Assembly: GCF_002441695.1 (NCBI RefSeq)
Contig: NZ_JXJW01000004.1
Location: 1 to 60,837 of the forward strand
From: Pseudolactococcus piscium
Lineage (GTDB): Bacteria; Bacillota; Bacilli; Lactobacillales; Streptococcaceae
Length of the DNA: 60,837 nt
Direction of reading: 5' to 3'
Shown here: in pieces, positions 1-60,837 of the stretch
Layout of the letters: each line of letters starts with the position of its first letter
How positions within the stretch are numbered: position 1 is the stretch's first letter
Translations under genes and position numbers: made by a program
Notes under the pieces: generated by a model
Database searches by the model: none
What the model saw: the letters and a program-made list of their open reading frames with translations, nothing else
Told to the model about the DNA's origin: nothing

Positions 1-6
1 CGTCAT
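1..6 (-). CDS. Possible first two codons of a gene running off the left edge
   Basis: On the minus strand, an ATG at 6..4 follows AGAGAGGGG with five bases between. It lies about 45 bases downstream of the MFS exporter stop. This could be the start of the next gene of an exporter operon. Only two codons are visible, so nothing can be said about the product. Confidence 0.25.
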
Positions 7-51
7 GAGGGCCCCTCTCTTTTATATCAATATGTTTTGACCAGTCAGTCA

Positions 52-1422
52 TTAATCATCTGATTTAGAAAATAGTCGTAGACAGCCGATAAAAGCAAGC
101 CCCATCAAACCTAGGATAACAAGCATGGCAATTTTTGAGCCTAGTGTTGTTGCGTTTTGTAGGGATAGGTGACTATTTTTCTGAACAAAATTAATAATCA
201 CTGCTACGAGGGCTGTTGCAACCGCTCCTGCAAATTGTTGTAAGGTATTGAATACTGCATTGCCATCACTCTGCAAGTCTTTGGCAATTTGGTTCATGCC
301 TACAGCCATTAAATTACTATAGCATAGGCCAATACCAATCATATAGAAGACATGACCAGCAACGACACCTAATGCACCAATATGACCTAATGAGAAACTA
401 AGTCCCCCCCAACCTATCATCGTGATCAGGATACCAATCAATATGGGCCGTTTCGCACCGAATGTATCTAGTAGTTTTCCAGAAATTGGTGCTAAAATCG
501 CACCAATCAAAGCACCTGGAATCATGACTAATCCAGATTGAAATGCTGATCCACCACGCACGATTTGAATGTAATTCGGCACGATGAATGAGATACCTAA
601 CAACATCGTTTGACAAATCAAGAAGCCGAATAAAAACAGTCTAAATCTAGGTAGCTTGAAGAGTGATAGTTGAATCAATGGTGATGGGTTACTTTTTGAT
701 CCCTTATAAAAGATAGCAAAACCAATCACAGTAATCACTAAATAAACCAAGCTGATTAATTGCTCAATGTTACTTAGGAAGAACAGTGCACCGCTGAACA
801 TCAGAATCACACCTAATAAACTTGTTTTATCCAAGGTTTCAGTTGTTTCAACTGCTTCTTTTGGTATGGCGAATAGACCAAGGACTAGTGAAAGCAAAAT
901 AATGGGAATTAAGAGTAGAAAGATTGCATGCCATGTGTAATTGGTTGAAAGAAGTCCGCCATAAGTCGGTCCTATTGCCGGTGCGACTGAGGTAATCAAG
1001 AAGCCTAAGCCAATCATGGTCCCTCTTTTATTTAGCGGGGCATAGGTTAGGATGATATGAAACATAAGTGGCAATGCGATACCCGTCGCCAAGCCTTGGA
1101 AAAATCTACCCAATAGTAGGATGATAAATGATTTAGCCGTATAGTCTGTTAACAAACCTAAGAAAAACATCAGATTTGCAAATAAGAACAGGTATCTGAG
1201 TGGGAATTTCTTTATCAAATAACTTGATAGGGGGACAGTGATAGAAATGACTAATAAGTAAATGGTTGTAATCCACTGAATACTGGCTGTTGACACCTTA
1301 AACTCAGACATAAGTGTTGGGAATGTCACAGTCATCGCTGTTTCGATTAATACGCCACAAAATGACATAATGCCACTAGCTAGTAAAGCTAAACCTAACT
1401 TTAATTCTTTTTTATTTTGCAA
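52..1422 (-). CDS. MFS multidrug-type exporter (DHA2/EmrB-QacA-like)
   Basis: An integral membrane, proton-driven efflux protein of about 456 residues with a dozen or more hydrophobic segments. The N-terminal half carries the MFS signature GRFFQGLATGIALPL and motif-C-like glycines. Its length and motifs fit the DHA2 drug:H+ antiporters; the substrate cannot be read from sequence. The open frame could begin at a GTG (1431), but AAAGGTGATCC overlaps that codon and matches the 16S anti-Shine-Dalgarno over nine bases. That places the ribosome on the TTG at 1422, which I chose. A strong terminator-like hairpin sits in the leader, so expression may be controlled by attenuation. A next gene may begin at the left edge. 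Confidence 0.85.
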   Translation of the reverse strand: MQNKKELKLGLALLASGIMSFCGVLIETAMTVTFPTLMSEFKVSTASIQWITTIYLLVISITVPLSSYLIKKFPLRYLFLFANLMFFLGLLTDYTAKSFIILLLGRFFQGLATGIALPLMFHIILTYAPLNKRGTMIGLGFLITSVAPAIGPTYGGLLSTNYTWHAIFLLLIPIILLSLVLGLFAIPKEAVETTETLDKTSLLGVILMFSGALFFLSNIEQLISLVYLVITVIGFAIFYKGSKSNPSPLIQLSLFKLPRFRLFLFGFLICQTMLLGISFIVPNYIQIVRGGSAFQSGLVMIPGALIGAILAPISGKLLDTFGAKRPILIGILITMIGWGGLSFSLGHIGALGVVAGHVFYMIGIGLCYSNLMAVGMNQIAKDLQSDGNAVFNTLQQFAGAVATALVAVIINFVQKNSHLSLQNATTLGSKIAMLVILGLMGLAFIGCLRLFSKSDD

Positions 1423-1457
1423 TTGGATCACCTTTCGATCGTTTAATTTTAAATCAT

Positions 1458-1510
1458 TTGAAGAAAAATAAAAATAGAGGGATTTCTATTTCTAGAAACC
1501 GCCTCTATTT
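1458..1510 (-). terminator. Intrinsic terminator / probable attenuator ahead of the MFS exporter
   Basis: On the minus strand, AAATAGAGG-C-GGTTTCT (1510..1494) pairs with AGAAATC-CCTCTATTT (1487..1472): 16 pairs, one bulged C and a 6-base loop. A T-rich tract (1471..1458) follows. It lies 36 bases upstream of the exporter start. It may simply end the upstream ASCH transcript, or act as an attenuator (see findings). Confidence 0.75.
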
Positions 1511-1541
1511 CGGCATTATTCAGTTCATCTGTAAAAGGTTG

Positions 1542-1548
1542 CCCTCTA
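1542..1548 (-). promoter_or_regulatory. Possible antiterminator arm for the MFS leader
   Basis: On the minus strand, TAGAGGG (1548..1542) is exactly complementary to CCCTCTA (1481..1475) in the 3' arm of the downstream terminator. Pairing would break that terminator. This is seen directly as complementarity; a regulatory role is inference. Confidence 0.4.
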
Positions 1549-1656
1549 TAGATGCGTGTCAAATGCTATCTGTACGATTGATACCTTACTAAGTTATCAT
1601 AATTACTTAATAAAATCAACATAATCAACCTGAACATGAATAGGATAAAAGACATT

Positions 1657-1683
1657 TTTCAGTTATTTGTATAGTAACTGAAA
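1657..1683 (-). terminator. Weak hairpin at the end of the ASCH gene
   Basis: Perfect 9-bp inverted repeat TTTCAGTTA/TAACTGAAA with a 9-base loop, overlapping the last codons. The minus-strand tail is only moderately T-rich (ATGTCTTTTATCC), so termination may be partial. Confidence 0.45.
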
Positions 1684-2118
1684 TTTCTCAAATACAACTA
1701 AGGAAGCAGGGGTAAACTTAATGCCACTTTCGGGTGTATAGGCATGTGTGAAAAAGTCAATATGTGCCCGACGCCAATAAGCCAATGTCCTATCTCCTTC
1801 TGATTCTAGTAGGGCATGATGCGCTGTCACATCATTAAAAGGTAATACCTCTATAGCCGTATTAATAACGACCGATGTCGGCCGACCTTTTCCATCTAAA
1901 ATCACACAGACATCCCCTACTTTAGGGAGGGGTTCATTTTCTACTTCATAGGCTTGGTATAAACTCGTGGTACCTTGCTTATGACCAGCAACAACCAAAG
2001 CTGCCAGCTCATCTGCCATCACTTCCCCACCACCAAAGGCATAAGCTGCTATGTCTTGATCTTGATAGGTTGGATTTTGCTGCTTAAAATTTGCGATATA
2101 GCTTGCTAACTCAGTCAT
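1663..2118 (-). CDS. ASCH-domain protein
   Basis: A soluble 151-residue protein. The central part (DELAALVVAGHKQGTTSL, then KVGDVCVILDGKGRPTSVV, then a C-terminal EGDRTLAYWRRAHIDFF) follows the ASCH fold pattern: a beta-barrel related to PUA domains that often binds RNA or modified nucleosides. Some ASCH proteins hydrolyse N4-acetylcytidine; this longer type is generally left unassigned. The ATG at 2118 is used because the protein begins there with a typical N-terminal helix. It is probably transcribed alone, since hairpins occur on the downstream side. The exact biochemical role is unknown. Confidence 0.75.
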   Translation of the reverse strand: MTELASYIANFKQQNPTYQDQDIAAYAFGGGEVMADELAALVVAGHKQGTTSLYQAYEVENEPLPKVGDVCVILDGKGRPTSVVINTAIEVLPFNDVTAHHALLESEGDRTLAYWRRAHIDFFTHAYTPESGIKFTPASLVVFEKFQLLYK

Positions 2119-2465
2119 TTGATAAGGCCATCCTTTTGATTTTCATGTTGGGGGCACCAACATTATTTTTATACATTTTCTTCTATATAGCGTTTATATT
2201 AATAGTATTTATATTGAATCATACATTTTTTTACTAGCAGACCCTAAACCAGACCCTATTTTACTGAACACTATCCTGCTCAATCAACTTAACCAGCAAC
2301 TGATCAAGGATCATTAATTTGTATCACCTACAGTATATCATCTTTTAGAGTTACTTATCTACCTACATTTTAAAATTATTGCACTTATTTATACAAAATC
2401 GTTAATTATTGATAATTCAAAGTATACAAAATATATGCTATATTATTTGAAAATGAATAAGGTGG
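2119..2465. other. AT-rich intergenic stretch with a small inverted repeat and a repeat copy
   Basis: About 350 bases without a credible gene. It holds an ATGTTGG/CCAACAT inverted repeat (2144-2162), one copy of a 20-21 bp repeat (2238-2259), and TTGATA-17-TATATG, a plausible promoter for the following plus-strand gene. No RNA gene was recognised. Confidence 0.6.
2238..2258. repeat. Left copy of a 21-bp repeat flanking the AT-rich gene
   Basis: CAGACCCTAAACCAGACCCT plus one A occurs here and again, in the same orientation, at 3074-3094. The unit itself contains two CAGACCCTA halves. The pair brackets the gene at 2472-3041. Confidence 0.8.
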
Positions 2466-2471
2466 TTGACT

Positions 2472-3041
2472 ATGTTTGTATCACATTTTACGAAGCGAGA
2501 ATGGTTAAAAATATCGAGAAATTTTTACTTTGATTACTATTGGAAATATGCTATATCGTTAAAAAAGAAAAAATTATTATTATATCTTGGTTTTATATAC
2601 CTTATTCTACTTGTTTTTTTCTTCAAATATTCCCCATCCTATTGGACTAAACTAACATTAGCTATTATATTTTTGATGTGTTTAGCACCATTCTCTACTA
2701 TGTTGATTTGTTCACCTACTACATTAATCTGTTTTTACAACATGCCTTCAGAAGAGGAAAAAGAAAAAATAAAGACAATTTATGGCGTTACACATAATAA
2801 TCCATACGGGCTATCATTGGACTATGAAAGAAATATCTTATTAAGAAACAGGCCTTATGACGTTTTGATTGACACAACCGACTACTTCCTGGTTTACAGT
2901 TTCGAAAACGCACGACGCCCTAGGCCCACTACGCTATTAGTCATAAAAAAAGAGGAAAACAAAAGTGAGATAGGTGATGAAGGTCAACATTTTTTGAAAT
3001 TAGTACTTCCTCATTGTAAAAAATATATAAAGAAAGCCTGA
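2472..3041 (+). CDS. Small membrane protein, AT-rich, YcxB-like architecture
   Basis: 189 residues from the ATG at 2472, which sits six bases after AAGGTGG; a TTG at 2466 touches that site and is less likely. Residues about 33-50 and 60-80 form two hydrophobic helices. A hydrophilic C-terminal domain follows, with NILLRNRPYDVLIDTTDYFLVY reading like a small PH/YcxB-type beta domain. I do not recognise a defined family. Base composition is clearly more AT-rich than its neighbours. It is one of few plus-strand genes in the region, sits beside tRNA-Ser and is flanked by a direct repeat, all of which suggest acquired DNA. Function unknown. Confidence 0.65.
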   Translation: MFVSHFTKREWLKISRNFYFDYYWKYAISLKKKKLLLYLGFIYLILLVFFFKYSPSYWTKLTLAIIFLMCLAPFSTMLICSPTTLICFYNMPSEEEKEKIKTIYGVTHNNPYGLSLDYERNILLRNRPYDVLIDTTDYFLVYSFENARRPRPTTLLVIKKEENKSEIGDEGQHFLKLVLPHCKKYIKKA

Positions 3042-3062
3042 TTAAAATATTAAACAGGCTTT
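3033..3062 (+). terminator. Hairpin overlapping the stop of the AT-rich membrane gene
   Basis: AAAGCCTG/CAGGCTTT stem with a 14-base AT-rich loop, starting at the last codons. No T-run follows on the plus strand, so it may be a weak terminator or a protective 3' hairpin. Confidence 0.45.
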
Positions 3063-3073
3063 CAAATCGCAGA

Positions 3074-3094
3074 CAGACCCTAAACCAGACCCTA
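3074..3094. repeat. Right copy of the 21-bp repeat
   Basis: Same sequence and orientation as 2238-2258. It lies between the AT-rich gene and the terminator of tRNA-Ser. Confidence 0.8.
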
Positions 3095-3100
3095 AAAATA

Positions 3101-3127
3101 AAGAACCCTTATTTTAAAAGGGTTCTT
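3101..3127 (-). terminator. Terminator of tRNA-Ser (can work both ways)
   Basis: AAGAACCCTT/AAGGGTTCTT, a 10-bp perfect stem with a 7-base loop. On the minus strand the tail is TTATTTTT, just downstream of the tRNA 3' end. On the plus strand TTTTC follows. Confidence 0.8.
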
Positions 3128-3138
3128 TTCGTATACAA

Positions 3139-3225
3139 GGAAAGCACGGGATTCGAACCCGCGCACGTATTGCTACGTCTAACGCCTTTCCAAGGCGTCC
3201 CCTTAAGCCACTTGGGTAACTTTCC
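3139..3225 (-). tRNA. tRNA-Ser (anticodon GGA)
   Basis: An 87-base cloverleaf on the minus strand. Acceptor GGAAAGT pairs with GCTTTCC. The anticodon stem ACGCC/GGCGT encloses TTGGAAA, giving anticodon GGA for UCC/UCU codons. A long variable arm (ACGTAGCAATACGT) and the T-loop GGTTCGAATCC are present. CCA is not encoded; TTGTAT follows the discriminator. The long variable arm confirms a class II serine tRNA. Confidence 0.95.
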
Positions 3226-3279
3226 ATTTAAAATTCTCTCAACAGAGAATTTTAGGTCTATCTATGCTATTAGAACTGA

Positions 3280-7539
<4,260 letters not shown>

Positions 7540-7604
7540 ATCCTACTTTCTATATAAAAACGATTACTTAGTATTTTTCACCTGATGATAAGGTAGGTCT
7601 TACT

Positions 7605-7633
7605 ATTATAGCTTATCATAATCGCTTTCTCAA
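7605..7633 (-). promoter_or_regulatory. Promoter of the MATE-ligA-dagK unit
   Basis: Minus-strand TTGAGA (7633..7628), a 17-base spacer and a perfect TATAAT (7610..7605), about 65 bases before the MATE start. The leader contains a TGATAAG/CTTATCA inverted repeat (about 7586-7618) overlapping the -10 region. Confidence 0.75.
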
Positions 7634-7765
7634 CAAAGCAGTGCTATCGTTAAAGCACTACCCGACCTTGTTTTTCCTATATCATATCATGTGTTTGCAA
7701 GATTTGAGGGCAGATATAAATCAGTCATCTAGACGATAACTAGCAGCTAGTTTTTTTATATTAAA

Positions 7766-7794
7766 TTGACAACGCTTTCTTTTTATGCTTTAAT
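7766..7794 (+). promoter_or_regulatory. Promoter of the beta-glucoside operon
   Basis: TTGACA (7766-7771), 17-base spacer, TTTAAT (7789-7794). Transcription should start near 7801, just before the first RAT motif. A cre-like site overlaps the -35 box. Confidence 0.8.
7767..7780 (+). promoter_or_regulatory. cre site (CcpA) overlapping the bgl -35 box
   Basis: TGACAACGCTTTCT matches the cre consensus TGWNANCGNTNWCA at all but the last base. Its position over the -35 predicts repression by CcpA when preferred sugars are present. Confidence 0.7.
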
Positions 7795-7808
7795 AGCATG
7801 AGAAGTGA

Positions 7809-7840
7809 AGATTGTTACTGGCGTTCATGCAGGCTATACT
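7809..7840 (+). promoter_or_regulatory. First RAT (ribonucleic antiterminator) motif, upstream of licT
   Basis: ATTGTTACTG, nine bases, CAGGCTATACTT follows the RAT pattern bound by BglG/LicT proteins (GGATTGTTACTG...GCAGGC). The partner terminator is not obvious here: a CAGCTAGCTG palindrome lies at about 7864 but has no T-run. It implies the antiterminator may control its own synthesis. Confidence 0.7.
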
Positions 7841-7892
7841 TTATTTCAGAAACAGCATTTTATCAGCTAGCTGGTTGAATCTCACTGAGGAG

Positions 7893-8732
7893 ATGTATGG
7901 AAGTAAAAAAGTAATTAACAATAACATTATCAAGTCTACTAACGACGACGGTCAAGACATTTTGGTAATGGGTAAAGGCATTGGCTTTAAAAAAGCGATT
8001 GGCGATGAAATTGATGCACAATCGATTGAACAAATCTACACAAGTCATACTGATGTGACCACGAATAAATTGACACAGCTATTGTCAAATGTCCGTTTGG
8101 AACATTTACAGGTAGCTAATGAAATTATTGGGTTTGCAAAAGTTTCTCTAGGAAAAAAACTCAATGAGAACATCTACCTGACTTTGACCGATCATATTGA
8201 TTACGCAATCGAACGACATGCCGGCGGTTTACCTGTCAGTAATGCCCTTTTATGGGAAATTAAACGTTTCTATAATCATGAATATTTGATTGGCAAGGAA
8301 GCATTATCGATGATTCAGAATCGATTAGGTGTTTCATTACCAGAAGATGAGGCCGGCTTTATTGCCTTGCATATCGTTAATGCTGAACTTGATTTATCAC
8401 AGGTCAATCAAGTTTCTGAAATGATGAAAATCATTCAGACTATCGTCAATATCGTCAAATATCATTATAAGACAGATTTAGATGAATATACCTTACACTA
8501 CGAACGGTTCATCACACACCTGAAATTTTTTGTGCAACGTTTATTTAGTGGAGTAGAATTAGATAAAGACAAAGATGAAGGCTTCTTGTTTATGTTAAAA
8601 GATAAATACCAAGCAGAATATCTTTGTGCTTTAAAAATTCGAGAGTATATCTTAAAAGAATTTGATCGAGAGTTAAAAGAAGACGAGATGATTTATCTCA
8701 CGATTCACATTAGAAGAATTACAAATAACTAA
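7893..8732 (+). CDS. licT: BglG/LicT family transcriptional antiterminator
   Basis: An RNA-binding regulator that, in the presence of beta-glucosides, binds RAT RNA and prevents termination in the leader. An N-terminal CAT RNA-binding domain (residues 1-55, KKVINNNI then VMGKGIGFKKAIGD) is followed by two PRD domains. The PRD histidines are visible in LTDHIDYAIERH, FIALHIVNAEL, LHYERFITHLKFF and YLTIHIRRI; HPr and the PTS IIB domain phosphorylate such sites. I chose the ATG at 7893, just after CTGAGGAG. The open frame extends 27 codons upstream, but that part encodes the RAT leader. It is the first gene of licT-bglP-bglA. Confidence 0.93.
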   Translation: MYGSKKVINNNIIKSTNDDGQDILVMGKGIGFKKAIGDEIDAQSIEQIYTSHTDVTTNKLTQLLSNVRLEHLQVANEIIGFAKVSLGKKLNENIYLTLTDHIDYAIERHAGGLPVSNALLWEIKRFYNHEYLIGKEALSMIQNRLGVSLPEDEAGFIALHIVNAELDLSQVNQVSEMMKIIQTIVNIVKYHYKTDLDEYTLHYERFITHLKFFVQRLFSGVELDKDKDEGFLFMLKDKYQAEYLCALKIREYILKEFDRELKEDEMIYLTIHIRRITNN

Positions 8733-8766
8733 AGGATTGTTACGGTGAGAAAATCACGGGCTATAC
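8733..8766 (+). promoter_or_regulatory. Second RAT motif, between licT and bglP
   Basis: GGATTGTTACGGTGA, four to five bases, TCACGGGCTATACCT: the canonical RAT layout with GTGA/TCAC stem. Its 3' end runs into the 5' arm of the terminator at 8765, so formation of one excludes the other. Confidence 0.85.
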
Positions 8767-8810
8767 CTAAGAAAAACTTCGATTGAAGTTTTCTTAGGTA
8801 TTTTATTTTA
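8765..8810 (+). terminator. LicT-controlled terminator ahead of bglP
   Basis: ACCTAAGAAAAACTTC pairs with GAAGTTTTCTTAGGT (8785-8799) across a GATT loop, one bulged A, followed by ATTTTATTTTA. It overlaps the RAT by the ACCT bases, the classic antitermination arrangement. Confidence 0.9.
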
Positions 8811-8825
8811 CAGGAGAAATTGCAA

Positions 8826-10706
8826 ATGAATTATCAAGAGTTAGCAGATAAAATCATCGACTATGTCGGTGGTCAGGAAAATATTGGCGGTCTAACGCAT
8901 TGCGCGACTAGACTACGTTTTAATCTGAAGGATGAGACGAAAGCTCAGACACAGAAAATCAAAGATACGACAGGTGTCATGGGCGCTGTTTCAAAAGGTG
9001 GCCAGTACCAGGTCATCATTGGCAGTGATGTTGGCAGTGTCTACAAAGAGATTCTAAAAAAAGTACCTGCCTTAGATGGGCCTAGAGAAACACCTGAAAA
9101 CGACAATCGCAACGTTGCAGCAAAGGTTATTGACACAATTACCGGTATTTTTACACCTATCTTGCCAGCGATTACTGCAGCAGGTATGTTAAAAGCTGTG
9201 CTATCTTTGTTAGTCGTCTTTAAGTTAATTGATAAAACAGGACAAACCTACATCATTATCGATTTTATGGCGGATGCAGCATTTTATTTCTTGCCAATCT
9301 TACTAGCTGCTTCTTCTGCACAAAAATTCAGAACTAATATGTATCTGGCTATGATGCTGGGTGGTGTTTTACTCCATCCCAATTTCATAGCTATGGTCAA
9401 TGTGATCAAAACGTCTGGTAAAGGCAGCATTCACTTATTTGGCTTACCTATTTCACCAGTTACTTATGGGTCATCGGTCATTCCGATTATTTTAACGGTT
9501 TGGTTCATGTCGTATGTAGAACCGATTGCGGACCGTGTCTCTCCCAAAGTGATTAAGTTTTTCAGTAAACCTTTGCTGACAATCGCAATCGTGGGGACTG
9601 TTTCTCTTGTCATCATTGGCCCATTTGGCTATTTAATCAGTGATGCCATCTCAACAGGTATTAAAGCATTAGAAGAATTTAGCCCATGGTTAGTCCCAAC
9701 AATTATTGGCTCATTTACCCCTTTATTTGTTGCAACTGGTACCCACTATGGCCTAGTCCCAATCGGGATCAATAACCGGATGGCCGCAGGATATGATACT
9801 GTGATTTATCCAGGTATGTTAGCCTCAAACCTCGGACAGGGCGCTGCATCTTTAGCGGTTGGCTTGAAAAGTAAAGATTCAACAATCAAACAATTGGCTG
9901 CATCAGCAGGACTGACAGGATTATTTGGTATTACAGAACCAGCATTATATGGTATCAACCTAAGATTCAAAACACCACTTTACGCAGCAATGGTAGGTGG
10001 CGGTCTTGGCGGTTTATTTATGGGGATTAGCCGCGTAAAAAACTTCACCGGCGGAGCACCTGGCTTACTGACACTACCAAGTTACATCGGAAATGATACC
10101 TTGAAATATTTATATCTTGCTTGTATCGGTTCAGCAATTAGTATTGTGATTGCCTTTGTGGTATCTTATATTCTGTATAAAGATCCCATTGTTGAGGTAG
10201 CACCCGAAGTAGAAAACGATGTAACAACAGCACCGACATCAGCTATTGGGGATATCGTAAATGTTGCCACACCTGTAAAAGGTGAAGTGATTACCTTAAA
10301 AGCTGTAGCTGATGGGATGTTCTCTGAAGAAATTTTAGGAAAAGGATTTGCTATAAAACCAGTAGAAGGTATCGTTTACGCACCATTTTCTGGCGTGATT
10401 ACTGCTGTTTTCGACTCAAAACACGCGATTGGCTTAACAAGTGATACTGGCGTTGAACTATTGATCCATGTTGGTATTGATACTGTCCAACTAAATGGAG
10501 AAGGCTACGAGTATGCTGTAACAAAAGGACAACAAGTAGCGTTAGGCGATAAACTAATCACCTTTGATTTGGCTAGCATATCTGAAAAAGGATACGATAC
10601 TGTTGTCCCTGTTGTTGTCACAAATTCGTCAGATTTTGGTGACATCATCACTTTGACAAAAGCCTTATCTGAGCCTGGTGAAGAGGTGATGAAAGTCATT
10701 CGCTAA
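8826..10706 (+). CDS. bglP: Beta-glucoside PTS transporter subunit IIBCA
   Basis: Imports and phosphorylates beta-glucosides at the membrane. Domain order IIB-IIC-IIA: IIB with phospho-cysteine 26 in THCATRLRF; the membrane IIC domain with ITEPALYGINL and GTHYGL around the sugar-binding region; IIA at the C terminus with the phospho-histidine in LLIHVGIDTV. 626 residues is full length. The ATG at 8826 lies nine bases after AGGAG; a TTG at 8820 is in frame but too near that site. It lies between licT and the GH1 hydrolase, so beta-glucosides such as salicin, arbutin or esculin are likely substrates. Confidence 0.95.
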   Translation: MNYQELADKIIDYVGGQENIGGLTHCATRLRFNLKDETKAQTQKIKDTTGVMGAVSKGGQYQVIIGSDVGSVYKEILKKVPALDGPRETPENDNRNVAAKVIDTITGIFTPILPAITAAGMLKAVLSLLVVFKLIDKTGQTYIIIDFMADAAFYFLPILLAASSAQKFRTNMYLAMMLGGVLLHPNFIAMVNVIKTSGKGSIHLFGLPISPVTYGSSVIPIILTVWFMSYVEPIADRVSPKVIKFFSKPLLTIAIVGTVSLVIIGPFGYLISDAISTGIKALEEFSPWLVPTIIGSFTPLFVATGTHYGLVPIGINNRMAAGYDTVIYPGMLASNLGQGAASLAVGLKSKDSTIKQLAASAGLTGLFGITEPALYGINLRFKTPLYAAMVGGGLGGLFMGISRVKNFTGGAPGLLTLPSYIGNDTLKYLYLACIGSAISIVIAFVVSYILYKDPIVEVAPEVENDVTTAPTSAIGDIVNVATPVKGEVITLKAVADGMFSEEILGKGFAIKPVEGIVYAPFSGVITAVFDSKHAIGLTSDTGVELLIHVGIDTVQLNGEGYEYAVTKGQQVALGDKLITFDLASISEKGYDTVVPVVVTNSSDFGDIITLTKALSEPGEEVMKVIR

Positions 10707-10717
10707 TCACAACTTAA

Positions 10718-12175
<1,458 letters not shown>

Positions 12176-12226
12176 CTCATGATCAAAAGCAGGCCTTAAC
12201 TTTTTATCTTTTCTGAATGCTAAAAC

Positions 12227-12266
12227 AAAAAAAGCAGTCAATTCTGATCGAATTGGCTGCTTTTTT
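12227..12266. terminator. Bidirectional terminator between bglA and rbfA
   Basis: GCAGTCAATT pairs with AATTGGCTGC (one T-G wobble), flanked by an A-run on one side and a T-run on the other, so it works for both convergent genes. Confidence 0.9.
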
Positions 12267-12269
12267 ATG

Positions 12270-12620
12270 TTAATCTTTATTCAAGTTTCTTAAGAGTTCA
12301 TCAATTTTTCCGCCATAAGCCACAGATTCATCTTTGGCAAACGTTAAGTCTGGAATTTTATAAAGTGTCATGCGTTTAGCAAGTTCACTTTTAATTGCAC
12401 CAGTTGCCTTTTTAAGACCTGTTTTAGCTTTTTCATTATCAGATGCAAGATCTGATAAAAGACTATAATAAATCGTCGCTTGACTCAAGTCACCTGTAAT
12501 TTGAACGTCAGAAATATTAACGTCCTGTACGCGTGGGTCCCGGATTTTTAAGCGCAAAATATCGTTGATTTCACGCATGAGTTCAACCGCAACACGGTCA
12601 CTACGATGTGTATTTGACAT
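12270..12620 (-). CDS. rbfA: Ribosome-binding factor A
   Basis: A small KH-fold protein (116 residues) that binds the 30S subunit and aids 16S rRNA 5' end maturation, especially in the cold. The family core is visible: [27 protein letters not shown], then SQATIYYS and a C-terminal [15 protein letters not shown]. It is the last gene of the rimP-nusA-ylxR-ylxQ-infB-rbfA operon, 72 bases after infB. Confidence 0.95.
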
Positions 12621-12692
12621 CTTTTTTCCCCTTCATCCCAAAACACCTGATTGCTCAAGCATTTCTTCTTATACGTCAGTTCAGCAAACGGT

Positions 12693-15353
12693 TTAACGTT
12701 TAATTTCAACCATTTCGTAGACTTCAAAGGTATCATCAACTTCAATTTCGTTGTAGCCGTCGATCATGAGACCACCCTCATTACCTTTTCTGACTTCTTT
12801 GACATCATCTTTAAAGTGTTTAAGTGATGATAAGCTACCGTCGGCAATCACAATACCACCTCGGATAACACGAACACTTGCATCACGTTTAACAGATCCT
12901 GATAAGACCATGAAACCAGCAATCGTACCAACTTTTGAAACTGTAAAGGTTTCGCGAACAACTGCTTCGCCGATAACTTTTTCCTCAAATTCAGGATCAA
13001 GCATCCCCTTCATAGCTGTCTCAACTTCTTCAAGCACTTTATAGATAATGCTGTTCAGACGAATTTCAACGTCATCATTTTCAGCTTGCAGGCGAGCAAG
13101 CGGAGTCGGACGGACATTAAATCCGATGATGACCGCATTAGCTGCTTCGGCTAAAGAGACATCTGATTCATTAATGGCACCAACAGCGCTATGGACGATA
13201 TCAACTTTTACACCTTCAACATCAATTTTTTGTAATGATGCTGCAAGTGCTTCGGCTGACCCTTGTACGTCAGCTTTGATGATGACATTTACTGATTTGA
13301 TTTGACCTTCTTTAAGCGTATCAAACAGATTCTCTAGGCTAACACGGTGTGTGCTGCTGCGTTGATTAAAGAGCGCACGTTTTGCACGTTCTTCACCAAC
13401 TGAGCGAGCTGTCTTTTCATCTTCAAAGACGGCAAAGTGGTCACCTGCTTGTGGTACATCATTCAAACCTGTGATTTCAACTGGACTTGATGGTCCTGCT
13501 GTTTTTTCACGACGACCTAAATCAGTTACCATAGCACGTACACGGCCAAAAGTATTCCCAACAACGATTGGGTCTTGTTGATGAAGTGTGCCTTGTTGAA
13601 CGAGTAAAGTCGCAATAGCTCCCTTACCTTTGTCCAGACGCGCTTCTACAACAGTACCGATTGCTTTTACAGTTGGGTCTGCTTTGAGCTCTTGGATTTC
13701 TGCAACTAAGAGAACTGTTTCTAAAAGTGAATCAATATTTGTATTGAATTTAGCTGAAATTTCAACAAACTCAGATTCTCCACCCCATGCTTGACTCATG
13801 ATACCATGTTCTGATAACTCTTGAATCACACGTTGTGGGTTGGCACCTGGTTTATCAATTTTGTTGATGGCAACAATAATTGGGACACCAGCTGCTTTTG
13901 AGTGGTTGATTGCTTCGACTGTTTGTGGCATAACACCATCATCAGCTGCTACCACAAGAATCGTGATATCCGTTACAGATGCACCACGCGCACGCATGCT
14001 TGTAAAGGCTTCGTGTCCTGGTGTATCTAGGAAGGTAATTTTCTTACCCTTCTCATCGATTTGGTAGGCACCGATATGCTGTGTGATACCACCAGCTTCT
14101 CCACTCGTCACACGTGAATTACGTAGTGTATCAAGCAAGGTCGTTTTACCGTGGTCGACGTGACCCATGATTGTAACAACTGGTGGCCGTTCAATCAATT
14201 TGTCTTCGTTAAGATAGCCTTCTTCGATGAAGAGACGTTCGATATCTGTCTTATCTTCTTCAACTTTTTTCTCAGGTGTTACACCATAGTCTAGAAGCAA
14301 GAGTTCAATCGTATCCGCATCCAATGATTGGTTTTGTGTTGTCATGATACCCATCAAGAACAATTTTTTTACGAGTTCAGCAGGTTCACGTTTCAAACGT
14401 TTTGCCAAATCAGCAATTGTCATGCCTTCAGAATAAACAAGGCTTTCAGGTAATTCATGAAACTTACGTTGCACAACTGGTTGTGGTGCAACTTGCTGAG
14501 CACCACGTTTACCTTTACGTTTCTTGTTGCTGTTCCAGTTAGAGTTACGGGCATTACGGACTTGATTTCGGTTATCATTTACACGTAATGGACCACCTTG
14601 ACGATTACCGCCCGCATTGTTTTGTCCTTGGCCTTGACCTTGTGCTTGTCCAGTACCAGCAGTGTTGCGATTTTTTTTATTTTTATTGCGATTTGCATTA
14701 GCATTCCCTTGACTTGCTGCTGAAGGTGCAATATCCGCAGCGCGTTGAATGACTTTGATGCCACCATTTTTAGGTTTAACATCTGCAGCACGTGTAATGA
14801 CTTTGATACCACCATTAGCTGGTCGCTCAGGTTTTTTAGGCGTTTCCGCTTTCACTTCTGTCTTCGTTTCGACGGTCTTTTCCACCTTATTTTTTACTTG
14901 TTCATTTGTTGCGATTTCAGCTACGACTGGTGTCGCTTTAGCTTCTGTTGTTTTTGCGACTGGCGTTTCTTGTTTTACTGGGGCAACTGTTTTACCACCC
15001 ACAGAAATCACACGAGCACTACCAATTTCTTTGTCTGATAACACTTTTTTACCGCCAACAACGATCGGGCGATTACCAGTTTCTGTTTCAGAAACAACTT
15101 TTTTACCGCCAACACTAATCACACGATTTTGACTAGCTGTTTCCTTTTTAGCATCTAGCACTGGTTTTGTTGTTGCTTTGTTATCAGTTGATCCAGAGTT
15201 AAGCGAACTTAAAAGTATTTTCGTTTGTTCTGCATCGATACTTGAGCTATGCGATTTGACTGGCAATCCAATTTTTTGTGCGTGATCCACAAGTTCTTTA
15301 TTAGTAAGGCCACTCTCTTTAGCAATTTGGTTAATACGTTTTTTTTCAGACAT
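12693..15353 (-). CDS. infB: Translation initiation factor IF-2
   Basis: GTPase that delivers fMet-tRNA to the ribosome. 886 residues. An IF2_N helix at the start ([20 protein letters not shown]), then a long low-complexity linker and a second IF2_N module near 300. The G domain follows: GHVDHGKTT near 395, [12 protein letters not shown], and then the beta-barrel domains to the fMet-tRNA-binding C2 domain. The linker contains repeated short units (VGGKKV three times; NGGIKVI(T/Q)RAAD twice). GAGGAGG precedes the ATG. Operon position between ylxQ and rbfA is standard. Confidence 0.97.
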
Positions 15354-15375
15354 AATGATGTCCTCCTCGTTTATC

Positions 15376-15693
15376 TTATTTCATAAGACTCTCCATTTTC
15401 TTGGCAAATCCTTTATCTTGAACAGCGATGACTTTCCGATCACTACCGATAGCGTGGGAAAGTTCTGCTGAAGAAAATATGTCTAGCATGGGAATTTCAT
15501 AATAGGTTGTTTTATCAGTAATACGTTTAACAAGATTAGGTGCTGCATCATGTGCGACAAACACCAATCTTGCGCGTTCTGCTTGAATCGATTTGATGAC
15601 AAGTTCTTCACCTGTCGCAATACGTCCAGCTTTTTTTGCCATTCCTAAGGAATTTGACAACTTTGTTTTATTTAGCTCTGTTATTTCAGTCAT
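15376..15693 (-). CDS. ylxQ: YlxQ, L7Ae-family RNA-binding protein
   Basis: 105 residues of the ribosomal L7Ae/L30e fold: [31 protein letters not shown] and a C-terminal [18 protein letters not shown]. Family members bind kink-turn RNA. The specific target in Gram-positives is unsettled. It begins ten bases after the ylxR stop and 22 bases before infB, in the conserved nusA-infB operon. Confidence 0.92.
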
Positions 15694-15702
15694 TTTTCAG
15701 CC

Positions 15703-16029
15703 TTAAATTTCTGGTGCGTCATCAATTGAATAGGTCACCGTTGCTAATTTTTCACGTTCGACCTGGTGGTCTACGTAAAGGATCAGCTCATCATAAAAAT
15801 TATCTGCAATCGTTGTCTGAAATACGCGATCAAATACGCGCCTTTGTTTGGCTTGTAAGGCTTCATCATTTTTAATCGCGATATAAGCACCACGACCAGG
15901 TGCTTTACCTGTTGGATCAATGCTAATTTCACCGGCTTTATTGCAAACAATTCTTAATAACGCTTTTTTGGGAAATTGTGCATTCGATACGACAGATTTT
16001 CTTAAGGGTACTTTTTTAGTCTTAACCAT
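15703..16029 (-). CDS. ylxR: YlxR (RnpM) family protein
   Basis: A small basic protein (108 residues) of the YlxR/DUF448 family. It shows the conserved RKSVVSNAQFPKKALLRIV with the usual GRGAY(I) patch (TGKAPGRGAYIAIKNDEALQ). Homologs have been described as RNA- or nucleoid-binding, and as an RNase P modulator. I take the ATG at 16029, nine bases after AGGAG; GTG and TTG codons just upstream overlap the spacing. The C-terminal region is longer than in typical ~90-residue members. It lies between nusA and ylxQ. Confidence 0.88.
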   Translation of the reverse strand: MVKTKKVPLRKSVVSNAQFPKKALLRIVCNKAGEISIDPTGKAPGRGAYIAIKNDEALQAKQRRVFDRVFQTTIADNFYDELILYVDHQVEREKLATVTYSIDDAPEI

Positions 16030-16056
16030 CAACACTTACTCCTGTTAATCAGTTAC

Positions 16057-17154
16057 TTAATCAAGCACGTCCTCTGAAAGTGTAGTTTCAAGTTCTTCAG
16101 CCACAACTTCTGACGCTTCTTGATCAAATTTCGTTTGTGATTTAATGTCAATCTTGTTGTTGGTCACATGAGCCGCTAGGCGAACATTTTGACCACGTTT
16201 ACCGATAGCAAGTGAGAGCTGATCGTCTGGTACAACAACAACCGTTTCTCCAGTGATCTCATCAACGATAACATCATTGACCTGTGCTGGTTTCAAAGCA
16301 TTCTTAATCATCGTTGCACGGTCATCATTCCATTCGATGATATCCATGTTTTCACCATGTAGCTCATCAACCAAGGTACGAATACGTGAACCACGAGGAC
16401 CTACGATTGTACCGATGGCATCAACATTGGCATCATTTGATTTGACGATGACTTTAGCACGATCACCAGCTTCACGCGCAATGCTGACAATTTCAACTGT
16501 GCCATCATAAACTTCAGGAATCTCTTTTTCAAACATTCTTTTAAGGAGTTCAGGATGTGTCCGACTGACATAAACGATCGGGCCTTTTTTAGATTGTTCA
16601 ACAGCAGAGACATAGACTTTGACTTTATCGCCAATTTGGTAACGTTCGCCAGGAATTTGATCACGTTTACCAAGCATACTATCCACTTTACCAAGGTTGA
16701 TGAAAATCGCACGATCATCAACACGCTCTACCGTGCCTTGAATGATTTCATTTTCATAACGCTTAAACTCGTTATAAATGATCGTGTGTGATTCTTCACG
16801 CATCTTGTTCATGATAACTTGCTTGGCAGCATTTGCAGCCGTACGTGCAAAATCTTTCGGTTTTTCTTCGAACCGAATTTTGTCACCGATCTGATAATGT
16901 GCATTCAGTGCAAGTGCATCATCAAGACTCATCTCAAGACGGCTATCAAATACTTCATCTACGACTTCCCGAGTTGAATAAACGATAAAGTCACCCTTGG
17001 CATCATTATACTCAATCGTCACGTTTTGAGATTGATTGTATTGTTTTTTGTAAGCTGCAGTTAGGGCCTCAGCGATTGCGCCGATAACAACTTCAGGTGA
17101 AATCCCTTTTTCTTCCTCCAAAAGGGTGAATGCAGCTTGCATTTCCTTACTCAT
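16057..17154 (-). CDS. nusA: Transcription termination/antitermination factor NusA
   Basis: Binds RNA polymerase and nascent RNA to modulate pausing and termination. 365 residues. The N-terminal polymerase-binding domain (1-125) is followed by an S1 domain (about 130-200, IIQGTVERVDDRAIFINLG) and two KH domains, with GTIVGPRGSRI near 240 and AIGKRGQNVRLAA near 310. The protein ends with a short acidic tail. It lacks the extra C-terminal acidic repeats of enterobacterial NusA, as usual for Gram-positives. It follows rimP by 44 bases. Confidence 0.96.
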   Translation of the reverse strand: MSKEMQAAFTLLEEEKGISPEVVIGAIAEALTAAYKKQYNQSQNVTIEYNDAKGDFIVYSTREVVDEVFDSRLEMSLDDALALNAHYQIGDKIRFEEKPKDFARTAANAAKQVIMNKMREESHTIIYNEFKRYENEIIQGTVERVDDRAIFINLGKVDSMLGKRDQIPGERYQIGDKVKVYVSAVEQSKKGPIVYVSRTHPELLKRMFEKEIPEVYDGTVEIVSIAREAGDRAKVIVKSNDANVDAIGTIVGPRGSRIRTLVDELHGENMDIIEWNDDRATMIKNALKPAQVNDVIVDEITGETVVVVPDDQLSLAIGKRGQNVRLAAHVTNNKIDIKSQTKFDQEASEVVAEELETTLSEDVLD

Positions 17155-17198
17155 GTGCTTCCAACTTTCTTTTATTAGTTTAACGTCATACGTCGTGT

Positions 17199-17672
17199 TT
17201 AAAGTTTAACCTGTGTACGTGCTTTGGCAATGTTTGACAACTCGATGTCAACCGTCTTTTGACGTGTCTTATCAAGATAAGTCAGCGTAAGCATATCGTC
17301 ATCGAAGGCAACGATATCCCCTACAAATTCTTTTTCTCCCGCAACTTTCTGATAAAGCTTAACAAAGACATAATCGCCAATGTGCTTGATGAAATCTGCT
17401 GCCTTTTTTAGTGGCCGTTCAGCACCAGGACTTGCAACTTCCAGCAAGTAATCTTCTGGAAATGGGTCAGGTGAGATTTTATCCAGTTCAGGACTGATAA
17501 TCTCTGATAAATCTGCTGTATCTTGAAGCGTAATGCCATCCGGTTTATCAATCAGTACAGACAAGACATGGTCCGCCCCCATTTTCGACCATTCGACGTC
17601 AACTAACTCAAAAGGCTCTGGTAACTTGCCTGCAAGATGTTCTAGGACAATTTCTGTAATAGGTGTAGACAT
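17199..17672 (-). CDS. rimP: Ribosome maturation factor RimP
   Basis: A 157-residue 30S maturation factor. The two-domain pattern is clear: an N-terminal alpha/beta domain (FELVDVEWSKMGADHVLSVLID), the signature YLLEVASPGAERPLK near residue 80, and a C-terminal SH3-like barrel. It is the first gene of the nusA-infB operon, behind a strong promoter and a leader of almost 190 bases with two stem-loops. Confidence 0.95.
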   Translation of the reverse strand: MSTPITEIVLEHLAGKLPEPFELVDVEWSKMGADHVLSVLIDKPDGITLQDTADLSEIISPELDKISPDPFPEDYLLEVASPGAERPLKKAADFIKHIGDYVFVKLYQKVAGEKEFVGDIVAFDDDMLTLTYLDKTRQKTVDIELSNIAKARTQVKL

Positions 17673-17725
17673 AAATTTCCTTTCTACATGAGCGATACGA
17701 TAGGAGACAGCTAAAACCTGCTAAA

Positions 17726-17770
17726 GGTAAGCGGCAAGTTTGATCAACAAACTTGACCAATCGGCATACC
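17726..17770 (-). ncRNA. Structured element in the rimP leader (stem-loop 2)
   Basis: On the minus strand, CAAGTTTG/CAAACTTG forms a perfect inner stem (17755..17735). GGTATGC (17770..17764) pairs with GCTTACC (17732..17726), one mismatch, around it. No T-run follows. It lies about 54 bases before the rimP start; no known RNA family was recognised. Confidence 0.5.
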
Positions 17771-17823
17771 TCCACTTTTTCTAGTGATATCCCATCCCTT
17801 AAATCGCTATTAATTCAAACAAC

Positions 17824-17848
17824 AGGAGCGCCCAATGTGAGCGCTCCT
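17824..17848 (-). ncRNA. Stem-loop 1 at the 5' end of the rimP leader
   Basis: Perfect AGGAGCGC/GCGCTCCT stem with a 9-base loop, starting about 12 bases after the predicted transcription start. No T-run follows on the minus strand. It may stabilise the 5' end. Confidence 0.55.
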
Positions 17849-17867
17849 TTCTTTGTTCTATAGTTCC

Positions 17868-17895
17868 ATTATAGCATAACTTCAATAGAATGCAA
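17868..17895 (-). promoter_or_regulatory. Promoter of the rimP-nusA-infB operon
   Basis: Minus strand TTGCAT (17895..17890), 16-base spacer ending in TGC, TATAAT (17873..17868). The TGCTATAAT forms an extended -10 box. Start expected near 17861. Confidence 0.8.
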
Positions 17896-17986
17896 GTTTT
17901 TACACCATCAGGCACGCTCACATAACACCATGCATCTATTTAGCAAGCAGTGTCGATGACACGCTTACTTACCTATGAAGCCGCAT

Positions 17987-19231
17987 TTAAGCATTAAAGG
18001 CTGTCACATCGATCAAGCGACTCATGGCAAGGCCACCTTTTGGACTTGGGTGTAACTTATCACCAGAGTCATATAAGGGATTGGCTGTCGTGCGATTTGT
18101 TGGATCTGATAGCAGGGCGTCAAAATCATAGATGCCCGCAACCTCACGATTGTGACGGATCCACTCATTTATCTGCTTGCGAATCGCCTCTTTTTCTTCA
18201 TTTTTAACAGCGACTGTGTAGCCGATAAATGGGCTAAGTGTTGCTAAAAAAACTCGGCAGTTGTGTTCTTTAGCTACCTTGATCAAATGCTGGTAACCTG
18301 TTACTAATTCGTCGAAGGTGGGTAACTCATCAATCGGAAATTGTGCCTCCGTACCCGGCTGGTGTAAATCATTTACACCTAGCGCAATCACGACAGCAAT
18401 GACATGGCAATTAACCTCAAATACATCATGCATAAAACGTTCGACGCCTGCTAAGCCAAAAAACTGTGTCCATCTTGGTAAGTTAGCAAATCCCTTTAGC
18501 AAGCGATTACCAGATATGCCGGCATTGACTAGACTATACCCAGCACCAAGTTTATCTGAGACTTGTGCTTGCGTCGGCCCTACCCAATGGCCTTGTTCTG
18601 TTATTGAATCACCGAAGGCTACGATTGTCCCACCTGCTACTTTTGTGTGCACATCAACGCCTTGTAGGGTTAGGGTGAATCGCGTTTCACTCTCACTTAA
18701 TGACTCGCCATATTTTACGGCATAAGGGTCATCTATCATCGTATCACTAAATACATCATCACAAATTAAGGGGGTTGTTTTTGTGAAATTCCCTTTGATA
18801 GACCGCTCAGCACACCTTGCAAAGGTATTACCAGAAATAGCTCGATTAACTTGTGGCTGGTCTGGATAATAGATACGCACATAAATAGCTGTACCAGCTG
18901 TCACAAGCAGCTCGATACTATCCGTCTTGACAAGCCCACGGGCATCAACAACAAAGGCTTCTGAGCCATTAACGGTTACTGGTTGAAACCCACTATCCTT
19001 GTCTAGAGAAACAGTGACGCTAGCAATAGATAGGGAGACCTCACTATAGTAATTTCCTAGTATCAGTGCTACCCGATCTCCTGTATTTTGAATCGGAATT
19101 TCATAGGCTACGGTGTGATCATTATCATTTACCGGAAAGAAGCCAATCCCTTTTTGAGCTTGACTCCAGGTGGTGACCCAATTCTCTCGTACCTTGCTAA
19201 ATTTAGGATCTTGATTCGTCATTACCGTCAT
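17987..19231 (-). CDS. Cytoplasmic SGNH/GDSL-family hydrolase (probable carbohydrate esterase)
   Basis: 414 residues. An N-terminal beta-rich domain (about 1-190) precedes an SGNH hydrolase domain. Block I is VAFGDSITEQG with the nucleophilic Ser, block II GISGNR, block III GVNDL and block V DKLHPS with the catalytic Asp and His. There is no signal peptide, so it should act inside the cell on an imported compound. Esterases of this layout commonly remove acetyl groups from sugars; that is inference here. GAGG precedes the ATG by five bases. It is the last gene of the GH1-ROK-EIIC-MupG operon, 35 bases after mupG. Confidence 0.88.
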   Translation of the reverse strand: MTVMTNQDPKFSKVRENWVTTWSQAQKGIGFFPVNDNDHTVAYEIPIQNTGDRVALILGNYYSEVSLSIASVTVSLDKDSGFQPVTVNGSEAFVVDARGLVKTDSIELLVTAGTAIYVRIYYPDQPQVNRAISGNTFARCAERSIKGNFTKTTPLICDDVFSDTMIDDPYAVKYGESLSESETRFTLTLQGVDVHTKVAGGTIVAFGDSITEQGHWVGPTQAQVSDKLGAGYSLVNAGISGNRLLKGFANLPRWTQFFGLAGVERFMHDVFEVNCHVIAVVIALGVNDLHQPGTEAQFPIDELPTFDELVTGYQHLIKVAKEHNCRVFLATLSPFIGYTVAVKNEEKEAIRKQINEWIRHNREVAGIYDFDALLSDPTNRTTANPLYDSGDKLHPSPKGGLAMSRLIDVTAFNA

Positions 19232-19266
19232 ACTTACCTCGCTGTCTACTTTAATTTAACACTTTT

Positions 19267-20361
19267 TTAAAGAAACCGCAATGAAAAGCTTGTATACGGT
19301 TTCACAGCATCTAGAAAAATGAGATCTTCCTGACAAATACGGCCTACTTTGTTAACTCTCATATCTTTTGGTCGGTCTTTCAAAGCAATTTGCACCTCAC
19401 CCTTGTATTGACCATAGGCCTCATTTAGAATCAAAACATCACCACGTTTAATTACTGACGCATCTTCTTTTTCAGGGATTGACCTTGTGTAATAAGTGAA
19501 TCGTGGCATGGATGAGCGGATCATATACTCAGACCTATCACCGCGATAGGTATGTGCTGTTTCCTCGATGATTTCCTTTTCTAAATCAGTTAGAGTTGCT
19601 TCTGGATTGATAGATAAGGTAAGCACATCCGAATAAAACGCTTGACTCATTTTTTTAAGCTCATCTTCTGATGCATAAGCATTCCCTATGATAATATCAT
19701 CAACGACATTTAGAAACTTCAAGTGTTTCACTTGATGCTCAATCGGTAGATGGCGATGGGCTTCTATCGTACAAAGGCCTTCGTGTAAAGACCAGGGACC
19801 TATTTCACCTACTTGCGACGTTACAAAAGCAGCTGTATGTAAATTTCGCTCAAGGAAACGGTTAGAACAATGAATAAAATAATCGACAGATAGGCCTGTA
19901 AAGGCTTGTGGAAAGAAATTATGACAACCAACTAATTGCTGCCGGTTAGGTTGATAGTCAAAAATACGGTCCAGATAATGATCATCATTACTCATATTAA
20001 TTTCAATTTTCAAACCAAGATTGTTTTGTGTCATCTCAGCTTCTTCTTTACCTGTGAACCCCATATCTAGCCGAATGCCTTTAACACCCATATCTGCAAA
20101 GAACGACAATTCTTTTGGTGCTATGTCAAAGGCTTTTAAGGTATATGGATTGACATCAATAAAAGTAGCAAATCCTAGTTGATTGCCATAGGCGATGGTT
20201 TTCCATAATCTTTCAACCAGTGGGCCAACATTTTTAGCCTTAAATAAGAGTAAATTCATGAAGATTCTAGAAAATCCGTATTTTTTTGCTACCGTCAAAT
20301 ACGCTTTATCCGCTTGATAGTCGCTTTTTTCAGGGTACAAGCTAATGCCTAGTGCGTTCAT
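19267..20361 (-). CDS. MupG/DUF871-family phosphoglycosidase
   Basis: About 364 residues of the DUF871 family: an N-terminal TIM barrel (ALGISLYPEKSDYQ, GIRLDMGFTG, NFFPQAFTGLS) and a C-terminal cyclophilin-like domain. The characterised member, MupG of Staphylococcus aureus, cleaves MurNAc-6-phosphate-GlcNAc after PTS uptake. Other members may use different 6-phospho-disaccharides. The start is the ATG at 20361 after ATAGGAG; the open frame extends 12 codons into an intercistronic hairpin, which is unlikely to be coding. No MurQ etherase or MurR regulator is nearby, so a MurNAc substrate is not proven. Confidence 0.85.
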   Translation of the reverse strand: MNALGISLYPEKSDYQADKAYLTVAKKYGFSRIFMNLLLFKAKNVGPLVERLWKTIAYGNQLGFATFIDVNPYTLKAFDIAPKELSFFADMGVKGIRLDMGFTGKEEAEMTQNNLGLKIEINMSNDDHYLDRIFDYQPNRQQLVGCHNFFPQAFTGLSVDYFIHCSNRFLERNLHTAAFVTSQVGEIGPWSLHEGLCTIEAHRHLPIEHQVKHLKFLNVVDDIIIGNAYASEDELKKMSQAFYSDVLTLSINPEATLTDLEKEIIEETAHTYRGDRSEYMIRSSMPRFTYYTRSIPEKEDASVIKRGDVLILNEAYGQYKGEVQIALKDRPKDMRVNKVGRICQEDLIFLDAVKPYTSFSLRFL

Positions 20362-20382
20362 TGGTTCTCCTATTTTTTTCTT

Positions 20383-20416
20383 AAAGTAACTCAGCAATTG
20401 CTTGCTGAGTTACTTT
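20383..20416 (-). other. Perfect 15-bp intercistronic hairpin between the EIIC and mupG genes
   Basis: AAAGTAACTCAGCAA and its exact complement flank a 4-base loop. On the transcribed strand it is followed by AAGAAAAAAA, not T residues, so it is not a standard terminator. It may be an RNA processing or 3' stability element that sets different levels of EIIC and MupG. Confidence 0.75.
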
Positions 20417-20431
20417 TCTATAGTTGACTTG

Positions 20432-21808
20432 TTATTCAGTCACTAAACGATCTGACGCTTCTGTGGCCAATATAGCTTCTTCTGCTACTGCCTTTTTATC
20501 TGCTACCTTAAAGAATGGATACCAGATAATCACACTGATTGTTAGACAAACCACACCTATCAGCAAGAGCTTAAATCCACCTCGGAAAAACATGGTAATC
20601 AAGGATGGTGTTGTCCATGGAAAAGCGATGGTTGGATTATAGTTACCAAGATCAACTAGCTTAGCCATTCCCCAAGCTGATAGCCCCATAACCAATGGCC
20701 CAATAGCCATTGGGATGAAGAAAATCGGGTTTAATATAATCGGCATCCCAAATATCAATGGCTCATTGATATTAAATAGAGAAGGGACAGATGTTAGTTT
20801 CAACATTTCTTTATACCGTTCTGATTTAGCACGTAACATGGAAATGACCAAGCCTAAGGTCGCCCCTTGCCCACCAAAACCAGTGCCACATGCCATCCCT
20901 ACGATTGAAAACATCAAATAAGGAATTGGTTTTCCAGACGTGTAAGCCACGATATTCGCAGTTGCATTAGCAATAACGATAGGTGTGACCACACTATAGA
21001 CAACTTGTGGATGTATACCGAAATACCAGAATAGATTCGCTAATGAGAGAATCAAAATAAGTGAGAGTGGTGAGCCGACAATATTTTGCAATGGTGTTTG
21101 AATCACGCCAGTGATGAAGGCAAAAATATTACCATGACCAGATAAATACGGGGCAAACTTAAAGATCAGGCGGAGCACAAACATCAAGATCATAATTGCG
21201 CCGGAAATGAAGGTCGGGCTGAGTGATTCAGCCACATTTGGTGGCACACTCTCAGGTAGTGTGATAACAAAATGTTTATCATTCAAGAAAATATACAAGC
21301 GCGCTACGATATAACCGATAATAATCGCAACCAGAATCCCTGAGGCACCAATATAGTCAGTAGAAAAAGCGTTCAAATCTGCTACAGCTTGTACTGTCCC
21401 CTTAGCAGGGAGTTGTGCGCCTACACCAGTAACAGTATACAAAGCATATTGTTGCGGAATCATAATCATAAAACTGGATAACGATAATAAACCAGCAACG
21501 AGTGGATTATATTTTGTTGCGTTTATTTTCACATAACAATAGGCAAATGTAAAGGCTAAGAATAAGCCTAAGGCATTAATTGTTGCATTTTGAACAGCGA
21601 CAAAATCAGCATATATCCCAACTGACTTAATCCATGTCTGCCATGCATTTATTGGAAAGAAACCAATTATCATTAAAACAGAAGCCCCTAATGTTAAGGG
21701 TGTCATCCTAATAAACGCATCTGTTAATGACTTGAAAAAAGGACTCTTATTCATGTACATCGCTATTGGTCCAAAAACTGTGTCAATAAACTTTTCCATA
21801 TTTCCCAT
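20432..21808 (-). CDS. PTS EIIC component, lactose/cellobiose family
   Basis: A membrane permease subunit of 458 residues with about ten hydrophobic helices. It carries the EIIC signatures FGGQGATLGLVISML and the substrate-site NINEPLIFGMPIILNP typical of CelB/ChbC. It has no IIA or IIB domain, and none is encoded nearby, so it must borrow those proteins from another locus, as Lactococcus CelB does with PtcA/PtcB. It starts one base after the ROK stop, with AAAGGAG inside the ROK gene, which implies tight coupling. Sugar not certain. Confidence 0.93.
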   Translation of the reverse strand: MGNMEKFIDTVFGPIAMYMNKSPFFKSLTDAFIRMTPLTLGASVLMIIGFFPINAWQTWIKSVGIYADFVAVQNATINALGLFLAFTFAYCYVKINATKYNPLVAGLLSLSSFMIMIPQQYALYTVTGVGAQLPAKGTVQAVADLNAFSTDYIGASGILVAIIIGYIVARLYIFLNDKHFVITLPESVPPNVAESLSPTFISGAIMILMFVLRLIFKFAPYLSGHGNIFAFITGVIQTPLQNIVGSPLSLILILSLANLFWYFGIHPQVVYSVVTPIVIANATANIVAYTSGKPIPYLMFSIVGMACGTGFGGQGATLGLVISMLRAKSERYKEMLKLTSVPSLFNINEPLIFGMPIILNPIFFIPMAIGPLVMGLSAWGMAKLVDLGNYNPTIAFPWTTPSLITMFFRGGFKLLLIGVVCLTISVIIWYPFFKVADKKAVAEEAILATEASDRLVTE

Positions 21809-21809
21809 G

Positions 21810-22730
21810 TTAAACGTCTCCTTTAATTACCTGAGATACTGCACCAATAATGCCTGCGGTATTTCCTAAAGCACAAGACTTTATTTTTGGAAATCCGATA
21901 GCCGACATATCTGAATATCTCACCAGTAATTGCTTAATTGCTGTTTTAATACCAGTCATAATCGTCGTATTTTCACTAATACCACCACCAATGATAATTA
22001 ATTCAGGATCGATGGACACACTGATATTCACTAACAGCACCGCTGTATTTTGATAAAACTCTGCTAAACTTTCTTGCGCTTCAACTTGGCCTGCTGCTGC
22101 TAAATCAAGAATGACCTTGATATCACGTTCCCAGTCTGTAAATTTTCGCTTGCCCAATTTCGCGTTATAAATACGACAAAGTCCGGCAACTGCACCACAA
22201 TAAAAGCTGGCTGACTCGTAGCCAATAGGCTCTGTTTTGCCAACACCCATCAAGGTCATACCGAATTCACCGGCTGCCCCAGATCTACCTTTGATGAGCT
22301 GACCATTGATAAATATCGCACCACCAACGCCAGTGCCTAGAGGCAAGCAAACAAAGTTATCATAATTTTTACCCGCGCCTATCCACTTTTCCGCATAGGC
22401 AACTGCATTGGCATCATTTACGAGTTGCACTTGCGTCTGTGTTTCTGCAGAAAGCACCCCACTGACATCATACTTGTATAAATCTTGAATCGCGCCTGAC
22501 GTTACCAGTCTATTTTCTTGATTGATCACACCTGGAATGCTAATCCCAACTTTATCAATACCGTAGTCCTGCTTCAACTGCCTAATCAGATTGGCTAGAT
22601 CATCAAGCACACGCTTAGGCTTCGTTCGATCGGTCGGACACTTATCTGAAAATAAAACGGCACCAGTATCAGTCACAATACCATATTTGATGAAAGAACC
22701 GCCGATATCTATTCCTGCGTATTTTGTCAA
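21810..22730 (-). CDS. ROK-family sugar kinase lacking the zinc motif
   Basis: A cytoplasmic kinase-fold protein of about 306 residues. The ATP loop is YAGIDIGGSFIKYG, the catalytic Asp is in LVNDANAVAYAE, and a second nucleotide motif is IIIGGGIS. The usual ROK zinc cluster (GH followed by CxCGxxGCxE) is missing: the sequence reads GEFGMTLMG and the cysteines are absent. There is no HTH, so it is a kinase rather than a repressor. I prefer the TTG at 22730, because AGGTGA is well spaced to it and overlaps the GTG at 22739. It could phosphorylate the free sugar released by the GH1 or MupG enzyme. Confidence 0.87.
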   Translation of the reverse strand: MTKYAGIDIGGSFIKYGIVTDTGAVLFSDKCPTDRTKPKRVLDDLANLIRQLKQDYGIDKVGISIPGVINQENRLVTSGAIQDLYKYDVSGVLSAETQTQVQLVNDANAVAYAEKWIGAGKNYDNFVCLPLGTGVGGAIFINGQLIKGRSGAAGEFGMTLMGVGKTEPIGYESASFYCGAVAGLCRIYNAKLGKRKFTDWERDIKVILDLAAAGQVEAQESLAEFYQNTAVLLVNISVSIDPELIIIGGGISENTTIMTGIKTAIKQLLVRYSDMSAIGFPKIKSCALGNTAGIIGAVSQVIKGDV

Positions 22731-22739
22731 ACCACTCAC

Positions 22740-24113
22740 CTACTCATCTAGACCATTATTTTTAATCACAGTTTGGAACCAGAAGAAGCTATCTTTTTTA
22801 TGACGGCTAAGGTCTTTCAAGTCAAAATCATCTCGGTTGACATAGACAAAACCATACCTTTTTCTAAAGCCTTCATGTGTACTAATCAAGTCAATCGCAC
22901 TCCATGGACAATACCCTAGGAATTCAACCCCATCTTCGATAGATAAGCGCATTTGTTCGATATGCGCAGCTAAATACGCAATCCGATAGTCATCATGGAT
23001 TTTACCATCTTCAGTCATGGTATCTTCTTGACCAAGACCGTTTTCTGTGATCAATAACGGCAAACGGTATCGGTCATATATTTGATTGGCAGTTACGCGT
23101 AAACCAGTTGGATCAATCGGCCAGTTTGCAAATTCAGTTGTCTTCAAATGCTCATTTTTTTCAGATTTGAAGAAGCCTGCTATTGAGAAACCAGATTGTT
23201 GGTCTTTACTTTGTTCACTCCCAGTTGCTGCTGGAGCTGAAACTGTCATTGAATTATAGTAGTTAAACGCAATGAAGTCAGCTGTATTTTCTTTCATAAC
23301 AAGTCGGTCTGCTTCTGTGATCACAGGGACCGCATCGATTGCTTTCAAAATACGCATTGCCATGTGGTTATACACCCCATATACTGCTGCATCTAAGAAC
23401 AACCAGTTCCTAAAGGCACTCATGTATTCTGCTGCCAACATATCCTCAGGTTTTTCTGTTTTTGGATAGACACAAGCGATATTTGGCGCTGGTCCGATTT
23501 TTCTGCCATAGTTACCTTCATGATAGACTTTCATCGCTTTAGCTTGGGCAACTAACATATGGTGGTTACCTTGGAAGATAGACCGCCAACTTGCCTTACC
23601 ACCATCCAACACTCTACCTGCAAAAACAAGCATATTTTGCTCATTAATTGTTTGCCAATAGGTCACACGGTCACCATAGCGATCAAACAATAACTTACAG
23701 TAATCAACAAAAGCATCGATTGTGTCACGATTTCCCCAACCACCTTTTTCATGAAGCGAAGCAGGTAAATCGAAATGGAAAACCGTTGGAATGGGTTGAA
23801 TATCATTGGCAATCAAGTCATTTATTAAGTCATCATAAAACTTAAGACCCGCTTCATTTACTTTGCCATAAGGTAAGACTCTCGTCCAGGCGATTGAAAA
23901 ACGATAGGCTTTTAAGCCCAATTCTTTAAACAGTTGAATATCTTCTTTGTATCGATTATAGTGGTCTACTGATACTTTGAAATCCGTTGTATTCGGAAAC
24001 GGCTCTCTGATATCTTGAACTGATGGTTCTTTACCATCCTGGTCCCAGCCACCCTCAACTTGGTAGGCACTTGTTGATGCACCCCACAAAAAATCTTTTG
24101 GAAATGTTTTCAT
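22740..24113 (-). CDS. 6-phospho-beta-glucosidase-type GH1 enzyme
   Basis: A 457-residue cytoplasmic GH1 barrel. Acid/base Glu is in QTINEQNM, nucleophile Glu in LLITENGLG; the C-terminal STHEGFRKRYGFVYVN contains the Ser/Lys/Tyr set that grips a 6-phosphate. It is clearly distinct from the bglA product at 10745. GAGAGGAA precedes the ATG. It is the first gene of the five-gene operon and has a cre site in the leader. Having both a GH1 and a MupG-type phosphoglycosidase in one operon suggests two linkages in one substrate, or two substrates. Confidence 0.92.
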   Translation of the reverse strand: MKTFPKDFLWGASTSAYQVEGGWDQDGKEPSVQDIREPFPNTTDFKVSVDHYNRYKEDIQLFKELGLKAYRFSIAWTRVLPYGKVNEAGLKFYDDLINDLIANDIQPIPTVFHFDLPASLHEKGGWGNRDTIDAFVDYCKLLFDRYGDRVTYWQTINEQNMLVFAGRVLDGGKASWRSIFQGNHHMLVAQAKAMKVYHEGNYGRKIGPAPNIACVYPKTEKPEDMLAAEYMSAFRNWLFLDAAVYGVYNHMAMRILKAIDAVPVITEADRLVMKENTADFIAFNYYNSMTVSAPAATGSEQSKDQQSGFSIAGFFKSEKNEHLKTTEFANWPIDPTGLRVTANQIYDRYRLPLLITENGLGQEDTMTEDGKIHDDYRIAYLAAHIEQMRLSIEDGVEFLGYCPWSAIDLISTHEGFRKRYGFVYVNRDDFDLKDLSRHKKDSFFWFQTVIKNNGLDE

Positions 24114-24152
24114 ATGCGTTCCTCTCTCTACTTCTATATACTAGTTTAGCAA

Positions 24153-24166
24153 TAAAAACGCTTACA
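24153..24166 (-). promoter_or_regulatory. cre-like site upstream of the GH1 operon
   Basis: Minus strand TGTAAGCGTTTTTA, one mismatch to WGWAARCGYTWWMA. It lies about 40-50 bases before the GH1 start and next to TATAATATAAT, a likely -10 region. This predicts CcpA repression. Confidence 0.65.
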
Positions 24167-24255
24167 TTATATTATAATTAAAAGGTTTATACTATATTTT
24201 AAAGATAAATGAGCTAAATTCAGTCAATTTACAGTAGTCTATGACAGACACGATT

Positions 24256-24283
24256 TTGACATTTTGGCATAACATGTTAGTAT
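24256..24283 (+). promoter_or_regulatory. Promoter of the CaCA exchanger gene, with start codon at +1
   Basis: TTGACA (24256-24261), 16-base spacer, TAGTAT (24278-24283). The expected transcription start is near 24290, which is the A of the ATG, so the mRNA may be leaderless. Confidence 0.6.
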
Positions 24284-24289
24284 GGAAGT

Positions 24290-25246
24290 ATGCTTATAAA
24301 AACAATACTTGTCTTATTTGGTTTTATATTGATTATCATCGGTGCAGATTTACTTGTTGATGGTGCAAGAAATATTGCCAAAAAATATCGCATACCAGAT
24401 GTCGTGATTGGGTTGACCATCGTCTCACTTGGTACGTCCTTCCCAGAAATCATGATCACCATATCATCAGCCAAAAATGACTATCATGATTTGATTTTCG
24501 GCAATGCCTTGGGCTCAAATATTGTTAATTTAGCACTCATTTTGGGCATCATTGCCTTGATAAAGCCTGTTCATTTAGATCGTGATACAAAAAATGTCCA
24601 TCTGCCACTTGCCGTCATGGCGACAGCAGTACTTGCCTTTATGGGTAATGGGTTAATAGGTGGACATCTCGTTATATCAAGGCTTGAAGGCTGGCTCTTA
24701 ATTGCCATGAGTGTTATCTATTTCATCGTGCCTGCCTACAAATCGCTACACCGTATCCAGTTATCCAAACAGCATGCGCACCCTACTGCTGATCATATTT
24801 CTGTAACAAAGTCAGTTATCTATATTGTTCTAGGCTTTATCGCCCTCAAATTTGGTGCTGACTTTGCAGTCGATAATGCAAAAATCATCGGTGAAAGTAT
24901 TGGTATACCAGAAAGTATCATCGGCTTAACGATTGTAGGTATGGGAACCGCCTTGCCTGAACTAATCACTTCTATTACAGCAACCCTTAAAGGCACTGAA
25001 GGACTTGCCATCGGTAACTTGATCGGGTCATGCATCCTAAATCTCTTTTTGATCATCGGTCTAGGCGCTGTTATCAATCCGCTAGATTACCTGCCTATTT
25101 TTAATCTAGAACTTGTCTTCCTATTCGGTCTCACCTTCCTAGTCTGGGTGTTCTCTTACATCGGAAAACGCAATACCCTTTCCCGAGTAGAAGGTAGTAT
25201 CTTGATCGCCTGTTTCGTAGGGTATATGGTTATCTTATTAGGCTGA
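24290..25246 (+). CDS. Na+/Ca2+ exchanger family (CaCA, YrbG-like) protein
   Basis: A 318-residue integral membrane antiporter with two inverted alpha-repeats. Repeat 1 is GADLLVDGA...GLTIVSLGTSFPEI; repeat 2 is GADFAVDNA...GLTIVGMGTALPEL. Acidic and small residues in GTSFPE/GTALPE form the cation site. Ten hydrophobic helices and a polar loop near residue 165 fit bacterial YrbG/CaxA types exporting Ca2+ or a related cation. Transcription is divergent from the GH1 operon and convergent with der. There is almost no ribosome binding site. Confidence 0.92.
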   Translation: MLIKTILVLFGFILIIIGADLLVDGARNIAKKYRIPDVVIGLTIVSLGTSFPEIMITISSAKNDYHDLIFGNALGSNIVNLALILGIIALIKPVHLDRDTKNVHLPLAVMATAVLAFMGNGLIGGHLVISRLEGWLLIAMSVIYFIVPAYKSLHRIQLSKQHAHPTADHISVTKSVIYIVLGFIALKFGADFAVDNAKIIGESIGIPESIIGLTIVGMGTALPELITSITATLKGTEGLAIGNLIGSCILNLFLIIGLGAVINPLDYLPIFNLELVFLFGLTFLVWVFSYIGKRNTLSRVEGSILIACFVGYMVILLG

Positions 25247-25282
25247 TAATATCGGTTGATCTAGCAACTAGTTACTCCATAT

Positions 25283-25319
25283 AAAAAAGCTTCTGAATGC
25301 AAGATTCAGAAGCTTTTTT
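25283..25319. terminator. Bidirectional terminator between the CaCA gene and der
   Basis: AAAAAAGCTTCTGAAT pairs perfectly with ATTCAGAAGCTTTTTT around a 5-base loop; A-run and T-run give function both ways. Confidence 0.93.
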
Positions 25320-25320
25320 A

Positions 25321-26631
25321 TTATTTACGTTTACGTGAAATGAGATGAATTGGTGTCCCTTCAAATACAAATGCTTTTCGAATTTGATTCTCTAGCATAC
25401 GACCATAAGAGAAATGCATCAACTCTTCTTCATTAACAAAGACAACGAAAGTTGGTGGTTTGATGGCCACTTGTGTCGCATAAAAAATCTTAAGACGACG
25501 GCCTTTATCAGTTGGTGTTGGGTTGATAGCAATCGCATCCATGATTACATCATTCAGGACTGCTGAAGGGATCCGCATATTTTGCGCTTGACTCACTGAC
25601 TTGATCAACTCAGGCAATTTATGCAAGCGTTGTTTTGTTTCTGCTGAAACAAAAATAATCGGTGCATAGCTTAAATATTGGAACTCATCACGGATTTTTT
25701 CTTCCCAATTTTTGAGGGTTTTATTATCCTTCTCGATCGTATCCCATTTATTGACAACAATGATGATACCACGACCAGCTTCATGAGCGAATCCTGCAAT
25801 CCGTTTATCGTACTCACGGATACCTTCTTCGGCATTAAGAATCATCAGCACAACGTCTGAACGGTCAATCGCACGCATGGCACGCATGACAGAATACTTC
25901 TCAGTTGATTCGTAGACCTTACCACGTTTACGCATACCAGCAGTATCAATCATGGTAAATTCTTGATCTTCGGCATCCGTAAAGTTAGTATCGATAGCAT
26001 CGCGTGTTGTGCCCGCAATCGGACTTGCAATCACACGATCTTCTCCTAAGATCGCATTGATCAAGCTTGATTTACCAACATTTGGTCGACCAATTAGTGA
26101 GAATTTGATGATATCTGGATTTTCTTCTTCGGTGTCTACTGGTAGATTCTCTACGATGGCATCTAAGACGTCACCTGTACCGATACCATGGACAGCTGAT
26201 ACTGGATATGGTTCGCCAAGTCCTAAACTATAGAAATCAAAAATTTCCATCCGACGTTCAGGATTATCGATTTTATTCACTACAAGAATGACTGGTGTAT
26301 CTGTTTTATATAGAATTTGCGCAACATACTCATCCGCGTCTGTTACCCCATTTTCGCCATCTACGACAAAAACGATGACATCAGCTTCATCCATGGCAAT
26401 CTCGGCCTGCGCCTTGATTTGCGACATGAAAGGGGTATCTGCCATTTCTATACCACCTGTGTCAATCATGGCGAATTTATTATTTAACCATTCACTTGTT
26501 GTATAAATACGGTCACGTGTAATACCGGGAATATCTTCAACAATAGAGATACGCTCTCCAGCGATCCTGTTAAAAATTGTTGATTTGCCGACATTTGGTC
26601 GGCCTACTATTGCTACTGTTGGTAATGCCAT
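25321..26631 (-). CDS. der: Ribosome biogenesis GTPase Der (EngA)
   Basis: An essential 50S assembly factor with two GTPase domains in tandem, followed by a KH-like C-terminal domain. The first G1 motif GRPNVGKST is at residues 10-18 with DTGG and NKID. The second GRPNVGKSS is near 180 with DTAGMRKRG and NKWD. 436 residues is full length. It lies after the dnaB-dnaI genes but is separated from them by a terminator. Confidence 0.97.
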
Positions 26632-26707
26632 TTATTTTCTCCTCTATGTTACCGTGCTCTCCACTTGATAAGCACTCAGATACTAGTATAACATAAATAA
26701 GCAAGAT

Positions 26708-26739
26708 AAAAATGCTATCTTTTGTTCGATAGCATTTTT
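26708..26739 (-). terminator. Terminator after dnaI
   Basis: AAAAATGCTATC/GATAGCATTTTT, a 12-bp perfect stem. On the minus strand the tail is ATTTTTATC. It ends the trmB-nrdR-dnaB-dnaI transcript before der. Confidence 0.85.
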
Positions 26740-26809
26740 ATAGGGATACTTAATTTTACTGTACTTAAAACTAGCCTATCGCTATCCGAGCCATGAGGAT
26801 GCTACAAAA

Positions 26810-27697
26810 TTAGCGATTACGTCGATTTTCACCCGCTAAGGCATACTCAGTCGACAGCTTACGCACACGTTCCATGACACGTTTTGCTGACCAGGTCTCA
26901 TCCCCTTTTTTCGTCATCGCCAAACGTTGCTCAAGTTCAAGCATTGTCAGATTTGAAGTGAAAAATGTCGGAAGATTTTCTTGCATCCGATACTGCAAGA
27001 TGACTTGCAGAATATTATCACGGATCCAATCATTATTACTTTCTGCGCCAATATCATCTAAGACCAATACTTCGGTTTTCTTAACTTCGTTAGCTTGTGC
27101 TTTCAAGTCATCAAATCCTGAATTATCCGAAATAAATGATGGATAGTGAATTAGGGTGGTTGAGATACCTTTTTCAGCCAATTCATTTGCCATAGCAGCC
27201 ATCATGAAACTTTTACCAACCCCAAATTGACCATAAAGATAGACGCCACCTTGATTTGGATAATCAGAAATAAAAGCCGCTACTGCTTGGTAGGCTGTAA
27301 TTCGGTTGGCATCATCCAACAAGACATCATCCCAAGAAATATCAACCATATCTTTTGGCATGCCGATCAATCTAACACGGCGTTTTTTACTCAGCTCAGC
27401 TTCTTTTGCTAAAGTATCAGCTGTCGCACGATAGGTAACATCAGCAAAGCCTTCATTATTAAATAAAATCGGTTCATAACCAGCAATTTTTGTCGTTTCA
27501 CCTGAGACAAATTTTGCTTTTTCAGTCACATATTCATTAAACTTTGATAATGATTTGTTAACTTGTAGTGGTTGAAAGTCATTTTTGGATATAAAGTCTT
27601 GAATTTCTTGATTTTCTAAAATCTTCTCTGACAATTGGTGATATCTATCCCAGTCAAGCCGCGTTTTCATCCCATCTGCTATCGAGTCAAAAGCCAT
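26810..27697 (-). CDS. dnaI: Primosomal protein DnaI (helicase loader)
   Basis: An AAA+ ATPase that loads the replicative helicase at origins and restart sites. The N-terminal helicase-binding region (about 1-110) is followed by Walker A GQFGVGKSF near 155 and Walker B VLVLDDIGAE. I take the ATG at 27697 (MAFDSIADGM), preceded by GGCGGTGA. It begins one base after the dnaB stop, whereas the ATG at 27712 lacks a site. It is coupled to dnaB. Confidence 0.95.
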   Translation of the reverse strand: MAFDSIADGMKTRLDWDRYHQLSEKILENQEIQDFISKNDFQPLQVNKSLSKFNEYVTEKAKFVSGETTKIAGYEPILFNNEGFADVTYRATADTLAKEAELSKKRRVRLIGMPKDMVDISWDDVLLDDANRITAYQAVAAFISDYPNQGGVYLYGQFGVGKSFMMAAMANELAEKGISTTLIHYPSFISDNSGFDDLKAQANEVKKTEVLVLDDIGAESNNDWIRDNILQVILQYRMQENLPTFFTSNLTMLELEQRLAMTKKGDETWSAKRVMERVRKLSTEYALAGENRRNR

Positions 27698-27698
27698 T

Positions 27699-28883
27699 TC
27701 AGTCACCGCCATTCATTTTTTTAAGCGTCTCTTGCTTGATTCTTTCAAGTTCAGCCTGCTGTTTTGCATCTGTTTCATTTTTGTAAGCAGGATCATACCA
27801 GTCGGGCGTTTTACTACCAACTGGTGCTACTTTTGCTTGTGACTGCGTTTTTTTCTTTGCTTTATCAGCCTGTTTATTCTGATAGGTTGATAACCATTTT
27901 ACAGCTAGTTCTGCAGTCGTCACTTGATCTTTTTTCCAACGATTAGCCTGCTCTTCTATATAATCAGAGATATTTGAATAGCCTCGAATCTCTAAGAAGT
28001 AAATAATCAACATATTTTGAATATCGTCAGCTACACCATCTCGTGATAAGCGTGCTAATAACTGCTTTTCTTTTTGTGTTGGATGACCATCGAATCGCCG
28101 TTTTTTTATCTGAGCTAGTAAGCTCTCAGGCCGTTCAGATTTTGCAGTTCTAATCAAAGCTTGTTCTGCTTTAGAGAAATCTAGCAGACGCGGTTGCTTT
28201 TGATTTAATGTAATTAATCTACGGGACATATTTGCTGTATTTAAAGACTGATCCGCATTTTGAGTTGTCTCAGCAATTTTAAACAACTGATACCAGTCTA
28301 AACCAAACTTCTCTGAAAGGGCATAAAGTGCTAACGTATCTTTTGTCTCATCAGAAAACTGAATCCCTTGTTGCTGCATAGCAGCCTGAAAAGCCGCCAG
28401 ATCTAGTGTTCCCGTTACTTGTGATGAGGGTTCAACAGGTGTTTGGATGTCATTTACTCGGTAAATATCAGAAAAGCGTTTTGAGATATTTTTACCAGAA
28501 AACGTGTTTGATTGTGCTAACTTGTCTACAGCTGTCTGGCCTATCTTATCTATTAATAGTTGCTTATATAGTGGGTCTGACAAGAATTGTTCTGGACTTA
28601 AATGACTATGCAGGACAAATGTTAACTTACCATGATCATCATAGATGTCCATTACCTTTAAAGCAGATAGTTTTTCAATACTCAACTCTAAGGCATTCAT
28701 GCCATAATCTAATTGGTTTAGCAAATCAGATAACCGCCCATTTTGTTGCGGAAACACCCGTAGTAATTGATAAAGGGCAAACCCTTCAAGTCCGATAATC
28801 GGTTGATAATACATGACAAAAACACCAGCATCAAAGCTGATTTTTTCATTGTTTTCAACGCTGAATTTATCAATTGGTCTCAT
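27699..28883 (-). CDS. dnaB: Replication initiation and membrane attachment protein DnaB (Bacillus naming)
   Basis: Gram-positive primosome protein that acts with DnaD and DnaI at oriC; not the helicase. 394 residues. An N-terminal winged-helix-like domain (to about 120) is followed by a variable middle. The C-terminal DnaD-like/DnaB_2 region includes DMLIIYFLEIRGYSNISDYIEEQANRW (read from about residue 300) and a lysine-rich tail. It lies between nrdR and dnaI, as in streptococci and lactococci. Confidence 0.92.
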   Translation of the reverse strand: MRPIDKFSVENNEKISFDAGVFVMYYQPIIGLEGFALYQLLRVFPQQNGRLSDLLNQLDYGMNALELSIEKLSALKVMDIYDDHGKLTFVLHSHLSPEQFLSDPLYKQLLIDKIGQTAVDKLAQSNTFSGKNISKRFSDIYRVNDIQTPVEPSSQVTGTLDLAAFQAAMQQQGIQFSDETKDTLALYALSEKFGLDWYQLFKIAETTQNADQSLNTANMSRRLITLNQKQPRLLDFSKAEQALIRTAKSERPESLLAQIKKRRFDGHPTQKEKQLLARLSRDGVADDIQNMLIIYFLEIRGYSNISDYIEEQANRWKKDQVTTAELAVKWLSTYQNKQADKAKKKTQSQAKVAPVGSKTPDWYDPAYKNETDAKQQAELERIKQETLKKMNGGD

Positions 28884-28941
28884 ATCAACTCCTTGCTGAA
28901 GTGCTTATAACAGCTAAGCCTATCCTGCTAAATTTGACGCT

Positions 28942-29394
28942 TTATTTATTTTTTTTTGTAATATTTCTAAGTAACTCTTCAAGATCACTGACATCTTTAA
29001 AACTACGATAGACACTGGCAAAACGCACATAGGTGATTTCATCTAAGTCAGCCAGTTCTTCCATGACATATTCACCGACAATCTCAGAACGTACTTCATT
29101 TTCAGATAGCATCCTGATTTTACGCTCAACACGTTCAACGGCTTTTTCTATTGCTTCTGAGGAAACTGGACGCTTTCTTGCACTTCTAACAATACCAGTA
29201 ATGATCTTGTCTCGATTAAATATTTCACGTGTATCATCTTTTTTAATGACGAGCAAAGGCATTTCTTCTATCCGCTCGAAGGTCGTAAAGCGATTATGAC
29301 ATGCTTCACACTCCCTACGACGTCTTATGGCATTTTCAGCTTGCCGACTATCGACAACTTTAGATTCATCAGATTGACATTTTGGACATTTCAT
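28942..29394 (-). CDS. nrdR: Transcriptional repressor NrdR
   Basis: Zinc-ribbon/ATP-cone repressor of ribonucleotide reductase genes. Starts [17 protein letters not shown] with two CxxC pairs (CPKC, CEAC), followed by an ATP-cone ([17 protein letters not shown]...). The ATG at 29394 fits the family; the open frame runs seven codons further up. That places the first 26 bases of nrdR inside the end of trmB in another frame. 150 residues is normal. Confidence 0.95.
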
Positions 29395-30037
29395 CTTGAA
29401 ATTGTGCCTCCACACGGTAGATCACTTGACCTTTTTCAGAAAATTTTGCTTCATATTCTGTCATCACATTTTTTTCTGCGAATACAGTATCTGCATGTAG
29501 ATCCAACCAAACTTGATTTAGCACCATACCATATCGGCTCATTGCACTTAATGAATATTCAAAAAGACCACGATTATCTGTTTTAAAATGAACTTGTCCA
29601 TTTTTTACTAATATGGTTTCATACGTTTCAAGAAAATCCTTATAGGTCAATCGGCGTTTTTCATGACGTGTTTTAGGCCATGGATCTGAAAAATTGAGAT
29701 AAACAAGATCAACTTCACCAGCTTCAAAATAATTGGTTAAACTACTACCATCAACATGTAAGAGCTGAACATTTGGTAATGCTAAACTCAGCACTTTATC
29801 CAGCGCAAAAGATAAGACCGTTAGTTGCATATCAATCGCAATGTAATTAATATCTGGATTTTGTTGGGCCATCCCTGTAATAAAGCCACCTTTACCAGAT
29901 CCTACTTCGATATGAATAGGGTTATCATTGCCAAATTTTTCTGACCATTTACCTCTAAAGGCTTCTGGGTTTTCAACGACATATTGGCGATTTGCTGCCA
30001 TCATCTCTGGCGCGCCCTTACGATTTCTGACTCGCAT
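29369..30037 (-). CDS. trmB: tRNA (guanine-46-N7)-methyltransferase TrmB
   Basis: SAM-dependent enzyme making m7G46 in tRNA. 222 residues: starts [12 protein letters not shown] as in streptococcal TrmB. SAM motif [10 protein letters not shown] is near 46; [17 protein letters not shown] is the tRNA-binding/catalytic stretch; [10 protein letters not shown] follows. It sits between ccrZ and nrdR and overlaps nrdR by 26 bases. Confidence 0.95.
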
Positions 30038-30106
30038 TTTTACTCCTATTCTACTATTATTACTAGCTAATGCTAGCCACTTGAATGTTTCCCGTTAACA
30101 GAAACA

Positions 30107-30124
30107 AGGAGACATTAGTCTCCT
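30107..30124 (-). terminator. Hairpin after ccrZ
   Basis: AGGAGAC/GTCTCCT with an ATTA loop, next to a second small stem GTTTC/GAAAC (30087-30105). The minus-strand tail TTGTTTCTG is only partly T-rich, so some read-through into trmB is likely. Confidence 0.5.
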
Positions 30125-30131
30125 CTTTATT

Positions 30132-30932
30132 TTATTTAAAAATTTCTCTAAAATTTCTCAAGCCTATTATTTCTGAATTTGCAGCCTGTAGATTATCTGA
30201 CCATAAATTTTCATTAATCTGTTTTAAAAATGACAGCATGCCATACCACTCTACTTTGGCATATGCTTCCTCATCTACTCGGTAGCCTGAATAATCTAGC
30301 CAATCTCGCCACTTACTTGGCGCAACATAATGACTCAGCAGGTGGGCAACATCTACAAAAGCATCCGATAAGGCAACTGTATCCCAATCAACCAGGTATA
30401 TTTTCCCGCTGTGATCATTTCTCAGCCAGTTATGGTGATTAACGTCACCATGAACTAGCACTGCTTGCTGTGCATCAAATTTTGGTGTTGCTTCACGTAA
30501 TTGGCCGAGGGCCTCTGATAAATAGGTGTTCTCAAGCAGACGTCTATGCGCTTGTTTGTACAAGTTATCAATTAAATTCTTAGGCGTCGTGACATCATCA
30601 CCAAATTTTTTGAAGGCTTCTACCAGCATTTTACTGTGGTGTAATGTGCCTAGTGTTTGATTAATCTGTATGTCACCCATCTCAGTAGCAGCGAGTACAA
30701 GACCATCTACCCATGATTGTGCTGTTAACATATCACCACTGCTGTTACGCTTGGTCCAAATAATTTTTGGTGTCAAGCCAACTTGTGAAATCGATGCTAA
30801 GAGTGGACTTGCATTTACTTTTACAAATGCTTTTTGGTTGCCAAACGTTGCATAAAAGACATTATTGATACTTTGACCAAATGAATTATTTAAGGGCACA
30901 TAATGCCAATCGACATCATTTTCTTGCATCAT
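30132..30932 (-). CDS. ccrZ: CcrZ-like phosphotransferase-family cell-cycle regulator
   Basis: 266 residues with a choline/aminoglycoside-kinase fold. The catalytic loop is LVHGDVNHHNW and the metal site YLVDWDTV; the N-terminal ATP lobe shows FGQSINNVFYATF and AFVKV. The gene order with trmB downstream matches streptococcal ccrZ. Its product couples DNA replication initiation to division and has nucleoside-kinase activity in pneumococcus. GGAGG lies eleven bases before the first ATG. Substrate for this ortholog not shown. Confidence 0.88.
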   Translation of the reverse strand: MMQENDVDWHYVPLNNSFGQSINNVFYATFGNQKAFVKVNASPLLASISQVGLTPKIIWTKRNSSGDMLTAQSWVDGLVLAATEMGDIQINQTLGTLHHSKMLVEAFKKFGDDVTTPKNLIDNLYKQAHRRLLENTYLSEALGQLREATPKFDAQQAVLVHGDVNHHNWLRNDHSGKIYLVDWDTVALSDAFVDVAHLLSHYVAPSKWRDWLDYSGYRVDEEAYAKVEWYGMLSFLKQINENLWSDNLQAANSEIIGLRNFREIFK

Positions 30933-30975
30933 GTTGATAGAATCCTCCTTTCTTTATCATAATCAATGGATCTCT

Positions 30976-31224
30976 TTAGCCTTTATAATGAATTAACATA
31001 GACTGTGTTAAAATATCTGCATACATATAAGATTCGACGATTTTCTGACCACGAGGTAAGAATTTTTCAACAACAAAATGCGTATCAAAGACCTCAGTCA
31101 AGGTTACTTTATGTCTGTTTTCACGTTTACGACCGTAATGATCTGTGATATCAACTTCTTCACCTAAGTGTGATGCAACTTCTTTTTTGATTTCAATAAT
31201 TTTTCCGACTTCTTGGCTATCCAT
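30976..31224 (-). CDS. Veg family protein
   Basis: A short protein (82 residues from the ATG at 31224). It resembles Veg: an N-terminal helix (EVGKIIEIKKEVASHLGEEVD), a basic GRKRENRHKVTLTEVF strand region and a C-terminal SYMYADILTQSMLIHY matching the Veg SYADILT signature. Veg of Bacillus is linked to biofilm gene control and binds nucleic acid or protein partners. The open frame also offers an ATG at 31254, but its AGGTGA is too close. It has its own promoter at 31284-31291. Confidence 0.75.
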   Translation of the reverse strand: MDSQEVGKIIEIKKEVASHLGEEVDITDHYGRKRENRHKVTLTEVFDTHFVVEKFLPRGQKIVESYMYADILTQSMLIHYKG

Positions 31225-31283
31225 ATTGCTCTCATTTCTTTGAATTCTCTTCATTCACCTAGATGAACTTTTACAGTATTTCT

Positions 31284-31291
31284 ATTATAAC
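31284..31291 (-). promoter_or_regulatory. Extended -10 promoter of the Veg-family gene
   Basis: TGT followed by TATAAT (31289..31284) on the minus strand gives an extended -10. No good -35 is seen. Start is about 55 bases before the ATG at 31224. Confidence 0.55.
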
Positions 31292-31306
31292 ATGAAAGGC
31301 CCATTA

Positions 31307-31323
31307 AAATCTACACTAGATTT
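31307..31323 (-). terminator. Small hairpin at the end of the replicative helicase gene
   Basis: AAATCTA/TAGATTT with a 3-base loop overlapping the stop codon. Few T residues follow, so termination is probably partial. Confidence 0.4.
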
Positions 31324-32683
31324 AGTAGCTTGGTCCTGACTCATGATGTGTATCAATGCTCGTAAACTTAGTAAATTGTCCCACCCACATTAATTCTGCT
31401 GTCCCTGTCTCACCAGATCTATTTTTCGCAAAGATAATCTCTGCTTTATTATCTAGTTCAACTTCTGGATCATTTGGATTTTGATAATAGGCTTCACGAT
31501 GAATGAAGGCGACGATATCTGCATCCTGCTCAATCGATCCAGATTCCCGTAAATCGGATAGCTTAGGCCGTTTATCTTCACGCTGTTCAACACCACGACT
31601 CAGCTGACTTAGTGCTAAAACAGGTACTTTAAGTTCTTTGGCCAACACTTTAAGTTGTCTAGAAATTTCGGAGACTTCTTGTTGCCTATTTTCTTTACCA
31701 GTCCCTGAAATCAACTGAAGGTAGTCGATTAGAATCAAACCTAGACCACCTTGCTCTTGTGCCAGTTTACGAGATCGTGCTCTAATCTCTGTAATTTTTA
31801 TACCGGGTGAATCATCAACATAAATGCTTCTATCTGCTAGAGCACCTTGGGCAATAATTAGATTACTCCAATCATCATCGTTCAGCTTTCCCGTTCTCAA
31901 TGAATAGGCATCAATCAAGCCTTCAGATGATACCATCCTGTTGACCAAACTCTCCGCGCCCATTTCCAATGAAAAGATGGCAACTGTCTGACCTAACTTA
32001 CCAATATTAGCAGCAATATTCAGTGCAAAGGCCGTTTTCCCCATGGCTGGGCGGGCAGCCAAAATAATCAGCTCCCCCTCATGTAACCCTGTTGTTTTTT
32101 CATCAAGCGCAGGATAACCTGTTGAAATACCTGTCACTGTTGATTTTTGCTTTGACAGGCGTTCAATCTCGTCGTAGTTGGTATCGATAATCTCTGAAAT
32201 CTTTCGAAAACCAGATCTTGTCCGACCTTCTGTGACCGCAACAATCCCTTTTTCAGCTAGGGCAATAATATCATCTGCTGGCTCATCCTGAGAATAGGCA
32301 CGCTCTACTGATTCTGTTAACTGGCGAATCAGTTTACGCAGTAAGGCCTTCTCAGATACAATCTTAGCATAGAAGGCGGCATTAGCAGCCGTTGGTGTAC
32401 TTGCAGCTAACTCTGCAATATATGAAATACCACCTATCGTTTCAAGGTCGCCCTGATTATCTAGTAGTGTATGAACCGTTAGGACATCGATTGGGCTACG
32501 CTCATCTTGTAACCGCATCATAATTCGGAAAATGATCTGATGAGATGTCTTATAAAAGTCATCTGCAGCGATAAACTCCGATACTTCAATCAAGCGTTCG
32601 CTATCAAGGAAAATCGCCCCAAGCACAGCCTGTTCTGCTGCTAAGTCTTGAGGCGGCGCCTTTAGCACATCAATATCTGCCAT
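31322..32683 (-). CDS. dnaC: Replicative DNA helicase (DnaB of E. coli, DnaC of Bacillus)
   Basis: Hexameric 5'-3' helicase at the replication fork. 453 residues: N-terminal collar domain (PPQDLAAEQAVLGAIFLD), linker helix, and RecA-like C-terminal domain. Walker A ARPAMGKTAFALN is near 205 and DYLQLI is Walker B; GSIEQDAD and an arginine finger region follow. It starts one base after the rplI stop. Confidence 0.97.
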   Translation of the reverse strand: MADIDVLKAPPQDLAAEQAVLGAIFLDSERLIEVSEFIAADDFYKTSHQIIFRIMMRLQDERSPIDVLTVHTLLDNQGDLETIGGISYIAELAASTPTAANAAFYAKIVSEKALLRKLIRQLTESVERAYSQDEPADDIIALAEKGIVAVTEGRTRSGFRKISEIIDTNYDEIERLSKQKSTVTGISTGYPALDEKTTGLHEGELIILAARPAMGKTAFALNIAANIGKLGQTVAIFSLEMGAESLVNRMVSSEGLIDAYSLRTGKLNDDDWSNLIIAQGALADRSIYVDDSPGIKITEIRARSRKLAQEQGGLGLILIDYLQLISGTGKENRQQEVSEISRQLKVLAKELKVPVLALSQLSRGVEQREDKRPKLSDLRESGSIEQDADIVAFIHREAYYQNPNDPEVELDNKAEIIFAKNRSGETGTAELMWVGQFTKFTSIDTHHESGPSY

Positions 32684-33136
32684 TTATTTCTCCGAAATTT
32701 TGACGCGAATTGTCGCGATCACATCTTTATGCAGTTTTACAGGAACATCTTTTAAGCCAATCGCTTTCAAGGGATAAGCTAACTGGATTTTATGTTTGTC
32801 CAATTTTAAATCGAACTGCTCATTAAGTGCATCTGCAATTTTTTTAGAGTTAATTGCACCAAACAAGCGCCCATCAGCCCCAACTTTTTCTTTAATCTCA
32901 ACAACGGTCGCTTCCTTTTCAAGCTCAGTCTGAAGTGCTTTTGCTTCCGATAAAATTTCTGCTTCTGCTTTTTCTTCTGCTTTAACTTGACCACTTAAGG
33001 CAGCCATTGCTTGACCAGTTGCTTCTTTAGCAAGATTTTTTTTGATCAGAAAATTTTGAGCAAAACCAGTTGGGACTTCCTTAACCTCACCACGTTTACC
33101 TTTTCCTTTGACATCTTGTAAAAATATAACTTTCAT
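32684..33136 (-). CDS. rplI: 50S ribosomal protein L9
   Basis: 150 residues; binds 23S rRNA near the L1 stalk. N-terminal domain starts [21 protein letters not shown] with the signature [13 protein letters not shown], then a long connecting helix and a C-terminal rRNA-binding domain. Found between gdpP and the helicase gene, the standard Gram-positive order. Confidence 0.97.
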
Positions 33137-33200
33137 TTTGTTTCTCCTTTTTCTTAATCAAGTGACACTTGAAGCTAGCTGTGCCATCGCCTAGTTAGGC

Positions 33201-35153
33201 TTACTTATCTATAATCGTTAATAAGTCCTCTTTGACCTCAGCTGGCGTTTTATCATAGACCTGGGCAGCTGCATTATTAAAATGACCACCACCACCTAGT
33301 TTTTCCATGACACGTTGCACATTATAATCCCCAGATGATCGTGCAGAAATTGCCACATAGCCATTTTCATGATTGACAATCGTGAATGACGCAACAACAC
33401 CTACCATATCAAGTAGTGTGTCTGCGGCCTTTGCGGTCGTGACATTATCATACATCTTGCGATAAAGACCAATCCCAATTGCCACATGATCATGAAACTC
33501 TGCATTTAAGACAATTTCGTTCACTTTTTTATATTTATCAAACTCAGTCGCCAATAAATTTTTGATTAGCTCGTTATCAGCACCTTGTGAACGCAAGAAA
33601 GATGCGGCTTCAAACGTTCTCGTTGTGGTTCCTTTAGAAAAGTTTTTGGTATCGACTGAGATACCTGCTAAGGCGATAGATGCTTCAACTTTCGACATTT
33701 TTTGATGTTGTTCATTTTGATACTGCAAGACTTCTGTGACCAATTCTGATGCTGACGATGCACCACTTTCGATATAGGTCAGCAAGGCATTTTTGGGGAA
33801 ATCATCATCCCGCCTGTGGTGGTCAATGACGACGACCTTGGCAAAGCTTTTATAAAATTCATAATCCATGGTTTGGCTCGTTTTAGAGTGGTCCACCATA
33901 ATCAAAAGAGAATTTGCCTTTTTAAGTTCTCTTGCGGTGTCCATCCTGATGATATGTGCAAACCCATCTTTTGACTCATTTAACTTGTTGATTGCACGCG
34001 CAACATCTGGCAGTAGTTGCTTTTCGTCATAAACAACAAAAGCTTCTTTGTCATTCATATTGGCGAAAATTTTAGTCACAACAGCCGCACCTAGAGCATC
34101 CATGTCGGGATACTTATGTCCCATAACAAAGACATTATCCGAATCTCTGACAATCGTCCTAAGGGCTGTAGCAATCGCTCTTGCCCGTGTTCTTGACTTC
34201 TGAATGTGACTGGCTGAATTACCACCAAAATAAATCGGTTTTGCAGTATTAATATTTTCTTTGATAACAACCTGGTCCCCACCTCGAACAAGGGCTAGCT
34301 CTAAGTTATCGAGGGCAGTTCTGCCAATCTTTGAAAAATTTTCTAAACCATAAGACATACCGATAGATAGCGTCAATGAAAATTTTTGCTCCATCGCCTC
34401 TTCACGAAAACTTGTCACAAATTCAAACTTATCGTCCATGATTTTTTTCAAGGTCAGATAATTCGTATAGACGTAGTATCGACTGGCATTATAGCGACTT
34501 GTATAAACGTTATACTTACTAGATATGGCATCTATCTTAGTCGCGATAAAACTGTTAATGAGCGTCCGACTACTATCAGAAATCAAATCCGTCGCATCAT
34601 CATAATTATCCACCGAAATGATGCCAATCACTGGTCTACTCTCACGTGTGATGGTCTTTGCAACCACTTCACTTGTTGCATCTATAAAATAGAGTAATTT
34701 TTTTTGATGGTCCACTTTAACTGCATATTTTTTCTGATCTACAGGTAGATATTGCATGCCCTGATCATCGATATCTTGTACAATTTCTTTGATTTTATCT
34801 GCTGACAGTTTTTCTTCATCATTGGCAAAGATGATATCAACATAAGGATTAAACCACTCTGGTGAATAATCCTTATCTGAGTAGCGAAGGACACCTAAAG
34901 GCATCGTATCAAGCGTCGCATTTAAGGAATTTTCTGCAAGCTCATTTAATGCCCGAATATTGTCGATATTTTTTGCACTTGCAGCCTTTGAGCGGACAAT
35001 TAATGTAATCGCAATGATCAGGTTCACTACTAATAACAAAACAATTTCTGTTTTCTGAAATTTAGCCACTCGTAAGATTAATACCTCACATAAATAAACA
35101 CCTGTCATGAAGCTCATAATTACCAGGGGTAAGAATTTTTCAAATCGTTTCAC
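33201..35153 (-). CDS. gdpP: Cyclic-di-AMP phosphodiesterase GdpP
   Basis: Membrane enzyme degrading c-di-AMP and so tuning osmotic and cell-wall homeostasis. About 650 residues. Two N-terminal membrane helices (to about 60) are followed by a PAS domain and a degenerate GGDEF domain. The DHH-DHHA1 module has GHKYPDMDALGAA, MVDHSK and VVVIDHHRRDDDF as metal ligands, and GGGGHFNNAAAQ near the end. The start is the GTG at 35153, after AGGTAGGTG; the frame extends 15 codons upstream without support. It precedes rplI. Confidence 0.95.
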   Translation of the reverse strand: MKRFEKFLPLVIMSFMTGVYLCEVLILRVAKFQKTEIVLLLVVNLIIAITLIVRSKAASAKNIDNIRALNELAENSLNATLDTMPLGVLRYSDKDYSPEWFNPYVDIIFANDEEKLSADKIKEIVQDIDDQGMQYLPVDQKKYAVKVDHQKKLLYFIDATSEVVAKTITRESRPVIGIISVDNYDDATDLISDSSRTLINSFIATKIDAISSKYNVYTSRYNASRYYVYTNYLTLKKIMDDKFEFVTSFREEAMEQKFSLTLSIGMSYGLENFSKIGRTALDNLELALVRGGDQVVIKENINTAKPIYFGGNSASHIQKSRTRARAIATALRTIVRDSDNVFVMGHKYPDMDALGAAVVTKIFANMNDKEAFVVYDEKQLLPDVARAINKLNESKDGFAHIIRMDTARELKKANSLLIMVDHSKTSQTMDYEFYKSFAKVVVIDHHRRDDDFPKNALLTYIESGASSASELVTEVLQYQNEQHQKMSKVEASIALAGISVDTKNFSKGTTTRTFEAASFLRSQGADNELIKNLLATEFDKYKKVNEIVLNAEFHDHVAIGIGLYRKMYDNVTTAKAADTLLDMVGVVASFTIVNHENGYVAISARSSGDYNVQRVMEKLGGGGHFNNAAAQVYDKTPAEVKEDLLTIIDK

Positions 35154-35301
35154 TTCACACCTACCTCTATACAAAAACATGATGCCGACTACTGTCACAG
35201 ATCATGTCTATTTTAACACGACAAAAAATTGCTATAATAGCTTATTTTATCATATTTTACAGCCTTTATCAAAGAAACACCTATCGCTACTATCGGGCAT
35301 T

Positions 35302-35943
35302 TCACAGGTGGGCATCAATCTGTGTTAAGGTGTCAAAAAGTCGATTTGCGCGACGCTGATCTAGACCAAAATGATAATCTTTTATGCCCCATACCGTTGC
35401 ACCCGATGCCACGCCAGCTGCAATGCCTTTTTGACTGTCTTCTATAATAAGCGTCTCGTCAGCTGTCACAGACAATCGCTTCATGGCAACCTCATAGATT
35501 TCTGGATTTGGTTTTGACTCCTTAAATGATTCTCCAGATAAGATAATCTCAAAGTAAGGCAGCAACTGAGTCACCTCTAGGGCCCTTAATATCTCTACTT
35601 TTGCTGTACTAGAAGCCAAACCAAGTCGATATCCTTTTTCAATCAGACTAAGGATGGTTGCTTTGGCATCAGAAAAGACGAGCGTCTCATAGGGAATCCG
35701 ATTTGCTAGTTTGTAGCGGAGATATTCTGCTTCTAAGGCAGGCACATCCCATTTTTCATAGTCCTCAGCCAAAATCATGTGCCAAACTTGCTTCATATTA
35801 CCACCTATAAACACAAGGGGCGATAAGTGGTCAATCGAAATGCCTTTACGCGTTAAAAAGGTTTTCCGCCTGTCATAATAATAGGCCTCGGTATCAACCA
35901 AAACGCCGTCCATATCAAAAATAATCACTTTATATTTACTCAT
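35302..35943 (-). CDS. HAD-family phosphatase (beta-phosphoglucomutase-like)
   Basis: 213 residues of the HAD subfamily I with a helical cap. Nucleophile and acid/base Asp are in IFDMDGVLVDTE; motif II Ser/Thr is in LASST, motif III Lys in SKPNPEIY, motif IV in IIEDSQKG. It may be a sugar-phosphate phosphatase or mutase; the cap lacks enough information to choose. Transcribed alone, upstream of gdpP and divergent from aspartokinase. Confidence 0.87.
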   Translation of the reverse strand: MSKYKVIIFDMDGVLVDTEAYYYDRRKTFLTRKGISIDHLSPLVFIGGNMKQVWHMILAEDYEKWDVPALEAEYLRYKLANRIPYETLVFSDAKATILSLIEKGYRLGLASSTAKVEILRALEVTQLLPYFEIILSGESFKESKPNPEIYEVAMKRLSVTADETLIIEDSQKGIAAGVASGATVWGIKDYHFGLDQRRANRLFDTLTQIDAHL

Positions 35944-35989
35944 GCTTCTATTTTAACAAATTTTTTGATAAAATTTTAAGAATTTTGTA

Positions 35990-36018
35990 TTGAAAATTTT
36001 CTGAATTTTCGGTAAAAT
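35990..36018 (+). promoter_or_regulatory. Promoter of the aspartokinase gene
   Basis: TTGAAA (35990-35995), 17-base spacer, TAAAAT (36013-36018). A leader of about 135 bases follows. ACTCG (36026) and CGAGT (36122) could close it, and a CCTATC/GATAGG hairpin (36078-36095) lies inside. No riboswitch or T-box features were found. Confidence 0.7.
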
Positions 36019-36161
36019 AGGGTATTACTCGCTCATCCTTATATATAGCAACACTTAACAGTTAAATCTTAGCGTTCTCCTATCACTTAAGATAGGGCTT
36101 ATAAAGAACAAACAATCAAACCGAGTGTCAACATATTAACTTAATCAAAGGAAATCTTATC

Positions 36162-37508
36162 TTGAAAGTCATTAAATTTGGCGGCTCTTCCCTTGCAAGT
36201 GCCCAACAACTCACAAAAGTCCTGAATATTGTTAAAACTGATAACAGCCGTCGCATTGTGGTTGTTTCTGCTCCTGGTAAACGAAATAGCCAGGACACTA
36301 AAGTAACAGATGCATTGATTGCTTATTATAAAGCTTACAAAAATGGTGATGACACCTCAGAGAATCAAAGCTGGATTATCTCACGTTATCAAAGTATCTG
36401 TGATGAGCTAGGTATTCCTGGTGCTGTCATGGGAAGTATTACCGAAAATATTAACGCATTAGCCAGCTTACCAATCACTGGCAATCAATTTTTATATGAT
36501 GCTTTTTTAGCAGCAGGAGAAAATAATAATGCAAAATTAATTGCAGAATATTTCACTGAAAATGGGATTAACGCACGTTATATCCATCCTAAAGAGGCAG
36601 GCATTATCGTTACACCTGAACCAGGTAATGCACGTTTATTGCAGTCAAGCTATGCTAAACTAAGTGCCTTAGGCAATTTGTCTGAGACCCTAGTCATTCC
36701 AGGGTTTTTTGGTGTCACAGAAAATGATGATATTTGTACTTTTTCACGAGGTGGATCTGATATTACTGGGTCCATCATTGCTGCTGGTGTGCATGCTGAA
36801 CTGTATGAGAATTTCACTGATGTCGATGGCATTTTCTCTGCACATCCCGGGATCATTACTGATCCTAAATCGATCACTGAATTAACTTATAAAGAAATGC
36901 GTGAGCTTGCTTACGCTGGCTTCTCTGTCCTACATGACGAAGCCTTGCTTCCTGCCTATCGTGCCGATATCCCTCTTGTTATCAAGAATACCAACAATCC
37001 TGATCATCCTGGTACCAAAATTATCGCTAAACGCACCATGCCGGGTAGTCCGGTCGTTGGTATTGCAGCTGATGGTAACTTCACTTCTTTAAATATTTCA
37101 AAATATCTGATGAACCGGGAAGTTGGATTTGGTCGTAAAGTCTTACAAATTTTGGAAGACTTCAACATTCGGTTTGAGCACATGCCTACTGGTATAGATG
37201 ATATGAGTATTATCATCAGAAATCGCTATCTAACGCCAGATATTGAGCGCTTAATCACTGAGAAAATAACGGAAACCCTAGCGCCAGATACGCTCTACTT
37301 TGAAAAAGATTTATCGATCATCATGATTGTTGGTGAAGAGATGAATGAACATATCGGTGTCACAGCTCGTGCTGCCAATGCCCTTGCAACAGCAGGCATT
37401 AATATCGAAATGCTATCACAAGGCTCATCAGAAGTTTCAGTCATGTTTATAGTTAAAACAAATCAAGAAATCGCCGCAATTAGAGCATTATATGCAGAGT
37501 TCTTCTAA
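36162..37508 (+). CDS. Aspartate kinase
   Basis: First step of lysine, threonine and methionine synthesis: aspartate to aspartyl-phosphate. 448 residues, monofunctional. N-terminal kinase domain begins with KFGGSS; FSRGGSDITGS and the DVDGIFSAHP substrate region follow. Two C-terminal ACT domains are visible (from about 310; VGEEMNEHIGVTARAANALATAGINIEML). Translation starts at TTG (36162), after AAAGGA. A terminator follows at 37521. The isozyme type (lysC- or thrA-like) is not decided. Confidence 0.93.
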   Translation: MKVIKFGGSSLASAQQLTKVLNIVKTDNSRRIVVVSAPGKRNSQDTKVTDALIAYYKAYKNGDDTSENQSWIISRYQSICDELGIPGAVMGSITENINALASLPITGNQFLYDAFLAAGENNNAKLIAEYFTENGINARYIHPKEAGIIVTPEPGNARLLQSSYAKLSALGNLSETLVIPGFFGVTENDDICTFSRGGSDITGSIIAAGVHAELYENFTDVDGIFSAHPGIITDPKSITELTYKEMRELAYAGFSVLHDEALLPAYRADIPLVIKNTNNPDHPGTKIIAKRTMPGSPVVGIAADGNFTSLNISKYLMNREVGFGRKVLQILEDFNIRFEHMPTGIDDMSIIIRNRYLTPDIERLITEKITETLAPDTLYFEKDLSIIMIVGEEMNEHIGVTARAANALATAGINIEMLSQGSSEVSVMFIVKTNQEIAAIRALYAEFF

Positions 37509-37520
37509 AAATAAAAGCTA

Positions 37521-37555
37521 AAAAGACGACAGATAAACTCACTTGTCGTCTTTTG
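37521..37555. terminator. Bidirectional terminator overlapping the end of the HAD fusion gene
   Basis: AAAAGACGAC/GTCGTCTTTT stem with a 14-base loop. It follows the aspartokinase gene on plus. On minus, its first arm encodes the last codons (KDDK) of the HAD fusion gene, and TTTTTAGC follows. Confidence 0.85.
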
Positions 37556-38945
37556 CTTTGCTTAATTTACTCATAGCAACCCGAATTTGTCTGTCCAATT
37601 CAGCTGTTATTTTCTTTTCTGGTGCGAAGTCCGCCTCCCAATTTTCTGGTTTTTGGATTTTATGGGTGTCAGGATCAAATCGCGGTTTCCCATCTGGGAA
37701 AATCTTGCCCATATTCGCTTTATGAACGATGTTAAATATTTCATGAGGATCTACACCCATTAAGGCAAATGACCCATACGTAAAATAAAGCAAGTCTAAA
37801 AGCGCATCGACTTCTCCAACCAAAGTATTCTCACCATCGACAAGCGGTTTAGCCTTTACTTTGTTAGTCGCCGCATTTATCGCACCATGTAACTGCTCAG
37901 TTAAGTCGTCGAATACAGCCATATCAGCATTTGATGCTGCAAACAAGAATTCTACAATCTCTTCAACCTTGAATCCAGCTCGATGACCGGCTTCTTCTGG
38001 CAAAAAGACACGTGGTAACTCTTGTGTTTTTTCATCCATGACGCGATGGAATTCCTTGACTTGATTAAAATGCTGATCTTTACTGATAAAACTAACTGCA
38101 TTCTTGAAGTTAATCAGACCAAAATGCGCCAGAGCTTTGGCAATACCATCTGAATTATTGTTGTCCGTGATATAATCCGCGATATGTTTAATACTCGTCG
38201 TTGCATTTCCCATCCCAACGCCAATACCAACACCTGATAACATCTCAAAATCATTGTCCGAGTCTCCAAATGCCATGACTTGAGACAGCTCAAATCCGAA
38301 CTGGTGACCCACTTTTTCGATTCCTTTGAGTTTTGAATTGCCTTTAGCAATCAAATCTGCTGAATAAGGATTTGAACGTGTCGCCTGTAAGTCTGGAAAC
38401 CTGGTCATAATCTCATCCGTTTCCGTACTTGTTGCGATCATGATCACTTGATAAACTGGTTGCCGAATACTTCTGGATAAGTTTGACGACTGAGGTTTAA
38501 TCTTGCGAATCACATTTTTAAAGCTATTTTTGGTTAAGCTTGATATATTTTTAGGCAGCATATTTGCAATCAATTGGGCTGTGCGTGTTTCCCCAAATTT
38601 CAACAAACTACTACCATGCACTCCATCAGCCATCCCCAAAGAAATATCTCGTCCATGCTTTCTAGAAAATTCGACAATATCACGTAGCGTTTTTTTATCA
38701 ATCGGTGTCGTAGACAGAATAGCATCCGGTGTGAAGATATATTGGCCATTATAGGCCACAGCAAAATCTAAGCCCAGTGTTTCCATGAGCGGTAGCACAA
38801 AAGCAGGACCACGACCTGTCGCGACACCAACTAAAATCTTATTTTTATGTAATTCAACAATGGCACGTCTCGTCGTCGCTGCCACATTTCTAGTGCTTGT
38901 AAAAAGCGTACCATCTAAATCAAAAAATACTGCTTTAATCTCCAT
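37539..38945 (-). CDS. HAD (Cof-type) phosphatase fused to a MazG/PRA-PH-like pyrophosphohydrolase
   Basis: 468 residues, two enzymes in one chain. Residues 1-275 are a Cof-type HAD-IIB phosphatase: FFDLDGTLFTSTRN, VGVATGRG, KGNSKLKGIEKV and MAFGDSDNDFEML. Residues about 285-450 look like an all-alpha NTP pyrophosphohydrolase: VKEFHRVMDEKTQELP, EEIVEFLFAASN, LVGEVDALLDLLYFTYGSFALMGVD with its acidic metal ligands, and ANMGKIFPDGKPRFD. A nucleotide-sanitising role is plausible; substrate unknown. Homologs with this fusion occur in streptococci. Confidence 0.85.
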   Translation of the reverse strand: MEIKAVFFDLDGTLFTSTRNVAATTRRAIVELHKNKILVGVATGRGPAFVLPLMETLGLDFAVAYNGQYIFTPDAILSTTPIDKKTLRDIVEFSRKHGRDISLGMADGVHGSSLLKFGETRTAQLIANMLPKNISSLTKNSFKNVIRKIKPQSSNLSRSIRQPVYQVIMIATSTETDEIMTRFPDLQATRSNPYSADLIAKGNSKLKGIEKVGHQFGFELSQVMAFGDSDNDFEMLSGVGIGVGMGNATTSIKHIADYITDNNNSDGIAKALAHFGLINFKNAVSFISKDQHFNQVKEFHRVMDEKTQELPRVFLPEEAGHRAGFKVEEIVEFLFAASNADMAVFDDLTEQLHGAINAATNKVKAKPLVDGENTLVGEVDALLDLLYFTYGSFALMGVDPHEIFNIVHKANMGKIFPDGKPRFDPDTHKIQKPENWEADFAPEKKITAELDRQIRVAMSKLSKAKDDK

Positions 38946-39279
38946 ACATGTCCTTCTCTTCTATGCGCTTCTACTTTACATACGATCGTCTGTTATCAAG
39001 TCAGCGTTACTAGGCTATGTTTGTTACCGTTACGATCTTAAAAACCCTTAGTCCAAGACTACTACGCCTTTTCATGAAAATGCTTTATTTCTATTATACA
39101 CCTATCTTGCCGAAAAGTCTGAAATTTTTATTATGGATACTCAAAAAGACACGCCTTTAATGCTTGACAATGACTGAGTTGCTTATGTAGGCCTATAAAC
39201 TCGGAAAAAAGCAGACCATACCTGATAGTCAGCCATACTCATATCACTAACAAAATATCCGACTTTTTTTAAAGGACTA

Positions 39280-39288
39280 TGCTACAAT
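39280..39288 (+). promoter_or_regulatory. Extended -10 promoter for the P-type ATPase
   Basis: TGC then TACAAT (39283-39288). The -35 region is weak (CGACTT). It gives a leader of about 195 bases before the ATG at 39492. Confidence 0.6.
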
Positions 39289-39382
39289 TAATGTAATATT
39301 ATGTTTTTTTATAGTAAGTCCTGACAGTATCATGTCATTTATAACTAGCATATATGATTAAAAATGAGTAGTTTAATGAATT

Positions 39383-39430
39383 GATGACCTGTTAAATAGG
39401 AAGCACTCCTGTCATCTCTTATTTTTTTAT
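39383..39430 (+). terminator. Terminator-like hairpin in the ATPase leader
   Basis: GATGAC (39383-39388) pairs with GTCATC (39411-39416), with an inner AGGA/TCCT stem, followed by CTCTTATTTTTTT. It sits about 60 bases before the ATPase start, so it could be an attenuator. Confidence 0.6.
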
Positions 39431-39491
39431 CAACTATTAGCAACCACCCAATCTTGACAAGCAAAGATTGAAAGGAAATTGAGGTAATTTA

Positions 39492-42011
39492 ATGTCTAAG
39501 CAAAAGCAGCCGCCAACTAACCTGCCTAATCAACCAGAATCGATGCACAATCAGTATGCTCGTTTCCAACCTGATTATGAATCTGGTTTAACAACTGCAC
39601 AAGTTAAAGAACGTATCGAGCAAGGCCTAACAAATTTACCTGTTGATACGAATTTTAAGTCTATTCCAAAAATTATTAAAGAAAATACCTTTACTTATTT
39701 CAATCTGATTTTCTTAATTTTTACCATACTCCTGGTCTTGGTTCAGTCTTACCATAATTTAACTTTTTTACCCGTCATCGTGGGTAATATTCTCATTGGG
39801 ATCATACAAGAGATTCGGTCTAAAAAGATACTAGATAAATTAACCGTCTTAAATACCACGCACGCGACAGTGGTTAGAGAGGGTGTTGAAACTGCTATTG
39901 CGACAAAGGATCTAGTTTTAGACGATATCGTCATGTTCAAAGCTGGTGATCAAGTCCCAGCAGATGCCCAGGTCATTTATGGGACAGTAAAAGCAAATGA
40001 ATCTCTCTTGACAGGAGAATCAGATGAAGTGCCGAAAGCAAACGGAGATGAGTTGATGTCGGGCAGCTTCATCGTTTCAGGATCATGCTATGGCAGACTA
40101 GAAAAAGTTGGGGCTGATTCCTACATCTCAAAACTGACGAATCAAGCCAAAGCCATGAGTAATGAAGAACAGTCTAAGATGATTATTTCTTTAAACAAGC
40201 TTGTCAAGTGGGTCGGCATTTTTATCATCCCCATCGGTATTACACTCTTTTCTCAAAGTTATTTCTTTAATGGCAACTCTGTTCAAAAAAGTATTGTTAC
40301 CATGGAGGGTGCCTTAATTGGTATGATTCCTGAAGGTCTCTACCTTTTAACAACAGTTGCTTTAGCTTTGAGTGCAACGCGTTTAGCTAGAGAAAAAGTC
40401 CTGCTTCATAATATGAAGAGTATCGAAACACTTGCACGTGTCAACGTCCTATGTGTCGATAAAACAGGCACAATTACTGAAAATGAGATGTCCGTTGAAC
40501 GCTTGGTTGAAGCCAAAAGCTATCAAAGTGATGATAAGCAAAAACAAAACCTAGCTGAACACGTCGGTGATTTTGCTGCAGCCATGTCTGAAGATAATGC
40601 GACAATGGCTGCCATCAAAGCCCATTTTACAAAAACGTCTCATCGCAAAGCGCTATCTTTTACTACTTTCTCATCAGTAGATAAATTTAGTAGTGTTACC
40701 TTTGATGATGGGACCTATATCTTAGGGGCTCCTGAGATGGTGCTACGTGATCAGTATGCACAATACGCTGCGGAAATCACCCCTTTTGCCGAAACTGGGT
40801 CCCGTGTCCTTGTCTTTGGCCGATATGAGGGTGTTTTGACTGAGAAACTGTTAGTTAATCCAGTTACCCCACTTGGCTTTGTCTTATTATCTAATGCCAT
40901 CCGTGCTAATGCAAAGGAAACCTTTACCTATTTTGCAGAGCAAGATGTTGCCATCAAGGTCATTTCTGGCGACAATCCACTTACCGTTAGTCATATTGCA
41001 AAAGAAGCTGGCATCGAAAACGCTGATAAATATGTTGACGCTCGTGAGTTGACAACACCTGAATTAATCGCAGCAGCTCTGAAAACAAATGCCGTTTTTG
41101 GTCGTGTCACACCGGAGCAGAAAAAAAGTTTTGTGGAAATCTTGAAAAAAGAGGGAAATACGGTCGCCATGACAGGAGATGGTGTTAACGATATTCTAGC
41201 CATGAAAGAGGCTGATTGTAGTATTGCTATGGCATCCGGAAGTGATGCAACTGCACATGCCGCACAAGTTGTATTATTAGAATCTGATTTCTCTAAAATG
41301 CCACAGGTCGTGATGGAAGGAAGACGCGTTGTTAACAATATCGAACGCTCATCAAGTCTATTTTTAGTCAAAAATATTTTTTCTTTATTGATGTCGCTAT
41401 TTGCGGTGATATTCTCAATTACCTACCCGTTACAACCCTCACAAATTACCTTGATTAGTCTCTTTACCATTGGGCTACCATCATTTTTCTTGGCACTCGA
41501 GCAAAATAAGCAACGTATTCATGGCAACTTCTTACTCAATATATTAGGTAAAGCCATACCTGGTGGGGTGACCGATATGTTGATCGTCGGCGCACTAGTA
41601 ATCTGTGGCACGATTTTCCGTCTGTCACCTACTGATATCTCGACAACTGCAACCTTACTGTTAATCGTCGTTGGGTTTATGGTACTGTATAAAATCAGCT
41701 CCCCTATGAATCGCTTTCGTCAACTGATCTTCTTTTCATCCTTAGCAGGTATGTTGGTCTTTAGTCTTTTCTTTAGTAAACTATTCTCTCTAACCAAAAT
41801 TTCACCAACCTCAATACTCCTCTTAGTCATTCTCTTCTTTACTGCCGAATCAATCTTTAGATTTTTAACAAAAATATCTGAACTCATCGGTCAATATATA
41901 CAGAGTGTCGATCGGACTAAAATGACAAGTATGCGCTATGTATGCAAAAGTTTGTACAGGTTCATGTTTAAAAGAGGCCCTCTAAAAACCACCGAAGATA
42001 GCATGAGCTAG
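39492..42011 (+). CDS. P-type cation-transporting ATPase (CtpE-like)
   Basis: 839-residue ATP-driven cation pump. Two N-terminal helices, actuator domain with LTGESDEVPK, helix 4 with IGMIPEGLYLL, phosphorylated Asp323 in DKTGTITE, hinge GDGVNDILAMKEADCSIAM, and four to six C-terminal helices. The PEGL helix and the short N terminus resemble mycobacterial and streptococcal CtpE pumps, linked to Ca2+, rather than heavy-metal CPx pumps. There is no metal-binding N-terminal domain. GAGG precedes the ATG. Cation is inferred. Confidence 0.9.
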   Translation: MSKQKQPPTNLPNQPESMHNQYARFQPDYESGLTTAQVKERIEQGLTNLPVDTNFKSIPKIIKENTFTYFNLIFLIFTILLVLVQSYHNLTFLPVIVGNILIGIIQEIRSKKILDKLTVLNTTHATVVREGVETAIATKDLVLDDIVMFKAGDQVPADAQVIYGTVKANESLLTGESDEVPKANGDELMSGSFIVSGSCYGRLEKVGADSYISKLTNQAKAMSNEEQSKMIISLNKLVKWVGIFIIPIGITLFSQSYFFNGNSVQKSIVTMEGALIGMIPEGLYLLTTVALALSATRLAREKVLLHNMKSIETLARVNVLCVDKTGTITENEMSVERLVEAKSYQSDDKQKQNLAEHVGDFAAAMSEDNATMAAIKAHFTKTSHRKALSFTTFSSVDKFSSVTFDDGTYILGAPEMVLRDQYAQYAAEITPFAETGSRVLVFGRYEGVLTEKLLVNPVTPLGFVLLSNAIRANAKETFTYFAEQDVAIKVISGDNPLTVSHIAKEAGIENADKYVDARELTTPELIAAALKTNAVFGRVTPEQKKSFVEILKKEGNTVAMTGDGVNDILAMKEADCSIAMASGSDATAHAAQVVLLESDFSKMPQVVMEGRRVVNNIERSSSLFLVKNIFSLLMSLFAVIFSITYPLQPSQITLISLFTIGLPSFFLALEQNKQRIHGNFLLNILGKAIPGGVTDMLIVGALVICGTIFRLSPTDISTTATLLLIVVGFMVLYKISSPMNRFRQLIFFSSLAGMLVFSLFFSKLFSLTKISPTSILLLVILFFTAESIFRFLTKISELIGQYIQSVDRTKMTSMRYVCKSLYRFMFKRGPLKTTEDSMS

Positions 42012-42163
42012 TTTATTACCAAGTCCTATCCGTTAGTAGACTAGTGCATCCTAGGTTTTGTCAATGATAACTAACTCTATAAGAAAACAAATTTTATTTG
42101 ATTTTAAACTTGTTTTGTGTTAAAATAGATAAAAAATAGATTAATTAAAAAGAGGAAATAATA

Positions 42164-42433
42164 ATGAATAATATCAAGAAAAAAGCTTACAGAAATACAC
42201 CCGCATTCGTTATGTTAGCATGGCTATCTTTTGTCTTCTTCATTGCCTTAATATTAATTGGTCTGTATACACTAAAAGAACCACTCATGGTTAAGGGCTA
42301 TTATCTAATGGGATCTGTTGGCCTCATTTCTTCTTCTTTCACGCTATCTAAGGTCGTTAGAGATAATCAAGAAGATGAAGAACGTTACAACCAGATGTTT
42401 AGAGCACAAGACAAACAGATAGTCGAAGATTAA
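42164..42433 (+). CDS. YiaA/YiaB-family small membrane protein
   Basis: 89 residues with two membrane helices (about 10-35 and 45-65) separated by a short loop. FVMLAWLSFVFFIALILIGLYTL and KGYYLMGSVGLISSSFTLSKVVRDN (each read in parts) match the two-helix YiaAB domain. The C terminus is charged. AAGAGGA precedes the ATG. It follows the ATPase by about 150 bases and ends at a terminator; function of the family is unknown. Confidence 0.8.
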   Translation: MNNIKKKAYRNTPAFVMLAWLSFVFFIALILIGLYTLKEPLMVKGYYLMGSVGLISSSFTLSKVVRDNQEDEERYNQMFRAQDKQIVED

Positions 42434-42471
42434 CCGACTTATGACACCTATTTCAACTGAATACAAACAAG

Positions 42472-42508
42472 ATCCTTCAGAGGCTACTAGCTCTGAGGGA
42501 TTTTTCTT
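42472..42508 (+). terminator. Terminator after the YiaA-like gene
   Basis: ATCCTTCAGAG pairs with CTCTGAGGGAT (11 pairs, one wobble) over an 8-base loop, followed by TTTTCTTT. Confidence 0.88.
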
Positions 42509-42574
42509 TAGCAAACAAACAAAAAATCAAGCATTGACTACTCGATTTCAAAATTTTATATTTTAGGGTTCACA

Positions 42575-43000
42575 TCACTCAGAAAACTGACTGACCAGAT
42601 TTTTTAATTCAATGATACTAGTTTCTTGCCATGGGAAATACTTGCCCCCTTTAGGAGACATGGAAAACACTCGCTTTTTATCATCCATAAGGGTATGGAT
42701 GTGCAACTCTATTCTGCCAATTTTTTTATTTAAATCTATTTTCTTTATATCATTAAATGCAATATAAGTTACAATGTGTGCTACTAATACAGGCGAATAT
42801 TTTTTCCTTTTAATAAATAGTAGTCCAGACTTCTCAATACTCAAATTATACATCGTTAAAAATAAAGCTGATAGTGCAAATCGTCTTTGTAAATAATTCC
42901 CCTTATTCATAAGAGTGAGATTGGCAGAACATGGGTTATAACCAATACTTTTTTTGATTGCATTTATGTAAGAGTCATCATGCCATTTTATTATTTTCAT
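42575..43000 (-). CDS. Orphan protein with possible PH-like domain
   Basis: 141 residues, AT-rich. The ATG at 43000 has GGAGG seven bases upstream and is preferred over the upstream ATG at 43030. No signal peptide and no strong membrane helix. The middle (LSIEKSGLLFIKRKKYSP ... IVTYIAFNDIKKIDL) and the end (RVFSMSPKGGKYFPWQ) alternate strands in a way that recalls bacterial PH domains. That is a weak resemblance. Its neighbours suggest no function. It differs in composition from argF and the ATPase and may be an accessory gene. Confidence 0.6.
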   Translation of the reverse strand: MKIIKWHDDSYINAIKKSIGYNPCSANLTLMNKGNYLQRRFALSALFLTMYNLSIEKSGLLFIKRKKYSPVLVAHIVTYIAFNDIKKIDLNKKIGRIELHIHTLMDDKKRVFSMSPKGGKYFPWQETSIIELKNLVSQFSE

Positions 43001-43109
43001 GTCATCCTCCTTCATTGTATTTTCTATCAAAAGAAAGCCGATACTACCATCATCATACGTTTAGCAATTGTCGTGGCTAACCTATTTAGATAATTATATA
43101 GAACAAGTA

Positions 43110-43154
43110 AAAACTGCAGAAAATCAGGGAAAACACGTTGACTTCTGCAGTTTT
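43110..43154 (-). terminator. Terminator of argF
   Basis: AAAACTGCAGAA pairs perfectly with TTCTGCAGTTTT over a 21-base loop; on the minus strand TTTTTAC follows. Confidence 0.8.
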
Positions 43155-43209
43155 AGTCTTGTAAATACTGCTATTTCTAACTGCTTGTGTGGCCCTATAC
43201 TACTTAAAA

Positions 43210-44211
43210 CTAAACTGTTGGGATAAATAAATTACCTAGCGTTGCTGCCATCACAGCTTTAATCGAGTGCAGGCGGTTCTCAGCTTCTTGAAAGACGACA
43301 GAATTTTCACTTTGGAAGACAGCTTCTGTCACTTCTAATGCTGTCAAACCTGTTTTATGATGGATATCAGCCATCGTTTTCGTTTCTAAATCATGAAAAG
43401 CTGGTAAACAGTGCATAAAGATACAGTTAGGATTATCTGTTTTAGCAAGTAAGTCACTATTGACTTGATAAGGCAGAAGCATAGCAATACGCTCGTCGTA
43501 TTTATCTTCTTCTCCCATACTAACCCACACATCGGTATAGATGATATCAGCACCCTTCACCGCAGCAGTATCAGCAGTAATAACAATCTCACTACCCGTT
43601 TCCAAGGCTTTCTCTGCAGCAATATTTTGGATAGCAATGTCTGGTTGTAAGGCTTCTGGTGCTAAAATCGTAATATGCACGCCTAAAATAGCAGATGTCA
43701 CCAAAAGTGAATTGGCCATGTTATTTCGACCATCTCCAACATAAACGAGGTGTTTGCCAACATAGTCACCCAGTGTCTCTTTGATTGTCATAAAGTCAGC
43801 TAACATCTGTGTTGGGTGCCAGGTGTCTGTCAAACCATTCCAGACAGGTACGCCTGATTTAGCAGCTAAAATCTCAACATCACTTTGCTTAAAGCCTCGA
43901 AATTGAATACCATCAAACATGCTACCTAAAACTTTTGCTGTATCAGCCGTCGATTCTTTTTTACCAAACTGGATATCATTTGGCCCAAGAAATTCTGGAT
44001 GCGCCCCTAAATCATTTGCTGCAACAGTAAAGGCAGCACGCGTTCTAGTTGATGTCTTTTCAAACAAGAGGGCAATGTTTTTTCCTGCCAAATAAGCATG
44101 GGGAATATTGTTTTGCTTAAGTTTCTTTAAATGAATCGCAAAATCAATCAAATAGGTTAACTCTGCTTGGGTGAAATCAATTTCTTTTAATAATGAACGT
44201 CCTTGAAACAT
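43210..44211 (-). CDS. argF: Ornithine carbamoyltransferase
   Basis: Transfers the carbamoyl group from carbamoyl phosphate to ornithine, giving citrulline. 333 residues. Carbamoyl-phosphate site STRTR at 54-58; HPTQMLAD in the middle; ornithine/catalytic HCLPAFHD near 270. Full length. Promoter overlaps an ARG box, so arginine repression is expected. No arcA, arcC or other arg gene is adjacent; both biosynthetic (argF) and catabolic (arcB) uses remain possible. Confidence 0.93.
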
Positions 44212-44288
44212 AAAATAGACCTATCTTTCTATGGGCAGATCTCATTTACTATTGAAAATAAACAAAACCAGAAATGAATAATAAGTCT

Positions 44289-44317
44289 ATTTTAATGCAT
44301 ATTTATTCATTTGTCAA
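44289..44317 (-). promoter_or_regulatory. Promoter of argF
   Basis: Minus strand TTGACA (44317..44312), 17-base spacer, TAAAAT (44294..44289). A full ARG box fills the spacer. Confidence 0.85.
44296..44309 (-). promoter_or_regulatory. ARG box (ArgR/AhrC operator) in the argF promoter
   Basis: TGCATATTTATTCA fits the ARG box pattern TGNATWWWWATNCA at every position. It lies between -35 and -10, where regulator binding blocks polymerase. A weaker half-like TGAATAATAAGTCT follows at 44275-44288. Confidence 0.82.
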
Positions 44318-44464
44318 GTCTTGTTAGACAAGAAAGACAACTGATTACGAGTCGTATAAGCTATTTTTATCATAAAAGACGTTTCATCCTCTATGACAAA
44401 GAACGCAGTCAATTCAATAGACTTGTGACCTAAATTTAGCAGTTTGCATGCGACTATTTAATGT

Positions 44465-46465
44465 TTAAGACGCTTTTCTTAGGTTTCTGTAGCTAATTAG
44501 CCCGATAATGATAAGACCAGTTAGTAAAAAACCGATGATGCTCTGTTTAAAGTTACTGGATTCACCAGTTTTAGGCAGGACAGATTTTAATGACTTATTT
44601 TTTGATGACTGTGGTTTAGGTAATGCGGTTCCTGCTTTTTTTTCATTAGGGGAACTATTTTTTTCTTTATTTTCCTCTACCGCACTACTTGGGATAGCTT
44701 TTCGATAAACCACTTGTGACGTCATATCATTTGTATCACCCGTAATATCATTTACCGCGTCTATTTTCAGATAGTCTGCTGTCGTACCAGATATAGTTGG
44801 TGAGGCGATTGAATCAAATGTCGTACTGCCATCTTGAGATACCCAGGCACCATACTTAGTATCTCCCGTCACCTCATTTATGATTTCCAATCTAGTAAAA
44901 TAGATGACTGTCGTTACATCATCAGCTGCTTTTGTGCCATCTTCATAGGTATAACGGATGGTTCGACTGACTTTTTTTGTATTCATTTTTTTTGAAATCT
45001 GATGCTTTAAATGGACCTCAAAGGTTTGAACAACCCCTGGTTTATCATAGGCTAATCCACTTGACGGAAAAGCGTCCGAAACAAGGACATAGCCCTGGTT
45101 GATATAGTCAGCTATCATCGACGCTGTAGCATAGCCATCTCTTGTCTCATATAGGCCAGATAGTTGATCCATCGACAGGATACGATTTGTCGTATCATCT
45201 ATGTAAGATACCGTAGCTGATTCTTGATCCGCCTGCCACTGTGCATAGAGAATAGCCGTACCGTTCTGCTCAGTTGATAAATTTTGAATCTCCTCATCTG
45301 CTATATGGCCCTGACCTTGACCGTCCTTTTGCGTATTCCAGCCCTTGAACTGGTAACCTACCTTCTCAAACTTATTTTTTGAAACAGTTGCCTTTTTATC
45401 ATAGGTCATGGCTTGATTGTCCATCGTTCCAAGACCACTATTTCCATCAAACTTGATCTGATAGCGATTTGCGATCGCCTCTTTAGGATACAAGGTCAGA
45501 CCGCCTATTAACATCTTAAGACTATTATTTACATCATACGTATTAACACCGTCCGTTAATTTGGTTAGTCGATAACCTGGTTTTACGTCACTTGCTTTTT
45601 TTAATTCATCTGAGCTGATCGTATCCCCATTCTTTTTTTCTACATAGCTTCCCTCGGGATTAATTTGTTTTCTTTTTATCTCCCACTCTGACTTATCTGG
45701 ACAGACATATACCCTAGACGTTTCTTGATTTAATCCCCATGGTAATACAAACTCGTCTACCTTTGGATGGCCCATCGCAGAAACCTGGCTACCTCCATGA
45801 TAAGGTCCAATCACTTGGGCAGCATTATTTAGTAGAGGACCTCCTGACAAACCACCTGAATGTCTGGAGGTCCCATAAACTGTGTAGACGCCTTTAATTC
45901 TAGTCACATTATAGTTGGAAAAATGTTGCGTACGGCCATTAAAGCTTGGATAACCGACTAAGGCGAGGTTATCACCAGTAAAAAAAGAATGATTGGCAGC
46001 ATCAGTAAGCAGGGTTAAGGGTTTCACCACGTCACCAATATGTGTATAGGAGCCATCGTTGTTCTTCCTAGGATTGACTTTGATGACTGCATAATCATCT
46101 CGACCATAGCCGCCTTGATAGTATGGGCTCGTCTTTGACTTTTCTCTATCTCCAGTCCATTTTCCAAAAGGATGCGAGTTATTACTTCTGAGACCTGGTA
46201 TGATATCAACCGTCTCCCAACCATTATTCACATGCCCAGCGGTAAGGACGTAATCCCTACCGATAACCACTCCAGATCCTCTACTGCCATTACCCGCAGG
46301 AAACTTTTTTGATAGATAGACAACAGATGAATAGGGAAAGCCTGTGACTTCCTGATCAGACACACTATAATCTGCGGATGGGACGACAAAATCTTTGGCA
46401 TCAATTTTCCCGATAAAGCAAAAATTGCTTAGTAAGATGATGCCCAGAATCACATATTTTTTCAT
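44465..46465 (-). CDS. Cell-wall-anchored V8-like serine protease with InlB-type and MucBP repeats
   Basis: About 666 residues, exported and sortase-anchored. The ATG at 46465 follows AAAGGAA and opens a signal peptide (KKYVILGIILLSNFCFIG); upstream codons lack a site. The trypsin-like domain has His78 (VLTAGHV), Asp123/124 (RDDYAV) and Ser207 (GGLSGGP). Further on come an InlB/Listeria-type repeat ending KGWNTQKDG and AILYAQW, a MucBP-like domain and a Mub-B2-like domain. The protein ends with LPKTGESS, a hydrophobic helix and a basic tail. This suggests a protease held at the cell surface near mucin or glycoprotein; targets are unknown. Confidence 0.9.
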   Translation of the reverse strand: MKKYVILGIILLSNFCFIGKIDAKDFVVPSADYSVSDQEVTGFPYSSVVYLSKKFPAGNGSRGSGVVIGRDYVLTAGHVNNGWETVDIIPGLRSNNSHPFGKWTGDREKSKTSPYYQGGYGRDDYAVIKVNPRKNNDGSYTHIGDVVKPLTLLTDAANHSFFTGDNLALVGYPSFNGRTQHFSNYNVTRIKGVYTVYGTSRHSGGLSGGPLLNNAAQVIGPYHGGSQVSAMGHPKVDEFVLPWGLNQETSRVYVCPDKSEWEIKRKQINPEGSYVEKKNGDTISSDELKKASDVKPGYRLTKLTDGVNTYDVNNSLKMLIGGLTLYPKEAIANRYQIKFDGNSGLGTMDNQAMTYDKKATVSKNKFEKVGYQFKGWNTQKDGQGQGHIADEEIQNLSTEQNGTAILYAQWQADQESATVSYIDDTTNRILSMDQLSGLYETRDGYATASMIADYINQGYVLVSDAFPSSGLAYDKPGVVQTFEVHLKHQISKKMNTKKVSRTIRYTYEDGTKAADDVTTVIYFTRLEIINEVTGDTKYGAWVSQDGSTTFDSIASPTISGTTADYLKIDAVNDITGDTNDMTSQVVYRKAIPSSAVEENKEKNSSPNEKKAGTALPKPQSSKNKSLKSVLPKTGESSNFKQSIIGFLLTGLIIIGLISYRNLRKAS

Positions 46466-46690
46466 AACTTTTCCTTTTAAATCCAGATAGTATGTAGGCC
46501 CGCCTAAGAGCCTACTCACTCATTATTTAAGTCCTCTATATTGATATTTTATCATATCTTACATTATAATAACAGTTAAATTAACATGAGATACTTGTTT
46601 TAAATTTATCATAAATAATTTATTTTTTATTTATTTATATATCTTCAAATACTTACGACTAGTAACATACCCGTTAAGGAATACGACAAA

Positions 46691-46714
46691 AAAAGTTGTC
46701 CGAAGACAACTTTT
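46691..46714 (-). terminator. Terminator of the trehalose operon
   Basis: AAAAGTTGTC/GACAACTTTT with a 4-base loop; minus-strand tail TTTTTTTGTCG. It lies between treC and the protease gene. The rest of 46466-46860 is AT-rich; I saw no gene there. Confidence 0.85.
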
Positions 46715-46860
46715 ATAGCATTATTTAAGACAATTTAGTGCTGCCATCACATAGTTGACCGAACCCAATCAATCCAACTACTACTTATATAATAAGCCTC
46801 AGTAAACGGCCTCAACAAGTGGATCATAACTGTCCTGTTTTAGCTAATCGTCAAAACGGT

Positions 46861-48468
46861 TTATATAAGAAAAGCGATAGCTTGATAGGGGTGTAGGCTA
46901 TTTGCAGTGTAGGCTGAATAATTATTAATCAAAATCTCACTATTTTTAAATTCAGTTACTATGTCAAAGTTAACAACCTGATTTGAAAAATTGTTAAGCA
47001 CAAGTAGCTTACGATCTCCGAATTCACGGATAAAGCCATAAATCGTATCTGAGTCTTGATAGGCTGCTTGGTAACTCCCCTCAGCAATCAAGTCATCTGA
47101 TTTACGGAGTGCAATCAATTGCTTATAAAAGCGATATATTTCACCATCTTTATCATTTTCAACATTAATCTCCTGATGATTGCCTGTTGCAAGCCAAGGC
47201 TGTCCTGTTGAAAAGCCTGCATTTGCTGTATTGTCCCACTGCATCGGTGTTCTAGCATTATCACGGGACTTGATTTGAATGATTTCGAAGGCCTGCGCAT
47301 GACTGTGACCACTCTCTAGCAGGTTTTGATAGGCATTTTTAGATTCAACGTCTACATAATCAGACATATCCTTAAAATCTGGGTCGATCATGCCAATCTC
47401 CTCCCCCATATAAATATAAGGTGTCCCACGACTGAGATGGATACTTGCTGCCAGCATGGTTGCGCCCTTAATCCGGAAGTTTTTGTAGTCGATAAATCGA
47501 TTAATTGCACGCGGTTGATCATGGTTGTTCCAAAAAAGCGCATTCCAGCCATGACCATCGCTCATCTGTTCTCCCCAGCTATGAAAAAGGGTTCTTAATG
47601 CTTGAAAATCAAAGGGTGATTTGGTCCATTTTTGACCATCAGCATAATCTACTTTCAGATGATGGAAATTAAAGGCCATCGATAGTTCATGCCGGTTAGG
47701 TTGGCTATAGAGGATACAGTTATCAATGGTTGTCGAACTCATCTCCCCAACCGTGATACTCGCCTCGTCTTGACCAAATGTTGCACGATTCAGCATGTGT
47801 AGATAGTCATGTGTCAGCGGTTTATCCGTGTATTCCGCTTTGCCCTCATTCACTGGATTTGACTTAAGCAGCGTATCTTTACCGATCAGATTAATCACAT
47901 CGAAGCGGAAACCATACACACCTTTCTCCCGCCAAAAATTGACCACCTCAAACAAGGCCTTTCGGACATGCTCATTACGCCAGTTGAGGTCAGCCTGTGT
48001 GACATCAAATAAGTGGAGGTAATATTTGCCCGTATCACCAAACGGTGCCCAAGCGTTACCACCGAATTTTGATACCCAGTCAGTCGGTGTGTCTTGAATG
48101 AAGAAGAAATCTTGATAGTAGGTATCCCCTGCCAAGGCCTTTTGAAACCACTCATGTTCGATAGATACATGGTTAAGTACCATATCCAGCATGACATCAA
48201 TGCCGCGTTGCTTAGCTGCGGCGATCAGCCTATCAAAGTCAGTCATTGTCCCAAATACTGGGTCAATAGCTGTATAGTCTGAAATGTCATAGCCATTATC
48301 ACGCTGAGGACTTGGGTAGATCGGATTTAGCCAGATCATATCGATGCCAAGATCAGCTAGATAATCAAGCTTTGAGATAATCCCTTGTATATCTCCTATC
48401 CCATTTCCTGTTGTACCTAAATAAGATTTAGGATAAATCTGATAGATTACTTTATTTTTAAACGTCAT
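46861..48468 (-). CDS. treC: Alpha,alpha-phosphotrehalase (trehalose-6-phosphate hydrolase)
   Basis: GH13 enzyme splitting trehalose 6-phosphate to glucose and glucose 6-phosphate. 535 residues from the ATG at 48468 (MTFKNKVIYQIYPKSY); AAGGGG is nine bases upstream. Conserved regions: DMVLNH, GFRFDVIN (nucleophile Asp), VGEMSST (acid/base Glu) and NNHDQPR (third acid). The YPKSYLGTTGNGIGDI start is characteristic of TreA/TreC. It lies 75 bases after the trehalose PTS gene, with a hairpin in between. Confidence 0.93.
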   Translation of the reverse strand: MTFKNKVIYQIYPKSYLGTTGNGIGDIQGIISKLDYLADLGIDMIWLNPIYPSPQRDNGYDISDYTAIDPVFGTMTDFDRLIAAAKQRGIDVMLDMVLNHVSIEHEWFQKALAGDTYYQDFFFIQDTPTDWVSKFGGNAWAPFGDTGKYYLHLFDVTQADLNWRNEHVRKALFEVVNFWREKGVYGFRFDVINLIGKDTLLKSNPVNEGKAEYTDKPLTHDYLHMLNRATFGQDEASITVGEMSSTTIDNCILYSQPNRHELSMAFNFHHLKVDYADGQKWTKSPFDFQALRTLFHSWGEQMSDGHGWNALFWNNHDQPRAINRFIDYKNFRIKGATMLAASIHLSRGTPYIYMGEEIGMIDPDFKDMSDYVDVESKNAYQNLLESGHSHAQAFEIIQIKSRDNARTPMQWDNTANAGFSTGQPWLATGNHQEINVENDKDGEIYRFYKQLIALRKSDDLIAEGSYQAAYQDSDTIYGFIREFGDRKLLVLNNFSNQVVNFDIVTEFKNSEILINNYSAYTANSLHPYQAIAFLI

Positions 48469-48493
48469 GCTATTCATCCCCTTAATTAACAAA

Positions 48494-48522
48494 AGGGCGT
48501 TCTCCTTGCGGTTAGCCCCTTT
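48494..48522 (-). terminator. Imperfect hairpin between the trehalose PTS gene and treC
   Basis: AAAGGGGC/GCCCTTT on the minus strand (one bulge), followed by TTGTTAATTAA. It may reduce treC relative to the transporter gene. Confidence 0.45.
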
Positions 48523-48543
48523 ATCATTTACTTGTACTTGTTC

Positions 48544-50577
48544 TTATCGTTTAGTGGCAGTCATGATCCCTTCACCTGCCAACGTCGCATGTGGCACCTG
48601 CCCTAGTAAATCTGCTTGAAAACTATCTTGATTTGTCACAATAACTGGTGTTTCGATGACAAATCCTTGATTTTTGATGAAGTCGATATCAAATGTCAGT
48701 AATTTCTGACCTTTTATGACATGATCACCTTGCGCAACAAAGGTTTCAAAGCCTTTACCTGCTAAGGAAACAGTGTCCATACCGATATGAATCAGCACTT
48801 CTACACCGGCATCAGAAATGAGGCCAATCGCATGTTTAGTTGGAAAGACAGCTGATACGACCCCAGCAAAGGGGGCTGATAACAGGCCTTCAGAAGGTAG
48901 GATAACCACACCCTCACCCATCATACCCTCACTAAAGACAGGATCGCTAGCAGTTGAGAGTGCCCGTACCTCTCCTTTTAAGGGGCTAGCAATCTCAACT
49001 GTCGTCCCGATAGCTGTTCCCGCTTTTGCGGCACTTTCTAAAGCATCAAGCGTTGCATCCTGTTCAGATAAGTTTACTGCGCCAGCACCTACTCTGTCAA
49101 GTTTATTAAAAATACCCGCTTGACGGAAGAAGAAGGTCAATACGATTGGTACAACTAGTGCGATTAACATTGGCAATAAGAATTTCAACATGTCTTCACC
49201 ACGAATGGCTAGAATACCAGGCAGTCCACCAACACCAATCGAGTTAGCCCGAACACCCATGAACGTAGAGACCATGCCTGCGATACCTGATCCTATCATG
49301 GCAGCGACAAAGGGATAGAGGTATTTTAAGTTAATCCCGAACATGGCTGGTTCAGTTACCCCTAACCATGCTGAAATCGTAGATGGCACTGAAATTTCTG
49401 CTTCTTTTTTGTTCTTTTTATGGAGAAGATAAACAGCAAATACTGATGCACCTTGGGCGATATTAGACAGATCGATCAATGGCCACAAATTGGTTGAGCC
49501 ATAATCGGCAATCAACTGGGCATCAATGGCTAATGTTGTATGATGCAAGCCTGTAATCACGAGTGGAGCATAAAGAATACCAAAGACACCACCGAATAAC
49601 CAAGCAAGAGAGGACGTTAGCCCTGTATTCACCACAAAGGAAATCCCTTGTCCAATTTTCCAACCGATCGGGCCAATGATTGCGTGAGCCGCAATGATTG
49701 TTGGCAATAGTGAGAATAAAGGTACAAAAATCATAGAAATAGCTTCTGGAATGTGTTTTCTAAAGAAACGTTCTAAATAGGCTAATAAGAACCCTGCTGC
49801 CATAGCAGGAATAACTTGCGCTTGGTAGCCGATTTTTTCTAGGGTAAAGAAGCCAAAGTCCCAAGTCCAATTTTTGGCAATTTCAGCAGCTGTCGTCCCA
49901 TTTACAGCATAAGCATTTAAAAGCTGTGGTGAAACTAGGGTAATCCCAAGGACAATCCCCAAGATTTGCGTGGTGCCCATCTTACGGGTAACTGACCAGG
50001 TAATCCCAACTGGTAAGAAGTGGAAAATCGCTTCACCAGGCAACCATAGAAAACTATTGACACCATTCCAAAATGGTGAGACCTGCACGATTGTATTCCA
50101 AACTGGTTTACCTTCTGAAGTGACTTTTAATACGCCATCGACAGCAGCTTGACCTAAGGCTTGTATCTGCACACCTTCCAAAATATTACGGAAGCCTAGG
50201 ATAAGCCCCCCTACAATAATTGCTGGTAATAAGGGTGTAAAAATCTCAGACAAGGTACCAACTAATTTTTGAATAACATTTTGATTGGTCTTAGCAGCTG
50301 ACTTGGCAGCTTCTTTTGAGACACCTTCTATCCCACTGATTGCTGAAAAGTCATTATAAAAGTCAGCAACGTCATTGCCGATGATGACTTGAAATTGTCC
50401 GGCATTTGTAAACATGCCTTTGGTCGTTGAAATAGCTTCGATTCTTTTTTTGTCTGCTTTGTCATCATCGTTGAGCACAAAGCGCATGCGCGTTGCGCAG
50501 TGGGTTACTGCGGCAACATTTTCTTTCCCACCAATCGCGTCGAGCAGCTCCTTGGCTTGTTTTTCAAATTTTCCCAT
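48544..50577 (-). CDS. treP: Trehalose PTS transporter subunit IIBC(A)
   Basis: Takes up trehalose and phosphorylates it. 677 residues: IIB with phospho-Cys27 in THCATRMRF; IIC with ITGLHHT and VTEPAMFGINL; a linker near 510; and a full IIA domain with phospho-His in VLIHIGMDTV. Many trehalose transporters lack IIA, so this one is self-contained. Placement before treC and the operator upstream support trehalose over other glucosides. Confidence 0.93.
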   Translation of the reverse strand: MGKFEKQAKELLDAIGGKENVAAVTHCATRMRFVLNDDDKADKKRIEAISTTKGMFTNAGQFQVIIGNDVADFYNDFSAISGIEGVSKEAAKSAAKTNQNVIQKLVGTLSEIFTPLLPAIIVGGLILGFRNILEGVQIQALGQAAVDGVLKVTSEGKPVWNTIVQVSPFWNGVNSFLWLPGEAIFHFLPVGITWSVTRKMGTTQILGIVLGITLVSPQLLNAYAVNGTTAAEIAKNWTWDFGFFTLEKIGYQAQVIPAMAAGFLLAYLERFFRKHIPEAISMIFVPLFSLLPTIIAAHAIIGPIGWKIGQGISFVVNTGLTSSLAWLFGGVFGILYAPLVITGLHHTTLAIDAQLIADYGSTNLWPLIDLSNIAQGASVFAVYLLHKKNKKEAEISVPSTISAWLGVTEPAMFGINLKYLYPFVAAMIGSGIAGMVSTFMGVRANSIGVGGLPGILAIRGEDMLKFLLPMLIALVVPIVLTFFFRQAGIFNKLDRVGAGAVNLSEQDATLDALESAAKAGTAIGTTVEIASPLKGEVRALSTASDPVFSEGMMGEGVVILPSEGLLSAPFAGVVSAVFPTKHAIGLISDAGVEVLIHIGMDTVSLAGKGFETFVAQGDHVIKGQKLLTFDIDFIKNQGFVIETPVIVTNQDSFQADLLGQVPHATLAGEGIMTATKR

Positions 50578-50635
50578 ACGGGTCTCCTTTAAGATAGCAT
50601 TATATAAATAAAAAAATGGCAGTTACAATACCTTT

Positions 50636-50653
50636 AACTTGTACGTACAAGTT
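50636..50653 (-). promoter_or_regulatory. TreR-type operator
   Basis: A perfect 18-bp palindrome, AACTTGTAC/GTACAAGTT. It resembles the TTGTANNTACAA sites of GntR-family TreR. It begins about six bases after the predicted transcription start of treP. No treR gene is in the window. Confidence 0.75.
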
Positions 50654-50665
50654 ACTTACAAATTC

Positions 50666-50693
50666 ATTCTACCATAAAAAAAATATTTTGCAA
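50666..50693 (-). promoter_or_regulatory. Promoter of treP-treC
   Basis: Minus strand TTGCAA (50693..50688), 16-base spacer ending TGG, TAGAAT (50671..50666), an extended -10 type. Confidence 0.72.
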
Positions 50694-50702
50694 GCGTTTT
50701 CT
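50689..50702 (-). promoter_or_regulatory. cre-like site in the treP promoter
   Basis: AGAAAACGCTTGCA on the minus strand, one mismatch to WGWAARCGYTWWMA. It covers the -35 box; CcpA repression is expected. Confidence 0.65.
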
Positions 50703-50875
50703 GTTTTTATTTTATATGTCTTTGTAATCATACATAAGCAGCAGTTTAACTTAGGAAAAATATGCTTATAATCAGGTATCTCTTCTTGAGATTAGCATGT
50801 GTCAAAAAAACGCTTATTGCAAATGCAACAACCGTTTTTCTAGTATGAAAATTTAGTGTACTTTATCAAATTAAC

Positions 50876-51910
50876 TTATTTAACATCTTCAACCAGTGCA
50901 AAGACATCATCGATAAGCTGCAAGACTTTGCGAACTTGCTCATTTTTAACGATTGGGTGTGCACCATGTCTCATAACATCAAAGACATTCTGATAGAATG
51001 GGACAAAATCAGCAGGTATTGGCTTGATAGCATGTTTGAGCGTTGCTTCCTCGGATGGTGGTGCCATCGTCTTAGTCAGGCCAACACCGGCTTTGATTGG
51101 CTTAGGCGCAAGGACATCTGCTTTATTTGTTGCCACGACAAGTTCACCTGATAGATCCCAGTTTTCTATTTTCGCAGCACCATTTAGGCCTTTAACATAC
51201 CAGCGCGGTAATTGACTATAGTTTGTCGTGCCCACTTCAATTAGGGCACGTATACCATTCTCAAATGTCAAATAAAGGATGAAGCCATCATCAACCTCAT
51301 TGCCTAAAATATAGGAGAAGTCAGCTGACATCTGTTTGATGGGACTATCGATCAGCCACAATAGCTGATCGATTAGGTGGACACCCCAATCCAGCAACAT
51401 GCCACCGCCATGCTTTGCCTGCTCTCGCCAGTCACCTGGTATACCATTTGCACCATGGACACGAGATTCAATCTGGAACAAATCACCTATTTGACCCGTT
51501 TGATACAGGTCTCGAATCACGAGAAAATCCGGATCCCAACGGCGATTTTGATGCACCATGAAGGTATTGCCAGTTTCCTTTGCAACCGCTAAGATATCAT
51601 CGAGTTCTGCAACATTCATGGCAACAGGTTTCTCACAAATGACGTGCTTACCAGCATGAAGCGCGGCAATTGCTATCGTTTTATGGGCATCATTTGGCGT
51701 TGCGATTAATACCGCTTCCACTGTCTCATCAGCTAGGACACGTTCCAGACTATCATATACTTTAAGTCCCGCCTCACGCGCATTATCCTGGGCTGTTTGT
51801 GCAATATCATAAACCCCAACGACCTGCACAAGTTCACTCGGCATCAATTCCTTTTTATGATAACTCCCCATCCCACCGTAACCGATGATCACAAACTTAA
51901 TCGCTGTCAT
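50876..51910 (-). CDS. Gfo/Idh/MocA-family oxidoreductase (second of the cluster)
   Basis: NAD(P)-dependent sugar oxidoreductase family. 344 residues: Rossmann GYGGMGSYH near residue 9, CEKPVAMN near 95 with the catalytic Lys, and the C-terminal sheet domain with GGMLLDWGVHLIDQLLW, whose Asp/His pair is typical of the active site. Last gene of the cluster, 110 bases after the TIM-barrel gene. Likely oxidises or reduces a hydroxyl of a sugar or glycoside; substrate unknown. No predicted export. Confidence 0.9.
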   Translation of the reverse strand: MTAIKFVIIGYGGMGSYHKKELMPSELVQVVGVYDIAQTAQDNAREAGLKVYDSLERVLADETVEAVLIATPNDAHKTIAIAALHAGKHVICEKPVAMNVAELDDILAVAKETGNTFMVHQNRRWDPDFLVIRDLYQTGQIGDLFQIESRVHGANGIPGDWREQAKHGGGMLLDWGVHLIDQLLWLIDSPIKQMSADFSYILGNEVDDGFILYLTFENGIRALIEVGTTNYSQLPRWYVKGLNGAAKIENWDLSGELVVATNKADVLAPKPIKAGVGLTKTMAPPSEEATLKHAIKPIPADFVPFYQNVFDVMRHGAHPIVKNEQVRKVLQLIDDVFALVEDVK

Positions 51911-52019
51911 TTTCTTACCTCTTTTATCCTATCTCTCTTTTAACTGTTATCAGTCCTAACGCGATGCTAAACTTATCTCACTTGCTCTGACTCGGGTCAC
52001 CTAGGACTAATAAATTAGC

Positions 52020-52988
52020 TTATAACCACCATGGATTTGCTGGTTGATCCTGAATCATCACTGAACGTAAGTTTATGATCGCACGATTTAAGCCTTCATC
52101 AATCGACATGATCGGATCTTCATGTTCAATACTCAGCACATAATCGTAGCCATATATCCGCAATGCCGATACAATATCAGACCAGACTTTTAAGTCATGC
52201 CCACAGCCAACTGACCGGAAAGTCCAGGCGCGTGTTGCAACATTATCATACGGCTGCATATCAGTTAAACCATGCATATTGATATTGTCTTGATCCAAAT
52301 AAGTATCCTTGGCATGGAAATGATGAATTGCGTTTTTTGATCCTAATATTTTTATGGCAGCGACTGGATCAATTCCTTGCCACCACAGATGGCTCGGATC
52401 GAGATTACACCCTATAGCGTCACCCGCTGCATCACGCAGTCTTAGCATCGTGTAAGGTGTATGTGCCAAGAAGCCACCATGTAACTCAATACCGATCTTA
52501 ATTCCAGCAGCTGTTGCTTCCGTGTTGATCCCCTTCCAGTAAGGAATCAATTTGTTGTCCCATTGATAATTGTATGAATCATCATATTCTGTCGGCCAAG
52601 GTAGGACTGGCCAGTTGACATGGGTATCTGTTGCATTCCCACCTGCTACACCGGAAAAGCCATTCACAACGGGGACATGCATCAAACTTGCCAGTTTGAT
52701 TGTTTTGCGTAGTAATTCATCCGCTTCTTTGGCAACATCAGCGAGTGGTGAAATCGGATTATTGTGGCAAGATAGGGCTGAAATTTCTAAATTTTTATCT
52801 GATAGTCTAGCCAAATAGTCTTTACGGGCATCACTAGATGCTAGTAATTTATCAATATCTAAGTGGGCATTACCCGGACTACCACCAGTGCCAATTTCGA
52901 CAGTTTGCAAGCCTTTAGATGCGACTTCAGCTATCATCTCATCAAACGATAAGTTATTAAATAATGGGGTAAAAACGCCTAATTTCAT
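52020..52988 (-). CDS. Xylose-isomerase-like TIM barrel protein (sugar epimerase/lyase family)
   Basis: 322 residues of the AP-endonuclease-2/xylose isomerase-like superfamily. Metal ligands are visible: Glu in KIGIELHGG, Asp/His in [10 protein letters not shown], His in HHFHAKD and Glu in LSIEHEDP. Members include keto-sugar epimerases, inosose dehydratases and 3-keto-glycoside-cleaving enzymes. Its start overlaps the ThuA stop as ATGA, so it is translated together with it. Given two oxidoreductases nearby, a role on a keto-glycoside is my inference. Confidence 0.87.
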
Positions 52989-53698
52989 GCCTTAATCTCC
53001 TTTTTTTCAAAATGACCATAACTTGGATAACGATTGCCTGTTGGGGCACAAAACGAAACAGCATTCTTGATGATACGCTGTACATTTCCATCATAGTAGC
53101 TTGGGTAGGTTTCATGACCTGGTTGGAAGTAGAAAATTTTGCCATTACCGCGTTTGTAGACACAGCCACTTCGGAAAATTTCACCGCCAGGATACCAGCT
53201 AACGAGGACCAACTCGTCAGGTGCTGGAATATCAAAGTGTTCACCATACATCTCTTCCATCTCCAAATCGATGAAGTCACCAATGCCCTGTGTAATCGGG
53301 TGTCCAGGATTAACATTCCAGATACGACAAGGCTGTTCGTCTTCTCGCCATTTCAAATCACATGATGTCCCCATCAATTTCTTGAATAGCTTGGAGAAAT
53401 GACCTGAATGTAAGACAATCAACCCCATCCCTTCAAGGACACGTTGATGGACACGATCGACTATGCTATCTGCTACCTCGTCGTGGGCAATATGTCCCCA
53501 CCATAGCAAGACATCAGTATTGGCTAAGATAGCCTCAGTTAAGCCGTGTTCGGGCTGATCCAAGGTTGCTGTTATGACCTCAAATTCATCTTGTAAAAAT
53601 GAGGCTAGCTGCCCGTGTATGCCTTTCGGGTACATGCTACTCACTTTGGGATCCATCAATTCATGTCGATATTCATTCCATATGGTGACTTTAATCAT
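52985..53698 (-). CDS. ThuA-family protein
   Basis: 237 residues of the ThuA (trehalose utilization) family, a class I glutamine-amidotransferase-like flavodoxin fold. Visible are TDVLLWWGH near 55, [14 protein letters not shown] near 92, [10 protein letters not shown] near 140 and [12 protein letters not shown] near 205. In rhizobia ThuA works with ThuB (Gfo/Idh) in trehalose and related disaccharide use through 3-keto forms. Here it sits between two oxidoreductases and a TIM barrel. The chemistry of ThuA is not firmly settled. Confidence 0.88.
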
Positions 53699-53735
53699 TT
53701 GCTAACACTTTCTATGCTTTCTGCTGTCTAAACGA

Positions 53736-54806
53736 CTATAAGAAGACGGGTTGACCAGTTTTAGCTGACTCATAGATACCTTCTAATATTTGTGTGACAA
53801 CCAATGCTTGCTCGGGTTTAACGAGTGGGGCTGTATCATTAACCACAGCATCATACCAACTCTCAGCTTCATTAAAGGCAGGATCATCACCAGCACCATC
53901 ATAGAAATCAACACCACCAGTTTCAAGCTCAATTTTTTTCTCGTAGAGCAAGCCATGTTCTTCACCATTAATGGTCAAGCCGTTATTCATGTCAGCACCA
54001 GCTTTTGTCCCCATCAAGGTTGTTTTGGCTTCTTTGACATCTAATGAGTTGATGGCCCAACTTGATTCAAGGTAGATGGTTGCCCCATTTTCCATGACAA
54101 CAAAGCCAATCGCTGAGTCTTCTACTGTAAATTTTTCTGGATCCCATGGGCCCCATGCATTAGCCGCATTTTTAGTGCCAGATAATTTATGATAGGCATT
54201 ACCAACCACATATTTAGGGATGTAGTTGTCCATCATCCAAAGCGTTAAATCAAGGGCATGTGTTCCGATATCGATCAATGGTCCGCCACCTTGGGCTGCT
54301 TCATCAAGGAAGACGCCCCAAGTTGGGACTGCGCGACGTCTGATGGCATGTGCTTTGGCTGTATAAACTTCACCAAGCTCGCCCGCCTCACAAATCGTAT
54401 GTAGATATTGCGAATCTGTTCTGAACCGATTTTGATAGCCAATCGTTAGTTTTTTTCCTGTTCTTTTGGCTGCTTCTATCATCGCCTTAGCTTCTTCGGA
54501 TGTTTTAGCCATTGGTTTTTCACACATCACATGGCAGCCAGCTTCCAAAGCGGCAATTGTTAACGGTGCATGTGACACATTAGGTGTTAGGACATGAACC
54601 GCATCTAACTCAAGTTTTAAGAGGTCTTGATAATCTGTAAAGACCAATGCGTCCTCAGTGCCAAATGCTTTTTTTGCTGCCTCAGCACGAGAAACTTCTA
54701 GGTCACAAAAAGCGACTAATTCAACGATAGCTAATTTTGAAAGTGCTGGTAAATGTTTCCCATTTGCGATACCACCGCACCCAATAATGCCAATTTTCAA
54801 GCTCAT
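53736..54806 (-). CDS. Gfo/Idh/MocA-family oxidoreductase (first of the cluster, ThuB-like)
   Basis: 356 residues from the ATG at 54806, which is five bases after GGAGG; an upstream ATG at 54839 has no site. Rossmann GCGGIANGKH near residue 9, CEKPMAKT near 90, DIGTHALDLTLWMMD near 175, and the C-terminal domain with NGATIYLESSWAIN. It resembles ThuB and other glycoside 3-dehydrogenases in layout; that function is inferred. Located 37 bases before thuA. Confidence 0.9.
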   Translation of the reverse strand: MSLKIGIIGCGGIANGKHLPALSKLAIVELVAFCDLEVSRAEAAKKAFGTEDALVFTDYQDLLKLELDAVHVLTPNVSHAPLTIAALEAGCHVMCEKPMAKTSEEAKAMIEAAKRTGKKLTIGYQNRFRTDSQYLHTICEAGELGEVYTAKAHAIRRRAVPTWGVFLDEAAQGGGPLIDIGTHALDLTLWMMDNYIPKYVVGNAYHKLSGTKNAANAWGPWDPEKFTVEDSAIGFVVMENGATIYLESSWAINSLDVKEAKTTLMGTKAGADMNNGLTINGEEHGLLYEKKIELETGGVDFYDGAGDDPAFNEAESWYDAVVNDTAPLVKPEQALVVTQILEGIYESAKTGQPVFL

Positions 54807-54911
54807 TTTATCCTCCATATCGCTGTATAAGCGTTTCATTTGATACCTTTATTTTAGTAAATTTTGCCACGCAATACTTCCCAATTCTCTAACAGAAAAT
54901 TCCCAGATATT

Positions 54912-54940
54912 GCGCATCTTTTCTGAGTACTGAGATGCGC
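54912..54940 (-). other. Hairpin right after the AraC regulator gene
   Basis: GCGCATCT/AGATGCGC stem with a 13-base loop, starting at the stop codon. No T-run follows, so it might be an RNA processing or partial termination point between regulator and enzymes. Confidence 0.5.
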
Positions 54941-55818
54941 TATTTGATCCACCGTTTTGCCTGTAGTTGCTTTTGATATTGTAAGGGTGAGATGCCTTGT
55001 GATTTTTTAAAGACATGATGGAAGGTTTTCACACTTGAAAACCCTGCTTTATCAGCGACGTCTACCATGGGCAACCTTTCCTGACTCAAAATATATCTGG
55101 CTTGATCTAACCGATAATCACTTAGAAATTGAATAAAGGTTTGACCGATGTGTTTCTTGAAGAAACGCGTGAAATAGTAGGGACTAAAGCCGACCAGGTC
55201 ACTAATTGTTTCAAGCGTGATATCTTCTTGAAAGTGGGTTTCAATGTAGCCAAATATTTTGTTAAGTAGCACTAAATCTTCCTTGTATTTAACTTCGGAA
55301 TGGTTGAGCATTGGCTTACTTGCGTTGCCTTGCGGTAACTCCTCCAAAAACATACCTATGAGTTGCATCAGATAGCCCAGCTGCAAACAAGGTACAGCAA
55401 GTGAGCTGGATTGCGTTGTCTCAAATAGCTTATCTAGCAAGTCTGCTGCTGTCTGGGCTAGTGCATTTGGCCAGGACTTGCTACACGTTTGAGCTGTTTC
55501 AAATAAGGCGATTAATTGTGATTGGCTAATGCCTAATAGCTTCTCATCAAATATAGCCAAATCGAACTGGTAAACATAACGCGCACTATCAGGTGATGAC
55601 AGAAATGAATGCGTTGCACCACTTGGAAAAATGATGAGTTCTTTTTCTGCTAACCCGATAATCTCATTTTGATAGGCAATATTGACACAGCCTTTTTTCA
55701 CATAGATGATTTCCACTTCCTTATGAAAATGTGGAAAGCTAGCTAAGGTATTTTCATTCTCGAACATTTTCAAATTAATCGGACTGTCATATTCAACCAA
55801 CTCGATGTATTTACTCAT
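54940..55818 (-). CDS. AraC-family transcriptional regulator
   Basis: 292 residues: an N-terminal cupin sugar-sensing domain (PHFHKEVEIIYVKKG) and a C-terminal double HTH (DITLETISDLVGFSPYYFTRFFKKH; PMVDVADKAGFSSVKTFHHVFKK, each in parts). The ATG at 55818 has AGGAG five bases before; the frame offers a GTG at 55824. It lies inside the cluster between the permeases and the oxidoreductases, so it probably activates this cluster upon binding the substrate or an intermediate. Confidence 0.92.
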   Translation of the reverse strand: MSKYIELVEYDSPINLKMFENENTLASFPHFHKEVEIIYVKKGCVNIAYQNEIIGLAEKELIIFPSGATHSFLSSPDSARYVYQFDLAIFDEKLLGISQSQLIALFETAQTCSKSWPNALAQTAADLLDKLFETTQSSSLAVPCLQLGYLMQLIGMFLEELPQGNASKPMLNHSEVKYKEDLVLLNKIFGYIETHFQEDITLETISDLVGFSPYYFTRFFKKHIGQTFIQFLSDYRLDQARYILSQERLPMVDVADKAGFSSVKTFHHVFKKSQGISPLQYQKQLQAKRWIK

Positions 55819-55899
55819 TGCCACTCCTATTTTTATTACTTACCTTGAGCCTATGCTATTTTCTATCACTCTATGATCATCAAACATGATCTAGCCCAC

Positions 55900-56748
55900 C
55901 TATTTAACAGCGCCATCTGCCATCCCTTTAATAATTTGTTTTTGCAAGAAGATGAACAAGATAATAACTGGAATCACCGTGATCAAGACTGCTGGAAACA
56001 TGAGATCCCATGGCACTGAATAGGGGCCATCTTTCATTTTTGCGTAATACAAGGCTAAGGTTAAGGTTTTGTGCTCAGAGTCCCCTAGTACTAGGAAAGG
56101 TAAGAGGTAGTCATTCCAAACCCACATGGCATTCAGGATGATAACTGTTACCGTAGTCGGTCTCACGAGTGGCATGACGATTTTAAAGTAGACTTGGAAG
56201 ACATTTGCACCATCTATGATAGCAGCTTCTTCCAAGGATACTGGAACACTCTTCATAAAACCATGATAAAGGAAGGTTGACATGGCTAGACCAAAGCCAC
56301 CATACATGATGATGAGGCCTGGAACATTTTTCAAGCCCACACTTTCAAACATCGAAATCAAGGGATACATCACTGCTTGAAACGGAATAAGCATGGATGC
56401 TGTGAAAACCAAGAGGATAATCATAGCCAGTTTGCTCTTCACACGCACCATCATCCATGCAGCGCTTGATGATAATAAGACGATGAAGGTAACTGCTAGG
56501 ACTGTGATTAAGACAGTTAAAATAAATGACGGTAGCAAATTGATTTGCGTCATGGCATGTGAGATGTATTTAAAGGTAATCTCTTTTGGTAATGCCAAAG
56601 GGGAGTCCACAATTTCAGCTTGTGACTTAAAAGAATTCATGAACATAAAAGCAATCGGAAAGATTGTGACTAAGCCCATCACTAACAGGATGAGAAACAT
56701 GAAAACCTTGCCTAATTTTTGACCTGCTGTTTCTACTGAATGGTTCAT
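55900..56748 (-). CDS. ABC sugar permease, MalG-type
   Basis: 282 residues, six membrane helices. The EAA loop EEAAIIDGANVFQVYFKIVMPL, which docks the ATPase, is at about 190. N terminus before helix 1 is short. Its start overlaps the end of the other permease as ATGA. Together they form the import channel of the carbohydrate ABC system; no ATPase gene is adjacent. Confidence 0.94.
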   Translation of the reverse strand: MNHSVETAGQKLGKVFMFLILLVMGLVTIFPIAFMFMNSFKSQAEIVDSPLALPKEITFKYISHAMTQINLLPSFILTVLITVLAVTFIVLLSSSAAWMMVRVKSKLAMIILLVFTASMLIPFQAVMYPLISMFESVGLKNVPGLIIMYGGFGLAMSTFLYHGFMKSVPVSLEEAAIIDGANVFQVYFKIVMPLVRPTTVTVIILNAMWVWNDYLLPFLVLGDSEHKTLTLALYYAKMKDGPYSVPWDLMFPAVLITVIPVIILFIFLQKQIIKGMADGAVK

Positions 56749-57659
56749 TGCATCTCCACCTCTTTACCTTTCAAAATAACAGTTTGCGTGATTGAAATTG
56801 CGGCCACAACTAAGAAGAAAATAACTGCTTCTGCTTGGGCAATACCATAGTTACCATTTGTATCACTTGTTACTTTTAGTACTTGTGCTGCTAACATCCT
56901 ATAGCCCTGTGGTGCATTATTTGTCAAGGCAATATTTTGGTCGAGTAGCATGAAACATCTAGACAGGACAAGGAAGAAAACGATTGTAAAACTTGGGACC
57001 AACATCGGCACCGTGATTTTGAAAAATTTTTGGAAGGCATTGGCACCATCTATAGATGCCGCCTCATAATAATCATCTGAGATATTGGCTAATCCAGTCG
57101 TATAGATAACCATCATGTAGCCAGACATTTGCCAGACTGCCATGATCAAAATCGCAAACATCAGTTTATTCGGGTCTTTATCTGTCATGTAAGTCAAGAA
57201 TTTAATCGGTAACACGCCATCTTTGCCAAATAATACTTTGGTAAAGATATTGTTAAAGATGAAAAGCCAGATAAAGCCGAGTGATAACCCGCCAAGCAAG
57301 TTAGGTAGGAAAAACGTGGCGCGAAAGATACCGACAGCTTTTCCGATAGCATTGACTAACAGCGCTTGTGCTAAGGCAACAATATTGACGGCAATAACAG
57401 CTAGAACAGTGAATTTCACTGAGAAAAAGAAGGCTGATCGGAATGACTCTTGTTTAAATGCAGCCAGGTAGTTTTTCAAGCCAACAAAGGCCTCGAAAGG
57501 ATTTGTTGTCCGCCCATTGGCTCCCATGAAAAACGAGCCACGCCAACCAGTAAACGAATAGAAGATACCGATGATAAATGGCACCAAAACGACGATTAGG
57601 AAAACGGCAACAGCTGGCAAAACAAATGGAAAGAACCATTTTCTATATAATTTTGACAT
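56745..57659 (-). CDS. ABC sugar permease, MalF-type
   Basis: 304 residues with six to seven helices. EAA loop YEAASIDGANAFQKFFKITVPM is near 205; the N terminus starts KLYRKWFFPFVLPAVAVFLI. It follows the binding-protein gene by about 190 bases, which contain a hairpin at 57790-57817. Confidence 0.94.
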   Translation of the reverse strand: MSKLYRKWFFPFVLPAVAVFLIVVLVPFIIGIFYSFTGWRGSFFMGANGRTTNPFEAFVGLKNYLAAFKQESFRSAFFFSVKFTVLAVIAVNIVALAQALLVNAIGKAVGIFRATFFLPNLLGGLSLGFIWLFIFNNIFTKVLFGKDGVLPIKFLTYMTDKDPNKLMFAILIMAVWQMSGYMMVIYTTGLANISDDYYEAASIDGANAFQKFFKITVPMLVPSFTIVFFLVLSRCFMLLDQNIALTNNAPQGYRMLAAQVLKVTSDTNGNYGIAQAEAVIFFLVVAAISITQTVILKGKEVEMQ

Positions 57660-57789
57660 TAACTCACCTCATTTAGTTGGACCACAAGTCATGATAAGCA
57701 TGTCACATATCGTACTTGTGATACCTATAGTATCTGAAATAGATAAAATTTCTACTTAAGTAATTAAGCCCTTGTTTTTAAAAATTAAA

Positions 57790-57817
57790 TACCCATACTG
57801 CATCAACAATATGGGTA
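57790..57817 (-). terminator. Partial terminator between binding protein and permeases
   Basis: TACCCATA/TATGGGTA stem with a 12-base loop. The minus-strand tail is TTTAATTTTTAAA. This is a common way to make more binding protein than permease. Confidence 0.65.
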
Positions 57818-57847
57818 CTCAATCTCTTTTTAAGACGTGGTACTTAA

Positions 57848-59344
57848 TTATTTACCACTTTGCTCCTTAAAGTCTACCCAAGTTTTAACTGATTTATCAA
57901 CGTAGTTGTCGTAGTCTTTTTCAGTCCAGTTCGCTTTGGTCATGTAATCTTTTTTCAAGACATCACCGATCGTATCATTAAATGAGCCAGGTGTCCCATC
58001 AAATGGATTACCAAGTGTTGGTCCCGCTGCAACGTAAGACGCAATTGCGTTGTTGAGTTTATTTGGAGAAGTCGTATCTTTCAAGTCATTGTACATGATG
58101 AATCCGGCTTCTTCTTTGAGGAATTTTTTACCTCTATCAGACGTATAAAGCCAAACTAGGAAGTCAGCTGCAATTTTTTGTTGTTTCTTGCTGACTTGTT
58201 TGTTAACGATAAAGTAGTTTGGTACGAATGCTGGAATCGTTGTATTAAACTGTTTGGCATCACGTCCTTTAACTTTGATATCGCTGTCTTGTACTGGCCA
58301 TTTGATTGGGACTAAATCCATTGTGTCAATAATTTGTTTATTGATTTTTAACAAGTTTGGATAAATCCAGTTACCTTGTTTCAGGAATACCCCTTTGTGG
58401 GCAACAAAGTTGGCAAGTGAGGCATCATAGCTGCCTGTTGCACTATCAATGAAGTCAGGACCACGTTTGACTGGGCCGTTTTTACCAGCCATATAAGAAT
58501 ATTCAAAGTCAAGCCCTTTGATTTCAGATTTCAATGCTGATTTGGCATCTTTAATCCCTTCATCTCCTTTAGCATAGTAAGCTTCAGAAACATTTTTAAA
58601 GACAGCATTCAAAGGAAGTGACACCCAGTGGTTTTGATAGGTCCAAATTTCAGCTCCAGATTCAACAAACACACCATTTAACTCTTTAGCTAATCCTTTT
58701 TTCTCTGAGGCAAGTGTATAAGGATGACCATTAACAGTTACCGTTGACACAGTGCCATCTTTGATGTAAGCATCAACTGCTTTGACAAATCCTTGCCATG
58801 CCTCGTAATTAGGTTCTGCTTTAAGGTCTGCTACCAAAGCATCTGTATCCCCCTCAAATAGATCTTTCAAGACAGTTTTATCTACTTGGTAGCCATAGCC
58901 TTCAATGTTATAAGGCAAGCCAAAGTTTTCCCCTTTTTTAGCTGTCAATCGCTGCGCGTCTGGAATTTCATCTGCTAGTTTCTTAAGTTTAGCATTATCA
59001 AGTTTGTTGATATCTTGCATGTAATCGCCAGAGTCAGGGCCCCAGTTTGTTAAGGTACCAGATGAGAAGATGGTTGGTGGTGTTTTCGAGCTAAATTCAG
59101 TTGTCTGTACTTCGTTACCATTTGTTGTGCCAACTGATAAAGTATACGTTTTAACCTTAATATTATTTTCTTTGCCGTATTCTTCAACTACTTTTTTCAA
59201 AGGATCTGCAATTTCTCCCTTGCCATTAAAGACATACAAGAAATCATCTCCACCACTTTTAGAACTTGCATTACCGCAAGCCGCTAGTGACGTTATCGCC
59301 GCAACTGTCAGCAAGCCCAACCCTAATTTTTGCCATCTCTTCAT
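57848..59344 (-). CDS. Carbohydrate ABC transporter substrate-binding lipoprotein
   Basis: 498 residues. Lipoprotein signal MKRWQKLGLGLLTVAAITS then LAAC, with Cys23 to be lipidated, so it is tethered outside the membrane. The rest is a family 1 extracellular sugar-binding protein (FLYVFNGKGEIADPLKKVV..., then AWQGFVKAVDAY and the C-terminal FLVWLYTSDRGKKF). Family 1 proteins usually bind oligosaccharides or glycosides. AGGAG precedes the ATG. First gene of the operon after the promoter at 59555. Confidence 0.93.
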   Translation of the reverse strand: MKRWQKLGLGLLTVAAITSLAACGNASSKSGGDDFLYVFNGKGEIADPLKKVVEEYGKENNIKVKTYTLSVGTTNGNEVQTTEFSSKTPPTIFSSGTLTNWGPDSGDYMQDINKLDNAKLKKLADEIPDAQRLTAKKGENFGLPYNIEGYGYQVDKTVLKDLFEGDTDALVADLKAEPNYEAWQGFVKAVDAYIKDGTVSTVTVNGHPYTLASEKKGLAKELNGVFVESGAEIWTYQNHWVSLPLNAVFKNVSEAYYAKGDEGIKDAKSALKSEIKGLDFEYSYMAGKNGPVKRGPDFIDSATGSYDASLANFVAHKGVFLKQGNWIYPNLLKINKQIIDTMDLVPIKWPVQDSDIKVKGRDAKQFNTTIPAFVPNYFIVNKQVSKKQQKIAADFLVWLYTSDRGKKFLKEEAGFIMYNDLKDTTSPNKLNNAIASYVAAGPTLGNPFDGTPGSFNDTIGDVLKKDYMTKANWTEKDYDNYVDKSVKTWVDFKEQSGK

Positions 59345-59522
59345 CGTATTCTCCTTCGATAAATGGGACTAGTCAATATGACAAGTCTGTTAAAAATTTT
59401 ATGTCAACCGTTTTCATACTATGCAAAATTTTTTAACAATAGCAACTGATCATGATAGGAAACATGACTAGCCTATTGTCAAATAATTCTCCACAACCAC
59501 CTACAATGCTGACCCTCCCTCC

Positions 59523-59538
59523 GAAAGCAAGCGCTTTC
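59523..59538 (-). promoter_or_regulatory. LacI/CcpA-type operator downstream of the ABC operon promoter
   Basis: GAAAGCAAGCGCTTTC, with an inner AAGCGCTT palindrome and outer GAAAGC/GCTTTC repeats. It begins about ten bases after the expected start. It is a likely site for the cluster's LacI regulator, or a degenerate cre. Confidence 0.65.
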
Positions 59539-59554
59539 ATTTCTTTATACTTGC

Positions 59555-59583
59555 ATTTTACTATACTTATTTGACTATGTCAA
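59555..59583 (-). promoter_or_regulatory. Promoter of the ABC/ThuA operon
   Basis: Minus strand TTGACA (59583..59578), 17-base spacer, TAAAAT (59560..59555). It gives a leader of about 205 bases before the binding-protein ATG. A further TGAAAACGGTTGAC, similar to the operator motif, is at 59402-59415. Confidence 0.82.
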
Positions 59584-59705
59584 CCCTTTTCATAACTTGT
59601 ATAAAATGGTAGCAAACTACTGCTGTGTCTGCAATATTTGCTAATAACCTATTATTTTTCTATTATAAAATATTTTTTTCACACATGGTAAATAGGGTAT
59701 AAAAA

Positions 59706-59725
59706 AAATCCTTAAACTAGGATTT
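59706..59725 (-). terminator. Terminator of the lacI-type gene
   Basis: AAATCCT/AGGATTT, 6-base loop, followed on the minus strand by a run of eight T. It separates the regulator from the ABC operon. Confidence 0.85.
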
Positions 59726-59733
59726 AAAATCGA

Positions 59734-60723
59734 TTAAGCGGTACCCCTAATGATCAGCTTTGTTTTTAATTCTGGTTTTTCTGGCAAGGCCTTGTGTTCG
59801 ATATGTGCAATCATGACTGTCGCTACATACTCTCCCAGCTCCTGAATTGGTTGGCGGATCGTCGTCAAACCCGGATATAATACATCAGCAATGGGTTGAT
59901 CATCAAAGCCGATAATGGCAAGTGTTTCCGGTACTTTAATATTTAAAAGATGACATTGGCTTAAAATCCCAGATGCGACCTCGTCACTGATGACTAAAAC
60001 CGCATCTGGTTTATTTTCACCCATTGCTAAAATATCCGTTAAGGTACTTCGACCATCACCTATTGATGCGCGACGTAACAAGACATAATCCCAGTTAAGG
60101 TCAATGTTAAATGCCGTTAGCGCTTCATGATAGCCTGCAAATCTAGGATCAACATGTATCCTACTTGGTTTATTAGCAGATACATAGGCTATTTTCCGAT
60201 AGCCTTTAGACAGTAAATAGTAGGTCGCTTCATACGTTGCCTTTTTTTCATCAATCCGGATAAGCGGAATATCCTTATCACCGAGATAACGATTACAAAC
60301 AACGATTTTACCACTCTCAATCAACTTTAATACCTCAGGACTATCATTGTCAAGACTGGTCATGATCAAGCCATCCAGTTGTCGTTTTTTTAGCATTTCA
60401 ATAAATTTTTGTTCCCGATCAGCTTCTTCTAAAGTCTGCAAAACAACAATTTGATAGCCAGCTTGATAGGCTACTTTCTCAATTGCATCTACCAAATAGG
60501 TAAAAAAAGGGTTGGTCACAAAAGAGATGATGACCCCGATCAGTTTTGTCCCTTTTCCCCTTAACTGCTGCGCGACATTATTAGGATAGTAGTCTAGCTC
60601 TCTCATCACGTCAAAAATTTTCTTTTTTGCTTTATCCGATACATAAGGATGATCATTAATTGCTCTAGAAATGGTTGTGATGGAATACCCTGTTTTTTCT
60701 GCTACATCACTTATTTTCGCCAT
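59734..60723 (-). CDS. LacI-family transcriptional regulator
   Basis: 329 residues. HTH at the N terminus (KISDVAEKTGYSITTISRAIN), hinge helix PNNVAQQLRGKG, then a periplasmic-binding-like effector domain (LIGVIISFVTNPFF; LDGLIMTSLD; DAVLVISDEVASGIL; IIGFDDQPIADVLYPGLTTIRQP). GGAGAAGAGG precedes the ATG. It is encoded just upstream of the ABC/ThuA operon and likely represses it until the sugar or an intermediate binds. Confidence 0.95.
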   Translation of the reverse strand: MAKISDVAEKTGYSITTISRAINDHPYVSDKAKKKIFDVMRELDYYPNNVAQQLRGKGTKLIGVIISFVTNPFFTYLVDAIEKVAYQAGYQIVVLQTLEEADREQKFIEMLKKRQLDGLIMTSLDNDSPEVLKLIESGKIVVCNRYLGDKDIPLIRIDEKKATYEATYYLLSKGYRKIAYVSANKPSRIHVDPRFAGYHEALTAFNIDLNWDYVLLRRASIGDGRSTLTDILAMGENKPDAVLVISDEVASGILSQCHLLNIKVPETLAIIGFDDQPIADVLYPGLTTIRQPIQELGEYVATVMIAHIEHKALPEKPELKTKLIIRGTA

Positions 60724-60767
60724 ATTTTGCCTCTTCTCCGATTACTTGTTGTCAATACATAGCTTTA

Positions 60768-60796
60768 TTATAGCTAAATAACTCAGAAAAGTGTCA
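60768..60796 (-). promoter_or_regulatory. Promoter of the lacI-type gene
   Basis: Minus strand TGACAC (60796..60791), 17-base spacer, TATAAT (60773..60768). Confidence 0.7.
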
Positions 60797-60802
60797 GCTA
60801 AC

Positions 60803-60816
60803 TGATATCGTTTTCA
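60803..60816 (-). promoter_or_regulatory. cre or LacI-family operator upstream of the lacI-type gene
   Basis: TGAAAACGATATCA on the minus strand fits TGWNANCGNTNWCA at every position. It also sits inside a longer AACTGA/TCAGTT inverted repeat (60801-60820). It could be bound by CcpA or by the LacI-type protein itself. Confidence 0.65.
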
Positions 60817-60837
60817 GTTTTTACGCAAAAAAAAAAA

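Follow-up and report, generated by a model that had tools for sequence, protein, structure and literature searches.

Agrobacterium, Bacillus smithii, and some gut bacteria are already known to cleave glucosides without a glycoside hydrolase. The GlycDH-AtOGE-AtHYD-Gfo operon of Agrobacterium tumefaciens performs C3 oxidation, elimination, hydration, and reduction, and its first oxidase belongs to another family (GMC) (excerpts of PMC10628242). The levoglucosan system LgdA-B1-B2-C of B. smithii combines two Gfo proteins with ABC uptake and a LacI regulator (excerpts of PMC7676230, PMC10066097); its LgdB2 hydrates 2-hydroxy-3-keto-glucal with Mn2+ and partly substitutes for the eliminase LgdB1 (PMC7676230). 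The dgp system of Dorea strain PUE acts on C-glycosides with a DgpA-type oxidase (excerpts of PMC8563793, PMC11239390). Further 3-keto-glycoside systems involve DUF1080 and BT2158, and the passages in question contain nothing on ThuA (PMC9007349, PMC11300592).

The cluster analyzed here, from Pseudolactococcus piscium, probably cleaves imported glucosides by oxidation, bond loss, and restoration of glucose, without an ordinary glycosidase. Its pathway is of the type found in the systems above, of which this trimmed form with ThuA is a variant. The chemistry proposed is that of A. tumefaciens: the TIM barrel of the cluster (TIM1) folds like AtHYD, and a second barrel found in relatives (TIM2) is AtOGE-like, whereas the window has no eliminase gene and has ThuA. 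With B. smithii the cluster shares an LgdB2-type barrel (judged by size, place, and the identity given below), two Gfo proteins, ABC uptake, and a LacI regulator; unlike in that system, the Gfo proteins are distant from LgdA and from the genes at the LgdC place, an LgdB1-type barrel is missing, and ThuA and an AraC regulator are extra. The oxidase is of the same DgpA type as in Dorea, whereas the genome is without the DgpB-type subunit family and TIM1 is unmatched to the DgpC type.

Gene cluster and its two Gfo proteins

The window, i.e., the whole stretch of DNA analyzed, comprises 60,837 nucleotides of contig NZ_JXJW01000004.1. The nine co-directional genes of the original prediction were recovered at its coordinates as open frames on the minus strand, with Pfam, NCBIfam, or PDB matches:

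59734..60723, minus strand, LacI-family regulator (Pfam LacI above cut-off; best NCBIfam name RbsR, 212 of 382 bits)
57848..59344, minus strand, substrate-binding lipoprotein of 498 aa (PDB 9xor, chain named maltose-binding protein, 1.9e-17; no Pfam match at 1e-3)
56745..57659, minus strand, ABC sugar permease 1, GlcT/MalF type (NCBIfam permease models match, below cut-offs)
55900..56748, minus strand, ABC sugar permease 2 (Pfam above cut-off)
54940..55824, minus strand, AraC-family regulator (Pfam above cut-off)
53736..54806, minus strand, Gfo2, proposed DgpA-like glucoside 3-oxidase (Pfam GFO_IDH_MocA above cut-off; PDB matches)
52985..53698, minus strand, ThuA protein (PF06283, 117.5 bits, cut-off 33.4)
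52020..52988, minus strand, TIM1, proposed LgdB2/AtHYD-type hydratase (Pfam AP_endonuc_2 above cut-off; fold and homology)
50876..51910, minus strand, Gfo1, proposed NADH-linked 3-keto-glucose reductase (Pfam GFO_IDH_MocA above cut-off; PDB matches)

The LacI gene adjoined the module in all six genomes of the genus whose contig extends that far. No ABC ATPase gene was found inside the cluster, the span that was searched. The claim that glycoside hydrolases are lacking holds for the cluster itself, but just beyond it a phosphotrehalase gene lies on the same strand.

Gfo2 matched DgpA1 (9m3d, 7.2e-132) and DgpA (7xr9, 6.7e-126) over nearly its full length and has the motifs CEKPM and GGGPLIDIGTHALD in common with them; by homology, it would be a C3 glucoside oxidase. 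No publication on DgpA1/W974-1 was among the literature matches listed. Gfo1 was closest to 3e18, named only as an oxidoreductase (1.3e-130), followed by DgpA2 in complex with isoorientin (9m37, 3.4e-57). It is a full Gfo protein, and the genes at the LgdC place are 25–29% identical to it over part of its length. Gfo2 is most likely the oxidase, with Gfo1 as the proposed reductase, which reverses the numbering of the original prediction; since the nearest named relative of Gfo1 is DgpA2 crystallized with isoorientin, Gfo1 could also be a second oxidase.

A DgpA-like oxidase next to a DgpA2-like second Gfo protein would also fit degradation of C-glycosides as in dgp/dfg clusters, and a puerarin-degrading Lactococcus strain has been reported (excerpts of PMC10772555). 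We regard this as highly improbable: the beta subunit family PF19906 was absent from 20 of the 24 genomes searched, that of P. piscium included, and clear in the other four, and C-glycoside eliminases appeared neither among the two PDB entries matched by the TIM1 profile nor among the 50 fold matches listed.

The TIM1 barrel and the conserved cassette

The predicted structure of TIM1 had a mean pLDDT of 91.9. AtHYD was the best characterized match in the fold search (E 2.7e-19, TM 0.80), and the uncharacterized 2zds alone ranked above it; matches to 3-epimerases started at 3.5e-13, and that to IolE was at 1.4e-11. A hydratase thus ranked above IolE structures and 3-epimerases. LgdA above the cut-off occurred in nine of 398 genomes of the class, and one locus was read in each. 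Six of these loci contained a barrel of approximately 325 aa, which scored 480–522 bits with the TIM1 profile and was 47–50% identical to TIM1 over its length, an identity that refers to barrels taken as LgdB2 by size and place and not to the sequence of the assayed enzyme. The motifs ExH, DPSH, HAKD, and EHED were retained between them and TIM1. The other three loci, one of which ended at a contig edge, had no barrel of the TIM1 kind. Based on homology and modeled fold, we propose that TIM1 is a 2-hydroxy-3-keto-glucal hydratase of the LgdB2/AtHYD type, possibly bifunctional with eliminase activity too. The lyase/hydratase role originally assigned to the barrel is thereby supported in its hydratase part, and the lyase part would perhaps apply if the barrel is bifunctional.

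The grouping of TIM1 with the barrels of lgdA clusters, as well as the LacI regulator and ABC uptake found in B. smithii too (PMC7676230), could mark the module as an lgd operon serving levoglucosan (1,6-anhydroglucose). However, the two Gfo proteins reached 84.4 and 82.2 bits with the LgdA model, which has a cut-off of 650, and the P. piscium genome contained no LgdA at 1e-150 and no TIM2-type barrel. A transporter ATPase frame of approximately 500 aa was seen by eye in seven of the nine lgdA loci and not in the window module. Levoglucosan is, accordingly, a very unlikely substrate.

For gene neighborhoods, we used the 80 best of at least 257 confirmed ThuA relatives and author-set cassette thresholds of 62, 57, 60, and 50% identity. 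The order gfo2-thuA-TIM1-gfo1 on one strand was retained in 37 of the 80 loci, a proportion that is not a natural frequency, since the loci were picked by likeness to the window. Two of the 37 belong to Lactococcus plantarum and the remainder to other genera, which argues for a gene grouping beyond chance. The cassette, in many cases lacking a dedicated eliminase, is found again in Enterococcus, Vagococcus, Paenibacillus, Listeria, Trichococcus, and one Lactococcus lineage. Not counted were L058, where gfo2, thuA, and the barrel run up to a contig end, L042, which has just gfo2 and thuA, and loci in which other Gfo genes accompany ThuA and TIM1; TIM1 above 350 bits was present in 54 of the 80 loci. 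The cluster of the AraC regulator was found in 28 of 39 cassette loci. For TIM1 alone, 395 genomes of the order were sampled, and 102 of them, from 22 of 81 genera, contained it; the barrel is thus not rare there, and the expectation that such a locus would be unusual in a lactic acid bacterium is not supported.

In 21 of the 37 cassettes, TIM2 was located inside or upstream of the cassette. It matched the beta-eliminase AtOGE (8BVK) at 3.7e-18 and retained the HNH, D, H, E set. No TIM2, and thus no dedicated beta-eliminase of the AtOGE/LgdB1 type, was found in the P. piscium genome, while the same search gave clear matches in four control genomes (1.3e-111 to 2.2e-121). Besides TIM1, this genome has four AP_endonuc_2 matches; by context, judged by eye, one is in an ascorbate (ula) operon, one is a xylose isomerase, and one is a UxuA-type dehydratase, and the fourth lies on C19. 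Absence of TIM2 recurs across the tree, which has some weak branches (support 0.199, 0.484, and 0.613) and does not settle loss versus gain. In the genome-level figure of six changes, two genomes whose strong TIM2 matches lie elsewhere count as positive, and five whose matches are weak (7.4e-15 to 9.5e-30) count as lacking it. No position in TIM1, Gfo1, or Gfo2 cleanly separated cassettes with and without TIM2, and annotation of 153 of 175 chosen neighbor representatives revealed neither a further conserved gene nor a hint at the substrate.

The lower-ranking fold matches of TIM1 to 3-epimerases and IolE, together with IolG as the best NCBIfam name for Gfo1, would be compatible with interconversion of free sugars (epimerization via keto intermediates) or with inositol-type catabolism. 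We consider this quite unlikely: scores were 142.6 of 355 bits for IolG and 19.4 of 290 for IolE, AtHYD is clearly closer to TIM1 than the epimerases, and many cassettes carry the AtOGE-like barrel. No iol-named family was present among the neighbor families listed (the 25 most frequent out of 174 and out of 179, and 10 single proteins; a non-exhaustive check of the 153 scanned proteins). A closer match to inositol enzymes or iol-named neighbors, which the original prediction had named as evidence against itself, was therefore not observed among the matches and families listed. The inositol, C-glycoside, and levoglucosan readings were all rejected with curated models.

Proposed pathway and the place of ThuA

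With a probability of roughly 60%, we interpret the locus, from homology, as an inducible module for uptake and hydrolase-free catabolism of an unphosphorylated glucoside via 3-keto steps. The binding protein and two permeases would import the glucoside with an ATPase encoded elsewhere. Gfo2 would then oxidize C3 of the glucosyl residue with NAD; for DgpA, 3-keto-glucose has been reported to accept the hydride, and it could do so here as well. The aglycone would leave the 3-keto-glucoside by beta-elimination to give 2-hydroxy-3-keto-glucal; because this lineage is without the AtOGE-like barrel that many relatives carry, elimination may be spontaneous or catalyzed by TIM1. TIM1 would hydrate the glycal to 3-keto-glucose, which Gfo1 would reduce to glucose or Gfo2 would re-use as acceptor. 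The net reaction would be a formal, redox-neutral hydrolysis without a glycoside hydrolase. Thus, the hydrolase-free route of the original prediction is supported by homology (DgpA-like Gfo, LgdB2/AtHYD-like barrel, AtOGE-like eliminase in relatives), with some of the roles reassigned. An O-glucoside that carries a good leaving group is the most likely substrate. Oxidized O-glucosides shed the aglycone without an eliminase (excerpts of PMC11239390, PMC12724307), although not in every case: oxidized kaempferol glucosides kept it (PMC11239390).

ThuA was 60% identical to a ThuA-like protein of Bacillus stearothermophilus (PDB 1t0b, 1.2e-102), which is known as a structure only; no function for it was found among the literature matches listed, nor any description of the present ThuA-containing cassette. 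Rhizobial ThuA and ThuB act on disaccharides such as trehalose through 3-keto forms. ThuA is conserved across phyla, and 71 of the 80 ThuA loci had a Gfo gene within the fetched stretch. In three of the eight genomes of the genus carrying the oxidase, thuA was missing at the locus, with the gene order otherwise retained. ThuA, first predicted to take part in the pathway, does belong to the cluster; we propose that it is an accessory protein, and our best explanation assigns it no chemical step. As eliminase absence recurs and thuA is lacking in these genomes, an oxidase, an LgdB2-type barrel, and a reductase seem to be the minimal set, elimination being either spontaneous or a function of the barrel.

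A tentative and rather doubtful extension is that a complete non-hydrolytic glucosidase in minimal form consists of the DgpA-type oxidase, an eliminating and hydrating LgdB2-type barrel, and the Gfo1 reductase, a state that arose repeatedly and apparently through eliminase loss, and that this ThuA subfamily is at the same time a genuine 3-keto-sugar enzyme. ThuA might then handle an anomer or a 2-keto isomer beyond the reach of the barrel, which would explain its wide retention and yet its absence in some species. Natural variants with and without the eliminase, and sister species with and without thuA, make its role directly testable. If the proposed pathway operates, these bacteria would release aglycones by a route missed in glycosidase annotation.

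Putative regulatory elements and the adjacent trehalose genes

The operator-like and palindromic elements and the adjacent genes outside the pathway were as follows:

59576..59594, minus strand, operator-like repeat copy 1, TATGAAAAGGGTTGACATA, which overlaps a -35-like TTGACA
59525..59540, minus strand, LacI/CcpA-type palindrome TGAAAGCGCTTGC, directly 3' of a -10-like element, one mismatch
59400..59418, minus strand, operator-like repeat copy 2, TATGAAAACGGTTGACATA
50637..50652, no strand assigned, perfect palindrome ACTTGTACGTACAAGT 5' of treB (one match vs. 0.01 expected)
48544..50577, minus strand, trehalose PTS EIIBCA (TIGR01992, 705.9 of 591.95 bits)
46861..48492, minus strand, phosphotrehalase TreC (TIGR02403, 808.7 of 799.05 bits; scanned 46861-48471)

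The trehalose PTS and phosphotrehalase genes are the next genes after the cluster on the same strand, and the module adjoined treBC in all eight genomes of the genus that carry it. Several other loci have GH13 genes close to thuA, and four of the eight such genes scanned passed the looser phosphotrehalase subfamily model NF008183. These neighbors could point to alpha-glucosides and, together with ThuA, to an additional 3-keto route for trehalose or other alpha-disaccharides, as the original prediction describes for rhizobial ThuAB. We consider such a route unlikely. None of the eight GH13 neighbors passed the TreC equivalog cut-off (TIGR02403), two genomes of the genus contain regulator-HAD-treB-treC without the module, and the thuA-less genomes noted above also speak against it. 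The palindrome before treB, which we take to be a TreR-type operator, was identical in six of seven loci aligned, with one change in the seventh; since treBC has this palindrome of its own, along with a cre-like site, it appears to be a separate unit.

The operator-like repeat occurred twice in the window vs. 0 expected (100 shuffles). A promoter-like site at 59583-59555 overlaps copy 1, and such sites as a class were not enriched in the scan. The LacI/CcpA-type palindrome, a pattern class likewise not enriched in the window, was retained with some changes in the six loci aligned (the window and five congeners). Repeat copy 2 was identical in four of these six, changed by one base in one, and diverged in one, and copy 1 was identical in all six.

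Gene module and its oxidoreductases

All nine genes named in the original prediction were confirmed on the minus strand as open reading frames of the proposed families (Pfam/NCBIfam), and the finding is real. The order along the minus strand is as follows:

59734-60723, minus strand, LacI-type regulator
57848-59344, minus strand, binding protein, followed by two permeases and an AraC-type regulator
53736-54806, minus strand, gfo2, Gfo-type oxidoreductase
52985-53698, minus strand, thuA
52020-52988, minus strand, TIM1, TIM barrel protein
50876-51910, minus strand, gfo1, Gfo-type oxidoreductase

The window comprises the initial 60,837 bases of one contig of the source genome (2.4 Mb), which is 99.97% complete. 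The nearest records among the matches listed were those of Lactococcus plantarum, with 88-89% ThuA identity. The claimed lack of a glycoside hydrolase holds within this span, but it is followed on that strand by genes for a trehalose PTS protein (treB) and a phosphotrehalase (treC), which come next and both exceed curated cut-offs.

Gfo2 gave near full-length matches to DgpA1 (9m3d, 7.2e-132) and DgpA (7xr9, 6.7e-126) and shared the motifs CEKPM and GGGPLIDIGTHALD with them. As described in PMC11239390, enzymes of this type oxidize glucosides at C3 with 3-keto-glucose or methyl 3-oxo-glucoside as the acceptor. Gfo1 matched 3e18, labelled merely "oxidoreductase" (1.3e-130), and isoorientin-bound DgpA2 (9m37, 3.4e-57). 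We propose Gfo2 as the C3 oxidase and, less surely, Gfo1 as the reductase; the predicted oxidase/reductase pair is thus retained with its numbering reversed.

LgdA of the levoglucosan pathway was rejected for both Gfo proteins (84.4 and 82.2 bits vs. a cut-off of 650). Inositol-type enzymes, which the original prediction had named among the outcomes that would count against it, were not found: Gfo1 and Gfo2 reached 142.6 and 100.9 bits with IolG (cut-off 355), IolE gave 19.4 bits (cut-off 290), and its fold match ranked below that of the hydratase AtHYD of Agrobacterium tumefaciens. C-glycoside deglycosidase was also discarded: its beta subunit was not found in the own genome, and 4 of the 24 genomes searched had it. 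A puerarin-degrading Lactococcus strain is on record (PMC10772555).

TIM1 barrel and the eliminase-like TIM2 of relatives

Sequence searches with TIM1 reached only SCO6571 (2zds) and AtHYD (8ro4; 1.3e-5 with a single sequence, 6.4e-9 with a profile), the latter a 2-hydroxy-3-keto-glucal hydratase. The AlphaFold2 model (mean pLDDT 91.9) ranked 2zds first (5.8e-20) and AtHYD second (2.7e-19, TM 0.80). Further down came the 3-epimerases of D-psicose and D-tagatose, at 3.5e-13 or weaker, and IolE at 1.4e-11. Neither the A. tumefaciens eliminase AtOGE nor C-glycoside eliminases were among the 50 listed fold matches. The barrel had been predicted to be a lyase/hydratase; the AtHYD match favors a hydratase, perhaps a bifunctional one.

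A TIM1 profile built from 44 cassette barrels was applied to levoglucosan clusters. LgdA exceeded its cut-off in 9 of 398 genomes of the class, at ten places; one place per genome was examined (n = 9), one stretch ending at a contig end. Six of these loci carried a barrel scoring 480-522 bits, to which TIM1 of the window was 47-50% identical over its length, and the same six had a second barrel of ~270-310 aa with just 42-51 bits to the TIM2 profile. Judged by size and place, the six TIM1-like barrels are probably LgdB2. This protein is described as having about 325 residues and occurring chiefly in Firmicutes (PMC10066097), and, in Bacillus smithii, as catalyzing Mn2+-enhanced hydration of 2-hydroxy-3-keto-glucal and partially substituting for the eliminase (PMC7676230).

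A search for the same gene set in other Firmicutes had been proposed, and the cassette of gfo2, thuA, TIM1, and gfo1 was found in window order on one strand in 37 of 80 ThuA loci (best 80 of at least 257). Hosts include Enterococcus, Vagococcus, Tetragenococcus, Paenibacillus, Listeria, Trichococcus, Lacticaseibacillus, and Lactococcus plantarum. Lmo2160 and Lmo2161 of Listeria monocytogenes are presumably members of the same cassette. Lmo2160 (sugar phosphate isomerase/epimerase) and Lmo2161 are entries in a sigma-factor proteome table (PMC3721983).

An additional eliminase-like barrel, TIM2, accompanied 21 of the 37 cassettes (18 inside, 3 at 2-3 kb upstream), and three more matches lay in loci without the full cassette. 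One TIM2 matched AtOGE (8BVK, O-glycoside beta-eliminase) at 3.7e-18 and 8tcd at 5.8e-20. Twenty TIM2 sequences had in common an invariant His-Asn-His, Asp, His, Glu set, which resembles the AtOGE site when compared with its description in PMC10628242. Single-sequence and profile searches of the own genome detected no TIM2; among the 12 genomes of the genus, only one had a distant relative (3.0e-35) and this genome lacked a gfo2 orthologue. The 16 TIM2-less cassettes belong to 15 genomes, each searched genome-wide: eight gave no match anywhere, two had strong matches elsewhere (7.5e-102, 8.2e-66), and five had weak ones (7.4e-15 to 9.5e-30), with four control genomes positive at 1.3e-111 to 2.2e-121. 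Mapped onto a tree built from 43 cassettes, the presence of TIM2 required at least eight changes (six at genome level). None of 1000 label shuffles needed so few (mean 14.7, minimum 9); TIM2 presence therefore tracks descent yet switches repeatedly. The pathway type is already known, and what is new is the variant that carries ThuA and no eliminase.

In two Vagococcus species (L025:217-4999; same place in L031), a divergent cluster borders the full cassette on its upstream side. It includes a Gfo gene sharing 36-38% identity with Gfo2, and in L025 it also holds two extra xylose-isomerase-like TIM barrels. In the module-less genus genome G010 (L156:8727-10672), a Gfo gene and an eliminase-like TIM barrel form another adjacent pair, with MFS and PTS genes close by.

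Proposed route and substrate clues

The general idea of a hydrolase-free oxidative route is well supported by homology. In the best-supported chain, a glucoside would be imported and oxidized at C3 by Gfo2, the aglycone would be lost by elimination, TIM1 would perform hydration, and Gfo1 would carry out the reduction, or 3-keto-glucose would be re-used by Gfo2. According to PMC11239390, D3dgpA yields aglycones when it oxidizes daidzin, genistin, and other compounds, and many O-glucosides need no dedicated eliminase; oxidized C-glucosides were not cleaved there, and kaempferol glucosides were kept intact. Accordingly, either the substrate would be an O-glucoside whose aglycone leaves readily, or TIM1 would itself eliminate.

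Several ThuA loci of other genera had GH13 genes close to thuA. None of eight such neighbors scanned exceeded the TreC equivalog cut-off, and four exceeded that of the looser phosphotrehalase subfamily model NF008183. Downstream of the cassette, beta-glucoside-type PTS genes over the TIGR01995 cut-off were present at L020:13335-15293 and L025:14158-16017, the latter preceded by an antiterminator gene; they are a possible substrate hint. The GH13/NF008183 matches would count against a simple aryl-glucoside reading; taken with these PTS genes, the neighbors point both ways.

Distribution, ThuA, and genomic setting

The route had been considered unusual for a lactic acid bacterium. This was not upheld for the order: 395 of its genomes were drawn, and 102 of them had a TIM1-type barrel (counted alone, E <1e-100), with seven families and 22 of 81 genera represented. 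These barrels scored 585-657 bits, as cassette barrels do and lgd barrels do not. In this draw the own genome was the sole match from its family, and 20 other listed family members gave none; the genus may stand apart there.

Eight of 12 genus genomes, own included, carried gfo2 at 88-100% identity. At these loci, thuA was in place in five and TIM1 directly followed gfo2 in three. ThuA of 18 relatives, including haloarchaea and Verrucomicrobia, was 58-97% identical to that of the window, and a Gfo gene lay in the fetched stretch of 71 of the best 80 ThuA loci (of at least 257). The ThuA model (mean pLDDT 86.8) matched 1t0b (60% identity), then Bacteroidales ThuA-like proteins from 6.1e-9. A second, distant ThuA-like gene of the own genome (G000:C1, about 133,795-134,472; L095:7796-8473; 38.4 bits) adjoins, by eye, xylose-type kinase, epimerase, isomerase, and ABC uptake genes. 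At four Geobacillus loci (L065, L066, L071, L072), the partners of ThuA are a barrel of the LgdB2 type (530-539 bits) and other Gfo genes; these loci are possibly intermediate between the cassette and lgd-type clusters.

In all eight module-bearing genus genomes treBC follows gfo1, and in all six whose contig extends to the other flank a HAD gene and a GntR-type regulator (TreR by eye) are found. Among the four genomes without gfo2, two have contiguous regulator-HAD-treB-treC with no module and two a different arrangement. A perfect palindrome precedes treB and is unchanged in 6 of 7 aligned loci, and a cre-like AACGCTTGCA is present in all 7; both suggest that treBC is a separate unit. Two 19-bp repeats, with no other copy in the window, precede the binding-protein gene and are putative sites of the LacI protein; among six aligned loci, copy 1 was identical in all and copy 2 was intact in four, changed by one base in one, and diverged in one. 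Of the best 80 ThuA loci (of at least 257), 12 had two permeases like those of the window, with identities of at least 36 and 40%, so the transporter is conserved only partly. At L118:12507-14003, in a genus genome also lacking thuA at the locus, the gene for the binding protein is broken into two frames.

By eye, the gene at 44465-46519 (minus strand) encodes a cell-wall anchored protein with an LPKTG end and a trypsin-like LTAGH motif. It is absent from L118, L119, L120, L123, and L124, where treC adjoins argF; L121 (413 aa) and L122 (extending past the stretch) have a relative at the corresponding position.
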